Assembly: GCA_000169355.1 (NCBI GenBank)
Contig: AAXX01000001.1
Location: 248,001-312,000 of the forward strand
Length of the DNA: 64,000 bases
Direction of reading: 5' to 3'
From: Flavobacteria bacterium BAL38
GTDB taxonomy: Bacteria > Bacteroidota > Bacteroidia > Flavobacteriales > Flavobacteriaceae
A program made the translations under genes and the position numbers. Shown in pieces: positions 1 through 64,000 of the stretch (position 1 is its first letter; every line of letters begins with the position of its first letter). The notes under the pieces are model-generated. The model was not told the origin of the DNA. It searched no databases and worked only from the letters and a program-made list of their open reading frames with translations.

Positions 1-131
1 ACATGTAGGGCATTTCTATCGGCGGTTGAAAAAACAGCAACCGTTTTAATTCCCATTTTTTTTGCAGTTTTCATTACTCTTATGGCAATTTCACCGCGAT
101 TTGCAACTAATATTTTGGTTATTTTTTTCAT
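1..131 (-). CDS. Biotin carboxylase subunit of an acyl-CoA carboxylase, N-terminal fragment (cut by window edge)
   Basis: Only the first 43 codons are present; the rest lies beyond base 1. The start reads [20 protein letters not shown] and continues into [20 protein letters not shown]. This is the invariant N-terminus of the biotin-carboxylase ATP-grasp family (AccC, PccA and MccA type): the ANRGEIA motif opens the pre-ATP-grasp Rossmann fold. The enzyme carboxylates biotin on its carrier using ATP and bicarbonate. It lies 71 bp downstream of the biotin carrier gene in the same direction, so the two are probably one operon. Together with meaB elsewhere in the window, a propionyl-CoA carboxylase is the likeliest assignment, but acetyl- or methylcrotonyl-CoA specificity cannot be excluded from this fragment. 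Confidence 0.9.
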
Positions 132-202
132 TTATCCTGAATTTATTTCAGTATTTCCACTTTTTAAAAAGTCTAAATACTTACTACTTTTATCTTATCA
201 CT

Positions 203-688
203 TTATTCAAATTCAACTAATAATTGTCCTTTGTCAACTGCATTTCCTTTTTCAACAGCAATAGATTTAATAACTCCATCTCTTGGCGAAAGGAAGCTGT
301 TTTCCATTTTCATCGCTTCTAAAATTAATAAAGAATCGTTTTCTTTTACAGATTGACCTACTTCTACGTTAATTTCAAGAATTAAACCTGGCATTGGAGC
401 CTTAATTGCATTAACAACTTTAGTCTTTCCTCTTTCAATTCCCATACCTTTGATTAATTCATCTAAAGGATCTGAAATTGCAACTTCATACGTATTGTTG
501 TTGACTTTAATTATGTATCTTTTTGAAATAAAATCTGTTGAAACAATTTCTGCTTTAAAAGGTTTGTGATCTTTTAACACATGAAACTTTAAATCCTCAA
601 CCTGAACAGCATCAAGTTTTTTAAGTTTACTTTCAGTTAGTTCAAAAGAAGTTGAACTATTCACTAAAAGTTTATAATTGGTATCCAT
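203..688 (-). CDS. Biotin carboxyl carrier subunit of acyl-CoA carboxylase
   Basis: A 161-residue protein whose C-terminal 75 residues form a biotinyl/lipoyl domain: a proline-rich entry (APMPG), then the biotinylation motif EAMKMEN. The biotin-accepting lysine is K127, 35 residues from the C-terminus, the usual spacing in biotin carriers. The first 90 residues are a less conserved domain typical of the separate carrier subunits of Bacteroidota acyl-CoA carboxylases. The protein shuttles carboxybiotin between the biotin carboxylase (encoded just downstream) and a carboxyltransferase that is not in the window. Propionyl-CoA carboxylase is the most likely complex by inference. Confidence 0.92.
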   Translation of the reverse strand: MDTNYKLLVNSSTSFELTESKLKKLDAVQVEDLKFHVLKDHKPFKAEIVSTDFISKRYIIKVNNNTYEVAISDPLDELIKGMGIERGKTKVVNAIKAPMPGLILEINVEVGQSVKENDSLLILEAMKMENSFLSPRDGVIKSIAVEKGNAVDKGQLLVEFE

Positions 689-781
689 ATTAGATTATTT
701 TTAGTTGCAGTAAACTTACAAAAAGAAATCGTTTGCGTAAATGATAAATCTCATAAATTTTGTAAAAATAATATAGCTATT

Positions 782-3001
782 TTATAATAAAAGTAATCCG
801 GATGCTCTTAAAGTTTGCATCGGTTTACTGAACCAAAACAACTCAAAATCTTCTAATTCACTTTCAAAACTAGACTTTAGTTGAGAAAAAGTAGTTTTAT
901 TTTCACTATTAACCGAAAGCAATTTTAAAACAGAAACTAGCCATTTACCTTCTGCTTCATTTAAAACGATATCGAAGGAATTTACTTTAGTATGAAAACT
1001 TAATTTCATCATTTCCCAACTATTTCCTTTTTTAGACTTCGTAAAAATTTCAATTTGTGGATGACTTCCTAACCATACTATTCTTGAATTAGGTCTTGCA
1101 GTTAAATTTGGTTCTTTTTGAAGGCAATTGAATATAAAATCGCTCGGAATTTTAGTTTTTGGAATTTTAAAATCGAACCAATCTTGTAAATCATAATCGA
1201 AACAAATGCCATGCATATAATTAAATAATGATTTTTTCAATCCGAAACTAAACTTATCGTGATTGATTCCGGTTTTATCTTTAAAATTAATGTCGTTGTT
1301 GGCAAACGTAATTTTGTTTTGCTCTGGAATTACGCCAAATTCTTCAGGGAACATTCCTACAGGAGAATGCGCAGTCATAGCAAATTGATGCCAAAAACCA
1401 CTTTGCAAAACACCTAATTCAAACAATTGACGCACCATTTCTAAACTATCTACCGTTTCTTGAATGGTTTGTGTTGGGTAACCGTACATCAAATACGCAT
1501 GCACCATAATTCCCGATTCGGTAAAATTTCGGGTGACTTGCGCTACTTGTTCAACGGTTACTCCTTTTTTAATTAATTCTAAAAGTCGGTCAGAAGCCAC
1601 TTCTAATCCACCAGAAACCGCAATACAACCCGATTCTTTCAACAACAAACACAAATCAGCAGTAAAGCTTTTTTCAAAACGAATGTTCGTCCACCAAGTG
1701 ACAACTAATTTACGTTTGATAATTTCCAAAGCTACTTCACGCATTAATGCTGGTGGCGCTGCTTCATCAACAAAATGAAAACCGTTTTCGCCTGTTTGAG
1801 CGATTAATTCTTCCATTCGGTCGACCAGAATTTTGGCAGCAATGGGTTCGTATAACTTTATGTAATCTAAAGAAATATCACAAAACGTACATTTTCCCCA
1901 ATAGCAACCGTGCGCCATGGTGAGTTTATTCCAACGACCATCGCTCCACAAACTGTGCATAGGATTTGCAATTTCGATGACCGAAATGTATTTATCCAAC
2001 AACAAATCAGAATAATCGGGTGTTCCTACTTCACTTTGTTTATAATCGTGACGAATGGAATTATTTTTATAAACGACTTGATTGTTTTCTAGAAGGAAGG
2101 TTCTTTTAGCCTCCCCTAACCCCTCCAAAGGAGGGGAATTAAGAACGTAATTAACAAGTAATTCGACTGGAAATTCTCCATCATCTAACGTAATAAAATC
2201 AAAAAATTCGAAAACACGTTGGTCTTTTAATTCGCGAAGTTCCGTATTAGGAAAACCACCACCCATTGCAATATTTATAGTCGGAAAATTCGCTTTTATG
2301 AATTGGCCACAGCGAAAAGCGCTGTATAAATTACCTGGAAATGGAACTGAGATTAACACCAATTTTGGTTGAACACTTTCAACTCTTTCTTTCAAAATTT
2401 TAAGCGTAATAGTATCAATGAAAGTTGGGGCATTTTGCAAATGATTATATAATTCATCAAACGAATTTGCACTACGTCCCAAACGCTCTGCATAGCGACT
2501 AAAACCAAAATTTTCATCAACACATTCCACAATAAAATCCGACAAATCTTCTAAATATAAGGTGGCTAAATGTTTGGCTTTGTCATGCATTCCCATGGTT
2601 CCAAAAGCCCATTCCATATCATCTAATTGCTCAAAACGAGATGCTTCTGGAAGAAAATTTCCAGCACAAATTTGTCGCGCTAACGACGGATTTTTTCCTT
2701 GAAGAAAAGCGATTACGGAATCAATGGTTTTGATGTAATCGTCTTTTAGAAAGTAGATTCTTTCTGAGTTAGAAGTTGGGAGTTGGGAGTTGGGAGAATC
2801 AGCATCTCGACTTCGCTCGATGTGACAAAAAATATCTGTTAAACCTTCTTTTGAAAACAGTTCTAAAATCACTTCGATACCTAAATCCATTTGGTAAGCC
2901 GAAATGTTTTTGGTATTCAGAAAACCTTTCAAATAAGCCGTTGCTGGATACGGTGTATTCAGTTGGGTAAAAGGTGGAGTGATTAAGAGAATGTCTTTCA
3001 A
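782..3001 (-). CDS. B12-binding domain radical SAM protein
   Basis: A protein of about 739 residues. The N-terminus (LLITPPFTQLNTPYPATAYL) and the region to about residue 290 resemble a cobalamin-binding Rossmann domain. The radical SAM core follows, with the cluster motif GCYWGKCTFCDIS (C366, C371, C374; spacing CX4CX2C, one residue longer than the classic CX3CX2C). The C-terminal third is family-specific. Substrate unknown. I place the start at the TTG at 3001 (MKDILLITPPF) because the upstream in-frame TTG at 3019 lies inside a -7 box (TACCTTTG, 3024-3017). Odd feature: two in-frame insertions made of dispersed repeat DNA, near residues 59-80 (HIERSRD, SPNSQLPTSN) and 289-298 (SPPLEGLGEA). 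The reading frame stays open through both. Confidence 0.85.
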   Translation of the reverse strand: MKDILLITPPFTQLNTPYPATAYLKGFLNTKNISAYQMDLGIEVILELFSKEGLTDIFCHIERSRDADSPNSQLPTSNSERIYFLKDDYIKTIDSVIAFLQGKNPSLARQICAGNFLPEASRFEQLDDMEWAFGTMGMHDKAKHLATLYLEDLSDFIVECVDENFGFSRYAERLGRSANSFDELYNHLQNAPTFIDTITLKILKERVESVQPKLVLISVPFPGNLYSAFRCGQFIKANFPTINIAMGGGFPNTELRELKDQRVFEFFDFITLDDGEFPVELLVNYVLNSPPLEGLGEAKRTFLLENNQVVYKNNSIRHDYKQSEVGTPDYSDLLLDKYISVIEIANPMHSLWSDGRWNKLTMAHGCYWGKCTFCDISLDYIKLYEPIAAKILVDRMEELIAQTGENGFHFVDEAAPPALMREVALEIIKRKLVVTWWTNIRFEKSFTADLCLLLKESGCIAVSGGLEVASDRLLELIKKGVTVEQVAQVTRNFTESGIMVHAYLMYGYPTQTIQETVDSLEMVRQLFELGVLQSGFWHQFAMTAHSPVGMFPEEFGVIPEQNKITFANNDINFKDKTGINHDKFSFGLKKSLFNYMHGICFDYDLQDWFDFKIPKTKIPSDFIFNCLQKEPNLTARPNSRIVWLGSHPQIEIFTKSKKGNSWEMMKLSFHTKVNSFDIVLNEAEGKWLVSVLKLLSVNSENKTTFSQLKSSFESELEDFELFWFSKPMQTLRASGLLLL
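2103..2138. repeat. Intragenic palindromic repeat inside the radical SAM gene
   Basis: A perfect 7-bp inverted repeat (CCCCTCC, AAA, GGAGGGG at 2120-2136) preceded by a C-rich CCCCTAA block. It is far more GC-rich than the surrounding gene and encodes the low-complexity insert SPPLEGLGEA. It looks like a short dispersed palindrome that landed in frame. From general knowledge, the same peptide insert turns up in unrelated Flavobacterium proteins; I cannot verify that here. Confidence 0.65.
2763..2826. repeat. Intragenic heptamer array plus palindromic element inside the radical SAM gene
   Basis: Positions 2763-2797 are five consecutive 7-bp words. Read on the coding (minus) strand they are TCTCCCA, ACTCCCA twice, ACTTCTA and ACTCAGA. 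Directly next to them, 2803-2826 is an imperfect palindrome built on CTCGACTTCGCTCGA, which closely matches an intergenic copy at 22408-22430. Both parts are translated in frame (HIERSRD and NSQLPTSNSE) without a stop. The array belongs to the same word family as those at 6174, 12500, 17201, 21445, 22037, 25292, 43008, 63524 and 63631. Confidence 0.75.
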
Positions 3002-3118
3002 GTCATAGATTTTTTGCAAAGGTAAAATTAAAATTTAAGGCTTTTAACTATAAATTGGCAAAATGTTAATTATTGTCATTTGATTTTTGATTATTTTAGC
3101 AAAAAATTACCCTTTAAA

Positions 3119-4714
3119 ATGCCAAACGACTGTATAACGTATCAAAATTCAGGCTATTTCATACCGCTAATTGTTGATTATTTAGACCAAAAATCTGAAT
3201 TACAATCGTTATACAATAGATTTCCAAAAATTGAAAACTTTAAAGATCAAATGAGTGAAAAAAATGAAAATTTTCCATTTGAGAATCGTGAAATCTTGGT
3301 GTCTGAATTAGAAAAACAGTATGCAAATTTTGTACTATCTGAAAGTACTTTACACAACATTAAACTCTTAAAACAATCTAATACATATACTATTACCACT
3401 GGGCATCAGCTTAATTTATTTACTGGACCGTTATATTTTTTGTACAAAATTGTTACTACTATTAATTTATGTAAAGAATTAAAAAAATCATACCCAACTG
3501 AAAATTTCGTTCCTATTTATTGGATGGCTACTGAAGACCATGATTTTGAAGAAATCAATTATTTTAATTTTAATGAGGAGAAAATTCAGTGGAAAAAAGA
3601 AAGTAATGGACCCGTTGGCCGATTAGAAACTTCGGAATTAAATTTGGTATTTGAAACTTTTTCATCTAAACTAGGATTAGGAAATAATGCCACTTATTTA
3701 AAAGAATTATTCAAAAAATCGTATCTAGAACATGAAAATTTAGCTGATGCTACCAGATATTTAGCTAACGAGTTATTTAAAAATGAAGGTTTAGTTATTC
3801 TTGATGGCGATTCTAAAGAATTGAAAAAAATATTTCTTCCGCAACTAAAAGAGGAGTTAAAAAACCAAACTTCATTTAAAAAAGTAAATGAAACCATTCT
3901 TAAATTAAAAGAATACAACATTCAAGTTAATCCAAGAGAAATTAACTTATTTTATATTCAAAATAAATTAAGAGAACGCATTATTTTTGAAAACGGAAGT
4001 TATTTAATTAATAACACTAAATTAAAATTTACAGAACAAGAACTTTTGGTTGAATTAGAAAATCATCCAGAAAATTTTAGTCCGAATGTAATATTAAGAC
4101 CACTTTACCAAGAAGTTATTTTACCCAATTTGTGTTATATTGGTGGTGGTGGTGAAATTGCTTATTGGCTTGAATTAAAATCTAATTTTGAAGCAAACAA
4201 AATTACATTTCCCATACTTTTAGTTCGAAATTCTGTCCTTTTAGCAACAGAAAAACAAGTTTCAAAATTAGATAAGTTAAACGTTTGTTGGAATGACGTT
4301 TTTTTATCTCAAAACAAGCTACTAGATAAAAAAACGAAAGAATTTTCTGCGTTCATTATTGATTTTTCGGAACAAAAAGAAACTTTAAGAAAGCAATTTG
4401 AAGCATTATACGAAATTGCTAATAAAACAGATAAGTCTTTTTTAGGAGCTGTAAAAGCTCAAGAAATAAAACAACTAAAAGGTCTTGATAATTTAGAAAA
4501 AAAACTACTTAGAGCCGAAAAAAGAATTCATACTGAAAAATTAAATAGTATTTTAAAAATTCAAGATGAATTATTTCCAAACCATGGTTTACAAGAAAGA
4601 ACAGCAAATTTTGCTGCTTTTTATGATAAAATCAATTCCTATGATGCTTTTTTACAAAAACTACACGCTGATTTACAGCCTTTAGAACATAATTTCACTG
4701 TTGTTACAATTTAA
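3119..4714 (+). CDS. bshC: Bacillithiol biosynthesis cysteine-adding enzyme BshC
   Basis: About 531 residues, the normal BshC length. BshC adds cysteine to glucosaminyl-malate in the last step of bacillithiol synthesis, in the cytoplasm. Family hallmarks: TITTGHQLNLFTGPLYFLYK (nucleotide-binding-like loop), WMATEDHDFEEI, the region ILRPLYQEVILPNLCYIGG, GEIAYWLELK, and a C-terminal coiled coil. I chose the ATG at 3119 (MPNDCITYQ) over the in-frame ATG at 3080, because BshC proteins begin close to that point and the 13 extra residues are encoded by promoter-like AT-rich DNA. It is divergent from the radical SAM gene, with a short shared promoter region. No other bsh gene is in the window. Confidence 0.93.
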   Translation: MPNDCITYQNSGYFIPLIVDYLDQKSELQSLYNRFPKIENFKDQMSEKNENFPFENREILVSELEKQYANFVLSESTLHNIKLLKQSNTYTITTGHQLNLFTGPLYFLYKIVTTINLCKELKKSYPTENFVPIYWMATEDHDFEEINYFNFNEEKIQWKKESNGPVGRLETSELNLVFETFSSKLGLGNNATYLKELFKKSYLEHENLADATRYLANELFKNEGLVILDGDSKELKKIFLPQLKEELKNQTSFKKVNETILKLKEYNIQVNPREINLFYIQNKLRERIIFENGSYLINNTKLKFTEQELLVELENHPENFSPNVILRPLYQEVILPNLCYIGGGGEIAYWLELKSNFEANKITFPILLVRNSVLLATEKQVSKLDKLNVCWNDVFLSQNKLLDKKTKEFSAFIIDFSEQKETLRKQFEALYEIANKTDKSFLGAVKAQEIKQLKGLDNLEKKLLRAEKRIHTEKLNSILKIQDELFPNHGLQERTANFAAFYDKINSYDAFLQKLHADLQPLEHNFTVVTI

Positions 4715-4865
4715 AAAATATCGATAAAATGCTTTTTTGTTCGACAAAAAGCAATATATTTATTTTTTTACTATAAATTTTAGCGTAAAATCAACAATAT
4801 AACATTTAAACTGCTTATTGTTAAATTATTATTATATTTGCGTACCTAAATTAACAACATAACTT

Positions 4866-5693
4866 ATGAAAAAAATTACGTTTTATTCCACCTTATTAAT
4901 TACAATTTTATCTCTTTTAGCCTTTAAAAATAGTATTATCAACTCTGATTTAGTTAAAATTCAGGGAGGAACTTTTAAAATGGGTTCAAAAAAATCTGAT
5001 GGATTAGCAGATGTAGATGAGCAAAACGAACATAGTGTAACCTTAAATTCATTTGAGATTAGTAAATTTGAAGTTACCGTATGGGAATGGAAAGAATTTA
5101 TTAAAGCTAACAAGATGAAAATGCCTGCAAAACCAACTTGGGGATGGCAAGACAATCATCCAATTAATGGAATAACTTGGAACGAAGCAATAGCCTATTG
5201 TAATTGGTTAAGTAAAAAAGAAAAACTTCAGCCAGTGTACACAAAAAAAGGCCCAAATTTTATTTGCAACTTTAAAGCTAATGGTTATAGACTTCCAACT
5301 GAAGCAGAATGGGAATATGCTGCTAAAGGAGGTGCTCTTTCAAAATCATTTAAATATAGTGGCAGTAATACTCTAGATGATGTTGCTTGGCACAAAGGGA
5401 ACAGTAAAGGAACACCACATACTATAGGAACCAAATTACCAAATGAACTAGGCTTGTATGATATGAGTGGAAATGTTTGGGAATGGTGTTGGGATTGGTA
5501 TAATAAAGATTTCTATAAATTAGAAAAAGGTGACAATCCAAAAGGTCCTGAAATGGGAAATAGAAGAAGTGTTAGAGGTGGTTCATGGGATAGCCAACCA
5601 AACTATGCAAGACCAGCTAATAGAATTTCTACAGAGCCAAATAAAACGCACGAATTTTATGGGTTTAGAATTGCCAGAAGTATTGTGAAATAA
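4866..5693 (+). CDS. SUMF1/formylglycine-generating-enzyme-fold exported protein
   Basis: 275 residues with an N-terminal export signal (MKKITFYSTLLITILSLLAF). The rest is an FGE-sulfatase (SUMF1) domain: VKIQGGTFKMGS at the start, EISKFEVTVWEW, the core GYRLPTEAEWEYAAKGG, GNVWEWCWDWY, and the end SVRGGSWDSQPNYARPANR with GFRIAR. The paired cysteines that bind copper in true formylglycine-generating enzymes are not present in the GGSW segment, so this is probably not a sulfatase maturase. The same fold occurs in T9SS/gliding proteins (GldK-like) and in many surface proteins. A -7 box TATATTTG lies at 4833-4840, 25 bp before the ATG. It stands alone between bshC and ndk. Confidence 0.85.
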   Translation: MKKITFYSTLLITILSLLAFKNSIINSDLVKIQGGTFKMGSKKSDGLADVDEQNEHSVTLNSFEISKFEVTVWEWKEFIKANKMKMPAKPTWGWQDNHPINGITWNEAIAYCNWLSKKEKLQPVYTKKGPNFICNFKANGYRLPTEAEWEYAAKGGALSKSFKYSGSNTLDDVAWHKGNSKGTPHTIGTKLPNELGLYDMSGNVWEWCWDWYNKDFYKLEKGDNPKGPEMGNRRSVRGGSWDSQPNYARPANRISTEPNKTHEFYGFRIARSIVK

Positions 5694-5706
5694 ATTTAAA
5701 ACAATC

Positions 5707-5736
5707 TTGCAAAACCTATTAATAATAGTAACTTTG
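5707..5736 (+). promoter_or_regulatory. Bacteroidota-type promoter of ndk
   Basis: TTG at 5707-5709, a 19-bp spacer, then TAACTTTG at 5729-5736. This matches the Bacteroidota primary sigma-factor consensus (TTG, N19, TAnnTTTG) exactly. The ndk start codon follows 16 bp downstream, giving a very short leader. Confidence 0.8.
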
Positions 5737-5752
5737 CAAAAAATTTAAAAAA

Positions 5753-6172
5753 ATGGCAACAAACAGAACATTTACAATGATTAAACCAGATGCTGTAGAA
5801 AACGGACATATTGGTGGAATCTTAAACATGATTACAGAAGGTGGTTTCAAAATCGTTTCTTTGAAATTAACTCAATTAACTATTGCTGATGCACAAGCTT
5901 TTTATGCTGTTCATGCTGCAAGACCATTTTTTGGTGAATTAGTTGAATTTATGACAAGAGGTCCAATCGTGGCTGCTATCTTAGAAAAAGAAAATGCAGT
6001 GGAAGATTTTAGAACTTTAATTGGTGCTACAAATCCTGCTGATGCAGCTGAAGGTACAATCCGTAAAAAATATGCTACATCAATAGGTGAAAATGCAGTT
6101 CACGGATCTGATTCTGATGAAAATGCTGCAATTGAAGGTGCTTTCCATTTTTCAGGAAGAGAGCAATTTTAG
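5753..6172 (+). CDS. ndk: Nucleoside diphosphate kinase
   Basis: 139 residues, full length for the family. It transfers the gamma-phosphate from ATP to NDPs through a phosphohistidine, balancing cytoplasmic NTP pools. Visible signatures: [13 protein letters not shown] at the N-terminus, [15 protein letters not shown] in the nucleotide site, and the active-site motif NAVHGSDS with catalytic His117. It has its own consensus promoter and ends before a hairpin terminator shared with the convergent DUF721 gene. A heptamer repeat array begins right at its stop codon. Confidence 0.97.
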
Positions 6173-6173
6173 T

Positions 6174-6205
6174 ATTGAGTGTTCAGTCGCAGTTGACAGT
6201 ATAGT
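6174..6205. repeat. Short heptamer array after ndk
   Basis: Words of 5-7 bp that end in AGT on the plus strand: ATTGAGT, GTTCAGT, CGCAGT, TGACAGT, ATAGT. On the minus strand each begins with ACT. Same word family as the other arrays in this window; it starts two bases after the ndk stop codon. Confidence 0.6.
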
Positions 6206-6225
6206 CGATTATGTATAGAAATATA

Positions 6226-6258
6226 AAATCCCGATTCAATGAATCGGGATTTTTTTTA
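6226..6258. terminator. Bidirectional intrinsic terminator between ndk and DUF721
   Basis: An 11-bp perfect stem (AATCCCGATTC / GAATCGGGATT at 6227-6237 and 6241-6251) with a 3-base loop, followed by a run of eight T. A short A-rich flank on the other side lets it also serve the minus-strand gene, whose stop codon sits in the T tract. Confidence 0.85.
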
Positions 6259-6552
6259 TCGTAAAATTAAATTTGTTACCAAGTCTTTTCGAAGTTCTTC
6301 ATTTATCATTTTTATGATTTTGTCTTTTCCGTAACTTAATTCTTCTCGCAAAACTGCTGATGACAATGCAACATAAAGTGTACTTCCTTTTAATTGAATT
6401 TCAGTTGTATAATTATTTACTCCGTTTCCCATTAAGTTTTTCCATGCATCTCGAACGTTAACAACATCCATTCCTGCTTCTAACTTATTTTGCGATATAA
6501 ATTGTTTTAATACATCTCCTATCGGACTTTCTTCATTAAATCGTTTTGCCAT
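6256..6552 (-). CDS. DUF721 (DciA-like) domain protein
   Basis: A 98-residue cytoplasmic protein consisting of one DUF721 domain: an N-terminal helix (SPIGDVLKQFISQNKLEAGMD), then VRDAWKNLMGNGVNNYTTEI and a strand-rich part (LYVALSSAVLREELSYGKDKIIKMIN). DUF721 proteins are related to DciA, which helps load the replicative helicase in bacteria that lack DnaC. The role in Bacteroidota is inferred from the family only. It lies 2 bp downstream of the lipoprotein gene that precedes it, so the two are probably cotranscribed. Confidence 0.85.
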   Translation of the reverse strand: MAKRFNEESPIGDVLKQFISQNKLEAGMDVVNVRDAWKNLMGNGVNNYTTEIQLKGSTLYVALSSAVLREELSYGKDKIIKMINEELRKDLVTNLILR

Positions 6553-6554
6553 AG

Positions 6555-6971
6555 TTATTTTATAGAAAATTTAGCTGGTCTTTTATAATGATACTCTAAT
6601 TCTTGCTGATTTTTTAGAACTAATTTATCATTTGTTAATTCGATAATATTTTCATCCCAGCTAGCATAATTTGTTTTATACTGAATAGTAGCGTCGCCAT
6701 CTTTAAAAGTTATAATAATATCTTCTTGATGATCATTCGTTAAATATGATCCATCTAATTGTGGCATTACTTTTTTTCTAAAACCTTTATTTGATTCTAT
6801 TTTAAAAAAGTCAATGGTTTCATTTATCTTATATTCTTTCATTTCACCATTTGGTAGTTCTACTTTTTCAATTTCCCAATAACCATTCAAATACTGTATA
6901 TTGTCATTGGTAATAGTTTGTTTACAAGACGATAATACTATAAAAGCTATAAATACGATTATTTTTTTCAT
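6555..6971 (-). CDS. Small lipoprotein of unknown function (lipocalin-like)
   Basis: 138 residues beginning with a lipoprotein signal peptide (MKKIIVFIAFIVLSSCKQ; lipobox LSSC, lipidated Cys16). The mature part starts with LNGYWEIEKVELPNGEMKEY, the pattern of lipocalin-like small lipoproteins in Flavobacteriaceae, and is rich in alternating strands. No catalytic residues are evident. It is probably anchored in the envelope and transcribed ahead of DUF721. I do not recognise a specific function. Confidence 0.75.
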   Translation of the reverse strand: MKKIIVFIAFIVLSSCKQTITNDNIQYLNGYWEIEKVELPNGEMKEYKINETIDFFKIESNKGFRKKVMPQLDGSYLTNDHQEDIIITFKDGDATIQYKTNYASWDENIIELTNDKLVLKNQQELEYHYKRPAKFSIK

Positions 6972-7075
6972 TTGAAACCTTTTTATTAAGGCATAAAATT
7001 ACAATTATTTCTCTTTTGAATTAAACTATTCCTTACTTTTATTGTCTAACAATTGTACAACCCTAAATAACCTTT

Positions 7076-8134
7076 ATGAAAAAAATCATAATTTTTGTAG
7101 TCGCTTTACTTTTGTTCAGTTGTAGTTCAGAGGATACTTCAAATAATGAAGAAGCAATGTATTTTCCTCCTATAGGATCATCTACATGGGAAACTAAAAC
7201 GATATCTAACTTAGGATGGAATCAAGATGCCGTACAACCTCTATTAGATTATTTGGAATTAAAAAATTCAAAAAGCTTTATAATCCTTCAAAACGGAAGA
7301 ATTGTAATGGAAAATTATTTCAACGGACATACAGCTTCAACGAATTGGTATTGGGCAAGCGCCGGTAAAACTTTAACAGCAACAGTTACTGGGATTGCTG
7401 AACAAGAAGGCTATCTTTCTATTAACAACAAAGTTTCTGATTATTTAGGAGAAGGTTGGACAAGTATTCCTTTAGCTAAAGAAAATTTAATTACAAATAA
7501 GCATTTATTAACCATGTCTTCAGGCTTAAACGATGCTCTAGGTGATAATGTTTCTCCTGCAAATTTACAATATGTGGCAGATGCTGGAACACGTTGGGCA
7601 TATCATAATGTTTATGTCAAATTACAAGATGTAGTTTCCGAAGCGACTGGGCAAACCTGGACAAATTACTTTAATACTAAGTTAAGAGATAAAATTGGAA
7701 TGACAGGTGGTGCTTGGATTCAAAATGGAGGATTGAGTGTATATTGGAGTAATACTAGAAGTATGGCACGTTTTGGTTTATTAGCTTTGAATAACGGAAA
7801 ATGGGAAAATAACCAAATTATAAACGAAAATTATTTTAGAAATGGTACTACAACATCTCAAAACATAAACTTATCATATGGTTATTTATGGTGGTTAAAC
7901 GGAAAAACAAGTTATCATTTACCACAATCACAATTTCAATTTTCGGGAAGTTTAATTACAAGTGCTCCAAATGATATGTATTGTGCTTTAGGAAAAAATG
8001 ATCAGAAAATATATGTGATTCCCAGTAAAAAAATAGTCATCATAAGAATGGGAGATGCAGCTGATAATGTTAACTTAGCACTATCTGATTTTGATGATGT
8101 ATTATGGCAAAAAATAAATGCTGTTATAAACTAA
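7076..8134 (+). CDS. Lipoprotein serine hydrolase of the beta-lactamase/PBP4-like family
   Basis: 352 residues. The lipoprotein signal MKKIIIFVVALLLFSCSS has the lipidated cysteine at position 16. The beta-lactamase (class C-like) fold is shown by the SxxK motif in WASAGKTLTA (Ser95, Lys98), the YxN motif in WAYHNVY (Tyr176, Asn178) and a C-terminal GYLWWLNG strand. The family contains peptidases and esterases acting on cell-wall peptides or small esters. A canonical KTG/HTG triad is not obvious, so the substrate is open. It probably sits on the outer membrane, is monocistronic, and points towards the minus-strand ftsY operon. Confidence 0.85.
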   Translation: MKKIIIFVVALLLFSCSSEDTSNNEEAMYFPPIGSSTWETKTISNLGWNQDAVQPLLDYLELKNSKSFIILQNGRIVMENYFNGHTASTNWYWASAGKTLTATVTGIAEQEGYLSINNKVSDYLGEGWTSIPLAKENLITNKHLLTMSSGLNDALGDNVSPANLQYVADAGTRWAYHNVYVKLQDVVSEATGQTWTNYFNTKLRDKIGMTGGAWIQNGGLSVYWSNTRSMARFGLLALNNGKWENNQIINENYFRNGTTTSQNINLSYGYLWWLNGKTSYHLPQSQFQFSGSLITSAPNDMYCALGKNDQKIYVIPSKKIVIIRMGDAADNVNLALSDFDDVLWQKINAVIN

Positions 8135-8155
8135 CAGCATTTATTTTTTATTCTT

Positions 8156-8335
8156 TTATTTCTTTACCTTTTTTTTACCACTTGTAAATTTAATTAGCAA
8201 GTACATAAAAATTCCGAACGATGCCAATCGCAAAGTAAGAAATATATAATCATTATCACTAAATGGAATAGCTACTAAAGCCATAATAATAGCCGCAATT
8301 AGCAACTGAATTGTTCTGTATTTTAAAAATTCCAT
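8156..8335 (-). CDS. 59-residue membrane protein downstream of ftsY
   Basis: A short open frame from the ATG at 8335 to TAA at 8156: MEFLKYRTIQLLIAAIIMAL, then VAIPFSDNDYIFLTLRLASF and GIFMYLLIKFTSGKKKVKK. It has two hydrophobic segments (about residues 9-24 and 31-48) and a Lys-rich C-terminus, as expected for a small inner-membrane protein with a positively charged cytoplasmic tail. It starts 12 bp after the ftsY stop on the same strand, so it is probably cotranscribed. Its position next to the SRP receptor gene suggests, but does not prove, a membrane-biogenesis role. It falls below common gene-length cutoffs. Confidence 0.8.
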   Translation of the reverse strand: MEFLKYRTIQLLIAAIIMALVAIPFSDNDYIFLTLRLASFGIFMYLLIKFTSGKKKVKK

Positions 8336-8347
8336 GATCTATTTTAC

Positions 8348-9328
8348 TTATTTAAAAAATGAATCTACAAATTCATATTTATTGAATACTTGTAAATCTT
8401 CAATTCCTTCACCTACTCCTATATATTTTACTGGTATTTGAAATTGGTCTGAAATTCCAATAACAACACCACCTTTTGCAGTTCCATCTAATTTTGTAAC
8501 CGCTAAACAAGATACTTCTGTAGCAGCTGTAAACTGTTTTGCCTGTTCAAATGCATTTTGACCAGTAGAACCATCTAATACCAAAAGTACATCATTTGGG
8601 GTGTTTTCCACCACTTTTTGCATTACTTTTTTCACTTTTGAAAGCTCGTTCATTAAACCAACTTTGTTGTGTAAACGACCTGCTGTGTCTATAATTACAA
8701 TATCTGCATTTTGAGCTACAGCGCTCTGTAAGGTATCAAAAGCTACAGATGCAGGATCACTTCCCATTTGTTGTTTTACAATAGGCACGCCTACTCTATC
8801 TGCCCAAATTTGTAACTGATCTATTGCAGCTGCTCTAAAGGTGTCTGCTGCGCCTAAAACGACATTGTAACCTGCCTTTTTAAACTGATAAGCTAATTTT
8901 CCAATAGTGGTAGTTTTACCAACACCATTAACACCAACAACCATAATTACATAAGGCTTCGTATTCTTTGGGATGTCAAATTGTGTAGCTTCACCGGAAT
9001 TCGTTTCAGAAAGCAAACTAGCAATTTCTTCACGAAGAATTCCGTTTAACTCGTCAGTTCCTAGATATTTATCTTTTGAAACACGCTCTTCAATACGCTC
9101 AATAATCTTTAATGTTGTATTTACCCCAACGTCAGAAGAAACTAAAATTTCCTCTAAATTATCTAAAACATCTGCATCAACTTTAGATTTTCCGGCAACA
9201 GCTTTTGTTAGCTTAGAAAAAAAAGATGTTTTCGTTTTTTCTAAACCCTTATCTAAAGATTGTTTCTCCTGTTCATTTAAAACAGGTTCTTTTTTTTCGG
9301 AGGAGAATATTTTTTTAAAAAAGCTCAT
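8348..9328 (-). CDS. ftsY: Signal recognition particle receptor FtsY
   Basis: 326 residues. FtsY is the membrane-associated GTPase that receives SRP-ribosome complexes and hands them to the Sec translocon. It has a short charged N-terminal region (to about 45), the N domain helical bundle, and the G domain with P-loop GVNGVGKTT (132-140), the segment AADTFRAAAIDQL, DTAGR (214-218) and TKLDGTAKGG (278-287). The acidic A domain of enterobacterial FtsY is largely missing, as in many Bacteroidota. It is followed by the 59-residue membrane protein and preceded by a structured RNA-like element. Confidence 0.97.
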   Translation of the reverse strand: MSFFKKIFSSEKKEPVLNEQEKQSLDKGLEKTKTSFFSKLTKAVAGKSKVDADVLDNLEEILVSSDVGVNTTLKIIERIEERVSKDKYLGTDELNGILREEIASLLSETNSGEATQFDIPKNTKPYVIMVVGVNGVGKTTTIGKLAYQFKKAGYNVVLGAADTFRAAAIDQLQIWADRVGVPIVKQQMGSDPASVAFDTLQSAVAQNADIVIIDTAGRLHNKVGLMNELSKVKKVMQKVVENTPNDVLLVLDGSTGQNAFEQAKQFTAATEVSCLAVTKLDGTAKGGVVIGISDQFQIPVKYIGVGEGIEDLQVFNKYEFVDSFFK

Positions 9329-9354
9329 TTAATGATTTTTTGATTAAAATAATT

Positions 9355-9457
9355 ATTCTTTTGAAAACAAATTAATAGGCGCCGTTTGATTGTTTATAGC
9401 CCCGATTGAAGCAAACTACCATGTAGTGCGGAAAGCGGGAACATGGTTCAAAAGAAT
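9355..9457 (+). ncRNA. Structured RNA element resembling the flavo-1 family
   Basis: An outer perfect 11-bp inverted repeat (ATTCTTTTGAA 9355-9365; TTCAAAAGAAT 9447-9457) encloses a core read on the plus strand: TAGCCCCGATTGAAGC, then a hairpin ACTAC-CAT-GTAGT (9415-9427), then GCGGAAAGCGGGA. CCCG (9401-9404) pairs with CGGG (9436-9439) around two purine-rich internal strands (ATTGAA / GGAAAG). The second element at 63659 shows the same arrangement (TAGCCCTGAT near the 5' end, AAATAGCAGGA near the 3' end). I believe this matches the flavo-1 RNA motif of Bacteroidota, from memory. Strand is inferred from that motif. Confidence 0.6.
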
Positions 9458-9499
9458 ACCTTTTGTTTAGCTTTAAAATAATATGAGACAAATGTAAAA

Positions 9500-9531
9500 A
9501 TAAAAAAGCTACTTTCAAACGAAAGTAGCTT
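9500..9531 (-). terminator. Terminator of the rpmB-rpmG-DUF4295 operon
   Basis: A perfect 11-bp stem (AAGCTACTTTC / GAAAGTAGCTT at 9506-9516 and 9521-9531) with loop AAAC. On the minus strand it is followed by TTTTTTATTTTT. It lies 23 bp beyond the DUF4295 stop codon. Confidence 0.85.
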
Positions 9532-9553
9532 ATCTATATAATTGTTTTATGAA

Positions 9554-9706
9554 TTATTTCTTTTTCAAGAATTCATCAACTAATTCAGGAGCCATAACAG
9601 ATTCAACGAATGTGTAAGCGCCAGATTTTGGAGATTTAACCATTTTAATAGCTTTGGTTAATCTTTTAGAAGCTGTTTGTAAAGTTGCTACGGTTTTCTT
9701 TGCCAT
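9554..9706 (-). CDS. DUF4295 family protein (50 residues)
   Basis: A 50-residue basic protein: MAKKTVATLQTASKRLTKAI, KMVKSPKSGAYTFVESVMAP, ELVDEFLKKK. This is the DUF4295 family, found in Bacteroidota directly after rpmB and rpmG, as here. The Lys-rich composition and the ribosomal-protein operon suggest a ribosome-associated protein. It begins 8 bp after the rpmG stop codon and is followed by a strong terminator. It is too short for usual length cutoffs but clearly real by family match and context. Confidence 0.9.
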   Translation of the reverse strand: MAKKTVATLQTASKRLTKAIKMVKSPKSGAYTFVESVMAPELVDEFLKKK

Positions 9707-9714
9707 GACTTATC

Positions 9715-9897
9715 TTATTTAATTTCTTTATGTACAGTTACTCTTTTTAAGATTGGATTAAATTTTTTAATCTCTAATCTATCTGGAGTATTTTTTTTAT
9801 TTTTAGTAGTAATGTAACGAGATGTTCCAGGAACTCCTGAAGTTTTATGCTCTGTACATTCTAAAATAACTTGGATTCTATTACCTTTCTTTGCCAT
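9715..9897 (-). CDS. rpmG: 50S ribosomal protein L33 (zinc-free form)
   Basis: 60 residues: [20 protein letters not shown] followed by the family motif [25 protein letters not shown]. Component of the large ribosomal subunit. Zinc-binding L33 carries two CxxC pairs; here only one cysteine (C14) remains, so this is the C-minus, zinc-independent form. It sits between rpmB and the DUF4295 gene in a minus-strand operon with a terminator at 9500-9531. Confidence 0.97.
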
Positions 9898-9918
9898 TTT
9901 GATATATATTATTGCGGA

Positions 9919-10161
9919 TTATACAGATTTAACAAATCCGTTTGCTTTTGCATTTTTTAATACAGCAGCAATTCCATTTTTATTAATAGTTTTTAGTGCA
10001 GCAGTTGAAATTTTCAACGTAACCCATCTATCTTCTTCAGGAATGTAAAAACGTTTTTTTACTAAATTAACAGAGAATTTTCTCTTTGTTTTATTCATAG
10101 CGTGAGAAACATTGTTCCCTACCATTGCTCTTTTACCTGTAAGTTCACAAACTCTTGACAT
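9919..10161 (-). CDS. rpmB: 50S ribosomal protein L28 (zinc-free form)
   Basis: 80 residues starting MSRVCELTGKRAMVGNNVSH, with the L28 basic stretch NKTKRKFSVNLVKKRFY and the WVTLKISTAALKTI region. A large-subunit protein near the exit-site tRNA. Zinc-binding L28 has CxxC near the N-terminus; here the second cysteine is replaced (CELTGK), so no zinc site is possible. It is the first gene of the rpmB-rpmG-DUF4295 operon. Confidence 0.97.
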   Translation of the reverse strand: MSRVCELTGKRAMVGNNVSHAMNKTKRKFSVNLVKKRFYIPEEDRWVTLKISTAALKTINKNGIAAVLKNAKANGFVKSV

Positions 10162-10240
10162 TATTATTCAGCTTTATTTCGTTATCTAAAATCAGGGTGC
10201 AAAGAAACAAAATCGATTTCATATACACAACTATCTTTTA

Positions 10241-11488
10241 TTATTTTTTTAAAATTTCTTTATAAATGAGTTCTAATGCTTTACTAACTGCCCTATCTAT
10301 AACCTTTTCACGGGGTTGACCAAAGTTAAATTCTTCAACATACACCTCGCTTTTCGTGGCAATTGCAATAAAAACTGTTCCTAATTCTGCTATATCATCT
10401 CCTTTTGTTGGACCCGCATTTCCAGTAGTAGCAATTGCAAAATCTGAAGCCATTATTTTTTGTACTGATTTTACCATTTCCATAGCTACTTCTGCACTTA
10501 CAACTCCATGTTCTATAATTAACTCATTTGCAACACCTAACACATTTGTTTTTGCTTGAGTTGCATAACTAACAACGCTTCCTTTGAAATAATTTGATGC
10601 TCCAGGAACTGCAGATAAAGTTGCGGCAATTTTTCCACCTGTACAACTTTCTGCTGTAGCAATTGTTAAATTTTTATCAGTTAATAATCTTCCTAAAACT
10701 ACTTCAATAGGTTCGTCTTCATTGTATCCAACAATTATATCATGAATTAATAAATCAAGCTTTTGAACCTGATTATTTATCTCATTTCGTAATAGTTCTT
10801 CATTCGTACCTCTTGCCGTTAATCTCAAACGAACTTTTCCTGGACTTGGCAAATAAGCTAACTTTATAAATTGAGGCAAATTATCTTCCCACTCTTCAAT
10901 TTGCTCCGCAATCATGCTTTCACCGCGACCATAGGTCATGATGGTTTGATGCACAATGTATGGACGCTCAAACTTTTGAACTAAATTAGGAATTACCTCA
11001 TTATCAACAAGATATTTCATTTCGTAAGGAACTCCCGGTAACGATATAAAAACAGTGTTTTCCTTTTCCATCCACATACCAGAGGCTGTTCCTACTTTAT
11101 TAAATAGCACCTTTGCTTTGGTTGGAACTAACGCTTGATCTCTATTTATTTGGGTAATTGGTCTTTTATAAATTCCTTCAATAATTGATTTTACATGAAA
11201 TAAAACTTCTTCATTTTCAATCAAATTATCTTCAAAATAATCACAAAATGTTTTCTTTGTTATGTCATCTTTTGTTGGCCCTAGCCCTCCTGTTACTATA
11301 ACAACATCAACCTTATTTTGCAATAAATTAAGTGTGTTTAAGATGTGTTTTTTATCATCTGAAATAGACAACATTTCATGAGTTGCAATTCCAATTTTAT
11401 CTAAAGCTTTGGCAATATAAGACGAATTTGTATCAACAATTTGTCCAATAAGTATCTCATCACCAATGGTTACAATAGCGGCTTTCAT
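10241..11488 (-). CDS. cinA: CinA family nicotinamide-nucleotide amidohydrolase / competence-damage protein
   Basis: 415 residues with both classical CinA domains. Residues 1 to about 170 form the molybdopterin-binding-like (COG1058) domain: [36 protein letters not shown] and SLPGVPYEM. Residues from about 255 form the CinA C-terminal amidase domain: [42 protein letters not shown] and [13 protein letters not shown]. The enzyme recycles pyridine nucleotides by deamidating NMN and cleaving ADP-ribose. It is in a run of minus-strand genes downstream of the Hpt gene. Confidence 0.95.
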
Positions 11489-11531
11489 TTAAATAATTTA
11501 ATAGATTTTGGGAAAATAAAAAACAGAATAA

Positions 11532-11876
11532 CTACAGCTTGAAATCTTTTTTAATTTCTTTTACTGCTAAATCAACTCTATCTTTTAACGATTTGAACAC
11601 CTCTTTAATTTCTTTTCTTTTACCTTCTGACATAGCCCAATTCATAACCTGAAGGTTTTCTTCGTAAGCTAAATCCATTCCAAGTAAATCCAAAGTAGGC
11701 TTAATTTTATGTGATGAAGTATAAGCTTTAGTATAGTCTTTATCTTCAATTGCATTTTTAATCGATTTAATTTCAGCAGGAACCTCTTCAAAAAATAACG
11801 TTACTATTTGTAACGCAAATTCAATATCATTTTCAGAAATTTCATAAACCTTTGCTAAATTGTATTGTAAAGCCAT
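11532..11876 (-). CDS. Hpt (histidine phosphotransfer) domain protein
   Basis: A 114-residue all-helical protein with the phosphotransfer motif SSHKIKPTLDLLGM; the phospho-accepting histidine is His56. Such single-domain Hpt proteins relay phosphate between hybrid histidine kinases and response regulators in the cytoplasm. No kinase or regulator gene is in the window, so the partner is unknown. It lies 2 bp after the upstream FAH-family gene and 43 bp before cinA, suggesting an operon. Confidence 0.88.
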   Translation of the reverse strand: MALQYNLAKVYEISENDIEFALQIVTLFFEEVPAEIKSIKNAIEDKDYTKAYTSSHKIKPTLDLLGMDLAYEENLQVMNWAMSEGKRKEIKEVFKSLKDRVDLAVKEIKKDFKL

Positions 11877-11878
11877 AT

Positions 11879-12490
11879 TTATTTGATTTGAATTTTGAAC
11901 ATTGGTTTACCTTCTAAAAAACCTTCTAAAACATCTCCTTCATTTACTTTTGCAACACCTTTTGGGGTACCTGTAAAAATAATATCACCTATTTTTAACG
12001 TAAAATATTGTGAAACATAAGCTATTAATTCATCTATTTTCCACAACATTAAACTTGTATTTCCTTCTTGAACTGTTGTTCCGTTTGATTGTAATTCAAA
12101 GTTAATATTTTCTAGCGAAGAATAAAGTTTTTTCGGTGTAAAGTTCCCAATTACCGCTGAATGGTCAAAAGCCTTGGCTTTTTCCCATGGTAATCCTTTT
12201 TCTTTTAATTTACTTTGCACATCTCTAGCAGTAAAATCGATTCCTAAACCAATTTCTTCATAATATTTATGAGCAAATTTAGCGTCGATATGTTTACCAA
12301 CTCGGCAAATCTTAACCAAGACTTCTACTTCATGATGAATGTCATTACTAAAAGCCGGAATTACAAATGGGTTTTTATTAGGTAATATGGAAGAATCTGG
12401 CTTCAAAAAGATTACAGGTTCCGTTGGTCTTTCATTATTCAATTCCGAAATATGGTCGGCATAATTGCGACCGATACAAATTATTTTCAT
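11879..12490 (-). CDS. Fumarylacetoacetate hydrolase (FAH) family protein
   Basis: 203 residues, the short YcgM/FAHD1-type FAH fold. Signatures: MKIICIGRNYADHISEL at the start, PVIFLKPDSSIL, the metal-binding stretch IHHEVEVLVKI, GIDFTARDVQSKLKEKGLPW and the C-terminal GDIIFTGTPKGV. The family hydrolyses or decarboxylates acylpyruvates such as oxaloacetate or fumarylpyruvate with a divalent metal. Exact substrate unknown. It is upstream of the Hpt gene. The intergenic space before it contains a palindromic heptamer array. Confidence 0.88.
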   Translation of the reverse strand: MKIICIGRNYADHISELNNERPTEPVIFLKPDSSILPNKNPFVIPAFSNDIHHEVEVLVKICRVGKHIDAKFAHKYYEEIGLGIDFTARDVQSKLKEKGLPWEKAKAFDHSAVIGNFTPKKLYSSLENINFELQSNGTTVQEGNTSLMLWKIDELIAYVSQYFTLKIGDIIFTGTPKGVAKVNEGDVLEGFLEGKPMFKIQIK

Positions 12491-12499
12491 GATTATAGT

Positions 12500-12563
12500 G
12501 ATTAGTAATTAGTAAAAAGTAATTAGCAACTATTTACTAATTACTTTTCACTAATCACTCTAT
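12500..12563. repeat. Palindromic pair of heptamer arrays
   Basis: Left half (12500-12527): four 7-bp words, three ending in AGT (GATTAGT, AATTAGT, AAAAAGT). Right half (12529-12563): five words beginning ACT (ACTATTT, ACTAATT, ACTTTTC, ACTAATC, ACTCTAT). The halves are inverted copies, so the whole element can fold into one long hairpin. A half-element of the same type lies at 25292-25319. Confidence 0.75.
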
Positions 12564-13330
12564 TTAGTGTTTAACTTTCTTAATTTAATTGCCGTCAACA
12601 CTTTTTTAGTGTATAGTGGAAAATCTGCATTTTGAATCCAACCGAAATAACCAGGTTCTTTATCAAAAACATCATCCACTAAAGCACCTTTGTGTTTTCC
12701 AAAACTAAAAATCTCTTTTCCTTCCTTATTCAAAGTAATGAATCCGGCAAAGTCAACTGATTTTTTTCGGGTTGTAAATTCAGATAACGATTTCATATCA
12801 TTTTCTAAATTCTCATAGCGATCCAATTGCGATTTTAAGATTTCGTAAGTTGCCATTGTATCCGCTTCGGCACTATGTGCATTTTCTAAACTTTGCCCGC
12901 AATAGAATTTGTAAGCCGCACTTAAAGTACGTTCTTCCATTTTATGAAAAATAGTTTGTACATCGACAGAAACTCGGTTTTTCATATCAAAATCAACTTC
13001 AGCTCTAAGTAATTCTTCTGCTAATAAAGGAATATCAAATCGGTCTGAATTAAATCCAGCTAAATCAGAATCTTTAATCATGTTATGAACTTGCGTAGCT
13101 AATTCTTTGAATGTTGGCTCATTGGCTACTTTTTCATCGGTAATTCCATGAACTGCAGTAGTTTGTGGCGGAATTGGAATAGTAGGATTCACCAACCAAG
13201 TTTTACTTTCTTTATTCCCGTTTGGATATACTTTAAATATTGAGATTTCTACAATTCGGTCTCTTGCCACATCGATTCCTGTAGTTTCAAGATCAAAAAA
13301 ACAAATTGGGCGTGTTAATTTTAATTCCAT
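12560..13330 (-). CDS. 3'-5' exonuclease, DnaQ-like (DEDDh)
   Basis: 256 residues. The DEDDh exonuclease motifs are complete: FFDLETTG (Asp13, Glu15), GFNSDRFDIPLL (Asp in the ExoII region, about 96-99) and AHSAEADT (His152, Asp157). A C-terminal extension (about 190-256) contains FSFGKHKGALVDDVF and GYFGWIQNADFP, a domain often attached to exonucleases in Bacteroidota. It removes nucleotides from 3' ends in DNA repair, proofreading or RNA turnover; which of these is not decidable here. It has no separate polymerase domain. Confidence 0.92.
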   Translation of the reverse strand: MELKLTRPICFFDLETTGIDVARDRIVEISIFKVYPNGNKESKTWLVNPTIPIPPQTTAVHGITDEKVANEPTFKELATQVHNMIKDSDLAGFNSDRFDIPLLAEELLRAEVDFDMKNRVSVDVQTIFHKMEERTLSAAYKFYCGQSLENAHSAEADTMATYEILKSQLDRYENLENDMKSLSEFTTRKKSVDFAGFITLNKEGKEIFSFGKHKGALVDDVFDKEPGYFGWIQNADFPLYTKKVLTAIKLRKLNTK

Positions 13331-13368
13331 AGCGTTTATATATCTTACAAATATAATTGAAGATTTAT

Positions 13369-14001
13369 TTATTTACTAATTCTTGAAAACTTATAATAAA
13401 TAATAATTTCCGCAACTAATAAATTAAATATCCATCCCGACCATGCAGCAATTCGGTATGCATCCATTGGTAAAGGCTCCAAAAAGAAAACCAATAAATA
13501 TTTAAACAATCGAAGTGAAATTGCAGATAACGTCAGTGCAAAACTTCGGATGGCAAATTTTTGATGTTTGATTACTTGTTTTTTCAGTATGAAATAGAAA
13601 GATAGAAAGGTGAATAATATCCAAAAAGTAGACAACAATAAAAAAGAAACTTGCGCAAATAAACCACCATTTGCATAATATGACATTACTAAACCACTTG
13701 GACCTGAAAGCAATAATAGGATTCCGACATAAAATCTTCCTGAAATTCGATGTAGTTTTATGTGTTTTTTTTGAATGTAATTCGAAAACTGTAAAGCACC
13801 AAAAATCATCAAGAATATACTTGTATACACATGAGTAAAAAAAGCAATTCTATAATGATTGAAAACTATTACATCTTGTTTAATTCGTAAAAAAGCAACA
13901 TCAGTATGATATGGAATATACTGAAGTGTTATTAACAAAAGTAGATATGAAAAATAAACATATCCAATCCACAAAAGATATTTTGAATATTTAATCCACA
14001 T
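13369..14001 (-). CDS. DUF2306 family membrane protein
   Basis: A 210-residue integral membrane protein with about six hydrophobic segments and the DUF2306 hallmarks: FFTHVYTSIFLMIFGALQF, then KLHRISGRFYVGILLLLSGPSG. The conserved histidines (HVY, LHR) sit in membrane segments, as in heme- or quinone-linked membrane families, but the function is unknown. Its start codon overlaps the stop of the upstream YARHG gene (TAATG at 14003-13999), so the two are translationally coupled. Confidence 0.82.
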   Translation of the reverse strand: MWIKYSKYLLWIGYVYFSYLLLLITLQYIPYHTDVAFLRIKQDVIVFNHYRIAFFTHVYTSIFLMIFGALQFSNYIQKKHIKLHRISGRFYVGILLLLSGPSGLVMSYYANGGLFAQVSFLLLSTFWILFTFLSFYFILKKQVIKHQKFAIRSFALTLSAISLRLFKYLLVFFLEPLPMDAYRIAAWSGWIFNLLVAEIIIYYKFSRISK

Positions 14002-14945
14002 TATCTTCCAAATGTATCGTAGTATTCTTCTGCGTTTTGTTCATAACGTAGTAGCAAATCGATATTTTTAATTTCGATTTCCGTTAATTCATCTTTAACA
14101 TCTCCAAAAACGGGCATATACCAATCAAATTGTTCAAAATACATACGCAATTGTTTATCTCGAAAAGCGAATCCATGACGAGCAAAAATGGAATTTCTGA
14201 GAATAAAAATATCGGCTTTTGATAAATTGGAAACAAAATCAGAAGTTAGTTCATCGATGGAAGCATTTTTCTCGTATAACTTTTCGGTATTAGTAAAATA
14301 CTCTTCAAACTCGTTTTCAACTGCTTCACCATCTATTGTATCATTATATTTTAACACATTAAATTTATCATCATTAATAAATATTTCATCAACTTTATTA
14401 TTTGGATTGTATTTAAATATCTTTTTTTGAAGTTGATACTTTCTTGTTGCAACTTTTAATTCTTTTGGATTATAAGCCACCCAATTACCTATTAACAAAC
14501 TGTCATTCTTACTAATATTCATTACAAAAAGTCCGTCATATTTTGACTGCTTAAACTCATCTGCTTTGATAACGAATTTACTTTCATTTTGAAAAACAAT
14601 ACCTTTAAAAAGGCTAATATTTCCTGCTGTTATTGAATGACCAAAAATAGAATCACCTTTAATCTCATCGATAGAAAATGTAATTTTTCTATTTAATAAG
14701 TTATAATTTTTTTCTTGATAAATGGAATCTGTTTTTTCTTCACTGATATCCGCCTTAAAATCACCAACCCAATAGCCTAATAAATCTGCTTTGCTATTTA
14801 CAACCAAGCTATTACTAACCTTTGGTTCCACAAATTGAATTTCTTCAAAGCTTTGCTCAGCAACAAATTTCTTTTCATTTTTTATTACCTCTTTACAAGA
14901 AATAGTAAAAAACGAAATACATATAAGAGAATAAAATAACTTCAT
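14001..14945 (-). CDS. YARHG domain lipoprotein
   Basis: 314 residues with a lipoprotein signal peptide (MKLFYSLICISFFTISCKE, lipidated Cys17). The C-terminal part contains a YARHG domain: LRNSIFARHGFAFRDKQLRM, then YFEQFDWYMPVFGDV. This extracellular domain is common in peptidase-linked and surface proteins of Bacteroidota and is probably involved in binding cell-wall material. The middle region (LLGYWVGDFKADISEE) has a lipocalin-like or stress-sensing strand pattern. It overlaps the DUF2306 gene by one base. No enzyme motif is seen. Confidence 0.82.
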   Translation of the reverse strand: MKLFYSLICISFFTISCKEVIKNEKKFVAEQSFEEIQFVEPKVSNSLVVNSKADLLGYWVGDFKADISEEKTDSIYQEKNYNLLNRKITFSIDEIKGDSIFGHSITAGNISLFKGIVFQNESKFVIKADEFKQSKYDGLFVMNISKNDSLLIGNWVAYNPKELKVATRKYQLQKKIFKYNPNNKVDEIFINDDKFNVLKYNDTIDGEAVENEFEEYFTNTEKLYEKNASIDELTSDFVSNLSKADIFILRNSIFARHGFAFRDKQLRMYFEQFDWYMPVFGDVKDELTEIEIKNIDLLLRYEQNAEEYYDTFGR

Positions 14946-14973
14946 GACATACTTTTAATAAACCAAAAATAAC

Positions 14974-15003
14974 AAAAAACCCGACACTTTTCAGTATCGG
15001 GTT
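14974..15003 (-). terminator. Terminator after the E2 acyltransferase gene
   Basis: Stem AACCCGA.ACT / AGT.TCGGGTT (14978-15003) with a short loop, followed on the minus strand by a T run. It is 21 bp past the E2 stop codon and separates it from the YARHG gene. Confidence 0.8.
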
Positions 15004-15024
15004 AATTTATAATTTAGTTCAAAA

Positions 15025-16323
15025 TTAAATATCTCTATTGATATCCCAAGCTTCTAAGTAATCCGCTACACGTTTTACGAAACTTCCTCCTAACGCTCCA
15101 TCAACAACTCTGTGGTCATAAGAGTGCGACAAGAACATTTTTTGACGGATTCCAATAAAATCACCTTCTGGAGTTTCAATAACTGCAGGTACTTTTCTAA
15201 TTGCACCTAAAGCTAAAATACCTACTTGTGGTTGGTTGATAATTGGTGTTCCAAAAACAGAACCAAAAGTTCCCACATTCGTAACTGTATAAGTTCCGCC
15301 TTGAGTATCGTCTGGTTTTAATTTTCCTGCTTTTGCACGGTTTCCTAAATCGTTAACCGCTTTTGCCATTCCAACTAAGTTTAATTGGTCAGCATTTTTA
15401 ATTACAGGAACGATTAAGTTTCCGTTTGGTAAAGCAGCTGCCATTCCTAAGTTGATATTTTTACGTTTGATGATAAATTCACCATCAACTGAAATATTCA
15501 TTCCTGGGAAATCTTTCAATGCTTTTGCCACTGCTTCCATGAAGATTGGCGTGAAAGTTAACTTCTCACCTTCTCTCTTTTCGAAAGCGTTTTTAACTTT
15601 ATCTCTCCATTTTACGATGTTTGTTACATCAACTTCAATGAATGACTGAACGTGAGCCGAAGTTTGTACCGAAGCTACCATGTAACCCGAAATCAACTTA
15701 CGCATTCTGTCCATTTCTACAATCTCATCACCTCCATTTACAGAAACCGGAACAGATTGCGCTACTGGAGCTGGAGTTGCTTTTGGAGCCGCCGCTGGTG
15801 TTGCCACAACTGCAGGCTGACTTCCTCTATTTTTGATATAATTTAATAAATCTTCTTTATTTACACGACCATCTTTACCAGAACCAGCAATAGACTCTAA
15901 TTCTGCTAATGAAATTCCTTCTTCTTTGGCAATGTTTTTAACTAAAGGTGAAAAGAATTTATCTGATGCTGAAAAATCAGCTGGCGCAACAGTTTCTTTT
16001 GCTACTTCAACTGCTTTCGCAACTTCTGCAACAGCAACTGGGGCTTCTACTTTAACTTCTGGAGTTGAAGCAACGGCACCACCTTCAGTTTCGATAATAG
16101 CGATTGTTTGTCCTACTTGAACTACATCATCGGTATTAAATAAAATTTCAACAAGTGTTCCCGCAACTTCTGAAGGCACTTCACTGTCTACTTTATCAGT
16201 AGCGATTTCAAGTACTGCTTCGTCCATTTCAATTTTATCACCAACTTTTTTTAACCAGTTAGTAACTGTTGCTTCTGCAACACTCTCACCCATTTTAGGT
16301 AATTTCAATTCAAACTTTGCCAT
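15025..16323 (-). CDS. 2-oxo acid dehydrogenase E2 component (dihydrolipoyl acyltransferase)
   Basis: 432 residues in the standard E2 order: one lipoyl domain (1-76, lipoylated Lys44 in EIATDKVDSE), an Ala/Pro linker, an E3-binding domain (about 130-170, SPLVKNIAKEEGISLAELES and GRVNKEDLL), a second Ala/Pro linker, and the catalytic domain ending SHSYDHRVVDGALGG (His404, Asp408). It transfers acyl groups from lipoamide to CoA in the cytoplasm. Sequence style and lack of neighbouring E1 or E3 genes suggest the stand-alone branched-chain oxo-acid E2 of Flavobacteriaceae, but pyruvate or oxoglutarate use cannot be excluded. A -7 box (TATTTTTG) lies at 16368-16361. Confidence 0.92.
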   Translation of the reverse strand: MAKFELKLPKMGESVAEATVTNWLKKVGDKIEMDEAVLEIATDKVDSEVPSEVAGTLVEILFNTDDVVQVGQTIAIIETEGGAVASTPEVKVEAPVAVAEVAKAVEVAKETVAPADFSASDKFFSPLVKNIAKEEGISLAELESIAGSGKDGRVNKEDLLNYIKNRGSQPAVVATPAAAPKATPAPVAQSVPVSVNGGDEIVEMDRMRKLISGYMVASVQTSAHVQSFIEVDVTNIVKWRDKVKNAFEKREGEKLTFTPIFMEAVAKALKDFPGMNISVDGEFIIKRKNINLGMAAALPNGNLIVPVIKNADQLNLVGMAKAVNDLGNRAKAGKLKPDDTQGGTYTVTNVGTFGSVFGTPIINQPQVGILALGAIRKVPAVIETPEGDFIGIRQKMFLSHSYDHRVVDGALGGSFVKRVADYLEAWDINRDI

Positions 16324-16407
16324 ATCTTTAAACTAAAGTTGTGTTTTTGTATTTGGTTTGCAAAAATACTAATTTTTCATTCGTTTTATAAAGAAATCAA
16401 TAATTTT

Positions 16408-17532
16408 TTACAATAAAATTATTTGTCCTCTATCGTTCGAATTATTGCTTCCAATTAGGTAATTCGAACTCGAAATATAATTCTTAAAACTTAGATTTTT
16501 ACTCTTATTTAACTGCATAAAAGTAATAATTTCAGCAAAACTAAAAGTAGTAGTATCAAATATTATTTCAAGATTTTTTTGAGACTGACCTACAAATTGA
16601 TTAAAATCAGACAAATAAGTTGCTTTTTTTGATAGATTTAACTCTAAATTTTCTCTTGAAAAAACGACATATTCATCAATAATTCTGACTTCATTCTTCT
16701 GCTGATTTTTCTTCAAAAGACTAAAAACGAAACTTCCCACTTGCATCATCACATCAAAAAGCCATGATTTCTTGAAGTGTTTTTTATAGAAAAACTGCAT
16801 CGCTTCACGAAAACGTTTCATATAAGTTCCATCGCGAACCGTACTTTCTCCTTTATAATGAATTACAGAAGTTTCATGAAAGTAATAATTCGATTTTCCA
16901 GTTTTCAAAACCAAATAACTCAAATCGATATCATCGGAATACATAAAGCAATTTTCATCAAAACCACCGACTTCCAAATAAAATTCGCGCTTCATTACCA
17001 TAAAAGCGCCAACCAAAATATCTACTTCACCCGTTTGATTTTCAGACAGATGTTGGGCATAATATTTTCCGAAGTAATTCGAAATTTTATACAATCCGAA
17101 AATCTTAGTAAAAGCCACCCAAGGAGTTGGAACGCCACGTTTACTTTCGGGAAGAAAATTGCCAGTGCCGTCAATTAATTTACAACCGATTATTCCGAGC
17201 TGCGAGTTACGTGTTACGAGTTGGGAGTTTAAAATTTTAGAAAAAGTATCTTCTGCAACAACCGTATCTGGATTTAAAATGCAAATATATTCTCCTTTGG
17301 CTTGAGCCACTCCTATATTATTTCCTTTTGGAAAACCTAAATTAGCTGCGTTTTCAATGAGTTTGATGAATGGGAATTTGGTTTTCATCATCTCACAGCT
17401 ATCATCGGACGAAGCATTATCAATGACTATAATTTCTCCATCAATGCCTTCCAATGCTTTTTGAACACTGAAAACACATTGCTCTAAAAAAAAGCGCACA
17501 TTATAATTAAGTATGATTACGGATAGTTGCAT
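16408..17532 (-). CDS. Family 2 glycosyltransferase (rhamnosyltransferase-like)
   Basis: 374 residues. GT-A fold of GT2: MQLSVIILNYNVRFFLEQCV, EIIVIDNASSDDS, NLGFPKGNNIGVAQAKGEYI, the DXD-type ILNPDTVV, LVGAFMVMKREFYLEVGGFD and YSDDIDLSYLVLKTGK. These are the features of WbbL-type enzymes that add sugars during polysaccharide or O-antigen synthesis at the inner membrane face. No other glycan gene is adjacent. Near residue 104 the sequence NSQLVTRNSQLG is encoded by a 4-unit heptamer array (17201-17228), an in-frame insertion in a normally variable loop. Confidence 0.9.
   Translation of the reverse strand: MQLSVIILNYNVRFFLEQCVFSVQKALEGIDGEIIVIDNASSDDSCEMMKTKFPFIKLIENAANLGFPKGNNIGVAQAKGEYICILNPDTVVAEDTFSKILNSQLVTRNSQLGIIGCKLIDGTGNFLPESKRGVPTPWVAFTKIFGLYKISNYFGKYYAQHLSENQTGEVDILVGAFMVMKREFYLEVGGFDENCFMYSDDIDLSYLVLKTGKSNYYFHETSVIHYKGESTVRDGTYMKRFREAMQFFYKKHFKKSWLFDVMMQVGSFVFSLLKKNQQKNEVRIIDEYVVFSRENLELNLSKKATYLSDFNQFVGQSQKNLEIIFDTTTFSFAEIITFMQLNKSKNLSFKNYISSSNYLIGSNNSNDRGQIILL
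17201..17228. repeat. In-frame heptamer array inside the glycosyltransferase gene
   Basis: Four consecutive 7-bp words; on the coding (minus) strand they are ACTCCCA, ACTCGTA, ACACGTA and ACTCGCA. They are translated as part of SQLVTRNSQL. The words are the same kind as those in the radical SAM gene (2763) and valS (43008). Confidence 0.8.
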
Positions 17533-17623
17533 GATGCGAATATAATTAAAAGTTTAATTTTAACATTAGTGAATCTTCATTTTGAATAAAAACTTAATAT
17601 CTTCGAAAATTAAAATTCGATTT

Positions 17624-19474
17624 ATGAGAAAAATAGTTACTCTAATTTTATTCTTAACATCTTTTTCAATATTTTCACAAGAAGATATTTTAGCAAATTA
17701 TGATAAAAGAGAAGTTTATATTCCTATGAGGGATGGTACAAAACTTTTTACTGCCATTTATTCACCTAAAGATATTTCTTCAAGTAAAAGATATCCTATT
17801 TTGATGCAAAGAACTTGTTATAGTATTGCGCCTTATGGTGAAGATAAGTACAAAAAAACATTGGGACCAAATACGTTTTTACAAAAAGACAAGTACATTT
17901 TTGTATATCAAGATGTGAGAGGAAGATATATGAGTGAAGGTACTTTTACTAATATGACGCCCCAAGTTGAACACAAAAAGAAGAAAAACGTTGACGAAAG
18001 CACTGACACCTTCGATACAATTGATTGGTTAATCAAAAACATTAAAAACAATAATGGAAAAGTAGGACAATACGGAACTTCTTACCCAGGATTTTATACT
18101 GCGGTTGGAACTTTAGCTAATCATCCTGCATTAGTAGCATCATCTCCGCAAGCTCCAATTTCGGATTTCTTTTTCGATGACTTTCATCATAATGGTGCTT
18201 TCATAATGGGATATTTCAAAACTTTTCCTGTATTTGGTGTTCAAAAAACCAAACCAGAAAATAAAGCTTGGTATTCTGACCAATCGATAAAAACAATTTC
18301 AAGAGATGGTTCAATTTTTTACAAAGAAATAGGAACTTTAAAAGAAGCTGTTAACTCCTACTACAAAGACAATTTTTTCATGCAAGAAATTGTAACTCAT
18401 CCTAATTACGATGAGTTTTGGAAATCAAGAAATTTATTACCTCATTTAAAAGGAATTGATCACGCAGTAATGACTGTTGGAGGATGGTACGATGCAGAGG
18501 ACTTAACTGGACCATTAAACATTTACAAAACGATTGAGAAAAACAATCCAAAAGCAAAAAACACAATTGTAATGGGACCATTTTCTCACGGAGGTTGGTC
18601 GAGAGAAGCCGGAAAACATTATCACAATGACATTTATTTTGGAGATAGTATCGCTACTTTTTATCAAAAAAATATAGAATATAAATTCTTCAATCATTAT
18701 TTGAAAGAAAAAACAAAAGATGCTGCAGAACTTCCTGAAGCTTATATGTTTGACACTGGTAATAAAGAATGGAAAACATTTCAGAATTGGCCACCAAAAG
18801 AGAGTACAAAACTTAATTTTTATTTAAGCTCAAACGGGAAATTGGAAACCCAAAAAAGCGGAAGTTCTAATTTTAGTGAATATTACAGCGATCCAAACAA
18901 TCCTGTTCCAAGTAGCATTAACTATGCAGAATATAACGGTTTTACGCCAAGAAATTACATGAGCGAAGACCAAAGATTTGCCTTGAGTCGACCTGATGTG
19001 GTTACATTTACGACTGATTATCTAACCGAAGACATTACCCTAGCAGGAGAAATTATGGCTAAGTTAAAAATTGCTTCAACTGCAACTGATGCTGATTTTA
19101 TTGTGAAAATAATCGATATTTACCCATCAGATGAACCTCAAAATAAGGACAAACCAAATGTGCTTTATGCGAACTATCATCAAATGGTGCGCAGCGAAGT
19201 AATGCCCGCTCGTTTCAGAAATAGTTTTGAAAAACCAGAAGCTTTAAATCCAAACGCAACTACAGAAGTTCATTTTAGATTGCAAGATGTTTTACATACT
19301 TTCAAAAAAGGACATAAAATTCAAATACAAGTACAAAGCACTTGGTATCCGTTAATTGCTGTAAATCCTCAGAAATTTTTAGAAAATCCTTACTTAGTAG
19401 AAAAACAAGATTACACTAAGGCTTTTATTAAAATTTTTGAAGAAAGTCATTTAGAAGTAGAAATTTTAAAATAA
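17624..19474 (+). CDS. CocE/NonD family hydrolase (X-Pro dipeptidyl-peptidase-like), secreted
   Basis: 616 residues from the ATG at 17624, which gives a clean signal peptide (MRKIVTLILFLTSFSIFSQ); an in-frame TTG at 17582 would put 14 residues before it. The alpha/beta-hydrolase domain holds YVYQDVRGRY-type FVYQDVRGRYMSEG, the nucleophile elbow GQYGTSYPGF (Ser153), an acidic residue region GGWYDAEDL and the His in MGPFSHGGW. The C-terminal 200 residues form the galactose-binding-like domain typical of CocE and PepX. The family hydrolyses esters, amides or X-Pro peptides. Substrate unknown; probably periplasmic. It ends at a hairpin terminator. Confidence 0.9.
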   Translation: MRKIVTLILFLTSFSIFSQEDILANYDKREVYIPMRDGTKLFTAIYSPKDISSSKRYPILMQRTCYSIAPYGEDKYKKTLGPNTFLQKDKYIFVYQDVRGRYMSEGTFTNMTPQVEHKKKKNVDESTDTFDTIDWLIKNIKNNNGKVGQYGTSYPGFYTAVGTLANHPALVASSPQAPISDFFFDDFHHNGAFIMGYFKTFPVFGVQKTKPENKAWYSDQSIKTISRDGSIFYKEIGTLKEAVNSYYKDNFFMQEIVTHPNYDEFWKSRNLLPHLKGIDHAVMTVGGWYDAEDLTGPLNIYKTIEKNNPKAKNTIVMGPFSHGGWSREAGKHYHNDIYFGDSIATFYQKNIEYKFFNHYLKEKTKDAAELPEAYMFDTGNKEWKTFQNWPPKESTKLNFYLSSNGKLETQKSGSSNFSEYYSDPNNPVPSSINYAEYNGFTPRNYMSEDQRFALSRPDVVTFTTDYLTEDITLAGEIMAKLKIASTATDADFIVKIIDIYPSDEPQNKDKPNVLYANYHQMVRSEVMPARFRNSFEKPEALNPNATTEVHFRLQDVLHTFKKGHKIQIQVQSTWYPLIAVNPQKFLENPYLVEKQDYTKAFIKIFEESHLEVEILK

Positions 19475-19481
19475 CAAATTC

Positions 19482-19508
19482 AAAGCCGTCATAACTGATG
19501 GCTTTTTT
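19482..19508 (+). terminator. Terminator of the CocE-type hydrolase gene
   Basis: Stem AAGCC.TCA / TGA.GGCTT (19483-19504) with a TAAC loop, followed by a T run. It starts 8 bp after the stop codon. Confidence 0.8.
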
Positions 19509-19573
19509 TATTTAATTCCAAAAGATTGTATCATCAGTTACAATAAACTATTTTTGCACTTCTAAATTGTATT

Positions 19574-21436
19574 ATGAATTACTTATCAGTCGAAAATATA
19601 TCGAAATCATACGGCGAACGCATTCTTTTTAAAGACGTTTCCTTTGGAATTAACAAAGATCAAAAAATAGCTTTTATCGCTAAAAACGGTTCGGGAAAAA
19701 CCACCATTATGAACATGATTAATGGTTTGGATGAACCTGATACGGGTCAGGTTGTGATTCGAAAAGAGATAAAAATGGCTTTTTTGTCGCAAAATAATAA
19801 TTTGCAAGACGAATTAACCATTGAGGAAAATATTTTTGCTTCAGATAATGAAATTTTGAAAGTAATTGAACGCTACGAAAAAGCTTTAGAAAATCCGAAT
19901 GATGAAGAAGCGTATCAACGCGCTTTTGATGATATGGACCGTCATAATGCTTGGGATTTTGAAACGCAATTCAAGCAAATTCTATATAAGCTAAAGTTGG
20001 AAGACTTAAAAATGAAAGTCAAAAACATGTCGGGTGGACAAAAAAAGCGTTTATCATTAGCGATTATTTTAATTAGCAAACCTGATTTATTGATTTTAGA
20101 TGAGCCAACCAATCACTTGGATTTAGAAATGATTGAATGGTTAGAAGATTATTTTGCAAAAGAGAACATCACGTTGTTTATGGTAACGCACGACCGTTTC
20201 TTTTTGGAACGTGTTTGTAACGAAATCATTGAATTAGACAACGGAAAAATATACCAATACAAGGGCAATTATTCGTATTATTTAGAGAAAAAAGAAGAAC
20301 GCCAAATTTCTGAAAATTCTAGTATCGACAAAGCTCAAAACCTTTTCATCAAAGAATTGGCTTGGATGCGCCGTCAACCAAAAGCGAGAACCACTAAATC
20401 AAAATCACGTCAAGATGATTTTTACGTGATTAAAGAAAAAGCCGAAAGCCGAAGAAAAGAAAATGTGGTAGAGCTCGAAATTAACATGGAACGCATGGGA
20501 AGCAAAATTATCGAAATGGTAAAACTGAACAAAAGTTTTCCAGATAGAAAAATTTTGGATGACTTTTCATATTCGTTTCAACGTGGTGAACGTATTGGAA
20601 TTATTGGTAAAAACGGAACTGGAAAATCGACTTTCTTGAATATTTTAACGCAAACCATTCAACCCGATTCAGGTAAAGTAATTATTGGTGATACGATTAA
20701 AATTGGCTATTACACACAAAGTGGCATCAACCCAAAACCGGGACAAAAAGTCATCGATATCATCAAAGAATATGGCGAATATATTCCGTTGACGAAAGGA
20801 AAAATTATTTCGGCATCGCAATTATTGGAACGCTTTTTATTTGATGCCAAAAAACAATATGATTTTGTAGAAAAATTAAGTGGTGGCGAATTGAAACGTT
20901 TGTATTTATGTACGGTTTTGATTCAAAATCCTAATTTCCTGATTCTGGATGAACCTACAAATGACTTGGATATTGTGACGTTAAATGTATTGGAAAGTTT
21001 CTTATTAGATTTCCCAGGCTGCTTGTTAGTAGTGAGTCACGACCGTTATTTTATGGATAAAATTGTGGATCACTTATTTGTTTTTAGAGGCGAGGGTCAA
21101 ATTGAAGATTTCCCAGGAAATTATTCTGATTTTAGAAGTTATGAAGATTCGGCAGAACCAAAAGTACTTTCTAATGTAAGTACAGAAAAGACGAGTTGGA
21201 AAGAAAAAAACACAGCATCAACCGGTTTGAATTTCAACGAACAAAAGGAATTCAATAAATTAGAACGCGAAATCAAAGATTTAGAATACAACAAAAAACA
21301 AATTGAACAAGAATTCGCCGACGGAAAAGTAACTGATGATAAAATTGAAGCGAAAGCAAATGAATTAGAAAAAATCATTCAGTCTTTAGAAGAAAAAGAA
21401 GAACGCTGGTTTGAATTATCAAGTAAAATGGAATAA
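19574..21436 (+). CDS. ABC-F family ATPase (Uup/EttA-like)
   Basis: 620 residues with two ABC ATPase domains and no membrane segments. Domain 1: Walker A AKNGSGKTT (37-45), signature MSGGQKKRLSLA, Walker B LLILDEPTNHLD. Domain 2: GIIGKNGTGKST, LSGGELKRLYLC, FLILDEPTNDLD. Between them lies the linker helix region (WMRRQPKARTTKSKSRQDDF) that reaches the ribosomal P-site tRNA in ABC-F proteins. The C-terminal 90 residues are a charged coiled coil, as in Uup. ABC-F proteins act on ribosomes during stalled translation; some give antibiotic resistance. The Uup-like C-terminus favours a housekeeping role. Confidence 0.93.
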   Translation: MNYLSVENISKSYGERILFKDVSFGINKDQKIAFIAKNGSGKTTIMNMINGLDEPDTGQVVIRKEIKMAFLSQNNNLQDELTIEENIFASDNEILKVIERYEKALENPNDEEAYQRAFDDMDRHNAWDFETQFKQILYKLKLEDLKMKVKNMSGGQKKRLSLAIILISKPDLLILDEPTNHLDLEMIEWLEDYFAKENITLFMVTHDRFFLERVCNEIIELDNGKIYQYKGNYSYYLEKKEERQISENSSIDKAQNLFIKELAWMRRQPKARTTKSKSRQDDFYVIKEKAESRRKENVVELEINMERMGSKIIEMVKLNKSFPDRKILDDFSYSFQRGERIGIIGKNGTGKSTFLNILTQTIQPDSGKVIIGDTIKIGYYTQSGINPKPGQKVIDIIKEYGEYIPLTKGKIISASQLLERFLFDAKKQYDFVEKLSGGELKRLYLCTVLIQNPNFLILDEPTNDLDIVTLNVLESFLLDFPGCLLVVSHDRYFMDKIVDHLFVFRGEGQIEDFPGNYSDFRSYEDSAEPKVLSNVSTEKTSWKEKNTASTGLNFNEQKEFNKLEREIKDLEYNKKQIEQEFADGKVTDDKIEAKANELEKIIQSLEEKEERWFELSSKME

Positions 21437-21444
21437 AAACTAGT

Positions 21445-21526
21445 TTGCAGTCTCAGTCTCAGTTTGCAGATAAAACCGTGACTGAAAACTGTGACTGAAA
21501 ACTGCGACTGAAAACTGTGACTATAA
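21445..21526. repeat. Inverted pair of 6/7-bp word arrays overlapping the methyltransferase start
   Basis: Left half (21445-21463): words ending AGT (TTGCAGT, CTCAGT twice). Right half (21481-21526): ACTGAAA alternating with ACTGTG or ACTGCG, ending ACTATAA. The right half contains a 13-bp unit repeated three times (21478-21516). The presumed GTG start codon of the next gene (21517) is part of the array. Confidence 0.75.
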
Positions 21527-22353
21527 TCAAATCCTACCTAAAATTTCTTTTCCACTCCAAAAACGAACATGGAGTGCATTCGCCTTTTGTGTATGATTTG
21601 GTTACGAAATGTTTTTATGACAACACTAAATATCCAGAATACGAAATAGTAAAATCGTACCGAAAATCGCTTTTAGAAAATAAAAACACAATTGAAGTAA
21701 CGGATTTTGGTGCTGGTTCAAGAGTTTTTAAATCGAATACAAGAGAAATCTCAAAAATTGCACAAACCGCTGGAATTTCCTCAAAAAATGCGGAATTGCT
21801 TTTTAGAATTGTTCGTTATTTTCAACCAAAAAGCATTTTAGAAATTGGAACTTCATTAGGATTAGCAACCTCAGCACTTTCATTAGGAACTGAAAGAGCA
21901 AAAATTATCACATTAGAAGGTTGTCTAAACACGCAAAAGCAAGCGCAAGTTCAATTGCAATCCCGAAGTTTCGGGACAAATTCAAATTTTCAAAATATTG
22001 AATTTATAAACACTGAATTTTCAAGTTATTTCAAAACCCATCACCCATCACCCATCACCCATCACCTAATCTATTTCGATGGCAATCATTCTAAAAAAGC
22101 GACTTTAGATTATTTTGAAGCCTTACTTCCTACTATTTCCAATGATTCCGTTTGGATTTTTGATGACATTCATTGGTCGGCGGACATGGAAGAAGCTTGG
22201 GAAATAATAAAAAATCATCCAAAAGTTACCGTTACCATTGATACTTTTCAGTGGGGAATTGTATTTTTTAGAGCCGAACAAGAAAAAGAACATTTTATCA
22301 TTAATCAGAATAAAACGATTAGTTCGCACTTGTTTGAAAGAATTCGGTTTTAA
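21517..22353 (+). CDS. Class I SAM-dependent methyltransferase (O-methyltransferase-like)
   Basis: 278 residues. The SAM-binding motif I is SILEIGTSLGLATSALSLG, followed by IITLEGC (acidic end of strand 2), a catechol-O-methyltransferase-like pattern, and DLIYFDGNH-type LIYFDGNHSKKATLDYF, then SVWIFDDIHWSADMEEAWEI. The substrate is unknown. The GTG start at 21517 lies inside a tandem repeat, so the true N-terminus is uncertain, although the conserved opening SYLKFLFHSKNEHGVHSPFV follows at once. The gene also carries two repeat insertions: a CCCGAAGTTTCGGG palindrome (residues QSRSFGTN) and four CCCATCA heptamers (THHPSPITHH). Confidence 0.82.
   Translation: MTIIKSYLKFLFHSKNEHGVHSPFVYDLVTKCFYDNTKYPEYEIVKSYRKSLLENKNTIEVTDFGAGSRVFKSNTREISKIAQTAGISSKNAELLFRIVRYFQPKSILEIGTSLGLATSALSLGTERAKIITLEGCLNTQKQAQVQLQSRSFGTNSNFQNIEFINTEFSSYFKTHHPSPITHHLIYFDGNHSKKATLDYFEALLPTISNDSVWIFDDIHWSADMEEAWEIIKNHPKVTVTIDTFQWGIVFFRAEQEKEHFIINQNKTISSHLFERIRF
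21961..21976. repeat. Palindrome of the CCCGAAGCTTCGGG family inside the methyltransferase gene
   Basis: TCCCGAAGTTTCGGGA at 21961-21976, one mismatch from a perfect palindrome. It shares its flank (GACAArTTCAA) with the copy at 24628-24643 in the MATE gene; a related palindrome is at 28863-28878. It is translated in frame as part of QSRSFGTN. Confidence 0.7.
22037..22064. repeat. Four-unit heptamer array inside the methyltransferase gene
   Basis: Four copies of CCCATCA in a row (equivalently ACCCATC in the phase used for the other arrays). Translated as part of THHPSPITHHL. An intergenic array of similar words (ACCCATG, ACCTATC) occurs at 63524-63555 on the other strand. Confidence 0.8.
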
Positions 22354-22407
22354 TTGTAACAAATTCCTTCCTTTTTCTACTTATAATAGTGTTGTATCAA
22401 TAATATT

Positions 22408-22430
22408 GTCATCTCGAGCGAAGTCGAGAG
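22408..22430. repeat. Dispersed palindrome built on CTCGAGCGAAGTCGAG
   Basis: An imperfect palindrome between the methyltransferase and the ABC ATPase genes. The inverted form of the same word lies inside the radical SAM gene at 2803-2826. It has no T run, so it is not a typical terminator. Confidence 0.6.
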
Positions 22431-22449
22431 GCTAAATTCTAATTTCATT

Positions 22450-23151
22450 ATGGCAAATCCGTTAATCAAAATAACCAATATCAAAAGAGATTTCCCTTTA
22501 GGAAACGAAATCGTTTATGTGTTAAAAGGCATCGATTTAGAAATTAATAAAGGCGAATATGTAGCATTAATGGGACCTTCGGGTTCTGGAAAATCGACTT
22601 TGATGAATCTTTTAGGTTGTTTAGATACGCCAACTTCTGGAACTTACATTTTAAACGGAAAATACGTTAGTGAAATGCAAGACGATGAGTTAGCTGGCAT
22701 CCGAAATAAAGAAATTGGATTTGTTTTCCAAACTTTTAATTTAATGCCAAGAACCACAGCTTTAGACAATGTAGCATTACCAATGGTTTATGCAGGTCAT
22801 TCCAAATCAGAACGTGTGGAACGTGCTACTGAAGTATTGACACAAGTGGGATTAGATGACAGAATGGATCACAAACCTAATCAACTTTCAGGTGGTCAAC
22901 GCCAACGTGTAGCAGTAGCAAGAGCTTTGGTGAACAAACCTTCTATCATTTTAGCCGATGAGCCAACAGGAAACTTAGATAGTAAAACTTCGGTTGAAAT
23001 CATGAATTTATTCAATGAAATTCACGCCAACGGAAACACCGTAATTTTAGTAACTCACGAAGAAGACATTGCGGCTTATGCACACAGAGTCATACGTTTA
23101 CGTGATGGAATTATTGAAAGCGACACGATAAATCAGAATATTAAAAAGTAA
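22450..23151 (+). CDS. ABC transporter ATP-binding protein (LolD/MacB/FtsE-like)
   Basis: 233 residues, one complete ABC ATPase: Walker [11 protein letters not shown]-loop [13 protein letters not shown], signature [15 protein letters not shown], Walker [13 protein letters not shown] and the H-loop [11 protein letters not shown]. The Q-loop sequence and overall form match the MacB/LolD group, which energises lipoprotein release or peptide and macrolide export by type VII ABC permeases. No permease gene is adjacent; its partner must be encoded elsewhere. It ends at a terminator. Confidence 0.92.
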
Positions 23152-23170
23152 ATTCAACTCACAATATTTA

Positions 23171-23206
23171 AACCTGACAAGATTATAAATCCTGTCGGGT
23201 TTTTTC
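23171..23206 (+). terminator. Terminator after the ABC ATPase gene
   Basis: Nine-bp stem with one G-T pair (AACCTGACA at 23171-23179, TGTCGGGTT at 23193-23201), followed by a T run that runs into the next promoter. Confidence 0.8.
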
Positions 23207-23236
23207 TTGCTTTGATTTTCAAAATAACTACCTTTG
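23207..23236 (+). promoter_or_regulatory. Bacteroidota-type promoter of the MATE gene
   Basis: TTG at 23207-23209, 19-bp spacer, TACCTTTG at 23229-23236: an exact consensus match. It fixes the start codon at 23252, since the in-frame TTG at 23234 is part of the -7 box. Confidence 0.8.
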
Positions 23237-23251
23237 CCCAAAATCTCCAAA

Positions 23252-24664
23252 ATGACTTTTTCCGATTATACAAAAGAGTTTTCTTACAATTTAAAATTAG
23301 CCTACCCTATTATTTTAGGGATGTTAGGCCATACCATAGTGGGAATTGTAGATAACATAATGGTAGGAAAATTAGGTCCAACGGAATTAGCAGCGGTGTC
23401 ATTAGGAAACAGTTTTGTATTCATTGCTATGTCGCTAGGAATTGGATTTTCAACCGCAATAACACCTTTAGTTGCAGAATCTGATGGAAAAAGTGATGTA
23501 GCTGGAGGTCGTTCGGCATTTCATCACGGGTTGTATTTATGTACCATTTTAGGAGTCGCTTTATTTACTTTAATCTTTTTTGCAAAGCCTTTAATTGCTT
23601 ATATGGGGCAACCTAAAGCAGTTGTTGACATGGCAAAACCGTATTTAGATATTGTAGGTTTTTCTCTGATTCCGCTAATTATGTATCAAGCGTACAAACA
23701 ATTTGCAGACGGATTGAGTGAAACCAAATATTCCATGTGGGCAACAATTATTGGAAATGTTACCAATGTAGTTATTAACTATTTTTTGATTTATGGAATT
23801 TGGATCTTTCCAGAATTAGGTATTGTGGGAGCAGCTATTGGAACAATTGCTTCTAGATTCGTGATGTTAGGTTTTATGCATTATATGATGAATTTAAAAC
23901 CAAAATTTCATCCATATTTTAAAGGGTTCATCTTAAAAGAAATTAAAAAAGAGGTCAATTTAAAAATCATTAAATTAGGTTCGCCTTCTGCTATGCAAAT
24001 GTTTTTTGAAGTAGCTTTATTTACAGGAGCCATTTGGTTGTGTGGTATGATTGGAACAACAAGTCAAGCAGCAAATCAAGTTGCACTAAGTTTGGCTTCG
24101 GTTACTTTCATGTTTGCCATGGGATTAAGCGTTACTGCAATGATTCGAGTAGGAAACCAAAAAGGATTAGAAGATTATAAAAAACTTCGAAAAGTAGCTA
24201 TTTCTATTTTTCTGTTAACTATATTAATTGAAGTTGTTTTTGCTTTACTTTTCATAGCATTACACACTACTTTACCTTATATTTTTGTTGATATAAATGA
24301 TGCAGAAAACCTATCTAAAAATTTAGAAGTAATTTCAATTTCTGCCAATTTACTTTTGGTCGCTGCGGTTTTTCAAATATCCGATGGATTACAGGTAGTA
24401 GTTTTAGGAGCGCTTCGTGGATTGCAAGACGCAAAAATTCCAATGTATATTACGTTTATCGCCTATTGGGTAATTGGATTTCCTATTTCAATTTACTTAG
24501 GATTAGAAACCGAATTAAAAGCTGTTGGCGTTTGGATTGGATTATTAGCAGGATTAACAGCAGCAGCGATATTTTTGTATATTCGCTTTAATTATTTGAT
24601 AAAAAAACTGGTTCAATTGCAAACCAATCCCGAAGCTTCGGGACAAGTTCAATTACAATCATAA
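23252..24664 (+). CDS. MATE family efflux transporter
   Basis: 470 residues with about twelve membrane helices. The N-terminal MatE domain shows LAYPIILGMLGHTIVGIVDN, IMVGKLGPTELAAVSLGNS and GIGFSTAITPLVAES, characteristic of the NorM branch. These inner-membrane antiporters export drugs or metabolites using a Na+ or H+ gradient. The second half repeats the fold (MQMFFEVALFTGAIWLCGMI). The extreme C-terminus (QTNPEASGQVQLQS) is encoded by a dispersed palindrome and may be an acquired tail. Confidence 0.93.
   Translation: MTFSDYTKEFSYNLKLAYPIILGMLGHTIVGIVDNIMVGKLGPTELAAVSLGNSFVFIAMSLGIGFSTAITPLVAESDGKSDVAGGRSAFHHGLYLCTILGVALFTLIFFAKPLIAYMGQPKAVVDMAKPYLDIVGFSLIPLIMYQAYKQFADGLSETKYSMWATIIGNVTNVVINYFLIYGIWIFPELGIVGAAIGTIASRFVMLGFMHYMMNLKPKFHPYFKGFILKEIKKEVNLKIIKLGSPSAMQMFFEVALFTGAIWLCGMIGTTSQAANQVALSLASVTFMFAMGLSVTAMIRVGNQKGLEDYKKLRKVAISIFLLTILIEVVFALLFIALHTTLPYIFVDINDAENLSKNLEVISISANLLLVAAVFQISDGLQVVVLGALRGLQDAKIPMYITFIAYWVIGFPISIYLGLETELKAVGVWIGLLAGLTAAAIFLYIRFNYLIKKLVQLQTNPEASGQVQLQS
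24628..24643. repeat. Perfect 16-bp palindrome in the 3' end of the MATE gene
   Basis: TCCCGAAGCTTCGGGA. It encodes the NPEASG part of the C-terminal tail. Related to the elements at 21961 and 28863. Confidence 0.7.
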
Positions 24665-24686
24665 AAAGAATTTAAAACATAAAAAC

Positions 24687-24917
24687 ATGAACTTACCAAA
24701 ATTTGTAATCGGAGACAATACCGATTTTCCTGAAGATATTTTCGTAATCCATTTAGAATATCCAAGATTCGTAATCAATTTAAAAGATGACGAAGTAGAA
24801 TTTTTAGAAGACATTGAAGAAGAAGACGAAAAAGAATTGGAATCTGAAATGGAACATTTAATTACCATTGCTGGAGAATTCTACGATAGAGAAATTGAAC
24901 GTTACGAGCAAGAATAG
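24687..24917 (+). CDS. Small acidic conserved protein of unknown function
   Basis: 76 residues: MNLPKFVIGDNTDFPEDIFV, then IHLEYPRFVINLKDDEVEFL, then a very acidic helix (EDIEEEDEKELESEMEHL). No signal peptide or membrane segment, so probably cytoplasmic. It starts 22 bp after the MATE stop codon and 13 bp before the next gene, suggesting cotranscription. I recognise it as a conserved small Flavobacteriaceae protein without assigned function. Confidence 0.78.
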   Translation: MNLPKFVIGDNTDFPEDIFVIHLEYPRFVINLKDDEVEFLEDIEEEDEKELESEMEHLITIAGEFYDREIERYEQE

Positions 24918-24930
24918 TATAATGTTTTAG

Positions 24931-25296
24931 ATGGCTTACCTAGAAAAACAACTTTTAAATTTAGTTAAATTTCATTGTAATGAGCTAATCGATTTTAATT
25001 CTCAACTTGAAATTCGAACTTTAAAAGTTTACAAACATAAAAAGAAAGAGAAGTTATTGAAATACAAAAATTATTTTCTGTATTTAGCTGAAAATGATTT
25101 TATAAATTATGAAGAAAATTCCATTCAAGTTTTTTTGATAAGTAATTTTACAACCAAAAGACATTTTATTGTAGTAATTGAATTTCAACATTTTGCAAAT
25201 GGTTTGAAAGAAGAAAAGTTAATCTTATTTTATGAAACCACTAAATTTTGGAAAAAATTATTAATCTCGAAATATGACTTAATTGTGAATTACTAA
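24931..25296 (+). CDS. Conserved hypothetical protein (121 residues)
   Basis: 121 residues, basic at the centre (KVYKHKKKEKLLKYKNYFLY), with a strand-rich second half (FTTKRHFIVVIEFQHFANGL). No signal peptide, membrane helix or known motif. It follows the acidic 76-residue gene by 13 bp and may pair with it. Its stop codon lies inside a heptamer array (25292-25319). Confidence 0.7.
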   Translation: MAYLEKQLLNLVKFHCNELIDFNSQLEIRTLKVYKHKKKEKLLKYKNYFLYLAENDFINYEENSIQVFLISNFTTKRHFIVVIEFQHFANGLKEEKLILFYETTKFWKKLLISKYDLIVNY

Positions 25297-25319
25297 TCAC
25301 TTTTTACTAATTACTATTT
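25292..25319. repeat. Heptamer array at the stop codon of the 121-residue gene
   Basis: Four consecutive 7-bp words: ACTAATC, ACTTTTT, ACTAATT, ACTATTT. It corresponds to one half of the palindromic array at 12500-12563. It ends where the meaB remnant begins. Confidence 0.75.
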
Positions 25320-25391
25320 ATTAAAATACTGTTCCAACAAACTCATGGCCGCTGCAAAAGGTGAAATTTCATTAGTTGAAACGTATTTTTT
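25314..25391 (-). pseudogene. Displaced 3' end of meaB
   Basis: On the minus strand this stretch reads KKYVSTNEISPFAAAMSLLE then QYFNK and a stop. It aligns with the C-terminus of the intact MeaB (KKAVQKNELSPFAAAMSLLK then EYFKE). At DNA level, 25321-25364 matches 26685-26728 in 41 of 44 positions, including 29 identical bases in a row (25336-25364 and 26700-26728). It has no start codon or upstream frame. It looks like the original end of meaB, cut off when the DUF4143 gene was inserted with a replacement end. Confidence 0.8.
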
Positions 25392-25410
25392 ATGCGTTTT
25401 CAAAATAAAG

Positions 25411-25497
25411 TACAATGTAATTTCAAATTACAATATAGTGTAATTTCAAAATAAACTATAGTGAAAATTCAAAATACACTATGGTGAAAATTCAAAT
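25411..25497. repeat. 23-bp tandem repeats upstream of the DUF4143 gene
   Basis: Three full units of 23 bp (25429-25451, 25452-25474, 25475-25497) and one 18-bp partial unit (25411-25428). Shared core: TA.a.TATaGTG.AA.TTCAAA. They end eight bases before the -7 box of the DUF4143 gene, so they are placed as an operator or iteron set. The A+T content is very high. Confidence 0.75.
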
Positions 25498-25504
25498 TTT
25501 ATCA

Positions 25505-25512
25505 TATATTTG
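25505..25512 (+). promoter_or_regulatory. -7 promoter box of the DUF4143 gene
   Basis: TATATTTG matches TAnnTTTG exactly. No TTG is found 19 bp upstream; that position is inside the last 23-bp repeat, which may hold a regulator or activator instead. The start codon is 18 bp downstream. Confidence 0.6.
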
Positions 25513-25530
25513 TATTCTAATCAATTAACC

Positions 25531-26688
25531 ATGAGTTCAAACAGAGTGATAAAACAAGAAATGGATATTTACAAAAAAAAATATCCTATTTTGGCGTTGA
25601 CGGGTCCAAGACAATCTGGTAAAACAACATTTCTAAAAACTCAATTTCCAGAATATGAATACGTAAATTTAGAAAACATCGACTCTAGAAATTTTGCTAT
25701 AGAAGACCCAAAGAGTTTTCTAAAACAATATGATAAGTATGTTGTTTTTGATGAAGTACAACGAGTTCCACAATTATTTTCTTATTTGCAAACCAAAGTT
25801 GATGAGGATAAAACAATGGGACAATATATCTTGTCTGGTTCGCAAAATTTTCATCTCATGCAAAATATTACACAAAGTCTCGCTGGAAGAGTTGCTTTGT
25901 TTAAATTATTACCTTTTGATATTGAGGAAATGCAAATGGCTAACTGGCTAAATGATGATTACTCGGTAAACCTTCAAAAAGGATTTTATCCTGCAATTTA
26001 TGATCGTGAAATTCCATCAAAAGCTTTTTATTCTAACTATATTCAAACCTATGTAGAACGCGATTTATCTGAAATAATTCAGATAAAAGATTTAAAACAA
26101 TTTCGAAAGTTTATTTCACTCTGTGCAGCTCGCGTTGGACAACTACTCAATTTGAATTCATTAGCCAACGAATGTGGAATTACACAACCAACAGCAAAAT
26201 CTTGGATTTCTGTTTTAGAAAGTAGTTATATTGTTTATCAATTACAGTCTTATCATTCCAATTTCAATAAACGAGTAACAAAAAGTCCAAAACTCTATTT
26301 TTATGACACAGGCTTACTTTGTTTTTTACTTAAAATTAATGATGCTGATAGTGTGAAATTGAGTTCATTAAAAGGGAGTTTATTTGAGAATTATGTAATT
26401 AATGAATTTGTTAAAAAAAATTATCACAACAATTTACTACGTGATCTATGGTTTTGGCGTGATGCTGTTGGACATGAAGTAGATTTAATTTGGCAAAAAT
26501 CGGAATTACTAAATATAGTTGAAATAAAAGCATCTGAAACCATAATGTCTGAAATGTTCAAAGGACTAAATTATTTTGAAAAATGGGCACCTAATTTAAT
26601 TGAAAGCAGAACCTTAATTCATACAGGATTATTTAATCAAGAAAGAACATTAGGAAAAGTAGCCAGTTGGAAAAACATTACTCTTTAA
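25531..26688 (+). CDS. AAA-type ATPase with DUF4143 C-terminal domain
   Basis: 385 residues from the ATG at 25531; the upstream in-frame TTG at 25510 is inside the -7 box. N-terminal ATPase with Walker A LTGPRQSGKTT (24-33) and Walker B KYVVFDEVQRVP (Asp74, Glu75), sensor-like ILSGSQNFHLM. The C-terminal half is DUF4143 (FYDTGLLCFLL, GSLFENYVINEFVKK, RDAVGHEVDLIW) with the nuclease-like EVDLI...EIKAS pattern. The function of this family is unknown; the genes are sporadic and mobile in genomes. Here it is inserted next to meaB, overlaps its 3' end by 11 bp, and is bracketed by copies of the meaB tail. Confidence 0.88.
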   Translation: MSSNRVIKQEMDIYKKKYPILALTGPRQSGKTTFLKTQFPEYEYVNLENIDSRNFAIEDPKSFLKQYDKYVVFDEVQRVPQLFSYLQTKVDEDKTMGQYILSGSQNFHLMQNITQSLAGRVALFKLLPFDIEEMQMANWLNDDYSVNLQKGFYPAIYDREIPSKAFYSNYIQTYVERDLSEIIQIKDLKQFRKFISLCAARVGQLLNLNSLANECGITQPTAKSWISVLESSYIVYQLQSYHSNFNKRVTKSPKLYFYDTGLLCFLLKINDADSVKLSSLKGSLFENYVINEFVKKNYHNNLLRDLWFWRDAVGHEVDLIWQKSELLNIVEIKASETIMSEMFKGLNYFEKWAPNLIESRTLIHTGLFNQERTLGKVASWKNITL

Positions 26689-27814
26689 AATACTCTTTTA
26701 ACAAACTCATGGCCGCTGCAAAAGGTGACAATTCATTTTTTTGCACGGCTTTTTTGTTTTCTTCTAGTAGTTGAATGATATTTGGATGATTGTAAAAATG
26801 CGATTTCAATTGTTCATTAATCGTTTCCATCATCCAAAATTGGTTTTGATTTTGACGTTTATCTTCGAAATAATGATTTGCTTTTACCAATTCAAAATAC
26901 TCGGAAATGATGTCCCAAATTGCATCGATTCCTGTTTGTTCATAAGCGCTACAAGTGGTAACTTTTGGAATCCAACCCGAAGATTTAGCAGGAAATAAAT
27001 GCAAGGCTCTGTTGAATTCAGTTTTTGCTAATTTGGCTTTCGCAATATTATCGCCATCCGCTTTATTGATTACGATAGTATCTGCCATTTCCATGATGCC
27101 ACGTTTGATTCCTTGCAACTCATCACCAGCACCTGAAATTTTCAATAACAAAAAGAAATCGACCATACTATGAACGGCAGTTTCGCTCTGCCCTACTCCA
27201 ACGGTTTCAATAATTATGGTATCAAAACCACAGGCTTCACATAAAATTATAGATTCACGTGTTTTTCTAGCAACACCGCCTAAAGTATCACCCGAAGCAC
27301 TTGGTCTAATGAATGCATTTTCATCTTTTACCAATTCTTCCATACGGGTTTTATCGCCCAAAATACTACCGTGACTGATTGACGAACTTGGGTCAACCGC
27401 TAAAACAGCCACTTTCTTTCCGATGGAAGTCAAATATTTTCCAAAAGCTTCAATAAACGTACTTTTTCCAACGCCAGGAACGCCGGTAATTCCTATTCGA
27501 ACGGAATTATTCGCATGTGGCAAACAACCTTTAATTACTTCGTTTGCTTTTGTTAAATGCTCCGGATTAGTACTTTCTACCAAAGTTATAGCGCGACTTA
27601 AAGCCGTTTTATCACCTTTTAAAATTCCAGCAATCAGATCTTCTGCCGAAGGTTGTTTTCTTCGAAATTGTTGAATTTGCGTGGCTACAACACTACTAAG
27701 CATTTCGGGTTGGTTTACGCCATGAATTTCTGAAAGTGCCGATTTTTTATTAGGTGTTTTCAAAAGAATAATTGCTTTGTGTAAAAATACAAAAATTGTA
27801 GGAATATAAAACAT
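26678..27814 (-). CDS. meaB: Methylmalonyl-CoA mutase-associated GTPase MeaB (ArgK family)
   Basis: Up to 378 residues. A G3E-family GTPase chaperone that protects and reactivates B12-dependent methylmalonyl-CoA mutase. P-loop GVPGVGKST (111-119), VLAVDPSSSISHGSILGDKT, the G3 region ETVGVGQSE, NKADGD for guanine recognition, and the C-terminal dimerisation arm ending PFAAAMSLLKEYFKE. The N-terminal 20-40 residues are not conserved; a start nearer KTPNKKSALSE is possible but would need a TTG codon. The last codons and the stop (26678-26680) lie inside the convergent DUF4143 gene, consistent with a replaced 3' end. Confidence 0.93.
   Translation of the reverse strand: MFYIPTIFVFLHKAIILLKTPNKKSALSEIHGVNQPEMLSSVVATQIQQFRRKQPSAEDLIAGILKGDKTALSRAITLVESTNPEHLTKANEVIKGCLPHANNSVRIGITGVPGVGKSTFIEAFGKYLTSIGKKVAVLAVDPSSSISHGSILGDKTRMEELVKDENAFIRPSASGDTLGGVARKTRESIILCEACGFDTIIIETVGVGQSETAVHSMVDFFLLLKISGAGDELQGIKRGIMEMADTIVINKADGDNIAKAKLAKTEFNRALHLFPAKSSGWIPKVTTCSAYEQTGIDAIWDIISEYFELVKANHYFEDKRQNQNQFWMMETINEQLKSHFYNHPNIIQLLEENKKAVQKNELSPFAAAMSLLKEYFKE
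26685..26728. repeat. Distal copy of the 44-bp meaB-tail direct repeat
   Basis: This copy is within the functional meaB 3' end. It matches 25321-25364 with 3 mismatches in 44 bases. The two copies, 1364 bp apart, bracket the DUF4143 cassette like attachment sites. Confidence 0.75.
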
Positions 27815-27859
27815 CGTTGTCTTTATGTTTAATTATCTTTGTATTCTTGATTTCGATAC

Positions 27860-28768
27860 ATGGAAAACATCCTACTTTTATTTTTATGTTTGATTTTGGG
27901 CGTTGCGCTTCAAAAAGTGCCACAATTTCCTAAAAACGCTTATCAAAGTTTGAATCAATTCGTGATTTACGTTTCGCTTCCGGCTTTGGCGTTGTATTAC
28001 ATTCCAAAAATTACCATTTCAATTGCTTTGCTTTATCCTATTGGAATTGCGTGGTTGGGTTTCGGATTATCGTTTGTATTTTTTTATGCTTTGGGAACCT
28101 ATTTTAAATGGTCGAAAAAGTTAACTGGTTGTTTAATTTTAACCGGAGGATTGAGCAATACCTCCTTTGTAGGATTTCCAATTATTGAAGCTTTATATGG
28201 CGCTGAAGGATTGAAAACAGCCATCATTGTTGACCAACCCGGTTCCTTCGTAGTCGTAACCACTTTAGGAATTTTAGTCGCAGCTAGTTTCTCTAGAGGC
28301 AATTTAAGTACATCTGAAATCCTTTTAAAAATTGTAAAATTTCCACCTTTCATCGCTTTTACAATTGCACTTTGTTGTACTATTTTCTCTTTAGAATTTC
28401 CAGAAGCGTTACAAAATTCCTTTTTAAGAATTGGAAATACGGTAACTCCTGTAGCCTTAGTAGCCGTTGGTTTGCAATTAAAAATTGATACTCGAAGTAA
28501 ACATTGGTCATTTTTAACTTTAGGATTATTTTTCAAATTAATTCTAATGCCCGCTTTTTTCTTCTTGCTTTACAAAATTGCGTTAGGCGGAAAAGGATTA
28601 GAAATCGATGTTTCTATTATGGAATCTGCGATGGCACCCATGATAACAGGAGCTATTTTAGCTTCTAACTACGGATTAAAACCGAAATTAAGCAGTATGA
28701 TGATTGGGATAGGGATTCCGTTGTCGTTGTTGACGGTGGCTTTTTGGTATTGGGTTTTGAGTTTGTAG
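27860..28768 (+). CDS. AEC (auxin efflux carrier) family transporter
   Basis: 302 residues with about ten membrane helices, the Mem_trans (AEC) family. Signatures: ILGVALQKVPQFPKNAYQSL, FVIYVSLPALALYYIPK, a central GLSNTSFVGFPIIEALYG and a C-terminal MAPMITGAILASNYGL. Members export carboxylates such as malate or small hydrophobic acids across the inner membrane. A -7 box TATCTTTG lies at 27834-27841, 18 bp before the ATG. It is divergent from meaB. Confidence 0.9.
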   Translation: MENILLLFLCLILGVALQKVPQFPKNAYQSLNQFVIYVSLPALALYYIPKITISIALLYPIGIAWLGFGLSFVFFYALGTYFKWSKKLTGCLILTGGLSNTSFVGFPIIEALYGAEGLKTAIIVDQPGSFVVVTTLGILVAASFSRGNLSTSEILLKIVKFPPFIAFTIALCCTIFSLEFPEALQNSFLRIGNTVTPVALVAVGLQLKIDTRSKHWSFLTLGLFFKLILMPAFFFLLYKIALGGKGLEIDVSIMESAMAPMITGAILASNYGLKPKLSSMMIGIGIPLSLLTVAFWYWVLSL

Positions 28769-29029
28769 TTTTGTAACACAAAGTTTCTCAAAGTTAAGCA
28801 CGAAGTAACGCAAAGTTTTTTTAAAACACATAGCCACATTAGTTTTGAATTGCGTTTAGTTAGTCCGAAGCTTCGGACGTTTCACTTTACATAGATTACA
28901 TAGACAAAATCATATAACCTTAATCTTCTTATATGACTTATATGTTTAATTTTATATGTGTCTCCTATGTTTGCTAAGTTATAGATTTTAATATTTAAAG
29001 TCAATAATTTTACAAGTTTAAAGTGAAAT
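28769..29029. other. Repeat-rich intergenic stretch upstream of the IS110 element
   Basis: No gene is visible. It contains CAAAG-type low-complexity repeats (28778-28826: CACAAAG, CTCAAAG, CGCAAAG words), a perfect 16-bp palindrome GTCCGAAGCTTCGGAC (28863-28878), and TATATG/CATAG words (28890-28980). The same CATAG/TATGTG words recur at 30330-30340 beyond the transposase, suggesting the IS landed in a repeat cluster. Confidence 0.6.
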
Positions 29030-29218
29030 AGAATGAGAGAACAAATGTGTCTAAATAGTTCAAAGAAACATATTCTCACATAGAAATATCCTCATTCTTT
29101 TTTATCTTTTAGAGTCTGAACAGAATGTAAGGAATTAAGTTTAGCTTAATATCCAGAATATCCAATAAGGAGAAAAGACGAAGGAAGATTCATCACTTTA
29201 TTATTTAAAATTAAAGTT
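29030..29218 (+). ncRNA. Candidate bridge-RNA region of the IS110-family element
   Basis: Non-coding DNA directly upstream of the transposase with two clear folds: an 8-bp perfect stem AGAATGAG / CTCATTCT (29030-29037, 29091-29098) containing an inner AGAA/TTCT stem, and a hairpin GGA.ATTAAG-TTTAG-CTTAAT.TCC (29131-29154). IS110-family recombinases are known to use a structured RNA from the element's non-coding end as a guide. Exact RNA limits and guide loops cannot be read from a single copy. If the left end is at 29110, only the second hairpin belongs to the element. Confidence 0.35.
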
Positions 29219-30262
29219 ATGAAGGAATTAAAACAGGTTGTTGGAATTGATGTTGCACAAAAGGAATTGGTGGTAACAATTGGAAGGTTATTAGAGGACT
29301 TATCCGTTGATTTATTTTCTTATAAGGTTTTCAAGAATAATGACAAAGGATTTTTAAGTTTGGTTGAATGGGTTGCTAAATTAGTTGAAAATCCCAAAGA
29401 AGTCCATTATGTAATGGAAGCTACGGGAGTTTATCACCAAAAGATTGCTTATTTTTTAGATACCAATCAATTGAAAGTTAGTATCGTTTTACCAAACAAA
29501 ATAAGTAATTATTTTAGAACATTAGAAGTAAAAACTATTACAGACAAAACATGTTCTCAAGTAATAGCAAGATTTGGTCTAGAAAGAAAATTAGATTTAT
29601 GGAAAAGACCAAAGACGGTTTACAAAAAATTACAACAATTAACTAGAGAGCGAGATCAAATTGTAGCGGAAAGAGTAATTGTAAAAAATCAGTTACACGC
29701 AGAAAAAATAGAAGCTGAGCCCAACTTAATGACTTTAAAAAGAATAAGCGAAAGAATGAAATTACTGAATAAACAAGAAAATGAAATTAAAAATGACATC
29801 TCTCAAATTCTGAAAAACAATGCAGAGTTGAAAAAAGAAACAGATAGAATGATGACTATTCCAGGGATAGGAGAATTGACTGCGGTAATAATTTTAGCAG
29901 AAACAAATGGATTTGAATTGATACGTAACAAAAAACAACTAACTAGCTATGCTGGCCTTGATGTAAAAGAGAAACAATCAGGAACATCAATAAAAGGAAA
30001 GCCTAAAATATCAAAAAAAGGAAACAGAAGTATTAGAAAAGCAATGCATTTTCCTTCTTTAGTAGCTGTAAAATGGGATGAAAACTTCAAAGAATTATAT
30101 GCAAGATTAGTATCAAAACATGGAATAAAAATGAAAGCATTAGTATCGATACAAAGAAAATTATTAGAAATGAGTTATGTTTTGTATAAAAATCAAACCA
30201 TATACGATAAAGAATATAAAAATAGCGTGCAAACACAAATGGCTTAACACGCTATAGAGTCT
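29110..30262 (+). mobile_element. IS110-family insertion sequence
   Basis: The element carries one transposase gene and, as typical for IS110, no terminal inverted repeats. The sequence TAGAGTCT occurs on both sides (29110-29117 and 30255-30262) and includes a CT dinucleotide, the usual core in this family, so I use it as a provisional boundary; the true left end may be further upstream. No second copy is in the window to confirm it. Confidence 0.6.
29219..30247 (+). CDS. IS110-family transposase (DEDD recombinase)
   Basis: 342 residues. N-terminal DEDD (RuvC-like) domain: VVGIDVAQKELVV (Asp11), YVMEATGVYHQK (Glu67), VKTITDKTCSQVIARFG (Asp109). The fourth acidic residue, expected three positions after Asp109, is Cys112 here. 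A coiled-coil linker follows (about 135-210). The C-terminal Transposase_20 domain shows MTIPGIGELTAVIILAE, YAGLDVKEKQSGTSIKGKPK (Ser254 as the likely nucleophile) and ISKKGNRSIRKAM. It is full length without frameshift, so possibly active. The enzyme recombines a circular element with target DNA. Confidence 0.93.
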   Translation: MKELKQVVGIDVAQKELVVTIGRLLEDLSVDLFSYKVFKNNDKGFLSLVEWVAKLVENPKEVHYVMEATGVYHQKIAYFLDTNQLKVSIVLPNKISNYFRTLEVKTITDKTCSQVIARFGLERKLDLWKRPKTVYKKLQQLTRERDQIVAERVIVKNQLHAEKIEAEPNLMTLKRISERMKLLNKQENEIKNDISQILKNNAELKKETDRMMTIPGIGELTAVIILAETNGFELIRNKKQLTSYAGLDVKEKQSGTSIKGKPKISKKGNRSIRKAMHFPSLVAVKWDENFKELYARLVSKHGIKMKALVSIQRKLLEMSYVLYKNQTIYDKEYKNSVQTQMA

Positions 30263-30382
30263 AGTTTTAAACTGACTTAAAACAAAATTATAAAAAAATA
30301 TAGATTTTTGTTGTAAATCAACACAGAATCTATGTGTTTGAAATATTACACATTTATTATCTTTACACTTCAATTTTATACT

Positions 30383-31780
30383 ATGAATCCAGAAATTTTA
30401 CTTGCGCTTGAGAACATTGTAGGTTCGGCTTATATTTTTACTGATGAAACTACTCGTAAAACCTATGGTCATGACGAAACGGAAGATTTGAGTTTTCCGC
30501 CTCATGTTGTAGTAAAGCCTGCCAATACAGAAGAAGTTGCGCAAATTTTAAAAGTTTCGAATACCTATAAAATTCCAACAACACCAATTGGTGCGCGTAC
30601 GGGTTTGAGTGGTGGTGCTTTGTCTATTTATGGTGGCATTGCGATTTCGATGGAGCGATTTAATAAAATTATTGAGATTGATGAGAAAAATTTGCAAGTA
30701 ACCACAGAACCTGGAGTAATTACGCAGGTTTTACGTGAAGCTGTTGCCGAGAAAGGCTTGTTTTATCCCGTAGATCCAAGTAGTATGGGAAGTTGTTGGA
30801 TTGGTGGAAATATCGCTGAAAATTCAGGTGGCGCAAGAGCTTTGAAATATGGTGTTACAAAAGATTATGTACTAAATTTAGAAGTGGTTTTACCCACTGG
30901 TGATATTATTTGGACAGGTGCCAATACCTTAAAAAATTCAACGGGTTACAACCTAACACAATTGATGATTGGTAGCGAGGGAACATTAGGAATTGTAACT
31001 AAAGCAGTTTTAAAACTTTTACCACAAAACAAACATAACATTTTACTTTTAGTTCCTTTTTATCAAGCGGAACAAGCATGTGAAGCCGTTTCAGCAATTT
31101 TTAGAGCGGGAATTATTCCTAGTGCAATCGAATTTATGGAACGCGATGCGATTGATTGGACATTGAAATTTGTCGATGGTTTGAATGTGGAAGTCAAAAA
31201 CGACGTTCAAGCGCATTTGCTGATTGAAGTGGATGGTAATTATCCAGAAATTTTGATGCAAGAAGCCGAACAAATTTTGGCAGTCGTAGAACAATTTGAA
31301 ATTGACGAAGTATTATTTGCCGATACCGAAGAACAAAAAAATGCCCTTTGGAAAATGCGTCGCTCTGTGGCAGAAGCGGTGAAAGCAAATTCGATTTATA
31401 AAGAAGAAGATACGGTTGTACCACGATATGAATTACCTAAATTATTAAAAGGAATCAAAGAAATTGGTACTAAATATGGATTTCAATCGGTGTGTTATGG
31501 ACATGCAGGAGATGGTAATTTACACGTAAACATCATCAAAGGCAACATGAGCGATGCCAATTGGAAAACCGAGGTTCCAAAAGGAATTCGAGAGATTTTT
31601 AAATTAACGGTTGGTTTAAAAGGAACGTTATCAGGTGAACACGGTATTGGTTTGGTGCAAAAAAACTACATGGATATTGCGTTTTCAAAAGTACATTTAG
31701 AATTAATGGAACGCATTAAAGCCATTTTTGACCCCAATAATGTGTTGAATCCTGGGAAGATTTTTCCTGATGGGGAATGA
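30383..31780 (+). CDS. FAD-binding oxidoreductase, GlcD/D-lactate dehydrogenase type
   Basis: 465 residues from the ATG at 30383; the 17 residues that an upstream ATG at 30332 would add look like intergenic sequence. FAD-binding PCMH domain: VVVKPANTEEVAQILKV, TTPIGARTGLSGGALSIYGG, VDPSSMGSCWIGGNIAENSG, and STGYNLTQLMIGSEGTLGIV. C-terminal FAD-oxidase domain: YGHAGDGNLHVNI and GTLSGEHGIGLVQK, ending FDPNNVLNPGKIFP. The family oxidises D-lactate, glycolate or 2-hydroxyglutarate. No GlcE or GlcF partner is adjacent, so a single-subunit 2-hydroxyacid dehydrogenase is likely. Confidence 0.92.
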   Translation: MNPEILLALENIVGSAYIFTDETTRKTYGHDETEDLSFPPHVVVKPANTEEVAQILKVSNTYKIPTTPIGARTGLSGGALSIYGGIAISMERFNKIIEIDEKNLQVTTEPGVITQVLREAVAEKGLFYPVDPSSMGSCWIGGNIAENSGGARALKYGVTKDYVLNLEVVLPTGDIIWTGANTLKNSTGYNLTQLMIGSEGTLGIVTKAVLKLLPQNKHNILLLVPFYQAEQACEAVSAIFRAGIIPSAIEFMERDAIDWTLKFVDGLNVEVKNDVQAHLLIEVDGNYPEILMQEAEQILAVVEQFEIDEVLFADTEEQKNALWKMRRSVAEAVKANSIYKEEDTVVPRYELPKLLKGIKEIGTKYGFQSVCYGHAGDGNLHVNIIKGNMSDANWKTEVPKGIREIFKLTVGLKGTLSGEHGIGLVQKNYMDIAFSKVHLELMERIKAIFDPNNVLNPGKIFPDGE

Positions 31781-31785
31781 TTAAT

Positions 31786-32055
31786 TTAATTCTTAGAAAA
31801 CTTTTTAAAAATCACAAACCCAATTAAACTTCCTACTAAAAACGAAACAATAAAATTTGTCAAATTAGGATCAGGATGACCATTACTTCCTGGATAAGCT
31901 GTAAAGAATAAACTCATGATGTAATTCATTTCATGAGAATGATAATAACATAGATCTGGGATTAATAAATAGTATAAAACTGTAAAGCTAAAAATTGAAG
32001 CAATAAAACCTCCAATAATTATAAATAACCATTTATTAAAATTTGTGTATTTCAT
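31786..32055 (-). CDS. Small membrane protein of unknown function
   Basis: 89 residues with two strong hydrophobic segments (about 9-31 and 66-82) separated by a loop with CYYHSHEMNYIMSLFFTAYP and an NGHPDPN turn. Probably an inner-membrane protein with both termini in the cytoplasm. It lies 1 bp from the next minus-strand gene (32057) and ends 5 bp from the convergent oxidase gene. I do not recognise a family. Confidence 0.65.
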   Translation of the reverse strand: MKYTNFNKWLFIIIGGFIASIFSFTVLYYLLIPDLCYYHSHEMNYIMSLFFTAYPGSNGHPDPNLTNFIVSFLVGSLIGFVIFKKFSKN

Positions 32056-32056
32056 T

Positions 32057-32461
32057 TTACTTTGAACTTAAAAACTCCACCAAATTGGCATCTGCATTTT
32101 TGAACGTTGGTGCTTGTTCGTCAATCCTTGCCACGCGTTTTTTGTTTAATTTTAGAGAAATATCGGATTCGGTAGTAAATAACAAAGCGGATAAAAACGG
32201 ATTGTTGATGTGCGGAATTAACTCCGCTTCTATATCGTCTAACTTGCAAATTTTTATCAATTCTTGCTTTTCGGTGGTGTAAATTTTATACGTCATCGAC
32301 AATTTTAAGATATTGTCTTCTACGATAGTTTTTACGTAAATATTTTGTAATTCTGGATTTCCAACAGTTTTAGCTAGCGTTAATTTAGCAAAAGTACCAT
32401 TGGCGATACTAGCTCTAACTTGATTGAAAAATTCGGTGTATGTAATTGTATTTTCGCTCAT
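32057..32461 (-). CDS. Hypothetical protein, resembles the N-terminal domain of a Bacteroidota methyltransferase
   Basis: 134 residues. The opening TYTEFFNQVRASIANGTFAK and LTLAKTVGNPELQNIYVKTI resembles, from memory, the N-terminal non-catalytic domain found in front of a class I methyltransferase in Flavobacteriaceae. No SAM-binding motif follows: the protein stops after PTFKNADANLVEFLSSK. It could be a stand-alone paralogue of that domain or the remains of a longer gene. It lies 1 bp before the small membrane protein gene and 1 bp after the exported protein gene. Confidence 0.65.
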   Translation of the reverse strand: MSENTITYTEFFNQVRASIANGTFAKLTLAKTVGNPELQNIYVKTIVEDNILKLSMTYKIYTTEKQELIKICKLDDIEAELIPHINNPFLSALLFTTESDISLKLNKKRVARIDEQAPTFKNADANLVEFLSSK

Positions 32462-32462
32462 T

Positions 32463-33035
32463 TTATAATCCTAAGGCTTTTACTATTTTCTCATTAAAAA
32501 TCATAGAAAACATTTTATTTTCTTTGTCTTTATTTAAAAATTTCCATTTATTTTTTGTGGCATCATCCGCAACAGCAATTAGAGTAGAACGCATTTCAAT
32601 TCGGAATGAATTATTTGCTTTATCATATGTTACTTTATCGGCTTCCATAGATGATTTAAAAATTCCTACCATAGAATCTGCATCTTCCATTGGAGCTTTA
32701 AACTTCATAATCATTACGTTATTATAGTTAACAAAGCAAAACGATTTATCTTCAATTTTTTTAATTTCACCAAAAGAAAAATCTGGTTCAACTTCAACCA
32801 ATTTGATAGAAAATTGTTCGTTTTCCATCATTTGTCCAAACATTGTTTTCATTTGATCTTGCGGAATAATTTCAAAAACTTTTGGATAAGTAGTTTCAAA
32901 AATATCGTCAAAATTCATATTTACACTCGCTTTGTACGATTTTAGTGCTTCGGTTTTAAGTGAAGTCATATCTTGAGCGGTAACTAGAATAGTTTGAAAA
33001 AGGATAAAAGCGAATAAAAGAATTTTAGATTTCAT
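32463..33035 (-). CDS. Exported protein of unknown function
   Basis: 190 residues with a typical signal peptide (MKSKILLFAFILFQTILVTA, cleavage before QD). The mature protein has DIFETTYPKVFEIIPQDQMK and TMFGQMMENEQFSIKLVEVE, the pattern of small periplasmic or secreted proteins of Flavobacteriaceae with no known role. A -7 box TATCTTTG lies at 33065-33058 on the minus strand. It appears to be the first gene of a three-gene minus-strand unit (33035 to 31786). Confidence 0.75.
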   Translation of the reverse strand: MKSKILLFAFILFQTILVTAQDMTSLKTEALKSYKASVNMNFDDIFETTYPKVFEIIPQDQMKTMFGQMMENEQFSIKLVEVEPDFSFGEIKKIEDKSFCFVNYNNVMIMKFKAPMEDADSMVGIFKSSMEADKVTYDKANNSFRIEMRSTLIAVADDATKNKWKFLNKDKENKMFSMIFNEKIVKALGL

Positions 33036-33294
33036 TTTGGGAGTTTTATAATTTTATCAAAGATAGTTAGTTTAATTTAAATATTTAATAATTGGCTTAC
33101 AGATGAACTCGTTTTATGAATAGTTTTTCAGGCTTAGATAGAAGATTCAACGAAGTTAAAATACCTTTTCGTAACTATATGAAAAGAAAGATTTTGTAAA
33201 GGGAGAAAAAACTATGTAAACGTGTGTTTCAAAATAAAATAATTTTAAACCTTAAAACTATTCCTTACATTTGAATAACATAAAACATTATATC

Positions 33295-33873
33295 ATGGAA
33301 GCCCGAAATTATTCTAAAGTCTACCGTATTTTACATTGGTTAATTGCTTTTACTTTTCTTTTCTTGTTACTGACTATTTTTTTACGCAAAACTTGGATGG
33401 AAAAAAATCATGTAGCTGGAATAATTCAGGCGTTTTTAACGGATAATGGCTATTCGGCTTTATCGCAAGACGATGCAATTGTATTGGCAAAAAAAATCAG
33501 AAAACCCATGTGGAATTGGCATATCTATTTTGGTTATGTGTTAACTGGATTGTATTGTATTCGTTTAGCAGTGCCATTTTTTGGAGAAATGAAATTTTCT
33601 TCTCCTTTTAAAGCTGGATTAGATGCAAAAACCAAATTTCAATTTTGGGTTTATATTGTATTTTATGTATGTACTGCTATTTCATTAATTACTGGTTTGT
33701 TAATTGAATTTGGCCCTAAAACTATAAAAGACCCAATGGAAGAAATACATGTTCTTTCATTATACTATTTAGTTGGATTTATGATATTGCATTTTGGAGG
33801 TGTTTTACTTGCCGAATGTACTACAGAAAAAGGATTGATTTCAAGAGTAATTAGCGGAAATAAAAAAGAGTAA
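33295..33873 (+). CDS. Cytochrome b561-type membrane protein
   Basis: 192 residues from the ATG at 33295; the upstream TTG at 33271 lies in the -7 box TACATTTG (33266-33273). Four membrane helices with histidines placed for two b hemes: SKVYRILHWLIAFTFLFLLL, MWNWHIYFGYVLTGLYCIRL, a third helix FWVYIVFYVCTAISLITGLL and LYYLVGFMILHFGGVLLAE. It probably moves electrons between a quinol pool and a periplasmic or membrane partner. No partner gene is adjacent. Confidence 0.88.
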   Translation: MEARNYSKVYRILHWLIAFTFLFLLLTIFLRKTWMEKNHVAGIIQAFLTDNGYSALSQDDAIVLAKKIRKPMWNWHIYFGYVLTGLYCIRLAVPFFGEMKFSSPFKAGLDAKTKFQFWVYIVFYVCTAISLITGLLIEFGPKTIKDPMEEIHVLSLYYLVGFMILHFGGVLLAECTTEKGLISRVISGNKKE

Positions 33874-33888
33874 TATATATACTGATAT

Positions 33889-34067
33889 CCTGTTGGGTGT
33901 AATTATTAAAAATGTCTATTCGAGTGTTTTTTGTGTAATAAAATGGAACAAAAAATGTATCGAGAATCATTTTTAATGAGATTTCACTTGTTCTCGATAC
34001 AATTTTCTGTTGAAAATTACTCGAATTAACGTAAAATTATTATTAAAAACTAATTACACCTAACGGG
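33889..34067. repeat. 179-bp nested palindrome (MITE-like)
   Basis: Three nested inverted repeats share one centre: an outer 17-bp pair with two G-T pairs (33889-33905, 34051-34067), a middle 8-bp pair ATTCGAGT / ACTCGAAT (33918-33925, 34019-34026), and an inner 10-bp perfect pair GTATCGAGAA / TTCTCGATAC (33957-33966, 33991-34000). No open frame and no T run, so it is not a terminator. The size and end-to-end symmetry suggest a miniature inverted-repeat element or a structured RNA gene. Confidence 0.65.
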
Positions 34068-34265
34068 TAAATATTAATAATCAGCTATAGAGAAGCTGAA
34101 ATAAATTCAGCTTGACAAAACCAAGACTTTCATGGTTCCTTTTTCATTTTCCAATCTTAACAACAAGAATACTTTCCAAATATTTATCAAAAAATAGTAT
34201 ATTTTTATTGTTTTTCAATAAATTTTTATTGAAATTTGCATCGTCAACTTTTAATATTTACAAAT
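34068..34265. other. Rest of the intergenic region before the DUF2975 gene
   Basis: Contains a perfect 8-bp hairpin (AAGCTGAA / TTCAGCTT at 34093-34100 and 34106-34113), a weak hairpin AACCA / TGGTT near 34119-34138, and a -7-like box GAAATTTG at 34231-34238 before the next gene. I see no open frame. Confidence 0.5.
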
Positions 34266-34820
34266 ATGAAATTTAAAATTAGTGCACAACAGATGCTAAA
34301 TGTATTGTATGTATTGTCCTGGATTATCTTTATTGGGCTTAGTATAGATGCGGGTGGTTTTTTAGTGAACACCTTTTTTACTTTGTTTATTAATCCAGTA
34401 AGCTCTTCTTATTTTTGGAATCATATTGATTTGTCTTCGTTGTATCAATTTAACCAAAGTCATTTTGTGACATTAACTTCTTTAATGAGTATTGTGGCGG
34501 TTTTAAAAGCAATTCTATTTTATTTAATTATAAAAATTATTCACGATAAAAAATTAAATTTAGCACAACCTTTTAATAAAGAGGTCAATCGTTTTATTTT
34601 TAGTGTAGCATATTTGACATTAGGAATTGGTTTTTTTGCCATATGGGGAAGTAATTTTTCTGAAAAAATAATACAACAAGGCGTTACTATTCCATCAATA
34701 CAACATTTAAAAATAGCGGGTGGCGATGTGTGGCTGTTTATGGGGATTACATTGTTAGTCATAGCACAAATTTTTAAGCGCGGTATAGAAATTCAGGAAG
34801 AAAACGAATTAACTGTTTAA
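34266..34820 (+). CDS. DUF2975 family membrane protein
   Basis: About 184 residues from the ATG at 34266 (MKFKISAQQMLNVLYVLSWI). Four hydrophobic segments in the DUF2975 pattern: one near the N-terminus, IVAVLKAILFYLIIKIIHDK, FIFSVAYLTLGIGFFAIWGS and VWLFMGITLLVIAQIFKRG. In Bacteroidota and Firmicutes such proteins are encoded directly before a small HTH regulator, as here (3 bp gap). The function is unknown; a membrane sensor or anchor for the regulator is a reasonable inference. Confidence 0.82.
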   Translation: MKFKISAQQMLNVLYVLSWIIFIGLSIDAGGFLVNTFFTLFINPVSSSYFWNHIDLSSLYQFNQSHFVTLTSLMSIVAVLKAILFYLIIKIIHDKKLNLAQPFNKEVNRFIFSVAYLTLGIGFFAIWGSNFSEKIIQQGVTIPSIQHLKIAGGDVWLFMGITLLVIAQIFKRGIEIQEENELTV

Positions 34821-34823
34821 ATT

Positions 34824-35030
34824 ATGGCAATAGTAGTAAACTTAGATGTAATGATGTCAAAACGAAAAATGTCGCTCAATGAACTTTCTGAAAAAGTAGA
34901 CATTACCTTAGCTAATTTATCCATTTTAAAAACTGGAAAAGCAAAAGCGGTTCGTTTTAGTACCCTTGAGGCCATTTGTAAAGTCTTAGATTGTCAGCCA
35001 GGTGATATTTTAGAATTTGTAGCAGATTAA
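34824..35030 (+). CDS. Small HTH (Cro/CI, XRE family) regulator
   Basis: 68 residues, almost entirely a Cro/CI helix-turn-helix: NLDVMMSKRKMSLNELSEKV, DITLANLSILKTGKAKAVRF (recognition helix region) and STLEAICKVLDCQPGDILEF. It belongs to the group paired with DUF2975 membrane proteins and probably controls its own operon. Three bases separate it from the upstream stop codon, so translation is likely coupled. Confidence 0.9.
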   Translation: MAIVVNLDVMMSKRKMSLNELSEKVDITLANLSILKTGKAKAVRFSTLEAICKVLDCQPGDILEFVAD

Positions 35031-35169
35031 TAAAATACTTAGATCGATAGCTTATTTTAAATTAAAATCTGTCGCTTTTTTGTATCTTTGACATCAATAA
35101 CGAACTGTGTTTAGAAGGTTGAATGAAACCGCTTAATGCCGATTCAGAAAACTAAAAAAACAAACAATT

Positions 35170-35664
35170 ATGGCAGTTCAAATTTGTTCTTGCGAAGGTT
35201 TAAATGCAAAATGTGCAAAGTGCTTTGGCAGTGGCTACATAAATACCAACGAACCTGAAAAAATAGCAAAACCCGAAAAAAAAGAAAAAAAAGACTTTGT
35301 AGTTTCATTTCTTCCTAATGATTTAAGTACATTACAACGAAAAGAAATTGAAAATATAGCCTCTAAAATTATTGATAGCTTAGATTTAAAATCTAAAAAG
35401 CAAATGCAAATACTGCATTCCATTCCATTTAACACAACAACTTTTAGAAGAGATTTTAAAGATAAATTTGAAACTTTAAAAAAAATGGAAAATGAAAAGC
35501 AGTTTTTAAGAAATGACCTTGATATTATTTCAAAAGAATTAAGCACAAAAAAATATAGTACTCATTTTAATTTTGGCCATTTTTTATCAGATAAAGTTAT
35601 TGATATTACTTCTAACCGTGACCTTAAAACTTTAATTAGAGAATATAAAAAACTTAAGCGTTAA
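35170..35664 (+). CDS. Protein with a DnaJ-type half zinc site, function unknown
   Basis: 164 residues. The first 25 residues hold four cysteines in a CxC...CxxCxGxG arrangement (QICSCEGLNAKCAKCFGSGY), like a single half of the DnaJ zinc-finger region, probably one Zn site. The remainder is charged and mostly helical (KKMENEKQFLRNDLDIISKE) with no signal or membrane segment. A -7 box TATCTTTG lies at 35083-35090, giving a leader of about 70 nt. It precedes the hibernation factor gene on the same strand; a shared function is not shown. Confidence 0.72.
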   Translation: MAVQICSCEGLNAKCAKCFGSGYINTNEPEKIAKPEKKEKKDFVVSFLPNDLSTLQRKEIENIASKIIDSLDLKSKKQMQILHSIPFNTTTFRRDFKDKFETLKKMENEKQFLRNDLDIISKELSTKKYSTHFNFGHFLSDKVIDITSNRDLKTLIREYKKLKR

Positions 35665-35724
35665 AAATAAGAGCATAGCATAGATTTTCTTAATCAAGAT
35701 TATGTTAATTATTAAATGCTTATT

Positions 35725-35754
35725 TTGATTTACGAATTAATTTTCGTAACTTTA
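35725..35754 (+). promoter_or_regulatory. Promoter of the ribosome hibernation factor gene
   Basis: TTG at 35725-35727, 19-bp spacer, TAACTTTA at 35747-35754 (7 of 8 positions match, last base A instead of G). The start codon is 28 bp downstream. Confidence 0.7.
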
Positions 35755-35782
35755 AGTATTATTAATTTAACACTATTAAATC

Positions 35783-36097
35783 ATGTTAGTACAAATAAAC
35801 ACCGATAAAAACATTGAAGGTAGCAGCCGTTTGGTTGAATTTTTCACTACAGAAATAAACAACGAATTGTCTAGATTTGACAGTCTTGTTACCCGAGTTG
35901 AAGTTCATGTAAGCGACGAAAACGCAAACAAAACTGGAAAAAACGATAAAAAATGTGTTATTGAAGCCAGAGTAGAAAAAAAACAACCGATAGCCGTTAC
36001 CGCAACAGCTGATAGTGCAGAAAAAGCCTTTTTTGAAGCCTTAGAAAAAATCCAACGTGTTTTAGATACCACATTAGATAAAATTAAAGAGCATTAA
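35783..36097 (+). CDS. hpf: Ribosome hibernation promoting factor (HPF/RaiA, S30EA domain)
   Basis: 104 residues, a single S30EA domain of the short type. Conserved elements: LVEFFTTEINNELSRFDSLV, TRVEVHVSDENANKTGKNDK, CVIEARVEKKQPIAVTATAD and AFFEALEKIQRVLDTTL. It binds the decoding region of idle 30S subunits and stabilises inactive ribosomes in slow growth. Short forms act without the C-terminal dimerisation domain of long HPF. It has its own promoter and a strong terminator. Confidence 0.9.
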   Translation: MLVQINTDKNIEGSSRLVEFFTTEINNELSRFDSLVTRVEVHVSDENANKTGKNDKKCVIEARVEKKQPIAVTATADSAEKAFFEALEKIQRVLDTTLDKIKEH

Positions 36098-36118
36098 AAA
36101 CATTTTATATTAAATTAC

Positions 36119-36148
36119 AAACACCTCCAATTGGAGGTGTTTTTTTTG
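36119..36148 (+). terminator. Terminator of hpf
   Basis: Perfect inverted repeat ACACCTCCAA / TTGGAGGTGT (36121-36140) followed by a run of T. Confidence 0.88.
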
Positions 36149-36459
36149 TATATAAATTAAAAATTTAAAAAAATTTAGCTCATAACAATAAGAAAATCAC
36201 ATAAAAACACATACAAAAATACAGAAAACAACTTTATATCGTTAAAAACATACATTTTATCGAAAAAACAGTTGACCATTAGAATAAAAGAATACATTTA
36301 CAATCGTAAACAGTTATTCTTTAAATAATTACGGTTATTCTTTTAATGTTATAACTTATTCTAAACAATAACAAAACAACTATTAAAATAAACAAAATTT
36401 AAAGTTTACTTACTACGATAAGCTTCCCCCGAGCAGTTTTTAATTTAACCTTTAATTTT
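36149..36459. other. Long AT-rich leader of the 1715-residue surface protein gene
   Basis: No gene visible. It contains an inverted repeat TAAAAGAATA (36285-36294) with two downstream partners of the TTATTCTTT type (36314-36322 and 36335-36345), able to form alternative hairpins, and a locally GC-rich word AAGCTTCCCCCGAGCAG (36420-36436) just before the start codon. No consensus promoter is obvious. A regulated leader is possible. Confidence 0.5.
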
Positions 36460-39400
36460 ATGAAAAAAATTATTTTAAATCTTTTTAACACTTCTTGTAA
36501 TGTAGATTACAATAATGTGACTATTAACTCGGTAGAAGATTACAAAAAAACTTCTAAAACTCTTTTTAATACTTTTGTATTAAGTTTTGTATTTTTTTTA
36601 TTTGGCGTTTCCGATGTTTATGGGCAATGTACGGCTTACACAACTAATACGGCATGTACAACAGCTGCTCCAACTTCAATTGGTACTAGCATATCTTGTA
36701 CTCCACCCACTAGTAACGGTGGAAGAAGAAATTTTGTAGTAACAAATATGATTGTTGGTGCAACTTATAGAGTTTCTAACTGTGGCTCTGGCTTTGATAC
36801 TCAAATGACTATTCGTGATTCAAATGGTACAGTAGTTGCTTATAACGACGACAATGGACCTGCTTGTTCAGGTTCAGCAGCATCTATTGATTTTACACCT
36901 GCAACATCTGGTACATTTCGGATACAATTAAATAGATTTAATTGTTCAACTACTAACCGGTCAAATGGAACAATTACTGTTACATTAATAAATCTACCAT
37001 GTACAGATAATTCTGTTACTTTAACAATGAACGACTCTTATGGTGACGGTTGGAATGGAGGATCAATTACTTTAACAAATGATTTAGGTGATAGTTATGG
37101 CCCTTATTCAATTGCAGGTGCTTCAGGAACTCAAACACTATGTTTACCCGATGGTTGTTATTCAATAAATATGGTTGCTGGATCATTTCCAGGTGAAATT
37201 ACTTGGTCTCTTTCAAACGGCATTAGTGGTAATGGAAATTATGGAAGTCAGACTAATGTGTTTACACTTGGTTCAGGTTCTTGTGGGGCAGTAACTGGTT
37301 GTACAGATCCAGCCTCTACCAATTACAATCCGCTTGCAACGATCGATGATGGGTCATGTGTTTATCCTCCATCTAATGACGATTGTGCTGGTGCAATATC
37401 TCTTACTGTAAATTCAAGTTGTTCCTATGCTACTTATACAAACGCTAATGCTACTGCAACATCTGGAGTATCTGCACCAAGTTGTGCATTATATTCTGGA
37501 GGTGATGTATGGTTTAGTTTTGTTGTTCCATCTAATGGCATTGTTACAGTTGATACACAAACTGGAGTTATGACTGATAGTGGTATGGCTTGGTATACTG
37601 GAACATGTGGTTCGCTTACAGAATTAGAATGTGATGATGATGACAGTTTAAATGGTTCAATGTCATCTATTACCAGAACTGGATTAACCCCTGGAACAAC
37701 TATTTATGTTCGTGTTTGGGAATTTGGAAATAACAATAATGGTACGTTTGGAATATGTGTTACCTCACCTCCAAGCCCAACTATAACAAATTTAAGTAAT
37801 TCTTCAGGATGCCAAGGTTCAACATTGGTTATTAATGGTACAAATTTATCTGGAGCTACAGCGGTAACTATTGGTGGTACTGCTGCAACAATAACAGGAA
37901 ATACTGCTACTTCAGTAACCGTTACCGTTGGTTCAGGTACAACAGGAACTGTACAAGTGACAACACCAAATGGATCTGCAACCTCATCACAAACTTTTAC
38001 TATTATTGCAAATCCTGTTATAAATACTCAACCAATTGATACAAGCATTTGTACTTCAGGTACAGTAACTTTTAATGTTGAAGCTACTGGTGTAACTATT
38101 TATCAATGGAGACGAAATGGCGTAAATCTTACTGAAGGAGGTATATATAGTGGTGTAGATACTGCTACATTAACAATTACTAATCCAGCTGCTGGAGATG
38201 CAGGAAATTTTGATGTAGTTGTAAGTAATGGCAGTTGCTCGGTTACTTCTACAGTTGGTTCATTAACAATTCTTTCTCAAACTCCTTCAATTACAACAAA
38301 TCCATCAAATACAACTGTTGCTGGTGGAACTAATACTTCATTTACAGTAGTAGCATCAAATACTCCTATTAGTTACACATGGGAAGTAAGTACAAATGGA
38401 GGAACCAGTTGGTCAACCGTTTCTAATGGTGGTGTTTATTCAACTGCTACAACAGCTACTTTAACAATTACAGGTGTAACTTTTAGCATGAATGGATATT
38501 TATATAGAGCAAGTGCAACAAATATTTGTGGTACTTCTTCTTTTTCAAATAGTGCTACTTTAACAGTTACATATTGTTCACCTACATCGACAAATACCTC
38601 TGATTACATTTCAGGATTTTCAACAACTGGAGGTATAACTAATATTAATAACACTCCAACTACACTTTCAGGAACTGGTTATGGTGATTTCTATTCAACA
38701 ATCTCAGCTAGTCAATATGCTGGTGGTGTTTTAAACTTTGCTGAAACTTATAACGGTGGATCACATGGCCTAAGTATTTGGGTTGATTTTAATAACAATG
38801 GTGTTTTTGAAGTTACAGAAAGATTGTATAATGCAACAGCAACAGCTACTGGTTTTACTGGTACAATAACAATACCTGTTGGTACTCCTCTTGGAGATTA
38901 TAGAATGCGCGTTAGAGCTTGGTGGAATAGTTTAAATCCAGATCCTTGTTCAAATATTTCATGGGGAGAAGCCGAGGATTATAAGTTATCCGTGGTTTCT
39001 GAACCTGACCCAATTACCATTACACCATCTGGTTCAACTACAATTTGTAATGGAAACTCTGTAGATTTAACTGCTTCAAGTAGTGCTTCATATACCTATA
39101 GCTGGTCTCCTGCTACAGGATTAAACACAACTACTGGCGCAACAGTAACAGCCAATCCATCAACAACTACAACCTATACTGTTTCAGGTGATAATGGTGC
39201 AGGAATGACAAACACACAGACAATAACAATTACAGTTAATCCTGCGCCAGCAGATGTTGTAATAGCTAATTCAGATGAAACAGTATGTAAGAATACTGTA
39301 CAAACATTAAGTGCAAGTGGGGGCGATTTTATCAATGTTTCTATCCTAACTGAAGATTTTAACGGAGCTGTAACTGGATGGACTCAATCAAATAATTCTA

Positions 39401-41607
39401 CTGGCGGAACACCTGCAAATGCTGCTTGGGCTCTATATTTATCGGGCGCTTCGTTTTTTAGCAATGATAATACAGATTTTGTAATGTCAAATAGTGATAG
39501 TCAAGGATCAGGAGGCACAACAGATACTTCATTAACCTCTCCTGCTTTTAGTTTAGAAGGTTTTACCACTGCAACTTTAAATTTCTATCATTATTTTAAT
39601 AATTTAGGTGCAACAGATATTGCAAAAGTACAAATTAGCACAAATGGTGTAACATGGATAGATTTAGAAACTTATACTAGTGATCAAGGCTCAGCAACAA
39701 ATTTTGCATTAAAAACAATTAATCTTGATTCTTACATCGGTAATCCATCAATTCAAATAAGATTTCAGTATAATGCTTCTTGGGCTTGGTATTGGGCAAT
39801 AGATAATTTTAGCATCACTGGTTCTGGTCAAAATATAGTTTGGTCACCAATAGATGATTTATATACTGATACTGCTTGTACAGTTGCATACACGGGTGAA
39901 CATGCAACAACATTATATGCAAAACCAACAGCAACTCGTACTTATACTGCTACATCAACATTAGGAAGTTGCGAAAAAACAGATACAGTTACATTAACAG
40001 TAGAATCTGCAACATACAATGGGTCATGGTCGAGTGCTCCAGCAGCAAATAAAGAATTAGTATTTAATGGCGATTTTAGTTCTACAGAGAGCTTAGAAGG
40101 ATGTAGTTGTACTGTAAATTCAGGTACTGTTGTAATCAATTCAAACCACACTGTTAAATTGTTAGATGCAATTACGGTTACTGGTGGTAGTATAATATTT
40201 GAAAACAATAGTTCTTTAATACAAATTAATGATGTAACAAATACAGGAAATATAACATATAAGAGAACATCACCTCAAACTGTTTTAAACACTGATTATG
40301 TTTATTGGTCTTCACCAGTAAGCAGTCAAACCGTACCAAGTACTGGCTTGAATTATTTTTGGAATAATGCAGCTGGAACTAGTGGAAACTGGGTGGGTGC
40401 TGCAGGACAAGCATTAACTGCAGGAAAAGGAGTTATTATGAGAGGTATAGCAACAAGAAATTTTACTGGGGTACCTTTTAATGGTGAATTAACTGTTGAT
40501 GTACACAGAAGAAATATTGCTGGTTACAATGACAACTGGAATTTAGTAGGTAATCCTTATCCTTCTGCAATTAGTGCAGATGAGTTTTTAACAGATAGTA
40601 ATAATACAGCTATTGAAGGTTCAATTGCAATTTGGACACACAGTTCTCCAATATCAAGTGCAAATACAAATCCTTTCTATGGAAACTTTACTTACAATTA
40701 CAGCCCAAGTGACTATATTATTTATAACTTATCTGGTTCACAATCAGGCCCTGACACCTATAATGGTTTTATTCCTGCTGGCCAAGCATTTTTTGTAAAA
40801 TACGATAATGATGATAATGCTTCCCCAATTGCAGCATCAAGTACTATTAAATTTAAAAATAGTATGAGATTAGATGCATCTGGAAGTGCTTATAGTAATA
40901 CTCAATTCTTCAGAAATTCTGAAAATGCAACTCAAAATATAGAAAAAAATAGAATTTGGATTGATATTGTGAATGGTGCTAATGCATACGGTAGAACAGT
41001 TGTTGGATATATTGAAAATGCAACAGATGGCAAAGATAGATTATATGACTCATCATCAAGTGTAACTCCATCAACAACATCTATTTATTCCTTAATTGGT
41101 AATGACAAAATGAGTATTCAAGGTAAAGGATTACCATTTAATAATTCAGATTTTATTTCTTTAGGATTTAATGCAGGACAAGCAGGCAATTTTACTATTG
41201 CAATACACACGTTAGATGGTTTATTTGTAAATCAAGATGTATTCTTATTAGATACTCAATTAAATGTAATTCATGAAATTAAATTGTCGCCATATACATT
41301 TACAGCGCCACAAGGAGAAAACAATACAAGATTTCAATTGATTTTCAATAATGAAACTTTAAGTAATCCAGACTTTGATACAGATAAATCAGTAATTATA
41401 GTTAATAACGATAAATTAGAAGTAATATCTAATGTTGAAAATATTGAATCAATAAAGGTATTTGACTTACTTGGTAGAACTATATACTTAAAGAACAATA
41501 TCAATAATAAAGAATTCATAATACCTTTATCGCAAGAACGTGCTCCTTTAATTGTAAAAATTAAATTAGCTAATGGCATATATGTAGAACGAAAAACTTT
41601 ATACTAA
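36460..41607 (+). CDS. Large multidomain T9SS-secreted surface protein (GEVED domain, type A sorting signal)
   Basis: 1715 residues. The export signal is unusually long: 34 mostly polar residues precede the hydrophobic core (LFNTFVLSFVFFLFGV, about 35-50), with cleavage near VYGQ (about 56). Then: pre-peptidase-like regions (about 60-275), a calcium-type motif CTDPASTNYNPLATIDDGSC (about 282-300), an IPT/TIG-like domain (440-515), two Ig-like domains (520-700), a GEVED domain (705-845, SIWVDFNNNGVFEVTERLYN and WGEAEDYKLSV), PKD-like and jelly-roll-like parts, and a C-terminal T9SS type A sorting domain (about 1640-1715, SIKVFDLLGRTIYLKNN, ending ANGIYVERKTLY). Probably attached to the cell surface or released. 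Confidence 0.88.
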   Translation: MKKIILNLFNTSCNVDYNNVTINSVEDYKKTSKTLFNTFVLSFVFFLFGVSDVYGQCTAYTTNTACTTAAPTSIGTSISCTPPTSNGGRRNFVVTNMIVGATYRVSNCGSGFDTQMTIRDSNGTVVAYNDDNGPACSGSAASIDFTPATSGTFRIQLNRFNCSTTNRSNGTITVTLINLPCTDNSVTLTMNDSYGDGWNGGSITLTNDLGDSYGPYSIAGASGTQTLCLPDGCYSINMVAGSFPGEITWSLSNGISGNGNYGSQTNVFTLGSGSCGAVTGCTDPASTNYNPLATIDDGSCVYPPSNDDCAGAISLTVNSSCSYATYTNANATATSGVSAPSCALYSGGDVWFSFVVPSNGIVTVDTQTGVMTDSGMAWYTGTCGSLTELECDDDDSLNGSMSSITRTGLTPGTTIYVRVWEFGNNNNGTFGICVTSPPSPTITNLSNSSGCQGSTLVINGTNLSGATAVTIGGTAATITGNTATSVTVTVGSGTTGTVQVTTPNGSATSSQTFTIIANPVINTQPIDTSICTSGTVTFNVEATGVTIYQWRRNGVNLTEGGIYSGVDTATLTITNPAAGDAGNFDVVVSNGSCSVTSTVGSLTILSQTPSITTNPSNTTVAGGTNTSFTVVASNTPISYTWEVSTNGGTSWSTVSNGGVYSTATTATLTITGVTFSMNGYLYRASATNICGTSSFSNSATLTVTYCSPTSTNTSDYISGFSTTGGITNINNTPTTLSGTGYGDFYSTISASQYAGGVLNFAETYNGGSHGLSIWVDFNNNGVFEVTERLYNATATATGFTGTITIPVGTPLGDYRMRVRAWWNSLNPDPCSNISWGEAEDYKLSVVSEPDPITITPSGSTTICNGNSVDLTASSSASYTYSWSPATGLNTTTGATVTANPSTTTTYTVSGDNGAGMTNTQTITITVNPAPADVVIANSDETVCKNTVQTLSASGGDFINVSILTEDFNGAVTGWTQSNNSTGGTPANAAWALYLSGASFFSNDNTDFVMSNSDSQGSGGTTDTSLTSPAFSLEGFTTATLNFYHYFNNLGATDIAKVQISTNGVTWIDLETYTSDQGSATNFALKTINLDSYIGNPSIQIRFQYNASWAWYWAIDNFSITGSGQNIVWSPIDDLYTDTACTVAYTGEHATTLYAKPTATRTYTATSTLGSCEKTDTVTLTVESATYNGSWSSAPAANKELVFNGDFSSTESLEGCSCTVNSGTVVINSNHTVKLLDAITVTGGSIIFENNSSLIQINDVTNTGNITYKRTSPQTVLNTDYVYWSSPVSSQTVPSTGLNYFWNNAAGTSGNWVGAAGQALTAGKGVIMRGIATRNFTGVPFNGELTVDVHRRNIAGYNDNWNLVGNPYPSAISADEFLTDSNNTAIEGSIAIWTHSSPISSANTNPFYGNFTYNYSPSDYIIYNLSGSQSGPDTYNGFIPAGQAFFVKYDNDDNASPIAASSTIKFKNSMRLDASGSAYSNTQFFRNSENATQNIEKNRIWIDIVNGANAYGRTVVGYIENATDGKDRLYDSSSSVTPSTTSIYSLIGNDKMSIQGKGLPFNNSDFISLGFNAGQAGNFTIAIHTLDGLFVNQDVFLLDTQLNVIHEIKLSPYTFTAPQGENNTRFQLIFNNETLSNPDFDTDKSVIIVNNDKLEVISNVENIESIKVFDLLGRTIYLKNNINNKEFIIPLSQERAPLIVKIKLANGIYVERKTLY

Positions 41608-41638
41608 GATTTTTTAAACAACTTATTTACATAACTTT

Positions 41639-41677
41639 AAAGGCTTGAATAATATTAATTATTCAAGCCTTTTTTAT
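41639..41677 (+). terminator. Terminator of the 1715-residue surface protein gene
   Basis: A stem of about 13 bp (AGGCTTGAATAAT against ATTATTCAAGCCT, 41641-41670) followed by TTTTTTATTTATTTT. The A-rich flank allows it to act for the convergent valS too. Confidence 0.88.
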
Positions 41678-41731
41678 TTATTTTAAAGTTTTTACAACTA
41701 TAAATGAATAAGAATACATTTAATTATACTG

Positions 41732-44359
41732 TTATTTCAAACCCGCTAAACTTTGCTCAATCATAGCGATTTTTGCTAAAGCGTCGGCTTCTTTTTTACG
41801 TTCGTTTGCTATTACTTGTTCGGGTGCTCCCGCTACGAATTTTTCGTTAGATAATTTTCCTTGTACTGAACGTAAGAACCCTTTGGTGTAGTTTAATTCT
41901 TCAGTTAATTTAGCTACTTCAGCTTCCACATCAATATTTCCAGTAATTGGAATAAAGTATTCGTTTGATTTTACACGATACGATAATGCTCCATCTACTT
42001 TTTCATCTACATACATTAAATCAACTACGTTACCTAATTTCATGATTACAGAATCGAAATAAGTTGATGCCTTTTCGTTATTCATCACACGCAATTCAAT
42101 TACATCTCTAAACGGAATGTTTTTATCTTTACGAATGGTTCTAATTCCAGAAATTACTTCGGTAGCGAAATCAAAATCGGTAATTAATTGGTCGTTATAT
42201 GCTTTTACTGTTGGCCACTCACCTACTATCAACGCTTGTTCTGGAGATCTTTCTGCAATATGATGCCAAATTTCCTCTGTTAAAAACGGCATGAACGGAT
42301 GTAACAATTTCAAGTTAGCTTCTAACATTTCAATTGCTTTGTCAAACGTAGCACGGTCGATTGGTTGTTGGTAACCTGGTTTTATCATTTCTAAGAACCA
42401 CGAACAAAAATCGTCCCAAACCAATTTGTAAATCGCCATTAAGGCATCGGATAATCTGTATTTATCAAAATTATCTTCGATTTCGGCTAAGGTTTGTTGC
42501 AACTTCGCTTCGTACCATTCAATCGCTACTTTTGAAGATTCTGGTTGTGCAATATCAGCCACTTCCCAACCTTTGATTAGTTTGAAAGCATTCCAAATTT
42601 TATTAGAGAAACCTTTTCCTTGGTTACATAATTCTTCGTCGAATAAAATATCATTTCCTGCCGAAGCACTCAATAACAATCCCACTCGAACACCATCTGC
42701 TCCAAATTTTTCAATTAGTCCCAATGGTTCAGGTGAATTCCCTAATGATTTCGACATTTTACGACCTTGCTTATCACGAACTAATCCTGTTAAATATACG
42801 TTTGAAAATGGTTTTTCGCCTGCATATTCATAACCAGCAATAATCATACGTGCTACCCAGAAGAATAAAATATCTGGACCTGTAACTAAATCATTGGTAG
42901 GATAATAATATTTAAAATCTTCATTTTCTGGATTTAAAACACCTCCAAAAACAGCCATTGGCCATAACCATGAAGAGAACCAAGTATCAAGAGCATCAGC
43001 ATCTTGACGTAAGTCACGAGTTTCGAGTTTCGGGTTACGAGTTTTTTCTTTCGCAAGCTCAAGGGCTTTTTCAATGTTTTCTGCAACTACGAAATCTTCT
43101 TTTCCATCACCAAAATAGTAAGCCGGAATTTGTTGTCCCCACCACAATTGACGCGAAATATTCCAATCGCGAATGTTGTTTAACCAATGGGCATAAGTAT
43201 TATTAAAACGACTTGGATATAATTTGATTTCGTTTGATTCCAAAACCGCTTTGATAGCAGGTTTTACTAATTCTTCCATGCTTAAGAACCATTGATCTGA
43301 TAATCTTGGTTCGATTACCGCTTTGGTTCTTTCAGAAGTTCCTACTTTATTTAAATGTATTTCGGTTTTAGCCAAAGCACCTTTTTCTTCTAATTCTTTG
43401 GCAATTTCTTCACGAACTACAAAACGATCTTTTCCCTGATAATGCATACCGAAAGAATTCAAAGTAGCATCTTCATTGAAAATATCGATGATTTCTAAAT
43501 TGTGTTTATCACCTAAGGTTTTATCGTTGGTATCATGAGCAGGTGTTACTTTTAAACAACCTGTACCAAATTCTACATCAACATAATCATCTTCAATGAT
43601 TGGAATAACTCTACCACAAATTGGAACTATTGCTTTCTTCCCTTTTAAATGTGCAAAACGCTCATCATTTGGATTGATACAAATAGCAGTATCACCAAAA
43701 ATAGTTTCAGGACGTGTAGTTGCAACGGTTAAGAAATCTTCCGAACCTTCGATTTTATATTTGATGAAATATAATTTTCCTTGACGTTCTTCAAAAATTA
43801 CTTCTTCGTCTGATAATGTTGTTTTAGCCTCAGGATCCCAGTTTACCATGCGATAACCACGGTAAATTAATCCTTTGTTGTATAAATCTACAAATGAGTG
43901 AATTACCGAAGCTGACATATCGTCATCCATAGTAAACTTAGTACGACTCCAATCACAAGAACAACCTAATTGTTTTAATTGCTCTAAAATGGTTCCTCCA
44001 TATTTATCTGTCCATTCCCAAGCGTGCTTTAGGAATTCTTCACGAGTTAAATCATTTTTATTAATCCCTTCTTCTTTTAACTTGGCTACTACTTTAGCTT
44101 CAGTTGCAATAGAGGCATGATCTGTTCCTGGTACCCAACAAGCGTTGAATCCTTTTAAACGCGCACGACGAATTAATACGTCTTGAATGGTGTTATTCAA
44201 CATGTGTCCCATGTGTAAAACTCCCGTTACATTTGGTGGCGGAATTACAATGGTGTACGGCGTTCTGTGGTCGGGTTTAGATGTAAAATAATCGTTTTTC
44301 ATCCAGTAGTCGTACCACTTTTGTTCTACTTCTTTAGCGTTGAATTGTGCAGGAATCAT
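41732..44359 (-). CDS. valS: Valyl-tRNA synthetase
   Basis: 875 residues, full length. Class I synthetase: HIGH-type motif [17 protein letters not shown], the CP1 editing domain (about 190-330, [13 protein letters not shown]), KMSKS motif in [17 protein letters not shown], anticodon-binding domain and a C-terminal coiled coil ([19 protein letters not shown]) that clamps tRNA. It charges tRNA-Val in the cytoplasm. Odd feature: the segment [15 protein letters not shown] (just before [14 protein letters not shown]) is encoded by five in-frame heptamers (43008-43042), an insertion near a conserved catalytic-domain loop. Confidence 0.97.
43008..43042. repeat. In-frame heptamer array inside valS
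   Basis: Exactly five 7-bp words on the coding (minus) strand: ACTCGTA, ACCCGAA, ACTCGAA, ACTCGTG, ACTTACG. Translated as part of [12 protein letters not shown]. Total 35 bp. Confidence 0.8.
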
Positions 44360-44556
44360 TATATTGTTTTCTTATTTAATTGTTGAATCGTTGAACAGAT
44401 TAACTGATCTTTTTAACATTCCCAAATTTACTTTGGTATGTTTTTTGTATAACTAAGTGCAAAAGTAACTATATAGCGAAAATAAAAAAAATGTTGGGAG
44501 TAGTTTGTTGGTTGCTTTTATTTAATTAATTTTACAACAACCTATTAATTTATAAA

Positions 44557-44985
44557 ATGATGAAAAAATTACTTGTTTATTTAACTGTTTTATTTGGAAT
44601 ATCTTCATTTGCTCAATCTGGTGCAAAAATTGAATTTAAAGAAGAAACCATTAATTATGGCGACGTAGAAAAAGGAAAAGATGATGGGATTCGAATTTTT
44701 GAGTTTATAAATACAGGTAATGAGCCTTTATTGATTAAAAATGTAAAATCGAGTTGTGGTTGTACTGTACCAGAATGGCCTAAAGAACCAATTGCTCCAG
44801 GAGCAAAAAGTCAAATAAAAGTGCAATACAACATGAATCCTGGTCCAATTAGCAAAACCATTACTGTAGAAAGTAATGCCATAAATAAACCAAACGGCAT
44901 GGTTCCATTACGAATTAAGGGCACAGTTATTATTAAGGAAGAGATTAGTCCTTTAGTAAAAAAGAAAACGTTTCCAAACTCATAA
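44557..44985 (+). CDS. DUF1573 family exported protein
   Basis: 142 residues with a signal peptide (MMKKLLVYLTVLFGISSFAQ). The mature part is one DUF1573 domain, an immunoglobulin-like fold: INYGDVEKGKDDGIRIFEFI, NTGNEPLLIKNVKSSCGCTV (the conserved SCGC turn), PEWPKEPIAPGAKSQIKVQY. These abundant Bacteroidota proteins are periplasmic or surface-exposed and of unknown role. Two adjacent ATG codons (44557, 44560) could serve as start. It ends at a bidirectional terminator. Confidence 0.9.
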   Translation: MMKKLLVYLTVLFGISSFAQSGAKIEFKEETINYGDVEKGKDDGIRIFEFINTGNEPLLIKNVKSSCGCTVPEWPKEPIAPGAKSQIKVQYNMNPGPISKTITVESNAINKPNGMVPLRIKGTVIIKEEISPLVKKKTFPNS

Positions 44986-44987
44986 AT

Positions 44988-45019
44988 AAAAAAGGTCCCA
45001 ATTAAATTGGGACCTTTTT
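44988..45019. terminator. Bidirectional terminator between DUF1573 and the aspartyl protease gene
   Basis: Near-perfect hairpin AAAAAGGTCCCAA / TTGGGACCTTTTT (44989-45019) with a short AT loop; A and T runs on both sides serve both converging genes. Confidence 0.9.
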
Positions 45020-45020
45020 G

Positions 45021-46340
45021 CTATAGTACGTTTTCTAAATTAAATTTAAAGGTTAAAATTTCTCCGTTACGATCAACAATTATAGTTATATGTTTTCCAT
45101 GCGTGGATTGAAATAAATCTACAATGCTTTGTATTGATAGTTTATTTGAATATCGATTATTTATTTTTAAAATTTTATCTCCTACAAGTAATCCTGCTTT
45201 TTCTCCTGGAGAGTTTTTACGAATGGAATAAATTTCGAAATTTGGTTTTAATTCATATGTAAAATGACTAGAATAATCATCAATATCAGAATTTTTACCT
45301 AAATTAATGACGTTCGTTGAAAAAGCATTTTCGATTTTCTCCTTAACAAAATGAAAACCGCTATGTTGTACCTCTATACCCGACATGTTATAATTAAAGG
45401 GTAAATCATACAAATTATTTTTTTTGAAATAAACTTTTTGATTTTTATAATCTAAAATCCAATTGAACCGTTTAATAACTTCCCCTCCTAAAGAGCCATT
45501 TCTATTTTGAACAATCATATTTTTATCAAAAAAACTTACATCAGGATAAGAAACTAAAACATTTTTTAAAACATCACTTTCTAAAATTACCTCTTCAACT
45601 CTAGATTTTTTACCATAAATATCACCTGAAAGGCCTTTTCCCAAATAATCTAAAAAAAAGTTTGAATTACATATTATTTTATCATTTTCAAAAAGCCATA
45701 ATCCATCACCTAACCCAGTATCAAAAAGTAGCTTTAAGTCTAAATTATTTGTTTCTAATTTAGTTTTCATGAAAATATAAGGCCTATCTTTTACTATTTC
45801 AATTTTTGATTCAGTATAATTATTCTTGTTTTTGTTAATTTTTAGTTGATTGGAATTATATAAAATCATTTTTTTTCTTTGATAATCAATTTCTATTAAA
45901 TGGTTTTTAAAAAAAGAACTTCCTAAAATTCCATTTATTGGAATCCCTAACTTATTAACTAAACTTATATCTCTATCGAAAACAAAAATTGCTTCAAAAT
46001 CATTGTCTAAATAATTTTCAATTTGAATTCTGTTTTTTTTTGATAGATACCCTTCTACTTTTTCGCTAATTCCTGCACCTGAAATTGAAATTAAGTCAGC
46101 TTCATTTAAAACCATTGAATCATTTTCAGGCAAACTAAATACTATACTTTTAGACGCTCCTGTATCTGCTATCATTTTTAATTTAACCCCATTAAATACT
46201 ACATCAACAATAATAAGATTATGTGAAAGTTCAAAAGGTATTTTTATCTTATCTCTTTTTGTATTCCAATTAACAGCATCTTGTGCAAAAGAAATTGTAG
46301 CATATAAAATCAATATGTTAAAGAAAAATATTTTTTTCAT
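45021..46340 (-). CDS. Retropepsin-like aspartyl protease with PDZ domain, exported
   Basis: 439 residues with a signal peptide (MKKIFFFNILILYATISFAQ). Two aspartyl-protease half-domains, each with a catalytic DTG: MIADTGASKSIVFS (Asp59) and LLFDTGLGDGLWLF (about 207). A C-terminal PDZ domain (about 350-439) with NSPGEKAGLLVGDKILKINN. This is the clan AA family common in Bacteroidota. It is probably periplasmic; substrate unknown. The gene has an unusually AT-rich 3' half but no break. Confidence 0.88.
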   Translation of the reverse strand: MKKIFFFNILILYATISFAQDAVNWNTKRDKIKIPFELSHNLIIVDVVFNGVKLKMIADTGASKSIVFSLPENDSMVLNEADLISISGAGISEKVEGYLSKKNRIQIENYLDNDFEAIFVFDRDISLVNKLGIPINGILGSSFFKNHLIEIDYQRKKMILYNSNQLKINKNKNNYTESKIEIVKDRPYIFMKTKLETNNLDLKLLFDTGLGDGLWLFENDKIICNSNFFLDYLGKGLSGDIYGKKSRVEEVILESDVLKNVLVSYPDVSFFDKNMIVQNRNGSLGGEVIKRFNWILDYKNQKVYFKKNNLYDLPFNYNMSGIEVQHSGFHFVKEKIENAFSTNVINLGKNSDIDDYSSHFTYELKPNFEIYSIRKNSPGEKAGLLVGDKILKINNRYSNKLSIQSIVDLFQSTHGKHITIIVDRNGEILTFKFNLENVL

Positions 46341-46465
46341 AAAAAATTTTATTCTAAGATAAGAAAAACATCAATTTAATTAATTGATTTAACATTTTTT
46401 AATAGGTTGTTTCACTAATATCACAAAAAAAAATTGCAATTTTGCGAATCTTTAAAAAACACATC

Positions 46466-47659
46466 ATGCCAAAAGTTTCCGTTAAAGGGCAACAAATGCC
46501 AGAATCGCCAATAAGAAAATTGGTACCATATGCAGAAATTGCTAAGAAAAAAGGTAATAAAGTATACCATTTGAATATTGGACAACCCGATATTAAAACA
46601 CCTGAATCAGCTTTACAAGCTGTAAAAAATGCAGACATTAAAGTATTAGAATACAGTCATTCTGCTGGTTTTGAAAGTTATAGAACTAAACTTTCTCAAT
46701 ATTACAAAAATCAAGGTTTACCTATAGATACTCAAGACATCATTATTACAACTGGTGGATCTGAGGCTTTATTATTTGCAATGGGAAGCACAATGGATGT
46801 AGATGATGAAATCATTATTCCTGAGCCTTTTTATGCCAATTATAATGGTTTTTCAACAGCATCAGGAGTAAAAGTTGTTCCTGTAATTTCTGGAATAGAA
46901 ACAGGATTTGCGCTACCTCCAATTGAAGCTTTTGAAAAACTAATTACACCTAAAACGAAAGCAATTCTAATTTGTAATCCAGGTAATCCTACAGGTTATT
47001 TATATTCACAAGAGGAAATTTTAAAATTAGCTGAAATTGTTAAAAAGCACGATTTATTTTTAATTGCTGATGAAGTATATCGTGAATTTATCTACGATGG
47101 TGACAAACATTTTTCAGTTATGAACGTTCCCGGGATAGAAGAACATGCTATTATGATTGATTCTGTTTCTAAACGATATAGTATGTGTGGAGCTAGAATT
47201 GGTTGTATTGTATCAAAAAACAAAGAAGTAATGGCTACTGCAATGAAATTTGCTCAAGCACGTTTAAGTCCTCCAACTTATGCTCAAATTGCAAGTGAAG
47301 CTGCATTAGAAACTCCACAAAGTTATTTTGACGATGTAATTTCAGAATATAAAGATCGTAGAGATACTTTAATTACAGAATTAAACAAAATTGAAGGTTT
47401 AAAAGTGGCTACTCCTAAAGGAGCTTTCTACTGTATTGCAAAATTACCTATAGACAATGCTGATAAATTTGCACAATGGCTATTAGAATCTTATGATTTA
47501 AATGGTGAAACTGTAATGGTAGCTCCTGCTGCAGGATTCTATTCTACTCCAAATGTTGGTTTAGATGAAGTACGTATTGCTTATGTCTTAAAGAAAGATG
47601 ATTTAATAAAATCCGTACAAATTTTAAAAGAAGCTATAGCAGTATACAATAATCTTTAA
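46466..47659 (+). CDS. Class I/II PLP-dependent aminotransferase (AspC-like)
   Basis: 397 residues from the ATG at 46466; an in-frame TTG at 46442 belongs to a -7-like box (CAATTTTG). Fold type I: HLNIGQPDIKTPESAL, ITTGGSEALLFAMGS (phosphate/PLP ring), ICNPGNPTGYLYS, FLIADEVYREFIYDG and the PLP lysine in DSVSKRYSMCGARIG; an Arg for substrate carboxylate in DEVRIAYVL. Transfers amino groups between amino acids and 2-oxo acids; aspartate or aromatic amino acid use is likely but not determined. Ends at a bidirectional terminator. Confidence 0.93.
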   Translation: MPKVSVKGQQMPESPIRKLVPYAEIAKKKGNKVYHLNIGQPDIKTPESALQAVKNADIKVLEYSHSAGFESYRTKLSQYYKNQGLPIDTQDIIITTGGSEALLFAMGSTMDVDDEIIIPEPFYANYNGFSTASGVKVVPVISGIETGFALPPIEAFEKLITPKTKAILICNPGNPTGYLYSQEEILKLAEIVKKHDLFLIADEVYREFIYDGDKHFSVMNVPGIEEHAIMIDSVSKRYSMCGARIGCIVSKNKEVMATAMKFAQARLSPPTYAQIASEAALETPQSYFDDVISEYKDRRDTLITELNKIEGLKVATPKGAFYCIAKLPIDNADKFAQWLLESYDLNGETVMVAPAAGFYSTPNVGLDEVRIAYVLKKDDLIKSVQILKEAIAVYNNL

Positions 47660-47673
47660 TAGGTTAAGCAAAT

Positions 47674-47710
47674 AAAAAAGAGCTCATAATATATTATGAG
47701 CTCTTTTTTT
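47674..47710. terminator. Bidirectional terminator between the aminotransferase and the first giant gene
   Basis: Perfect 11-bp stem GAGCTCATAAT / ATTATGAGCTC (47680-47690, 47693-47703) with flanking A and T runs, so it can end transcription from both sides. Confidence 0.9.
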
Positions 47711-47726
47711 ATGTAAAAGTTTCAAC

Positions 47727-50700
47727 TTATCTTATTAAAGAAAAATGGGCTTTAAATTGTTTTCCTACTCCATTTTCTGTGTAATCTAATGAAAACCAAT
47801 AATCTGTTGATGGCAACAATTGCTGATTATGCGTTCCATCCCAACCATTACTTCCATCTGTAGCACTTAATTGTTTTAACAATTTACCATAACGATCAAA
47901 GATGTATAATTTAGCATCTGCTTGGTTTAATCCGCTAATATTCCATGTGTCATTTATTCCATCTCCATTTGGTGTAAAATAGGTTGGGTAATCAATTATT
48001 AATACTTCTTGTGTCATATAAGTACAACCTTCTGTATCTATAACTGTTACTAAATGTTCCCCTGCACTAACTCCGGTGAATACATTTGATGATTGGAAAG
48101 AACCTTCATCTAATGAATACATTATACTTCCTGAACCTCCAGTTACTGTTACTGTTATCGTAGCATTATCACTAAAATACTCACTTTGAACAATAGTCAT
48201 TGTTGTTGCTGGTGTAGTTTCTGTAACTACAGCTGTTGCAGATGGTAATAATGGGTCTGATGAACATCCTGTTAACCAATTAGTTGCTATTACACTATAA
48301 GTTCCTGCTTCATCAACTACTAATGTTGAATTTGTAGCTCCCGGAATAATATTTCCAGCACTATCAAACCATTCAAAATCATAATCTACATCATTTAAAC
48401 CTGTGTTTAATGTATAGGTCTGATACACTTCTCCTGATGCAGTGATACAAATGTTTCCATCTGTTAGTACTGGTCGTGGCGATGGATTTACATTCACTCT
48501 ATAGTCGGTATAACCTCCTTGACAATCTCCTAAAGTAGATCGAACACGATAAACAACATAACCTTGTGTATTTGTTGTAGCGGTTAAAATATCATTTATA
48601 GTAACTGGTGCTACGCCTGTTCCTGGATTAGCTCCTGTTACATTTACAACTGTTAATACTTCCCATGTTAATTCTGTTCCTAAAATAAGTGGAGAAACAT
48701 CAACTATTAAATCAGTACCTTCTTCACTACAAATAGTTTTGATTGGCGAAGGTATTGGCAATCCTGGATTTGGATTAACTGTTACAACTCCACTCTGTAA
48801 TGTATTACCTGTACAACCATTACGTACTGCTGTAACTTCAAAATAAATGGTTCCAGCAACTAATGGGTTACTTGTTATTACTTGTAAATCAATCGATGTT
48901 GTAGTAGATGCAGCTGTGATTGTTCCAGAAGTAGTTCCTCCTACAACAGTTACACCACTTGTAATAGCTGTCCATGTGTAAGTAATTCCACTTATGTTTC
49001 CTACAATATCTACATGAACATTTGAACCCGAACAAACCGCAGTATCAGAAGCACTTACACTCTCTATTACTGGATTAGGATTAACTGTAATTTCTATTGT
49101 TCTCGGCGTTCCATCGCATCCATTGGCATATGGAATAATAGTCATTGTTATAGTTCCTATTGTTTCAGGATTATTTAATGTCGCTATCTGATTGATATCT
49201 GCTTCTGTACCATTAGTTACATATGAACCCGTAATATTAGATACCGTTGCACTCCAAGTATAAGTTGTTCCAATAATGTCACTACTTAAAACAATATCAG
49301 TTGAACTTACTGAACAAATATTTGAACTATATGATATGTTTGTGATGGTTGGTGTTCCCATATCTTGGTTATCGAAAGGAATAGATGCTAATGATGTACA
49401 AAATCCATTTCCTGAAGTTACCGTATAACTTGTTCCAACTGTCATGCCTGATATAAAACCTGTTGCTCCTACTGTTGGACCTGCTGGTGTAAATGTGTAT
49501 GTGTTAGAAGCGCTGTAATTTAATATTGTTGAACTTCCTGCAGCAGAACAAGTAGCGGCAACTGATGTGATAGTTGGTACTGCTGGCGTTGGTAATTGCG
49601 CTGCATTACTAAAACTTGCTGATGCTAATGAAGTACATCCACCATTGGTTGCTGTTACTGTATAACTTGTTCCAACTGTCATGCCTGAAATTACTCCTGC
49701 AACTCCTACTATTGGTCCTGCTGGTGTAAAGGCATACGTGTTAGATGCGCTGTAATTTGATATTGTTGAGCTTCCTGCAGCAGAACAACTAGCGGCAACT
49801 GATGTTATAGTTGGTGTTACTGGTGTTGGTAATTGTGCAGCGTTACTAAAGCTTGCTGATGCTACTGAAGTACATCCTCCATAGGTTGCTGTTACGGTAT
49901 AACTTGTTCCAACTGTCATGCCTGAGATTACTCCTGTTGCTCCTACTGTTGGTCCTGCTGGTGTAAAGGCATACGTATTAGTTGCACTGTAATTTGATAT
50001 TGTAGAACTTCCTGCAGCAGAACAACTAGCAGCAACTGATGTGATAGCTGGCACTGCTGGTGTTGGTAATTGTGCTGCATTGCTAAAACTTGCTGATGCT
50101 AATGAAGTACATCCACCATTGGTTGCTGTTACGGTATAACTTGTTCCAACTGTCATGCCTGAAATTACTCCTGCAACTCCTACTATTGGTCCTGCTGGTG
50201 TAAAGGCATACGTGTTAGATGCGCTGTAATTTGATATTGTAGAACTTCCAGCTGCTGAACAACTAGCAGCAACTGATGTGATAGTTGGTACTGCTGGTGT
50301 TGGTAATTGTGCCGCATTGCTAAAACTTGCTGATGCTACTGAAGTACATCCACCATTGGTTGCTGTTACGGTATAACTTGTTCCAACTGTCATGCCTGAA
50401 ATTACTCCTGCAACTCCTACTGTTGGTCCTGCTGGTGTAAAGGCATACGTGTTAGATGCGCTGTAATTTGATATTGTAGAACTTCCTGCTGCTGAACAAC
50501 TAGCAGCAACTGATGTGATAGTTGGTACTGCTGGTGTTGGTAATTGTGCCGCATTGCTAAAACTTGCTGATGCTACTGAAGTACATCCACCATTGGTTGC
50601 TGTTACGGTATAACTTGTTCCAACTGTCATGCCTGAAATTACTCCTGCAACTCCTACTGTTGGTCCTGCTGGTGTAAAGGCATACGTGTTAGATGCGCTG

Positions 50701-53700
50701 TAATTTGATATTGTAGAACTTCCTGCAGCAGAACAACTAGCGGCAACTGATGTGATAGTTGGTACTGCTGGTGTTGGTAATTGTGCAGCGTTACTAAAGC
50801 TTGCTGATGCTACTGAAGTACATCCACCATTGGTTGCTGTTACGGTATAACTTGTTCCAACTGTCATGCCTGATATTAAACCTGTTGCTCCTACTGTTGG
50901 ACCTGCTGGTGTAAATGTGTATGTGTTAGAAGCGCTGTAATTTAATATTGTTGAACTTCCTGCAGCAGAACAAGTAGCGGCAACTGATGTGATAGTTGGT
51001 GTTACTGGTGTTGGTAATTGCGCTGCATTACTAAAACTTGCTGATGCTACTGAAGTACATCCACCATTGGTTGCTGTTACGGTATAACTTGTTCCAACTG
51101 TCATGCCTGATATTAAACCTGTTGCTCCTACTGTTGGTCCTGCTGGTGTAAATGCATACGTATTAGTTGCACTGTAATTTGATATTGTAGAACTTCCAGC
51201 TGCTGAACAACTAGCAGCAACTGATGTGATAGTTGGTACTGCTGGTGTTGGTAATTGTGCCGCATTGCTAAAACTTGCTGATGCTACTGAAGTACATCCA
51301 CCATTGGTTGCTGTTACGGTATAACTTGTTCCAACTGTCATGCCTGATATTAAACCTGTTGCTCCTACTGTTGGTCCTGCTGGTGTAAAGGCATACGTGT
51401 TAGATGCGCTGTAATTTGATATTGTTGAACTTCCTGCTGCTGAACAACTAGCGGCAACTGATGTGATAGTTGGTACTGCTGGTGTTGGTAATTGTGCCGC
51501 ATTGCTAAAACTTGCTGATGCTAATGAAGTACATCCACCATTGGTTGCTGTTACTGTATAACTTGTTCCAACTGTCATACCTGAGATTACTCCTGCAACT
51601 CCAACTGTTGGTCCTGCTGGTGTAAAGGCATACGTGTTAGATGCGCTGTAATTTGATATTGTTGAGCTTCCTGCTGCAGAACAACTAGCGGCAACTGATG
51701 TGATAGTTGGTACTGCTGGTGTTGGTAATTGTGCAGCGTTACTAAAGCTTGCTGATGCTACTGAAGTACATCCACCATTGGTTGCTGTTACTGTATAACT
51801 TGTTCCAACTGTCATGCCTGAGATTACTCCTGCAACTCCAACTGTTGGTCCTGCCGGTGTAAATGTGTATGTGTTAGAAGCGCTGTAATTTGATATTGTA
51901 GAACTTCCTGCAGCAGAACAACTAGCGGCAACTGATGTGATAGTTGGAATAGGTTGTGCTGCCAATTGAGCAGCATTGCTAAAACTTGCTGATGCTAATG
52001 AAGTACATCCGCCATTTGTTGCTGTTACTGTATAACTTGTTCCAACTGTCATACCTGAGATTACTCCTGCAACTCCTACTGTTGGTCCTGCTGGTGTAAA
52101 GGCATACGTGTTAGATGCGCTGTAATTTGATATTGTTGAGCTTCCTGCTGCAGAACAACTAGCGGCAACTGATGTGATAGTTGGTACTGCTGGTGTTGGT
52201 AATTGTGCAGCGTTACTAAAGCTTGCTGATGCTACTGAAGTACATCCACCATTGGTTGCTGTTACTGTATAACTTGTTCCAACTGTCATTCCCGAAATTA
52301 CTCCACCTGCACCTGCTGTAGGTCCTGCTGGGGTAAAGGCATATGTTAATGCTCCACTATAATTCGTAATCGTTGATGAGCCACTTGCAACACACGTTGG
52401 TGCTGTAGTTGATATCGTTGGAATTGCTGGAATTGGTAATGTAGCTAAATTTGTAAACGATGCTGAAGCTAATGAAGTACAACTTCCATTGCTTGCTGTT
52501 ACTGTATAACTCGTTCCAACTGTCATTCCCGAAATTACTCCACCTGCACCTGCTGTAGGTCCTGCTGGGGTAAAGGCATACGTTAATGCTCCACTGTAAT
52601 TCGTAATCGTTGATGAGCCACTTGCAACACACGTTGGTGCTGTAGTTGATATCGTTGGCTGTACTGGAATTGGTAATGTAGCTAAATTTGTAAACGATGC
52701 TGAGGCTAATGAAGTACAACTTCCATTGCTTGCTGTTACTGTATAACTCGTTCCAACTGTCATTCCCGAAATTACTCCACCTGCACCTGCTGTAGGTCCT
52801 GCTGGGGTAAAGGCATACGTTAATGCTCCACTGTAATTCGTAATCGTTGATGAGCCACTTGCAACACACGTTGGTGCTGTAGTTGATATCGTTGGCTGTA
52901 CTGGAATTGGTAATGTAGCTAAATTTGTAAACGATGCTGAGGCTAATGAAGTACAACTTCCATTGCTTGCTGTTACTGTATAACTCGTTCCAACTGTCAT
53001 TCCCGAAATTACTCCACCTGCGCCTGCTGTAGGTCCTGCTGGGGTAAAGGCATATGTTAATGCTCCACTATAATTCGTAATCGTTGATGAACCACTTGCA
53101 ACACATGTTGGTGCTGTAGTTGATATCGTTGGAATTGCTGGGGGTGCTACTACATTAATTGTACCAGACAAAGAAATATTTGGTGTACAACCCACTGTAT
53201 TAACTGTATAATTGAAATTTCCTGACACAGATGGTGTACCAGAAATTGTTATTACACCACCAGCAATATTAGCTGTAACACCAGCCGGCAATCCTGTAAC
53301 AGTAGCACTTGTTGCCGTACCTCCATAATTATAAACTATATTTGTAATAGGTGTTGTAGCTAAACACAACAATTGAGATGTTGTTGATACTGGCGAAGCT
53401 AAAACTAAATTACATGTAGAACAGGGTGCTACATTAACTGTTACATTTCTTAAATAACTACAACCATACTGATCAACAACTGTAAATGCATATACAAATG
53501 AACCTGATGTTGGGAAAGGCCCTAAATTTATATTATTATTGAGTTGATTACCAACACAAGGTCCAGGTGAAGGACAAGATGGACCTGGATTATTAACAAC
53601 CGTATTTGTTGTTGATTGAGCAGGAATTACTGGTCCGGCACCAGTATGCGTCCATGTAGCTGTAGTTAAATCAGGTGTTTCTGATAATAAATTTGCATAA

Positions 53701-55112
53701 CATGACGATGGAAATGTTAATGACCAATTTGATAATACTCCATCATCAGATGCAATATTATCAACAACACGTAATGTCCATACACCATTTAATGCAGCAC
53801 CATTTAAAGCAGCAAACGAATTGGTTGAAGTATAAGTTTGGGGAATATAATAAGAACCTCCTGTTTCGCAAACTCCTGTATAAGCACATACTCCATTTAC
53901 TGTTGGTGGAGCTGCCGTTGTGCTTCCCACAGCAGTCCAAGAAGCTCCTCCTGTGTTAACTACTGAATATGTCGCAACACAACCAGGAACTCCATTAGTT
54001 GCTCCTGCTGAACAGGCGCCAAAATGACCTGGACCTACAGGAGCATGTTGATCAAACAGAATAACTTGTTCTCCTGTTGGTGATATTAAAATTATATCTA
54101 AATCTCCTGTGTAGGAATGTTCAATATCAAAAGATACTGTTGGATAACATCCTGCTACCATTGTTGCTCCTGGTGGGAACAAACCTGAAAAATCTAATTG
54201 TGAATTATAACTTGATCCAGAACCATCTGGTAAATTAATTGGTCCTGAAATAACAGAAGGTGTTGATTGTACTATAGTTTGAGAAAGTGCAGCTCCATTT
54301 AAAGTTACTGAATCACCACAATTTATAGCAACTGTAGCTGGAGACAATCCCGCAAAACTTGGTTCAGGCATAACCCTGACGACCCTTGTTACGGAATTTG
54401 CACTCAAACAACCTAAAGGGTCTGTTGTAAAAATATTGTTACGAACTCTCAATCGAACAAGATACAAACCACCTGTAGTAGGAAAAGTATGAGTTGTATT
54501 AGGAGTTGCTGTAATACTAGTAGTTCCATCACCCCAATCCCATTCGTATCGAACAAGCGCACCAGATGGTGTCGTTGAACTAGACGCATTGAATGCAACT
54601 GTAGTAGAACCTGGTGTAATTGAAGTTGAAGGACAAATATCTACAGTTGAAGCATCTACTAATGCAGCCGTAGGTGGAACACATGGTGTAACACAAGAAA
54701 TTGTTGAAGTCCATCCAGAATATTCAAAAAGTCCGTCTGAAATAAATCGAAAAGACAAACAACCGTCAGGACTTGTAGATGTGATTGTGAAAGGTACAGG
54801 TGGTGTTCCCATAAAAACATCTGCCCCAGTTCCTGAAGCACCTGCTGTGTTTCCTTGCCAAACTTCTAAATAATCATAACCATCCTCCGTATCAAATGCT
54901 GTAAAAGTAATTCTAATTTTATCACCCGGAGTAGATGGACAAAAAGTTATTGTACTATTTTGACTTGAACCATAAGTACCTGCACGATCTCTAAATGTTC
55001 CTGAGCATGTGCTAACGGTACCATTAGCACCATTTGGCATATTATACGTTTGTCCAAATGAAATAGCACTAACTATTAAAAAAACAATATTTAAAAAGTA
55101 ATTTTTCATCAT
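47727..55112 (-). CDS. Giant repetitive T9SS surface protein 1 (adhesin-like, type B sorting domain)
   Basis: 2461 residues. Signal peptide (MMKNYFLNIVFLIVSAISFG). CUB-like domain (about 25-140, DYLEVWQGNTAG), PKD domain (about 150-250, YEWDWGDGTTS), a proprotein-convertase P-like domain (about 300-470, YTGDLDIILISPTGEQVILF and GVWTLRVVDNIASDDG), then sixteen repeats of 79 residues (about 660-1915), PKD/Ig-like modules, and a C-terminal gliding-associated T9SS type B domain (YFTPNGDGINDTWNI, YIFDRYGKLLKQL, GWDGTHNQQLLPSTDYWF). Probably exported by T9SS and held on the surface as an adhesin. It starts 7 bp after the stop of the small secreted protein gene (55120-55506). Confidence 0.9.
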   Translation of the reverse strand: MMKNYFLNIVFLIVSAISFGQTYNMPNGANGTVSTCSGTFRDRAGTYGSSQNSTITFCPSTPGDKIRITFTAFDTEDGYDYLEVWQGNTAGASGTGADVFMGTPPVPFTITSTSPDGCLSFRFISDGLFEYSGWTSTISCVTPCVPPTAALVDASTVDICPSTSITPGSTTVAFNASSSTTPSGALVRYEWDWGDGTTSITATPNTTHTFPTTGGLYLVRLRVRNNIFTTDPLGCLSANSVTRVVRVMPEPSFAGLSPATVAINCGDSVTLNGAALSQTIVQSTPSVISGPINLPDGSGSSYNSQLDFSGLFPPGATMVAGCYPTVSFDIEHSYTGDLDIILISPTGEQVILFDQHAPVGPGHFGACSAGATNGVPGCVATYSVVNTGGASWTAVGSTTAAPPTVNGVCAYTGVCETGGSYYIPQTYTSTNSFAALNGAALNGVWTLRVVDNIASDDGVLSNWSLTFPSSCYANLLSETPDLTTATWTHTGAGPVIPAQSTTNTVVNNPGPSCPSPGPCVGNQLNNNINLGPFPTSGSFVYAFTVVDQYGCSYLRNVTVNVAPCSTCNLVLASPVSTTSQLLCLATTPITNIVYNYGGTATSATVTGLPAGVTANIAGGVITISGTPSVSGNFNYTVNTVGCTPNISLSGTINVVAPPAIPTISTTAPTCVASGSSTITNYSGALTYAFTPAGPTAGAGGVISGMTVGTSYTVTASNGSCTSLASASFTNLATLPIPVQPTISTTAPTCVASGSSTITNYSGALTYAFTPAGPTAGAGGVISGMTVGTSYTVTASNGSCTSLASASFTNLATLPIPVQPTISTTAPTCVASGSSTITNYSGALTYAFTPAGPTAGAGGVISGMTVGTSYTVTASNGSCTSLASASFTNLATLPIPAIPTISTTAPTCVASGSSTITNYSGALTYAFTPAGPTAGAGGVISGMTVGTSYTVTATNGGCTSVASASFSNAAQLPTPAVPTITSVAASCSAAGSSTISNYSASNTYAFTPAGPTVGVAGVISGMTVGTSYTVTATNGGCTSLASASFSNAAQLAAQPIPTITSVAASCSAAGSSTISNYSASNTYTFTPAGPTVGVAGVISGMTVGTSYTVTATNGGCTSVASASFSNAAQLPTPAVPTITSVAASCSAAGSSTISNYSASNTYAFTPAGPTVGVAGVISGMTVGTSYTVTATNGGCTSLASASFSNAAQLPTPAVPTITSVAASCSAAGSSTISNYSASNTYAFTPAGPTVGATGLISGMTVGTSYTVTATNGGCTSVASASFSNAAQLPTPAVPTITSVAASCSAAGSSTISNYSATNTYAFTPAGPTVGATGLISGMTVGTSYTVTATNGGCTSVASASFSNAAQLPTPVTPTITSVAATCSAAGSSTILNYSASNTYTFTPAGPTVGATGLISGMTVGTSYTVTATNGGCTSVASASFSNAAQLPTPAVPTITSVAASCSAAGSSTISNYSASNTYAFTPAGPTVGVAGVISGMTVGTSYTVTATNGGCTSVASASFSNAAQLPTPAVPTITSVAASCSAAGSSTISNYSASNTYAFTPAGPTVGVAGVISGMTVGTSYTVTATNGGCTSVASASFSNAAQLPTPAVPTITSVAASCSAAGSSTISNYSASNTYAFTPAGPIVGVAGVISGMTVGTSYTVTATNGGCTSLASASFSNAAQLPTPAVPAITSVAASCSAAGSSTISNYSATNTYAFTPAGPTVGATGVISGMTVGTSYTVTATYGGCTSVASASFSNAAQLPTPVTPTITSVAASCSAAGSSTISNYSASNTYAFTPAGPIVGVAGVISGMTVGTSYTVTATNGGCTSLASASFSNAAQLPTPAVPTITSVAATCSAAGSSTILNYSASNTYTFTPAGPTVGATGFISGMTVGTSYTVTSGNGFCTSLASIPFDNQDMGTPTITNISYSSNICSVSSTDIVLSSDIIGTTYTWSATVSNITGSYVTNGTEADINQIATLNNPETIGTITMTIIPYANGCDGTPRTIEITVNPNPVIESVSASDTAVCSGSNVHVDIVGNISGITYTWTAITSGVTVVGGTTSGTITAASTTTSIDLQVITSNPLVAGTIYFEVTAVRNGCTGNTLQSGVVTVNPNPGLPIPSPIKTICSEEGTDLIVDVSPLILGTELTWEVLTVVNVTGANPGTGVAPVTINDILTATTNTQGYVVYRVRSTLGDCQGGYTDYRVNVNPSPRPVLTDGNICITASGEVYQTYTLNTGLNDVDYDFEWFDSAGNIIPGATNSTLVVDEAGTYSVIATNWLTGCSSDPLLPSATAVVTETTPATTMTIVQSEYFSDNATITVTVTGGSGSIMYSLDEGSFQSSNVFTGVSAGEHLVTVIDTEGCTYMTQEVLIIDYPTYFTPNGDGINDTWNISGLNQADAKLYIFDRYGKLLKQLSATDGSNGWDGTHNQQLLPSTDYWFSLDYTENGVGKQFKAHFSLIR
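47747..48780. repeat. Near-identical 3' end shared with giant gene 2 (copy 1)
   Basis: This block and 55681-56714 differ at about 11 of 1034 positions by eye. It covers the C-terminal 340 or so residues, including the T9SS type B domain. Identity drops sharply at 48781-48860 and rises again further on, a mosaic pattern. Confidence 0.85.
49358..53132 (-). repeat. Sixteen tandem 237-bp repeats in giant gene 1
   Basis: Each unit encodes 79 residues, for example PTITSVAASCSAAGSSTISN, then YSASNTYAFTPAGPTVGVAG, VISGMTVGTSYTVTATNGGC and TSVASASFSNAAQLPTP. The first four (53132 downwards) are a variant with TTAPTCVASGSSTITNYSG; the other twelve are the SVAASCSAAG type. Each unit has two cysteines about 50 residues apart. 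Several neighbours are almost identical in DNA, pointing to recent unequal recombination. Confidence 0.92.
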
Positions 55113-55119
55113 TTCACTA

Positions 55120-55506
55120 CTATTTAATTGTTAATAATTTATTTTTCAATTTTTGATCAAAAACATATATATACCAAATTTCATTTAATGTGAAAATATT
55201 TTTAACTTTATCTGAAAGACTACCAACATAAGCAATTCCCTCTTTACAATATTTATAATAATCACCTAACTCCAATTTGTAATTTTCTAGTTCTTCAGTA
55301 GTTAAATCTTTTAAAACCTTTAAATCAGATTGAGAATAATTTACAACAGGTTTTGTATTATCTAACTTAAATGATAAATCATAAATAATTCTCTTCGAAC
55401 TAATTATAAAACCTGGAGGCAAATTATAATTATTTTCAATAGAATTTTGGGCATTAACTAGCGAAGAAGCTAATAAAACCAACACAAAAGCAAAAATATT
55501 TTTCAT
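55120..55506 (-). CDS. Small secreted protein preceding giant gene 1
   Basis: 128 residues with a signal peptide (MKNIFAFVLVLLASSLVNAQ). The mature protein (NSIENNYNLPPGFIISSKRI, DLKVLKDLTTEELENYKLEL, then IFTLNEIWYIYVFDQKLKNK) has no recognised domain and only one cysteine. It ends 7 bp before the start codon of the giant gene, so the two are almost certainly one operon. The second giant gene has an unrelated small secreted gene in exactly the same position. Confidence 0.8.
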   Translation of the reverse strand: MKNIFAFVLVLLASSLVNAQNSIENNYNLPPGFIISSKRIIYDLSFKLDNTKPVVNYSQSDLKVLKDLTTEELENYKLELGDYYKYCKEGIAYVGSLSDKVKNIFTLNEIWYIYVFDQKLKNKLLTIK

Positions 55507-55602
55507 TAGAAGTCTATTTTTTTACATTATTATTAACAATAATACAAAAAAAATTAACATAACAATAACACATTAACAGTTTTTTTGAAGTTGAACCGAA
55601 AA

Positions 55603-55640
55603 TAAAAAAAGAGAGGATTAATCGTATGATTAATCCTCTC
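55603..55640 (-). terminator. Terminator of giant gene 2
   Basis: Perfect 13-bp stem GAGAGGATTAATC / GATTAATCCTCTC (55611-55623, 55628-55640); on the minus strand it is followed by TTTTTTTATTTT. It lies 20 bp beyond the stop codon. Confidence 0.9.
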
Positions 55641-55660
55641 TTAAATGATATAATTTAAAA

Positions 55661-58600
55661 CTATCTTTTCAAAGTAAAATGGGCTTTAAATTGTTTTCCT
55701 ACTCCATTTTCTGTGTAATCTAATGAAAACCAATAATCTGTTGATGGTAACAATTGCTGATTATGCGTTCCATCCCAACCATTACTTCCATCTGTAGCAC
55801 TTAATTGTTTTAACAATTTACCATAACGATCAAAGATGTATAATTTAGCATCTGCTTGGTTTAATCCGCTAATATTCCATGTGTCATTTATTCCATCTCC
55901 ATTTGGTGTAAAATAGGTTGGGTAATCAATTATTAATACTTCTTGTGTCATATACGTGCAACCTTCTGTATCGATAACTGTTACTATATGTTCCCCTGCA
56001 CTAACTCCGGTGAATACATTTGATGATTGGAATGAACCTTCATCTAATGAATACATTATACTTCCTGAACCTCCAGTTACTGTTACTGTTATCGTAGCAT
56101 TATCACTAAAATACTCACTTTGAACAATAGTCATTGTTGTTGCTGGTGTAGTTTCTGTAACTACAGCTGTTGCAGATGGTAATAATGGGTCTGATGAACA
56201 TCCTGTTAACCAATTAGTTGCTATTACACTATAAGTTCCTGCTTCATCAACTACTAATGTTGAATTTGTAGCTCCCGGAATAATATTTCCAGCACTATCA
56301 AACCATTCAAAATCATAATCTACATCATTTAAACCTGTGTTTAATGTATAGGTCTGATACACTTCTCCTGATGCAGTGATACAAATGTTTCCATCTGTTA
56401 GTACTGGTCGTGGCGATGGATTTACATTCACTCTATAGTCGGTATAACCTCCTTGACAATCTCCTAAAGTAGATCGAACACGATAAATAGCATAACCTTG
56501 TGTATTTGTTGTAGCGGTTAAAATATCATTTATAGTAACTGGCGCTACGCCTGTTCCTGGATTAGCTCCTGTTACATTTACAACTGTTAATACTTCCCAT
56601 GTTAATTCTGTTCCTAGAATAAGCGGAGAAACATCAACTATTAAATCAGTACCTTCTTCACTACAAATAGTTTTGATTGGCGAAGGTATTGGCAATCCTG
56701 GATTTGGATTAACTGTTACTACTCCACTTGATAATGTGTTTCCAACACAACCATTTCGAACAGAGCTAACTTCAAAATAGATTGTTCCTGCTACTAGTGG
56801 ATTACTTGTTATTACTTGTAAATCAATCGATGTTGTAGTAGATGCAGCTGTGATTGTTCCAGAAGTAGTTCCTCCTACAACAGTTACACCACTTGTAATA
56901 GCTGTCCACGTGTAAGTTATTCCACTTATGTTCCCTACAATATCTACATGAACATTGTTGGTTGCATTAGTTGCAGAACAAACCGAGCTATCCGCTACGC
57001 TAACACTCTCAACTACTGGAATTGGATTAACCGTTATTGTAATTGGACTTGATGCAGCTCCATAACATCCATTTGCCATTGGAATAATAATCATAGTAAT
57101 GGTACCAATATTCTCAGCATCAGTTAATGTTGCAATTTGATTAATATTCGTTTCATCTCCATTTGTAGTTGTGCTATATGAACCTGTAATATTAGAAACT
57201 GTAGCACTCCAAGAATACGTAGTATTTGGTAAACTACTATTTAAAACAAAATCTAAAGTACTACCATCACAAATAGTATTTGTAACAGAGTAACTTAACA
57301 CAGGAAGACCTGTAATAGTTATTGAACCTGAAGCACTTGCTTGAGGATTACAACCACCAGAAGTAGTTATTGAATAGTTATAAACACCTCCAACATTTGC
57401 AGCTCCTGAAATTGTTACCAACCCAGTAGCAACATTATAATCATATGTAACTCCAGCTGGTAAACCTGTAACAACCACTCCAGTTGCTGTACCTGTTACT
57501 TGATATTGAATAGGATCAATCGTAACTCCAGCACATCTAGATTGACTATCTGTACCTGATGTAGAGATTAATGAAATAGTAGTATTTGCAAATAAATTTA
57601 CAACAGAACTTAAAACCAAGTTAGATGAACATATCCCATCAAATACACTTACCGTATTTATTGTTGTAGTTCCTGTAACTCCAGTAACATTTGCAAATCC
57701 AACTCCTGAAGCATTAATTGCAACAGTTTGTGTTGGATTTCCATTAACACTATACGTTACTTGTGTGTTAGGAGTAGCATTTATTGTAAATATAGCTGTT
57801 CCTCCTAAACATATTGGACCATTATTTGTAATGCTAACAATAGTTGGCTGTGGTAATATTGGAGATATTGTAAATGCTGCCGAATTTACCGATGAACAAC
57901 TTCCGTTGTTAGCAGCAACTTCATAACTTACACCAAATGTCATTCCTGATATTAATCCTGTACCATCAACTGTCGGTCCAACTGGTGTGAAATCATAAGT
58001 TGTTCCTGCTACATAATTGGTAATGTTAGCAAATCCTGCCGCTAAACATGTTGGTGCCGTTTCTGAAACTACTGGTACAACTGGTGTTACCAACATTGGT
58101 AAATTACTAAATTGTGCTGATAGCGTTGATGTACATGTAGCATTTGATGCTGTTACTTCGTATAAAGTATTTAAAGTCATGCCTGAAATTAATCCCAATG
58201 CATCAACTGTTGGTCCTGCTGGTGTAAATACATACGTTAATGCAACATCGTAATTACTGATTTCGCTAAAGCCATCTGCCAAACAAGTTGGTGCTGTTGT
58301 TGCAATTGTAGGTACAACTGGCGTTACTAAAACATCTTGAATTGTAAATGCTGCCGAATTTACTGATGAACAACTTCCGTTGTTAGCAGTAACTTCATAA
58401 CTAGTTCCAAATGTCATTCCTGATATTAATCCAGTAGCATCAACTGATGGTCCTGTTGGTGTGAAATCATAAGTCATTCCTGCTACATAATTTGTAATAG
58501 AAGCAAATCCTGCCGCTAAACATGTTGGTGCCGTTTCTGAAACTACTGGTACAACTGGCGTTACCAACATTGGTAAATTACTAAATTGTGCTGATACCGT

Positions 58601-61600
58601 TGATGTACATGTAGCATTTGATGCTGTTACTTCGTATAAAGTATTTAAAGTCATGCCTGAAATTAATCCCAATGCATCAACTGTTGGTCCTGCTGGTGTA
58701 AATACATAAGTTAATGCACCATCATAATTACTGATTTCGCTAAACCCATCCGCCAAACAAGTTGGCGCTGTTGTTGCTATTGTAGGTACAACTGGCGTTA
58801 CTAAAATATCTAGAATTGTAAATGCTGCCGAATTTGCTGACGAACAACTTCCGTTGTTAGCAGCAACTTCATAACTAGTTCCAAATGTCATTCCAGATAT
58901 TAATCCTGTGCCATCAACTGTTGGTCCAACTGGTGTGAAATCATAAGTCGTTCCTGATACATAATTTGTAATAGAAGCAAATCCTGCCGCTAAACATGTT
59001 GGTGCCGTTTCTGAAACTACTGGTACAACTGGCGTTACCAACATTGGTAAATTACTAAATTGTGCTGATACCGTTGATGTACATGTAGCATTTGATGCTG
59101 TTACTTCGTATAAAGTATTTAAAGTCATGCCTGAAATTAATCCCAATGCATCAACTGTTGGTCCTGCTGGTGTAAATACATACGTTAATGCAACATCGTA
59201 ATTACTGATTTCACTAAAACCATCTGCCAAACAAGTTGGCGCTGTTGTTGCTATTGTAGGTACAACTGGCGTTACTAAAATATCTTGAATTGTAAATGCT
59301 GCCGAATTTATTGATGAACAACTTCCGTTGTTAGCTGCAACTTCATAACTAGTTCCAAATGTCATTCCTGATATTAATCCTGTGCCATCAACTGTTGGTC
59401 CAACTGGTGTGAAATCATAAGTCGTTCCTGCTACATAATTTGTAATAGAAGCAAATCCTGCCGCTAAACATGTTGGTGCCGTTTCTGAAACTACTGGTAC
59501 AACTGGCGTTACCAACATTGGTAAATTACTAAATTGTGCTGATACCGTTGATGTACATGTAGCATTTGATGCTGTTACTTCGTATAAAGTATTTAAAGTC
59601 ATGCCTGAAATTAATCCCAATGCATCAACTGTTGGTCCTGCTGGTGTAAATACATAAGTTAATGCACCATCATAATTACTGATTTCGCTAAACCCATCCG
59701 CCAAACAAGTTGGCGCTGTTGTTGCTATTGTAGGTACAACTGGCGTTACTAAAATATCTAGAATTGTAAATGCTGCCGAATTTGCTGACGAACAACTTCC
59801 GTTGTTAGCAGCAACTTCATAACTTACGCCAAATGTCATTCCTGATATTAATCCGGTGCCATCAACTGTTGGTCCAACTGGTGTGAAATCATAAGTTGTT
59901 CCTGCTACATAATTTGAAATAGTAGCAAATCCTGATGCTAAACATGTTGGTGCAGTTTCTGAAACTACTGGAATTGATGGAACTGAAAGCGTTGCGGCAT
60001 TACTAAAAGCACTAGAATCTAATGATGTACAAGTACCATTACCCGCTGTAACTGTATAGCTAGTTCCGAATGTCATTCCAGATATTAATCCTGAAGCATC
60101 AACTGATGGTCCTGCTGGTGTAAATACATACGTTAATGCACCATCATAATTACTGATTTCGCTAAAGCCATCTGCCAAACAAGTTGGTGCTGTTGTTGCT
60201 ATTGTAGGTACAACTGGCGTTACTAAAATATCTAGAATTGTAAATGCTGCCGAATTTACCGATGAACAACTTCCGTTGTTAGCAGCAACTTCATAACTAG
60301 TTCCAAATGTCATTCCAGATATTAATCCTGTGCCATCAACTGTTGGTCCAACTGGTGTGAAATCATAAGTCGTTCCTGCTACATAATTTGTAATAGTAGT
60401 AAATCCTGATGCTAAACATGTTGGTGCCGTTTCTGAAACTACTGGAATTGATGGAACTGAAAGCGTTGCGGCATTACTAAAAGCACTAGAATCTAATGAT
60501 GTACAAGTACCATTACCCGCTGTAACTGTATAACTAGTTCCAAATGTCATTCCAGATATTAATCCTGAAGCATCAACTGATGGTCCTGTTGGATTAAATG
60601 TATAAATAAAAGCTCCATCATAATTTGTTATAGTACTAAATCCATCTACTAAACAAGTTGGCGCTGTAGTATCTATTGTTGGAACATCAGGAGTAAGTGA
60701 TATTGTAACCGTAGCTGTATTTCCTAAAGTTAAATCACAATTACCTAATTCTATTTCGTTTAAAGTTATAGTTACATCAGACGTGGCATTAGCTATAGTA
60801 ATTATAACACTACCAGAACCATCTAATGTTTCAAATTGAACCGGACTTCCATCTACTGTGTAAAAAACCGAAGCTCCTGCTGTACCTGACAATGTAAAAA
60901 CAGCATCTGCACCAGCACAAATTGGCCCATTAGCACTTAAAGAAGTAAACGTAGGATTCGGATTAATTGTAATAGTTCCGTTTAAAGTTAAATTTGGAGA
61001 ACAACCAATTGTTTCTACCGTATAGTTAAACGTACCTAATTCTGTAGGAGTACCGCTAATTGTTAAGACATTAGCAGCATAAACAACTGTTAATCCAAGT
61101 GGCAATCCTGTTACAGTTGCATCTGTAGCATCACCAGCGGTTTGATATGTAATGTCTGTTATGGCATCATTAAAACATATCGATTGATTTGCTGTTATTG
61201 CCGCCGAAGTTAAATCTATATCACAATCTGGGACTACACAATCTACAAATAAATCGAAAGTTGTAATTTCTCCACAAGAACCTGCATTAATTGAAACTAC
61301 TATAGTATTATCTACATTTGTTGTATAGTTAGCAGGATCTGTAATAACATCTCCTGTTACACCATCAATGAACACAAAAGTAAAACTTGCAGGATCAAAT
61401 GGCGCTACAAGATCATCTAAATAAGCTGTTAAATCAAAAATAGGATCACACTCCCCGGCCGGACTAGCGAATGGTCCGATATTATTATAAGGGACAACAC
61501 CTATAATATTAACCAATACATCATCAACCGCAATATCCGAACAACCCGGTCTTGTAACACTTACTGACCAAACTCCGTTTGCAGTTACAGTTGTTGTATT

Positions 61601-62272
61601 TGTTGGTGTAGTATATTGAAAAACACCATCTAAAAACCATGAATATACTGGTGAACCAGCAGCACTAGGTGCTTGAAGAAATGTCGCCGTAAGAGTTACA
61701 GTAGTTGTAGAACCACATAAAATTCGATCTGGACCTAAATCTACTCCACAAACTATACTACAACTTAACCCTCCAGTTCCTCCGGTTTGATTAAGAGTAT
61801 AAGTACCTGCTTGTCCCGAAAAATTAGTAACCAATAACATATAATATTGCCCTGCTACAGCACCAGCAATATTAACTTGTTCTGTAGCTGAACCTGAATA
61901 ACTACAATCTACTATATTAGGTGGACCTGTGTAAGCAGGAGAGTATAATGATAGATTATTACAGATATTATTTAATGTATTAAAAGGTCCCCATAAAATA
62001 AAATCTACGTCTATAGGATTTCCTCCGTTAGACGTTTGAAACAAAGTCATATCGATGTTTCCGGATGTTCCTACTTGCAAGTAGAACCATGCAGGATTTG
62101 GAGTTGAACCTAAACAACCTAAATTACCAAAACTAGGAGTACCAGTAACATTATTAAATGGTCCTTGATTTCCAGAACACATTGCTTGAGCCGAATCACA
62201 AGTTGGAGATGTTACTTGAGCAAAAGTAAAACTTAGACTAAGTAACAAAATTGATAATAAGAACTTTTTCAT
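55661..62272 (-). CDS. Giant repetitive T9SS surface protein 2 (adhesin-like, type B sorting domain)
   Basis: 2203 residues. Signal peptide (MKKFLLSILLLSLSFTFAQ). N-terminal domain (about 20-170) with NPAWFYLQVGTSGNIDMTLF and DVDFILWGPF, typical of large gliding and adhesin proteins of this family; Ig-like modules (to about 525); twelve 79-residue repeats that alternate between two types (about 530-1475); further PKD/Ig-like modules; and a T9SS type B C-terminal domain (YFTPNGDGINDTWNI) almost identical to that of giant 1. A surface adhesin is the likely role. It starts 6 bp after the small secreted protein gene at 62279-62692. Confidence 0.9.
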   Translation of the reverse strand: MKKFLLSILLLSLSFTFAQVTSPTCDSAQAMCSGNQGPFNNVTGTPSFGNLGCLGSTPNPAWFYLQVGTSGNIDMTLFQTSNGGNPIDVDFILWGPFNTLNNICNNLSLYSPAYTGPPNIVDCSYSGSATEQVNIAGAVAGQYYMLLVTNFSGQAGTYTLNQTGGTGGLSCSIVCGVDLGPDRILCGSTTTVTLTATFLQAPSAAGSPVYSWFLDGVFQYTTPTNTTTVTANGVWSVSVTRPGCSDIAVDDVLVNIIGVVPYNNIGPFASPAGECDPIFDLTAYLDDLVAPFDPASFTFVFIDGVTGDVITDPANYTTNVDNTIVVSINAGSCGEITTFDLFVDCVVPDCDIDLTSAAITANQSICFNDAITDITYQTAGDATDATVTGLPLGLTVVYAANVLTISGTPTELGTFNYTVETIGCSPNLTLNGTITINPNPTFTSLSANGPICAGADAVFTLSGTAGASVFYTVDGSPVQFETLDGSGSVIITIANATSDVTITLNEIELGNCDLTLGNTATVTISLTPDVPTIDTTAPTCLVDGFSTITNYDGAFIYTFNPTGPSVDASGLISGMTFGTSYTVTAGNGTCTSLDSSAFSNAATLSVPSIPVVSETAPTCLASGFTTITNYVAGTTYDFTPVGPTVDGTGLISGMTFGTSYEVAANNGSCSSVNSAAFTILDILVTPVVPTIATTAPTCLADGFSEISNYDGALTYVFTPAGPSVDASGLISGMTFGTSYTVTAGNGTCTSLDSSAFSNAATLSVPSIPVVSETAPTCLASGFATISNYVAGTTYDFTPVGPTVDGTGLISGMTFGVSYEVAANNGSCSSANSAAFTILDILVTPVVPTIATTAPTCLADGFSEISNYDGALTYVFTPAGPTVDALGLISGMTLNTLYEVTASNATCTSTVSAQFSNLPMLVTPVVPVVSETAPTCLAAGFASITNYVAGTTYDFTPVGPTVDGTGLISGMTFGTSYEVAANNGSCSSINSAAFTIQDILVTPVVPTIATTAPTCLADGFSEISNYDVALTYVFTPAGPTVDALGLISGMTLNTLYEVTASNATCTSTVSAQFSNLPMLVTPVVPVVSETAPTCLAAGFASITNYVSGTTYDFTPVGPTVDGTGLISGMTFGTSYEVAANNGSCSSANSAAFTILDILVTPVVPTIATTAPTCLADGFSEISNYDGALTYVFTPAGPTVDALGLISGMTLNTLYEVTASNATCTSTVSAQFSNLPMLVTPVVPVVSETAPTCLAAGFASITNYVAGMTYDFTPTGPSVDATGLISGMTFGTSYEVTANNGSCSSVNSAAFTIQDVLVTPVVPTIATTAPTCLADGFSEISNYDVALTYVFTPAGPTVDALGLISGMTLNTLYEVTASNATCTSTLSAQFSNLPMLVTPVVPVVSETAPTCLAAGFANITNYVAGTTYDFTPVGPTVDGTGLISGMTFGVSYEVAANNGSCSSVNSAAFTISPILPQPTIVSITNNGPICLGGTAIFTINATPNTQVTYSVNGNPTQTVAINASGVGFANVTGVTGTTTINTVSVFDGICSSNLVLSSVVNLFANTTISLISTSGTDSQSRCAGVTIDPIQYQVTGTATGVVVTGLPAGVTYDYNVATGLVTISGAANVGGVYNYSITTSGGCNPQASASGSITITGLPVLSYSVTNTICDGSTLDFVLNSSLPNTTYSWSATVSNITGSYSTTTNGDETNINQIATLTDAENIGTITMIIIPMANGCYGAASSPITITVNPIPVVESVSVADSSVCSATNATNNVHVDIVGNISGITYTWTAITSGVTVVGGTTSGTITAASTTTSIDLQVITSNPLVAGTIYFEVSSVRNGCVGNTLSSGVVTVNPNPGLPIPSPIKTICSEEGTDLIVDVSPLILGTELTWEVLTVVNVTGANPGTGVAPVTINDILTATTNTQGYAIYRVRSTLGDCQGGYTDYRVNVNPSPRPVLTDGNICITASGEVYQTYTLNTGLNDVDYDFEWFDSAGNIIPGATNSTLVVDEAGTYSVIATNWLTGCSSDPLLPSATAVVTETTPATTMTIVQSEYFSDNATITVTVTGGSGSIMYSLDEGSFQSSNVFTGVSAGEHIVTVIDTEGCTYMTQEVLIIDYPTYFTPNGDGINDTWNISGLNQADAKLYIFDRYGKLLKQLSATDGSNGWDGTHNQQLLPSTDYWFSLDYTENGVGKQFKAHFTLKR
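55681..56714. repeat. Near-identical 3' end shared with giant gene 1 (copy 2)
   Basis: Partner of 47747-48780 at a constant offset of 7934 bp. About 99 percent identical by eye, while the repeat regions and N-terminal domains of the two genes are clearly different. Confidence 0.85.
57848..60682 (-). repeat. Twelve alternating 237-bp repeats (six 474-bp pairs) in giant gene 2
   Basis: Unit A reads PTIATTAPTCLADGFSEISN followed by YDGALTYVFTPAGPTVDALG; unit B reads PVVSETAPTCLAAGFASITN followed by YVAGTTYDFTPVGPTVDGTG. They alternate A-B six times, so the unit of amplification is probably the 474-bp pair. Each 79-residue unit has two cysteines. Distantly alike to the repeats of giant 1 (shared ISGMT and GTSY motifs). 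Confidence 0.92.
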
Positions 62273-62278
62273 CTTTAA

Positions 62279-62692
62279 TTATTTTAAAAACATAAAATAA
62301 GACCAATCAGAAACTTGCTCTTTATTATTTTCTATGACAACTACTCTCCATTTAAAACATTTTGCCATTAATTCTAAATGCATAAGTTGAGAACTCCCTT
62401 TAACCGAAAAATTTTCTTTGTTTAATAAAGAAAATTTTGACTTGAAATCGGAAGCACTTTCACCATTAAAACAATCTAATATTGAAATTACCTCAATTGA
62501 AATTTCTTTACCTCTGATATTAAGAGAGGAAAAATCCCATGAAATTTCTGCATTGTTAATGTAATCAAATTTAGAATCGTTAATTTTTTCAAGCTTAATT
62601 CCTTTTAAAACAGGAGAATTAGGATCTAATTTAGTTTGAGAAAACCCTAATTGAAAAAAAAGAACAAAACCTAAGAGTAGTAATTTTTTCAT
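62279..62692 (-). CDS. Small secreted protein preceding giant gene 2
   Basis: 137 residues with a signal peptide (MKKLLLLGFVLFFQLGFSQ). The mature part has a beta-sandwich look: AEISWDFSSLNIRGKEISIE, SQLMHLELMAKCFKWRVVVI and NKEQVSDWSYFMF, perhaps a fibronectin- or Ig-like fold. Two cysteines. It ends 6 bp before the giant gene start, so cotranscription is expected. A -7 box TAAATTTG lies at 62733-62726. Not similar in sequence to the small protein of the other module. Confidence 0.8.
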   Translation of the reverse strand: MKKLLLLGFVLFFQLGFSQTKLDPNSPVLKGIKLEKINDSKFDYINNAEISWDFSSLNIRGKEISIEVISILDCFNGESASDFKSKFSLLNKENFSVKGSSQLMHLELMAKCFKWRVVVIENNKEQVSDWSYFMFLK

Positions 62693-62849
62693 TTTTATAG
62701 TTTGATAATTTAGTTAACTGAAATACAAATTTAACATTTTTTTAATTTTAATTATTATTTATTTAATAATTAACATTTAAAAATAAATTCTAAAGTTTAT
62801 TATTTATCTTTGTGTCGCTTTTTAAATTGCTATTAAAATAATTGTTAAA

Positions 62850-63521
62850 ATGATACAAAACGAGGATTTTCAGGACGAAATAGGTAACGACCATATTGCA
62901 ACAAGTGCAAAAACACCAATGCGAGATGATGCATTTACTATTTCTGACGAAGAAAAAATTGAATTGATTAAAAAAGATGTTGAACATATTTTAAACACAC
63001 TTGGTTTAGATTTAACCGATGATAGTTTAAAAGGAACACCAAATCGTGTTGCTAAAATGTTTGTTAAAGAAATTTTTGGTGGTCTAAACCCAAATAAAAA
63101 ACCAAGTTCTTCAACATTTGATAATAAATATAAATACGGTGAAATGTTAGTAGAAAAAAACATTGTGGTTTATTCTACTTGCGAACATCATTTACTTCCT
63201 ATTATTGGTAGAGCTCATATTGCCTATATTTCAAATGGTACTGTAGTAGGACTATCTAAAATGAACAGAGTTGTTGATTATTATGCTAAAAGACCTCAAG
63301 TTCAGGAGCGCTTAACTATTCAAGTGGTGCAAGAATTACAAAAAGTTCTAGGAACTGATGACGTTGCTTGTGTAATTGATGCTAAACATTTATGTGTAAA
63401 CTCAAGAGGAATTCGCGACATTGAAAGTAGCACAGTTACAGCAGAATTTGGTGGAAAATTTAAAGAAGATAAAGTTCGCAGAGAATTTTTAGATTATATT
63501 AAATTAGATACGAAGTTTTAA
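62850..63521 (+). CDS. folE: GTP cyclohydrolase I
   Basis: 223 residues. Converts GTP to dihydroneopterin triphosphate, the first step of folate and tetrahydrobiopterin-type synthesis. Conserved motifs: GDDSLKGTPNRVAKM-like DSLKGTPNRVAKMFVKEIF, zinc and active site VYSTCEHHLLPIIGRAHIAY, VVGLSKMNRVVDYYAKRPQV and the second zinc cysteine in DAKHLCVNSRGIRD. The N-terminal 30 residues are variable. A -7 box TATCTTTG lies at 62805-62812. Confidence 0.96.
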   Translation: MIQNEDFQDEIGNDHIATSAKTPMRDDAFTISDEEKIELIKKDVEHILNTLGLDLTDDSLKGTPNRVAKMFVKEIFGGLNPNKKPSSSTFDNKYKYGEMLVEKNIVVYSTCEHHLLPIIGRAHIAYISNGTVVGLSKMNRVVDYYAKRPQVQERLTIQVVQELQKVLGTDDVACVIDAKHLCVNSRGIRDIESSTVTAEFGGKFKEDKVRREFLDYIKLDTKF

Positions 63522-63523
63522 TT

Positions 63524-63555
63524 TGGGTAAAAGGTAATTGGTCATGGGTGATAGG
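63524..63555. repeat. Heptamer array after folE
   Basis: On the minus strand: ACCTATC, ACCCATG, ACCAATT, ACCTTTT and a partial ACCC. It starts two bases after the folE stop. Words resemble the array inside the methyltransferase gene (22037). Confidence 0.7.
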
Positions 63556-63630
63556 TTTTGGCTAAATATTGTTTAGCGGTTACTTAAGGTTAGTAGATTC
63601 CTTGCAATCTCGGAATAACATAATCAGAGA

Positions 63631-63651
63631 ACTTGAAACCTGAAACTCTTA
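63631..63651. repeat. Three-unit heptamer array before cysS
   Basis: ACTTGAA, ACCTGAA, ACTCTTA in a row on the plus strand, just upstream of the structured RNA-like element. Confidence 0.65.
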
Positions 63652-63658
63652 AATAAAT

Positions 63659-63800
63659 TAGCCCTGATAGTAATGAAAAGCCCGGAGCAATTAAAATATA
63701 GTTTTTGTTGTTTTAAAAATGCGACACAAGAAGCACTTTTTAAAACTTAGAAAAACAGATTTTTTTGTGAGGACTTGAAATAAATAGCAGGACCAGCTTC
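63659..63800 (+). ncRNA. Structured RNA element resembling the flavo-1 family, upstream of cysS
   Basis: Begins TAGCCCTGATAGTAATG and ends AAATAGCAGGACCAGCTTC. CCTG (63663-63666) pairs with CAGG (63788-63791). Inside is a long hairpin with a perfect 10-bp stem GTTTTAAAAA / TTTTTAAAAC (63710-63719, 63737-63746) extended by GTTTTT / AAAAAC. Layout and end motifs match the smaller element at 9355-9457. It ends 16 bp before the cysS start codon, so it could act as a leader or be independent. Confidence 0.6.
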
Positions 63801-63815
63801 AAAAAAAATAACAAA

Positions 63816-64000
63816 ATGGAATTATATAAAAATCAAACGTTACATATATACAACACGCTTTCGGGCGAGAAAGAAACCTTTACTCCTATCCATGAGGGAA
63901 ATATTGGCATGTATGTTTGCGGCCCTACGGTTTACAGTAATGTGCACTTAGGAAACGTTCGTACATTTATGTCGTTTGATGTGATTTTCCGTTATTTACA
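63816..64000 (+). CDS. cysS: Cysteinyl-tRNA synthetase, N-terminal fragment (cut by window edge)
   Basis: The first 61 codons are present: [20 protein letters not shown], then [20 protein letters not shown] and [34 protein letters not shown] is the CysRS signature, combining the zinc-binding cysteine with the HIGH-type motif (HLGN). It charges tRNA-Cys. It lies behind the structured RNA-like element. Confidence 0.95.

Follow-up and report, generated by a model that had tools for sequence, protein, structure and literature searches.

How did a gene for a DUF4143 ATPase come to lie between two 3' ends of meaB in Flavobacteria bacterium BAL38, and where does each of the two ends come from? The locus belongs to a 64,000-nt stretch of DNA (hereafter, the window; contig AAXX01000001.1, positions 248,001 to 312,000), and its features are, from left to right:

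24687..24914, + strand: ORF of 76 aa, a conserved neighbor of meaB (tblastn match in 19/30 meaB loci; the 30 include the window's own locus, truncated there and without a match)
24931..25293, + strand: ORF of 121 aa, a native neighbor (a 92% identical ORF adjoins meaB in genome G067); a Pfam search gave no match
25314..25371, − strand: stranded native 3' end of meaB, the old end (collinear with the empty site of G067, locus L034)
25372..25397, no strand assigned: junction of remnant and element, perhaps with a few more meaB-like codons (native similarity is lost here)
25398..25512, + strand: tandem array 5' of the DUF4143 gene, with copies 23 bp apart
25531..26688, + strand: AAA_14/DUF4143 gene, 385 aa (Pfam AAA_14, E 3e-29; DUF4143, E 4e-48)
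26678..26731, − strand: live, altered 3' end of meaB (ORF reading; mismatch pattern against relatives)
26678..27814, − strand: meaB, a GTPase gene, the host gene (Pfam MeaB, E 6.5e-105)

The DUF4143 gene (ATG at 25531, stop at 26686-26688) and meaB are arranged tail to tail and overlap by 11 nt, and the live meaB stop codon (complement of 26678-26680) sits in the last DUF4143 codons, as was already seen in the first-pass annotation, which was made from the letters of the window alone. The remnant ends with the C-terminus NEISPFAAAMSLLEQYFNK followed by a stop. A direct repeat of 71 nt (25321-25391 and 26685-26755, 83% identical) flanks the DUF4143 gene and thus confirms its placement between two meaB ends; the 44-bp repeat with 3 mismatches noticed originally comprises, on recounting, the first 44 nt of this longer one. 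The flank-repeat score is 38 at meaB, compared to 14 or less in 20 shuffles. The remnant had been drawn from 25314 to 25391; it can be considered certain over 25314-25371, from comparison with the empty site of G067, and weak meaB resemblance continues over 25372-25391, a part of uncertain origin. The array and the DUF4143 gene form a 1.3-kb stand-alone unit between two host-gene ends, a well-supported conclusion, and the unit contains nothing else, in agreement with the earlier remark that no integrase is present. The ORF list of 20000-32000 includes no full second meaB by the element; the ORF at 29219-30247 presumably resembles an IS110-family transposase.

Position identifies the native end. 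In G067, which retains the empty site, the 76-aa ORF, the 121-aa ORF and a one-ended meaB are contiguous; the window tracks this order from the ORFs to 25371, leaves it into the element and rejoins native meaB on the right. Because the window is collinear with the empty site up to 25371, the stranded end is the native one, so that the proposal of an old meaB end left behind by the insertion holds. Without the DUF4143 gene, meaB has a single tail, as had been anticipated: of 29 meaB loci elsewhere in the genus, 0/29 contain a DUF4143-like match and 0/29 a second tail within 1500 nt. Over 60 nt, the identities of the remnant and the live end to the five nearest relatives are 52/49, 53/50, 54/48, 55/48 and 51/49, and among all 29 meaB relatives, 18 are closer to the remnant and 7 to the live end, with 4 ties. 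Since all five nearest relatives resemble the remnant more than the live end, the replacement end looks like another meaB allele, as suggested initially.

The two meaB copies share an identical 28-nt core, and the mismatches on its two sides are reciprocal. Upstream of the core (28 nt), the live copy shows 2-5 mismatches to the five relatives and the remnant 6-8; downstream (22 nt), the live copy shows 5-7 and the remnant 0-7, with relative L035 not telling the two copies apart on this side. Such reciprocal mismatches, read here over about 50 positions, would result if resident meaB and an incoming allele crossed over in the core; the live meaB end could be traced to no donor.

The arrangement recurs. 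Other DUF4143 genes with duplicated host-gene ends, envisaged in the first-pass annotation, were found at several other conserved genes, namely, rnhA, sufD, polA (at the 5' end), uvrB, fumarase and gmd. In the subfamily of close DUF4143 relatives from named genomes, flank repeats occur at 10/33 loci, or 9/32 when L082 and L083, a single insertion in two assemblies, are counted once (this screen used a slightly different seed and threshold from the later ones; all ten loci pass the later threshold of 24). Six of these 10 are host-gene ends named by family searches: the rnhA 3' end in L066, L068 and L072, the sufD 3' end in L069, and the polA 5' end in L082 and L083. In L063, the same gene end, which we take to be HipA-like, is present on both sides of the element, and the gene has no Pfam match; of the remaining three repeats, one is intergenic, one is an array and one is an unassigned 31-mer. 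A further rnhA case is found in G078 (L003). The broader DUF4143 family in the genus shows flank repeats at 5/55 loci, four of which are gene ends (fumarase in L029 and L239, uvrB in L221, gmd in L229), after 9/64 loci in which no gene was recognized had been dropped; the analysis covered 30 loci and 40 more of the listed genus matches, the weakest being omitted. The family is patchy, with any match in 46/150 genus genomes, and in G097, too, a DUF4143 gene lies 172 nt from fumarase.

Further peculiarities were noticed. A stray fumarase end, 88% identical, lies some 7 kb away from the intact gene (G056:C15:27839-27937), with weaker counterparts in G142 and G147; an era-like gene has a 24-bp tandem duplication at its end, beside the end of a DUF4143 gene (L007, ~1430-1478); and the stranded gmd end in L229 (2836-2997) has an extra C-terminal stretch absent from the 11 gmd relatives read, part of which is also found, out of frame, after the live gmd stop.

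Elements occur in both directions with respect to the host gene, and within rnhA the start of the duplicated stretch varies; L069 is the only locus where inspection by eye revealed a short overlap at the second junction. Integration at a specific site in a gene 3' end, to which the meaB case was originally likened, is rejected because there is no integrase and no fixed attachment core or orientation: the host genes differ, polA is affected at its 5' end, both orientations occur and the start in rnhA is variable. Integration by a recombinase supplied in trans, with the gene end as the attachment core, would fit the 28-nt identical core and the reciprocal divergence in meaB, and gene ends are classic attachment sites, but this explanation is highly improbable in view of a unit without integrase, many unrelated host genes, both orientations and a duplicated length that varies.

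Is the duplicated end connected with DUF4143 at all? The alternative is that these gene ends are landing spots for any cassette. At six host genes without a DUF4143-like match, a second end within 1500 nt was found in 1/116 loci (a count without L095, L199 and L200, where the tail was not found, and without L287, a gmd locus with the remnant past the stretch covered, but including G138, L261, the carrier of a relic). The single exception, L121, has a toxin-antitoxin-like cassette at the rnhA 3' end, with the rnhA end stranded behind it; Pfam identifies DUF2281 in it, together with a ParE match too weak for the cut-off (E 0.006). In L065, a DUF1016/YhcG nuclease gene (2713-3732; Pfam) separates rnhA from the DUF4143 element there, and the nuclease gene has on its two sides the copies of a 125-nt duplication that consists of the rnhA end and the first array repeat. 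These two cases display the same architecture with other genes, and DUF1016 genes more generally were flagged for flank repeats in 5/28 cases, some by way of interspersed repeats. Against this, DUF4143 lies between the copies at seven host genes that could be named and at an eighth that could not, and flank repeats are found at only 1/28 Fic genes and at 2/77 other large ORFs of the same loci, one of the two being the DUF1016 gene at rnhA (2 Fic, 2 DUF1016 and 3 DUF4143 loci were dropped before counting). A duplication unrelated to DUF4143 is therefore quite improbable in our estimate. The subfamily exceeds the other ORFs (10/33 vs 2/77, P 8e-5) and Fic (10/33 vs 1/28, P 0.008), and the broader family is not clearly commoner than Fic (5/55 vs 1/28, P 0.66); these P values are optimistic because loci at one site share ancestry, yet are treated as independent. 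Separately, a cassette similar to that of L121 is found beside DUF4143 in L067.

The two ends could be an imported allele and a native one, or they could result from a target-duplicating insertion (roughly 45-130 bp), with ends identical at birth and the stranded one decaying later. In the latter case, the differences should be mostly non-synonymous. Across eleven live/stranded pairs, 46 synonymous vs 26 non-synonymous codon differences were counted (P 2e-12 given a neutral expectation of 24.5% synonymous; P 0.001 against 45%), with synonymous to non-synonymous ratios of 6:0 in uvrB, 7:1 in rnhA of L066, 7:3 in gmd and 4:1 in fumarase of L029. The signal is absent in meaB (2 synonymous, 5 non-synonymous; not significant) and in polA (2:3), and the rnhA remnant of L072 contains two stops. 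Because synonymous differences dominate, the ends appear to have diverged as working gene ends rather than through the decay of one copy, and most pairs look like two working alleles.

Comparison with relatives outside meaB yields a different picture. The relatives closer to the live copy number 20, 23, 26 and 20 of 30 in the rnhA cases, 10/11 in gmd, where the relatives end like the live copy, and 13/14 in fumarase of L029; the split is 6 closer to the live vs 1 closer to the stranded copy in uvrB (of 11), 14 vs 6 in sufD (of 24) and even in fumarase of L239 (4 vs 4). Since relatives are mostly nearer the live copy elsewhere, the sequence argument for a native stranded copy depends on meaB, and target duplication stays in contention as a rival; later drift of the stranded copy would place relatives nearer the live copy under either import or duplication. 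In sufD, the flank behind the remnant is that of the insertion-free G160, and the live copy's stop is followed directly by unrelated DNA; the two copies differ at 3/124 nt, less than any relative differs from either, so that an imported end must come from a very close strain. Thus, sufD would reflect either a very close donor or duplication, and it is the case where target duplication is least excludable. The uvrB copies show 6/126 differences, and across this full length relatives hardly discriminate between them; the remnant agrees with the insertion-free G106 in its last 12 nt, with no match between the DNA behind the remnant and G106, and the live end is common to G138. This last genome (L261) harbors a DUF4143 relic at uvrB, in which the element leader and the first codons are kept and the gene is lost.

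On balance, target duplication draws on the nearly identical sufD and uvrB copies, the proximity of relatives to the live copy outside meaB and the two stops in one rnhA remnant. We consider it improbable given that the excess of synonymous differences is not expected of decay and that, in meaB, it is the live copy that departs from the relatives.

The account that we prefer, with barely better than even confidence, is that the gene arrived joined to an imported host-gene end and entered by homologous recombination, as argued by the mostly synonymous codon differences between the two ends. The array and the DUF4143 gene would be a mobile unit that travels with a meaB 3' end from a different allele. 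By homologous recombination within the meaB end, the incoming DNA would enter the chromosome, such that meaB receives the imported end followed by the new gene, and the native end stays behind with its own neighbors on the far side. That the stranded end keeps its native flank at meaB and sufD is well supported. The exchange might be homologous at one end and illegitimate at the second junction, or else a circular molecule bearing the gene end might integrate through a single crossover; breaks made by the element's own predicted nuclease may promote the exchange. No integrase would be needed because the traveling host-gene end itself is the homology.

A tree of 38 DUF4143 proteins bears on how far the elements move. 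The same insertion site is found in related hosts: elements at the rnhA site (L062 being assigned to it by its pfkB-side neighbor only) form one clade, with the sufD and aguB-side members and the L063 case as branches nested inside it; the three Belliella cases cluster according to site, and so does the pabB pair, with modest support; and the cysS site occurs in two places of the tree. Sites are shown to be kept within clades, with occasional changes. By eye, the element of L064, at rnhA, is adjoined by the same gene-end piece as that of L063, and the element of L092, at another gene, has an apparent degraded polA start beside it, as if these flanks were dragged along with the element.

The array of the window runs into a TATATTTG motif (25505-25512), and we assume that array and motif, located 5' of the DUF4143 gene, have a putative promoter role. 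Upstream arrays accompany 35/36 subfamily genes, with a period of 22 in 24 and of 23 in 11, and 49/55 broader-family genes, mostly with a period of 32. In total, a phased upstream array was detected in 84/91 genes of the Bacteroidota DUF4143 sample, vs 8/124 control genes (Fic, DUF1016, meaB, rnhA and sufD), the latter with no common period; the shuffles permuted single letters for the broader family and letter pairs for the subfamily and controls, and controls with an unusable frame or flank were dropped. No array was found upstream of DUF4143 in L006 and L007, and among six distant plasmid homologues, an array is present in 1/6; the array is not general beyond the Bacteroidota sample. The array motifs vary between lineages, as judged by eye. 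Periods of about two or three helical turns suggest a protein that binds along a single DNA face, perhaps the DUF4143 protein itself. A single TGTAATTTCA-like site, which by eye resembles an array unit, is found upstream of DUF4143 in L303 and L304 (Azotobacter and Runella plasmids).

The DUF4143 protein consists of an AAA+ ATPase, a helical, winged-helix-like part and a C-terminal PD-(D/E)XK-like fold, according to AlphaFold2 models, of which the best, built from 33 sequences, has a mean pLDDT of 81 (50-70 in the other four), with residues 106-126 poorly modeled. D318 and E331 are invariant, and K333 nearly so, in the 33 sequences, such that the predicted nuclease motif is intact. By Foldseek, full-length similarity to known structures is weak (TM about 0.2); the matches point to the Cdn1 and Can2 nucleases, Cdc6/Orc1 and RuvB, and further down the ranking, at E above 0.001, come McrBC and a Holliday junction resolvase. 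Searches of NCBIfam and of PDB sequences with the window protein gave nothing, and phage records yielded 6 matches, all below 60% identity. The PADLOC profile PDC-S01 matches the window protein with E 1.4e-95. PDC-S01, a candidate defence family yet to be validated, is reported to rank fourth in frequency among prokaryotic defence families, and most PDCs are described as awaiting validation (PMC12988326).

With such a domain at hand, the transfer might be driven by homing: the predicted PD-(D/E)XK nuclease would cut a conserved gene end, donor repair would copy an uncuttable end together with the element, and the remnant would be the other side of the cut, as in intronless homing. Apart from the nuclease-like fold with its conserved D318, E331 and K333, the conservation of the host genes, the sites common within clades and the synonymous differences between ends are compatible with this explanation; the subfamily enrichment in flank repeats and the shared sites favor a nuclease drive, and the L121 cassette, which lacks this nuclease and has the same architecture, and the flat rate in the broader family count against it, as do the different starting places of the rnhA remnants. 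We regard homing as unlikely, and a purely nuclease-driven account is rejected as the sole model given the L121 cassette, with its other content and the same architecture. It is conceivable, albeit doubtful, that PDC-S01/DUF4143 proteins are selfish homing ATPase-nucleases that cut a conserved end and supply a recoded, uncuttable one, the array being their own binding site; if true, this would be a natural cleave-and-rescue drive, though PDC-S01 ranks among the commonest 'defence' genes.

If, as in the preferred account of an imported gene end, PDC-S01 genes travel alone, displace conserved ends and carry arrays, many of them may be mobile genes instead of immune systems, or both. The stranded ends mark single transfers, and the arrays offer a direct biochemical handle on the almost unstudied DUF4143 family. 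A literature search gave no description of this pattern among the matches listed, and several known systems invite comparison. Integrative elements inserted in gene 3' ends restore the gene; the elements described here similarly bring DNA that supplies a working gene end, but do so without an integrase, a fixed site or a fixed orientation. For PDC-S01, whose PADLOC models match the window protein, the excerpted text of the source mentions neither gene-end duplication nor arrays (PMC12988326). The free-standing homing endonucleases of T4-like phages, as portrayed in the excerpt of PMC2988022, are likewise lone nuclease-type genes next to a conserved gene, with a co-inherited flank; unlike in intronless homing of this kind, an AAA+ ATPase is fused here to a predicted nuclease-like domain, the setting is bacterial chromosomes and the old end is retained. 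Homology-facilitated illegitimate recombination has been proposed, in the portion of the source consulted, for the T6SS effector-immunity modules of Vibrio cholerae, where a one-sided homology anchor in a conserved stretch brings in new cargo and an older piece is stranded (PMC5361080); the DUF4143 elements share these traits, and, unlike the T6SS modules as described there, their cargo is a single ATPase-nuclease gene with its array, at unrelated conserved genes.
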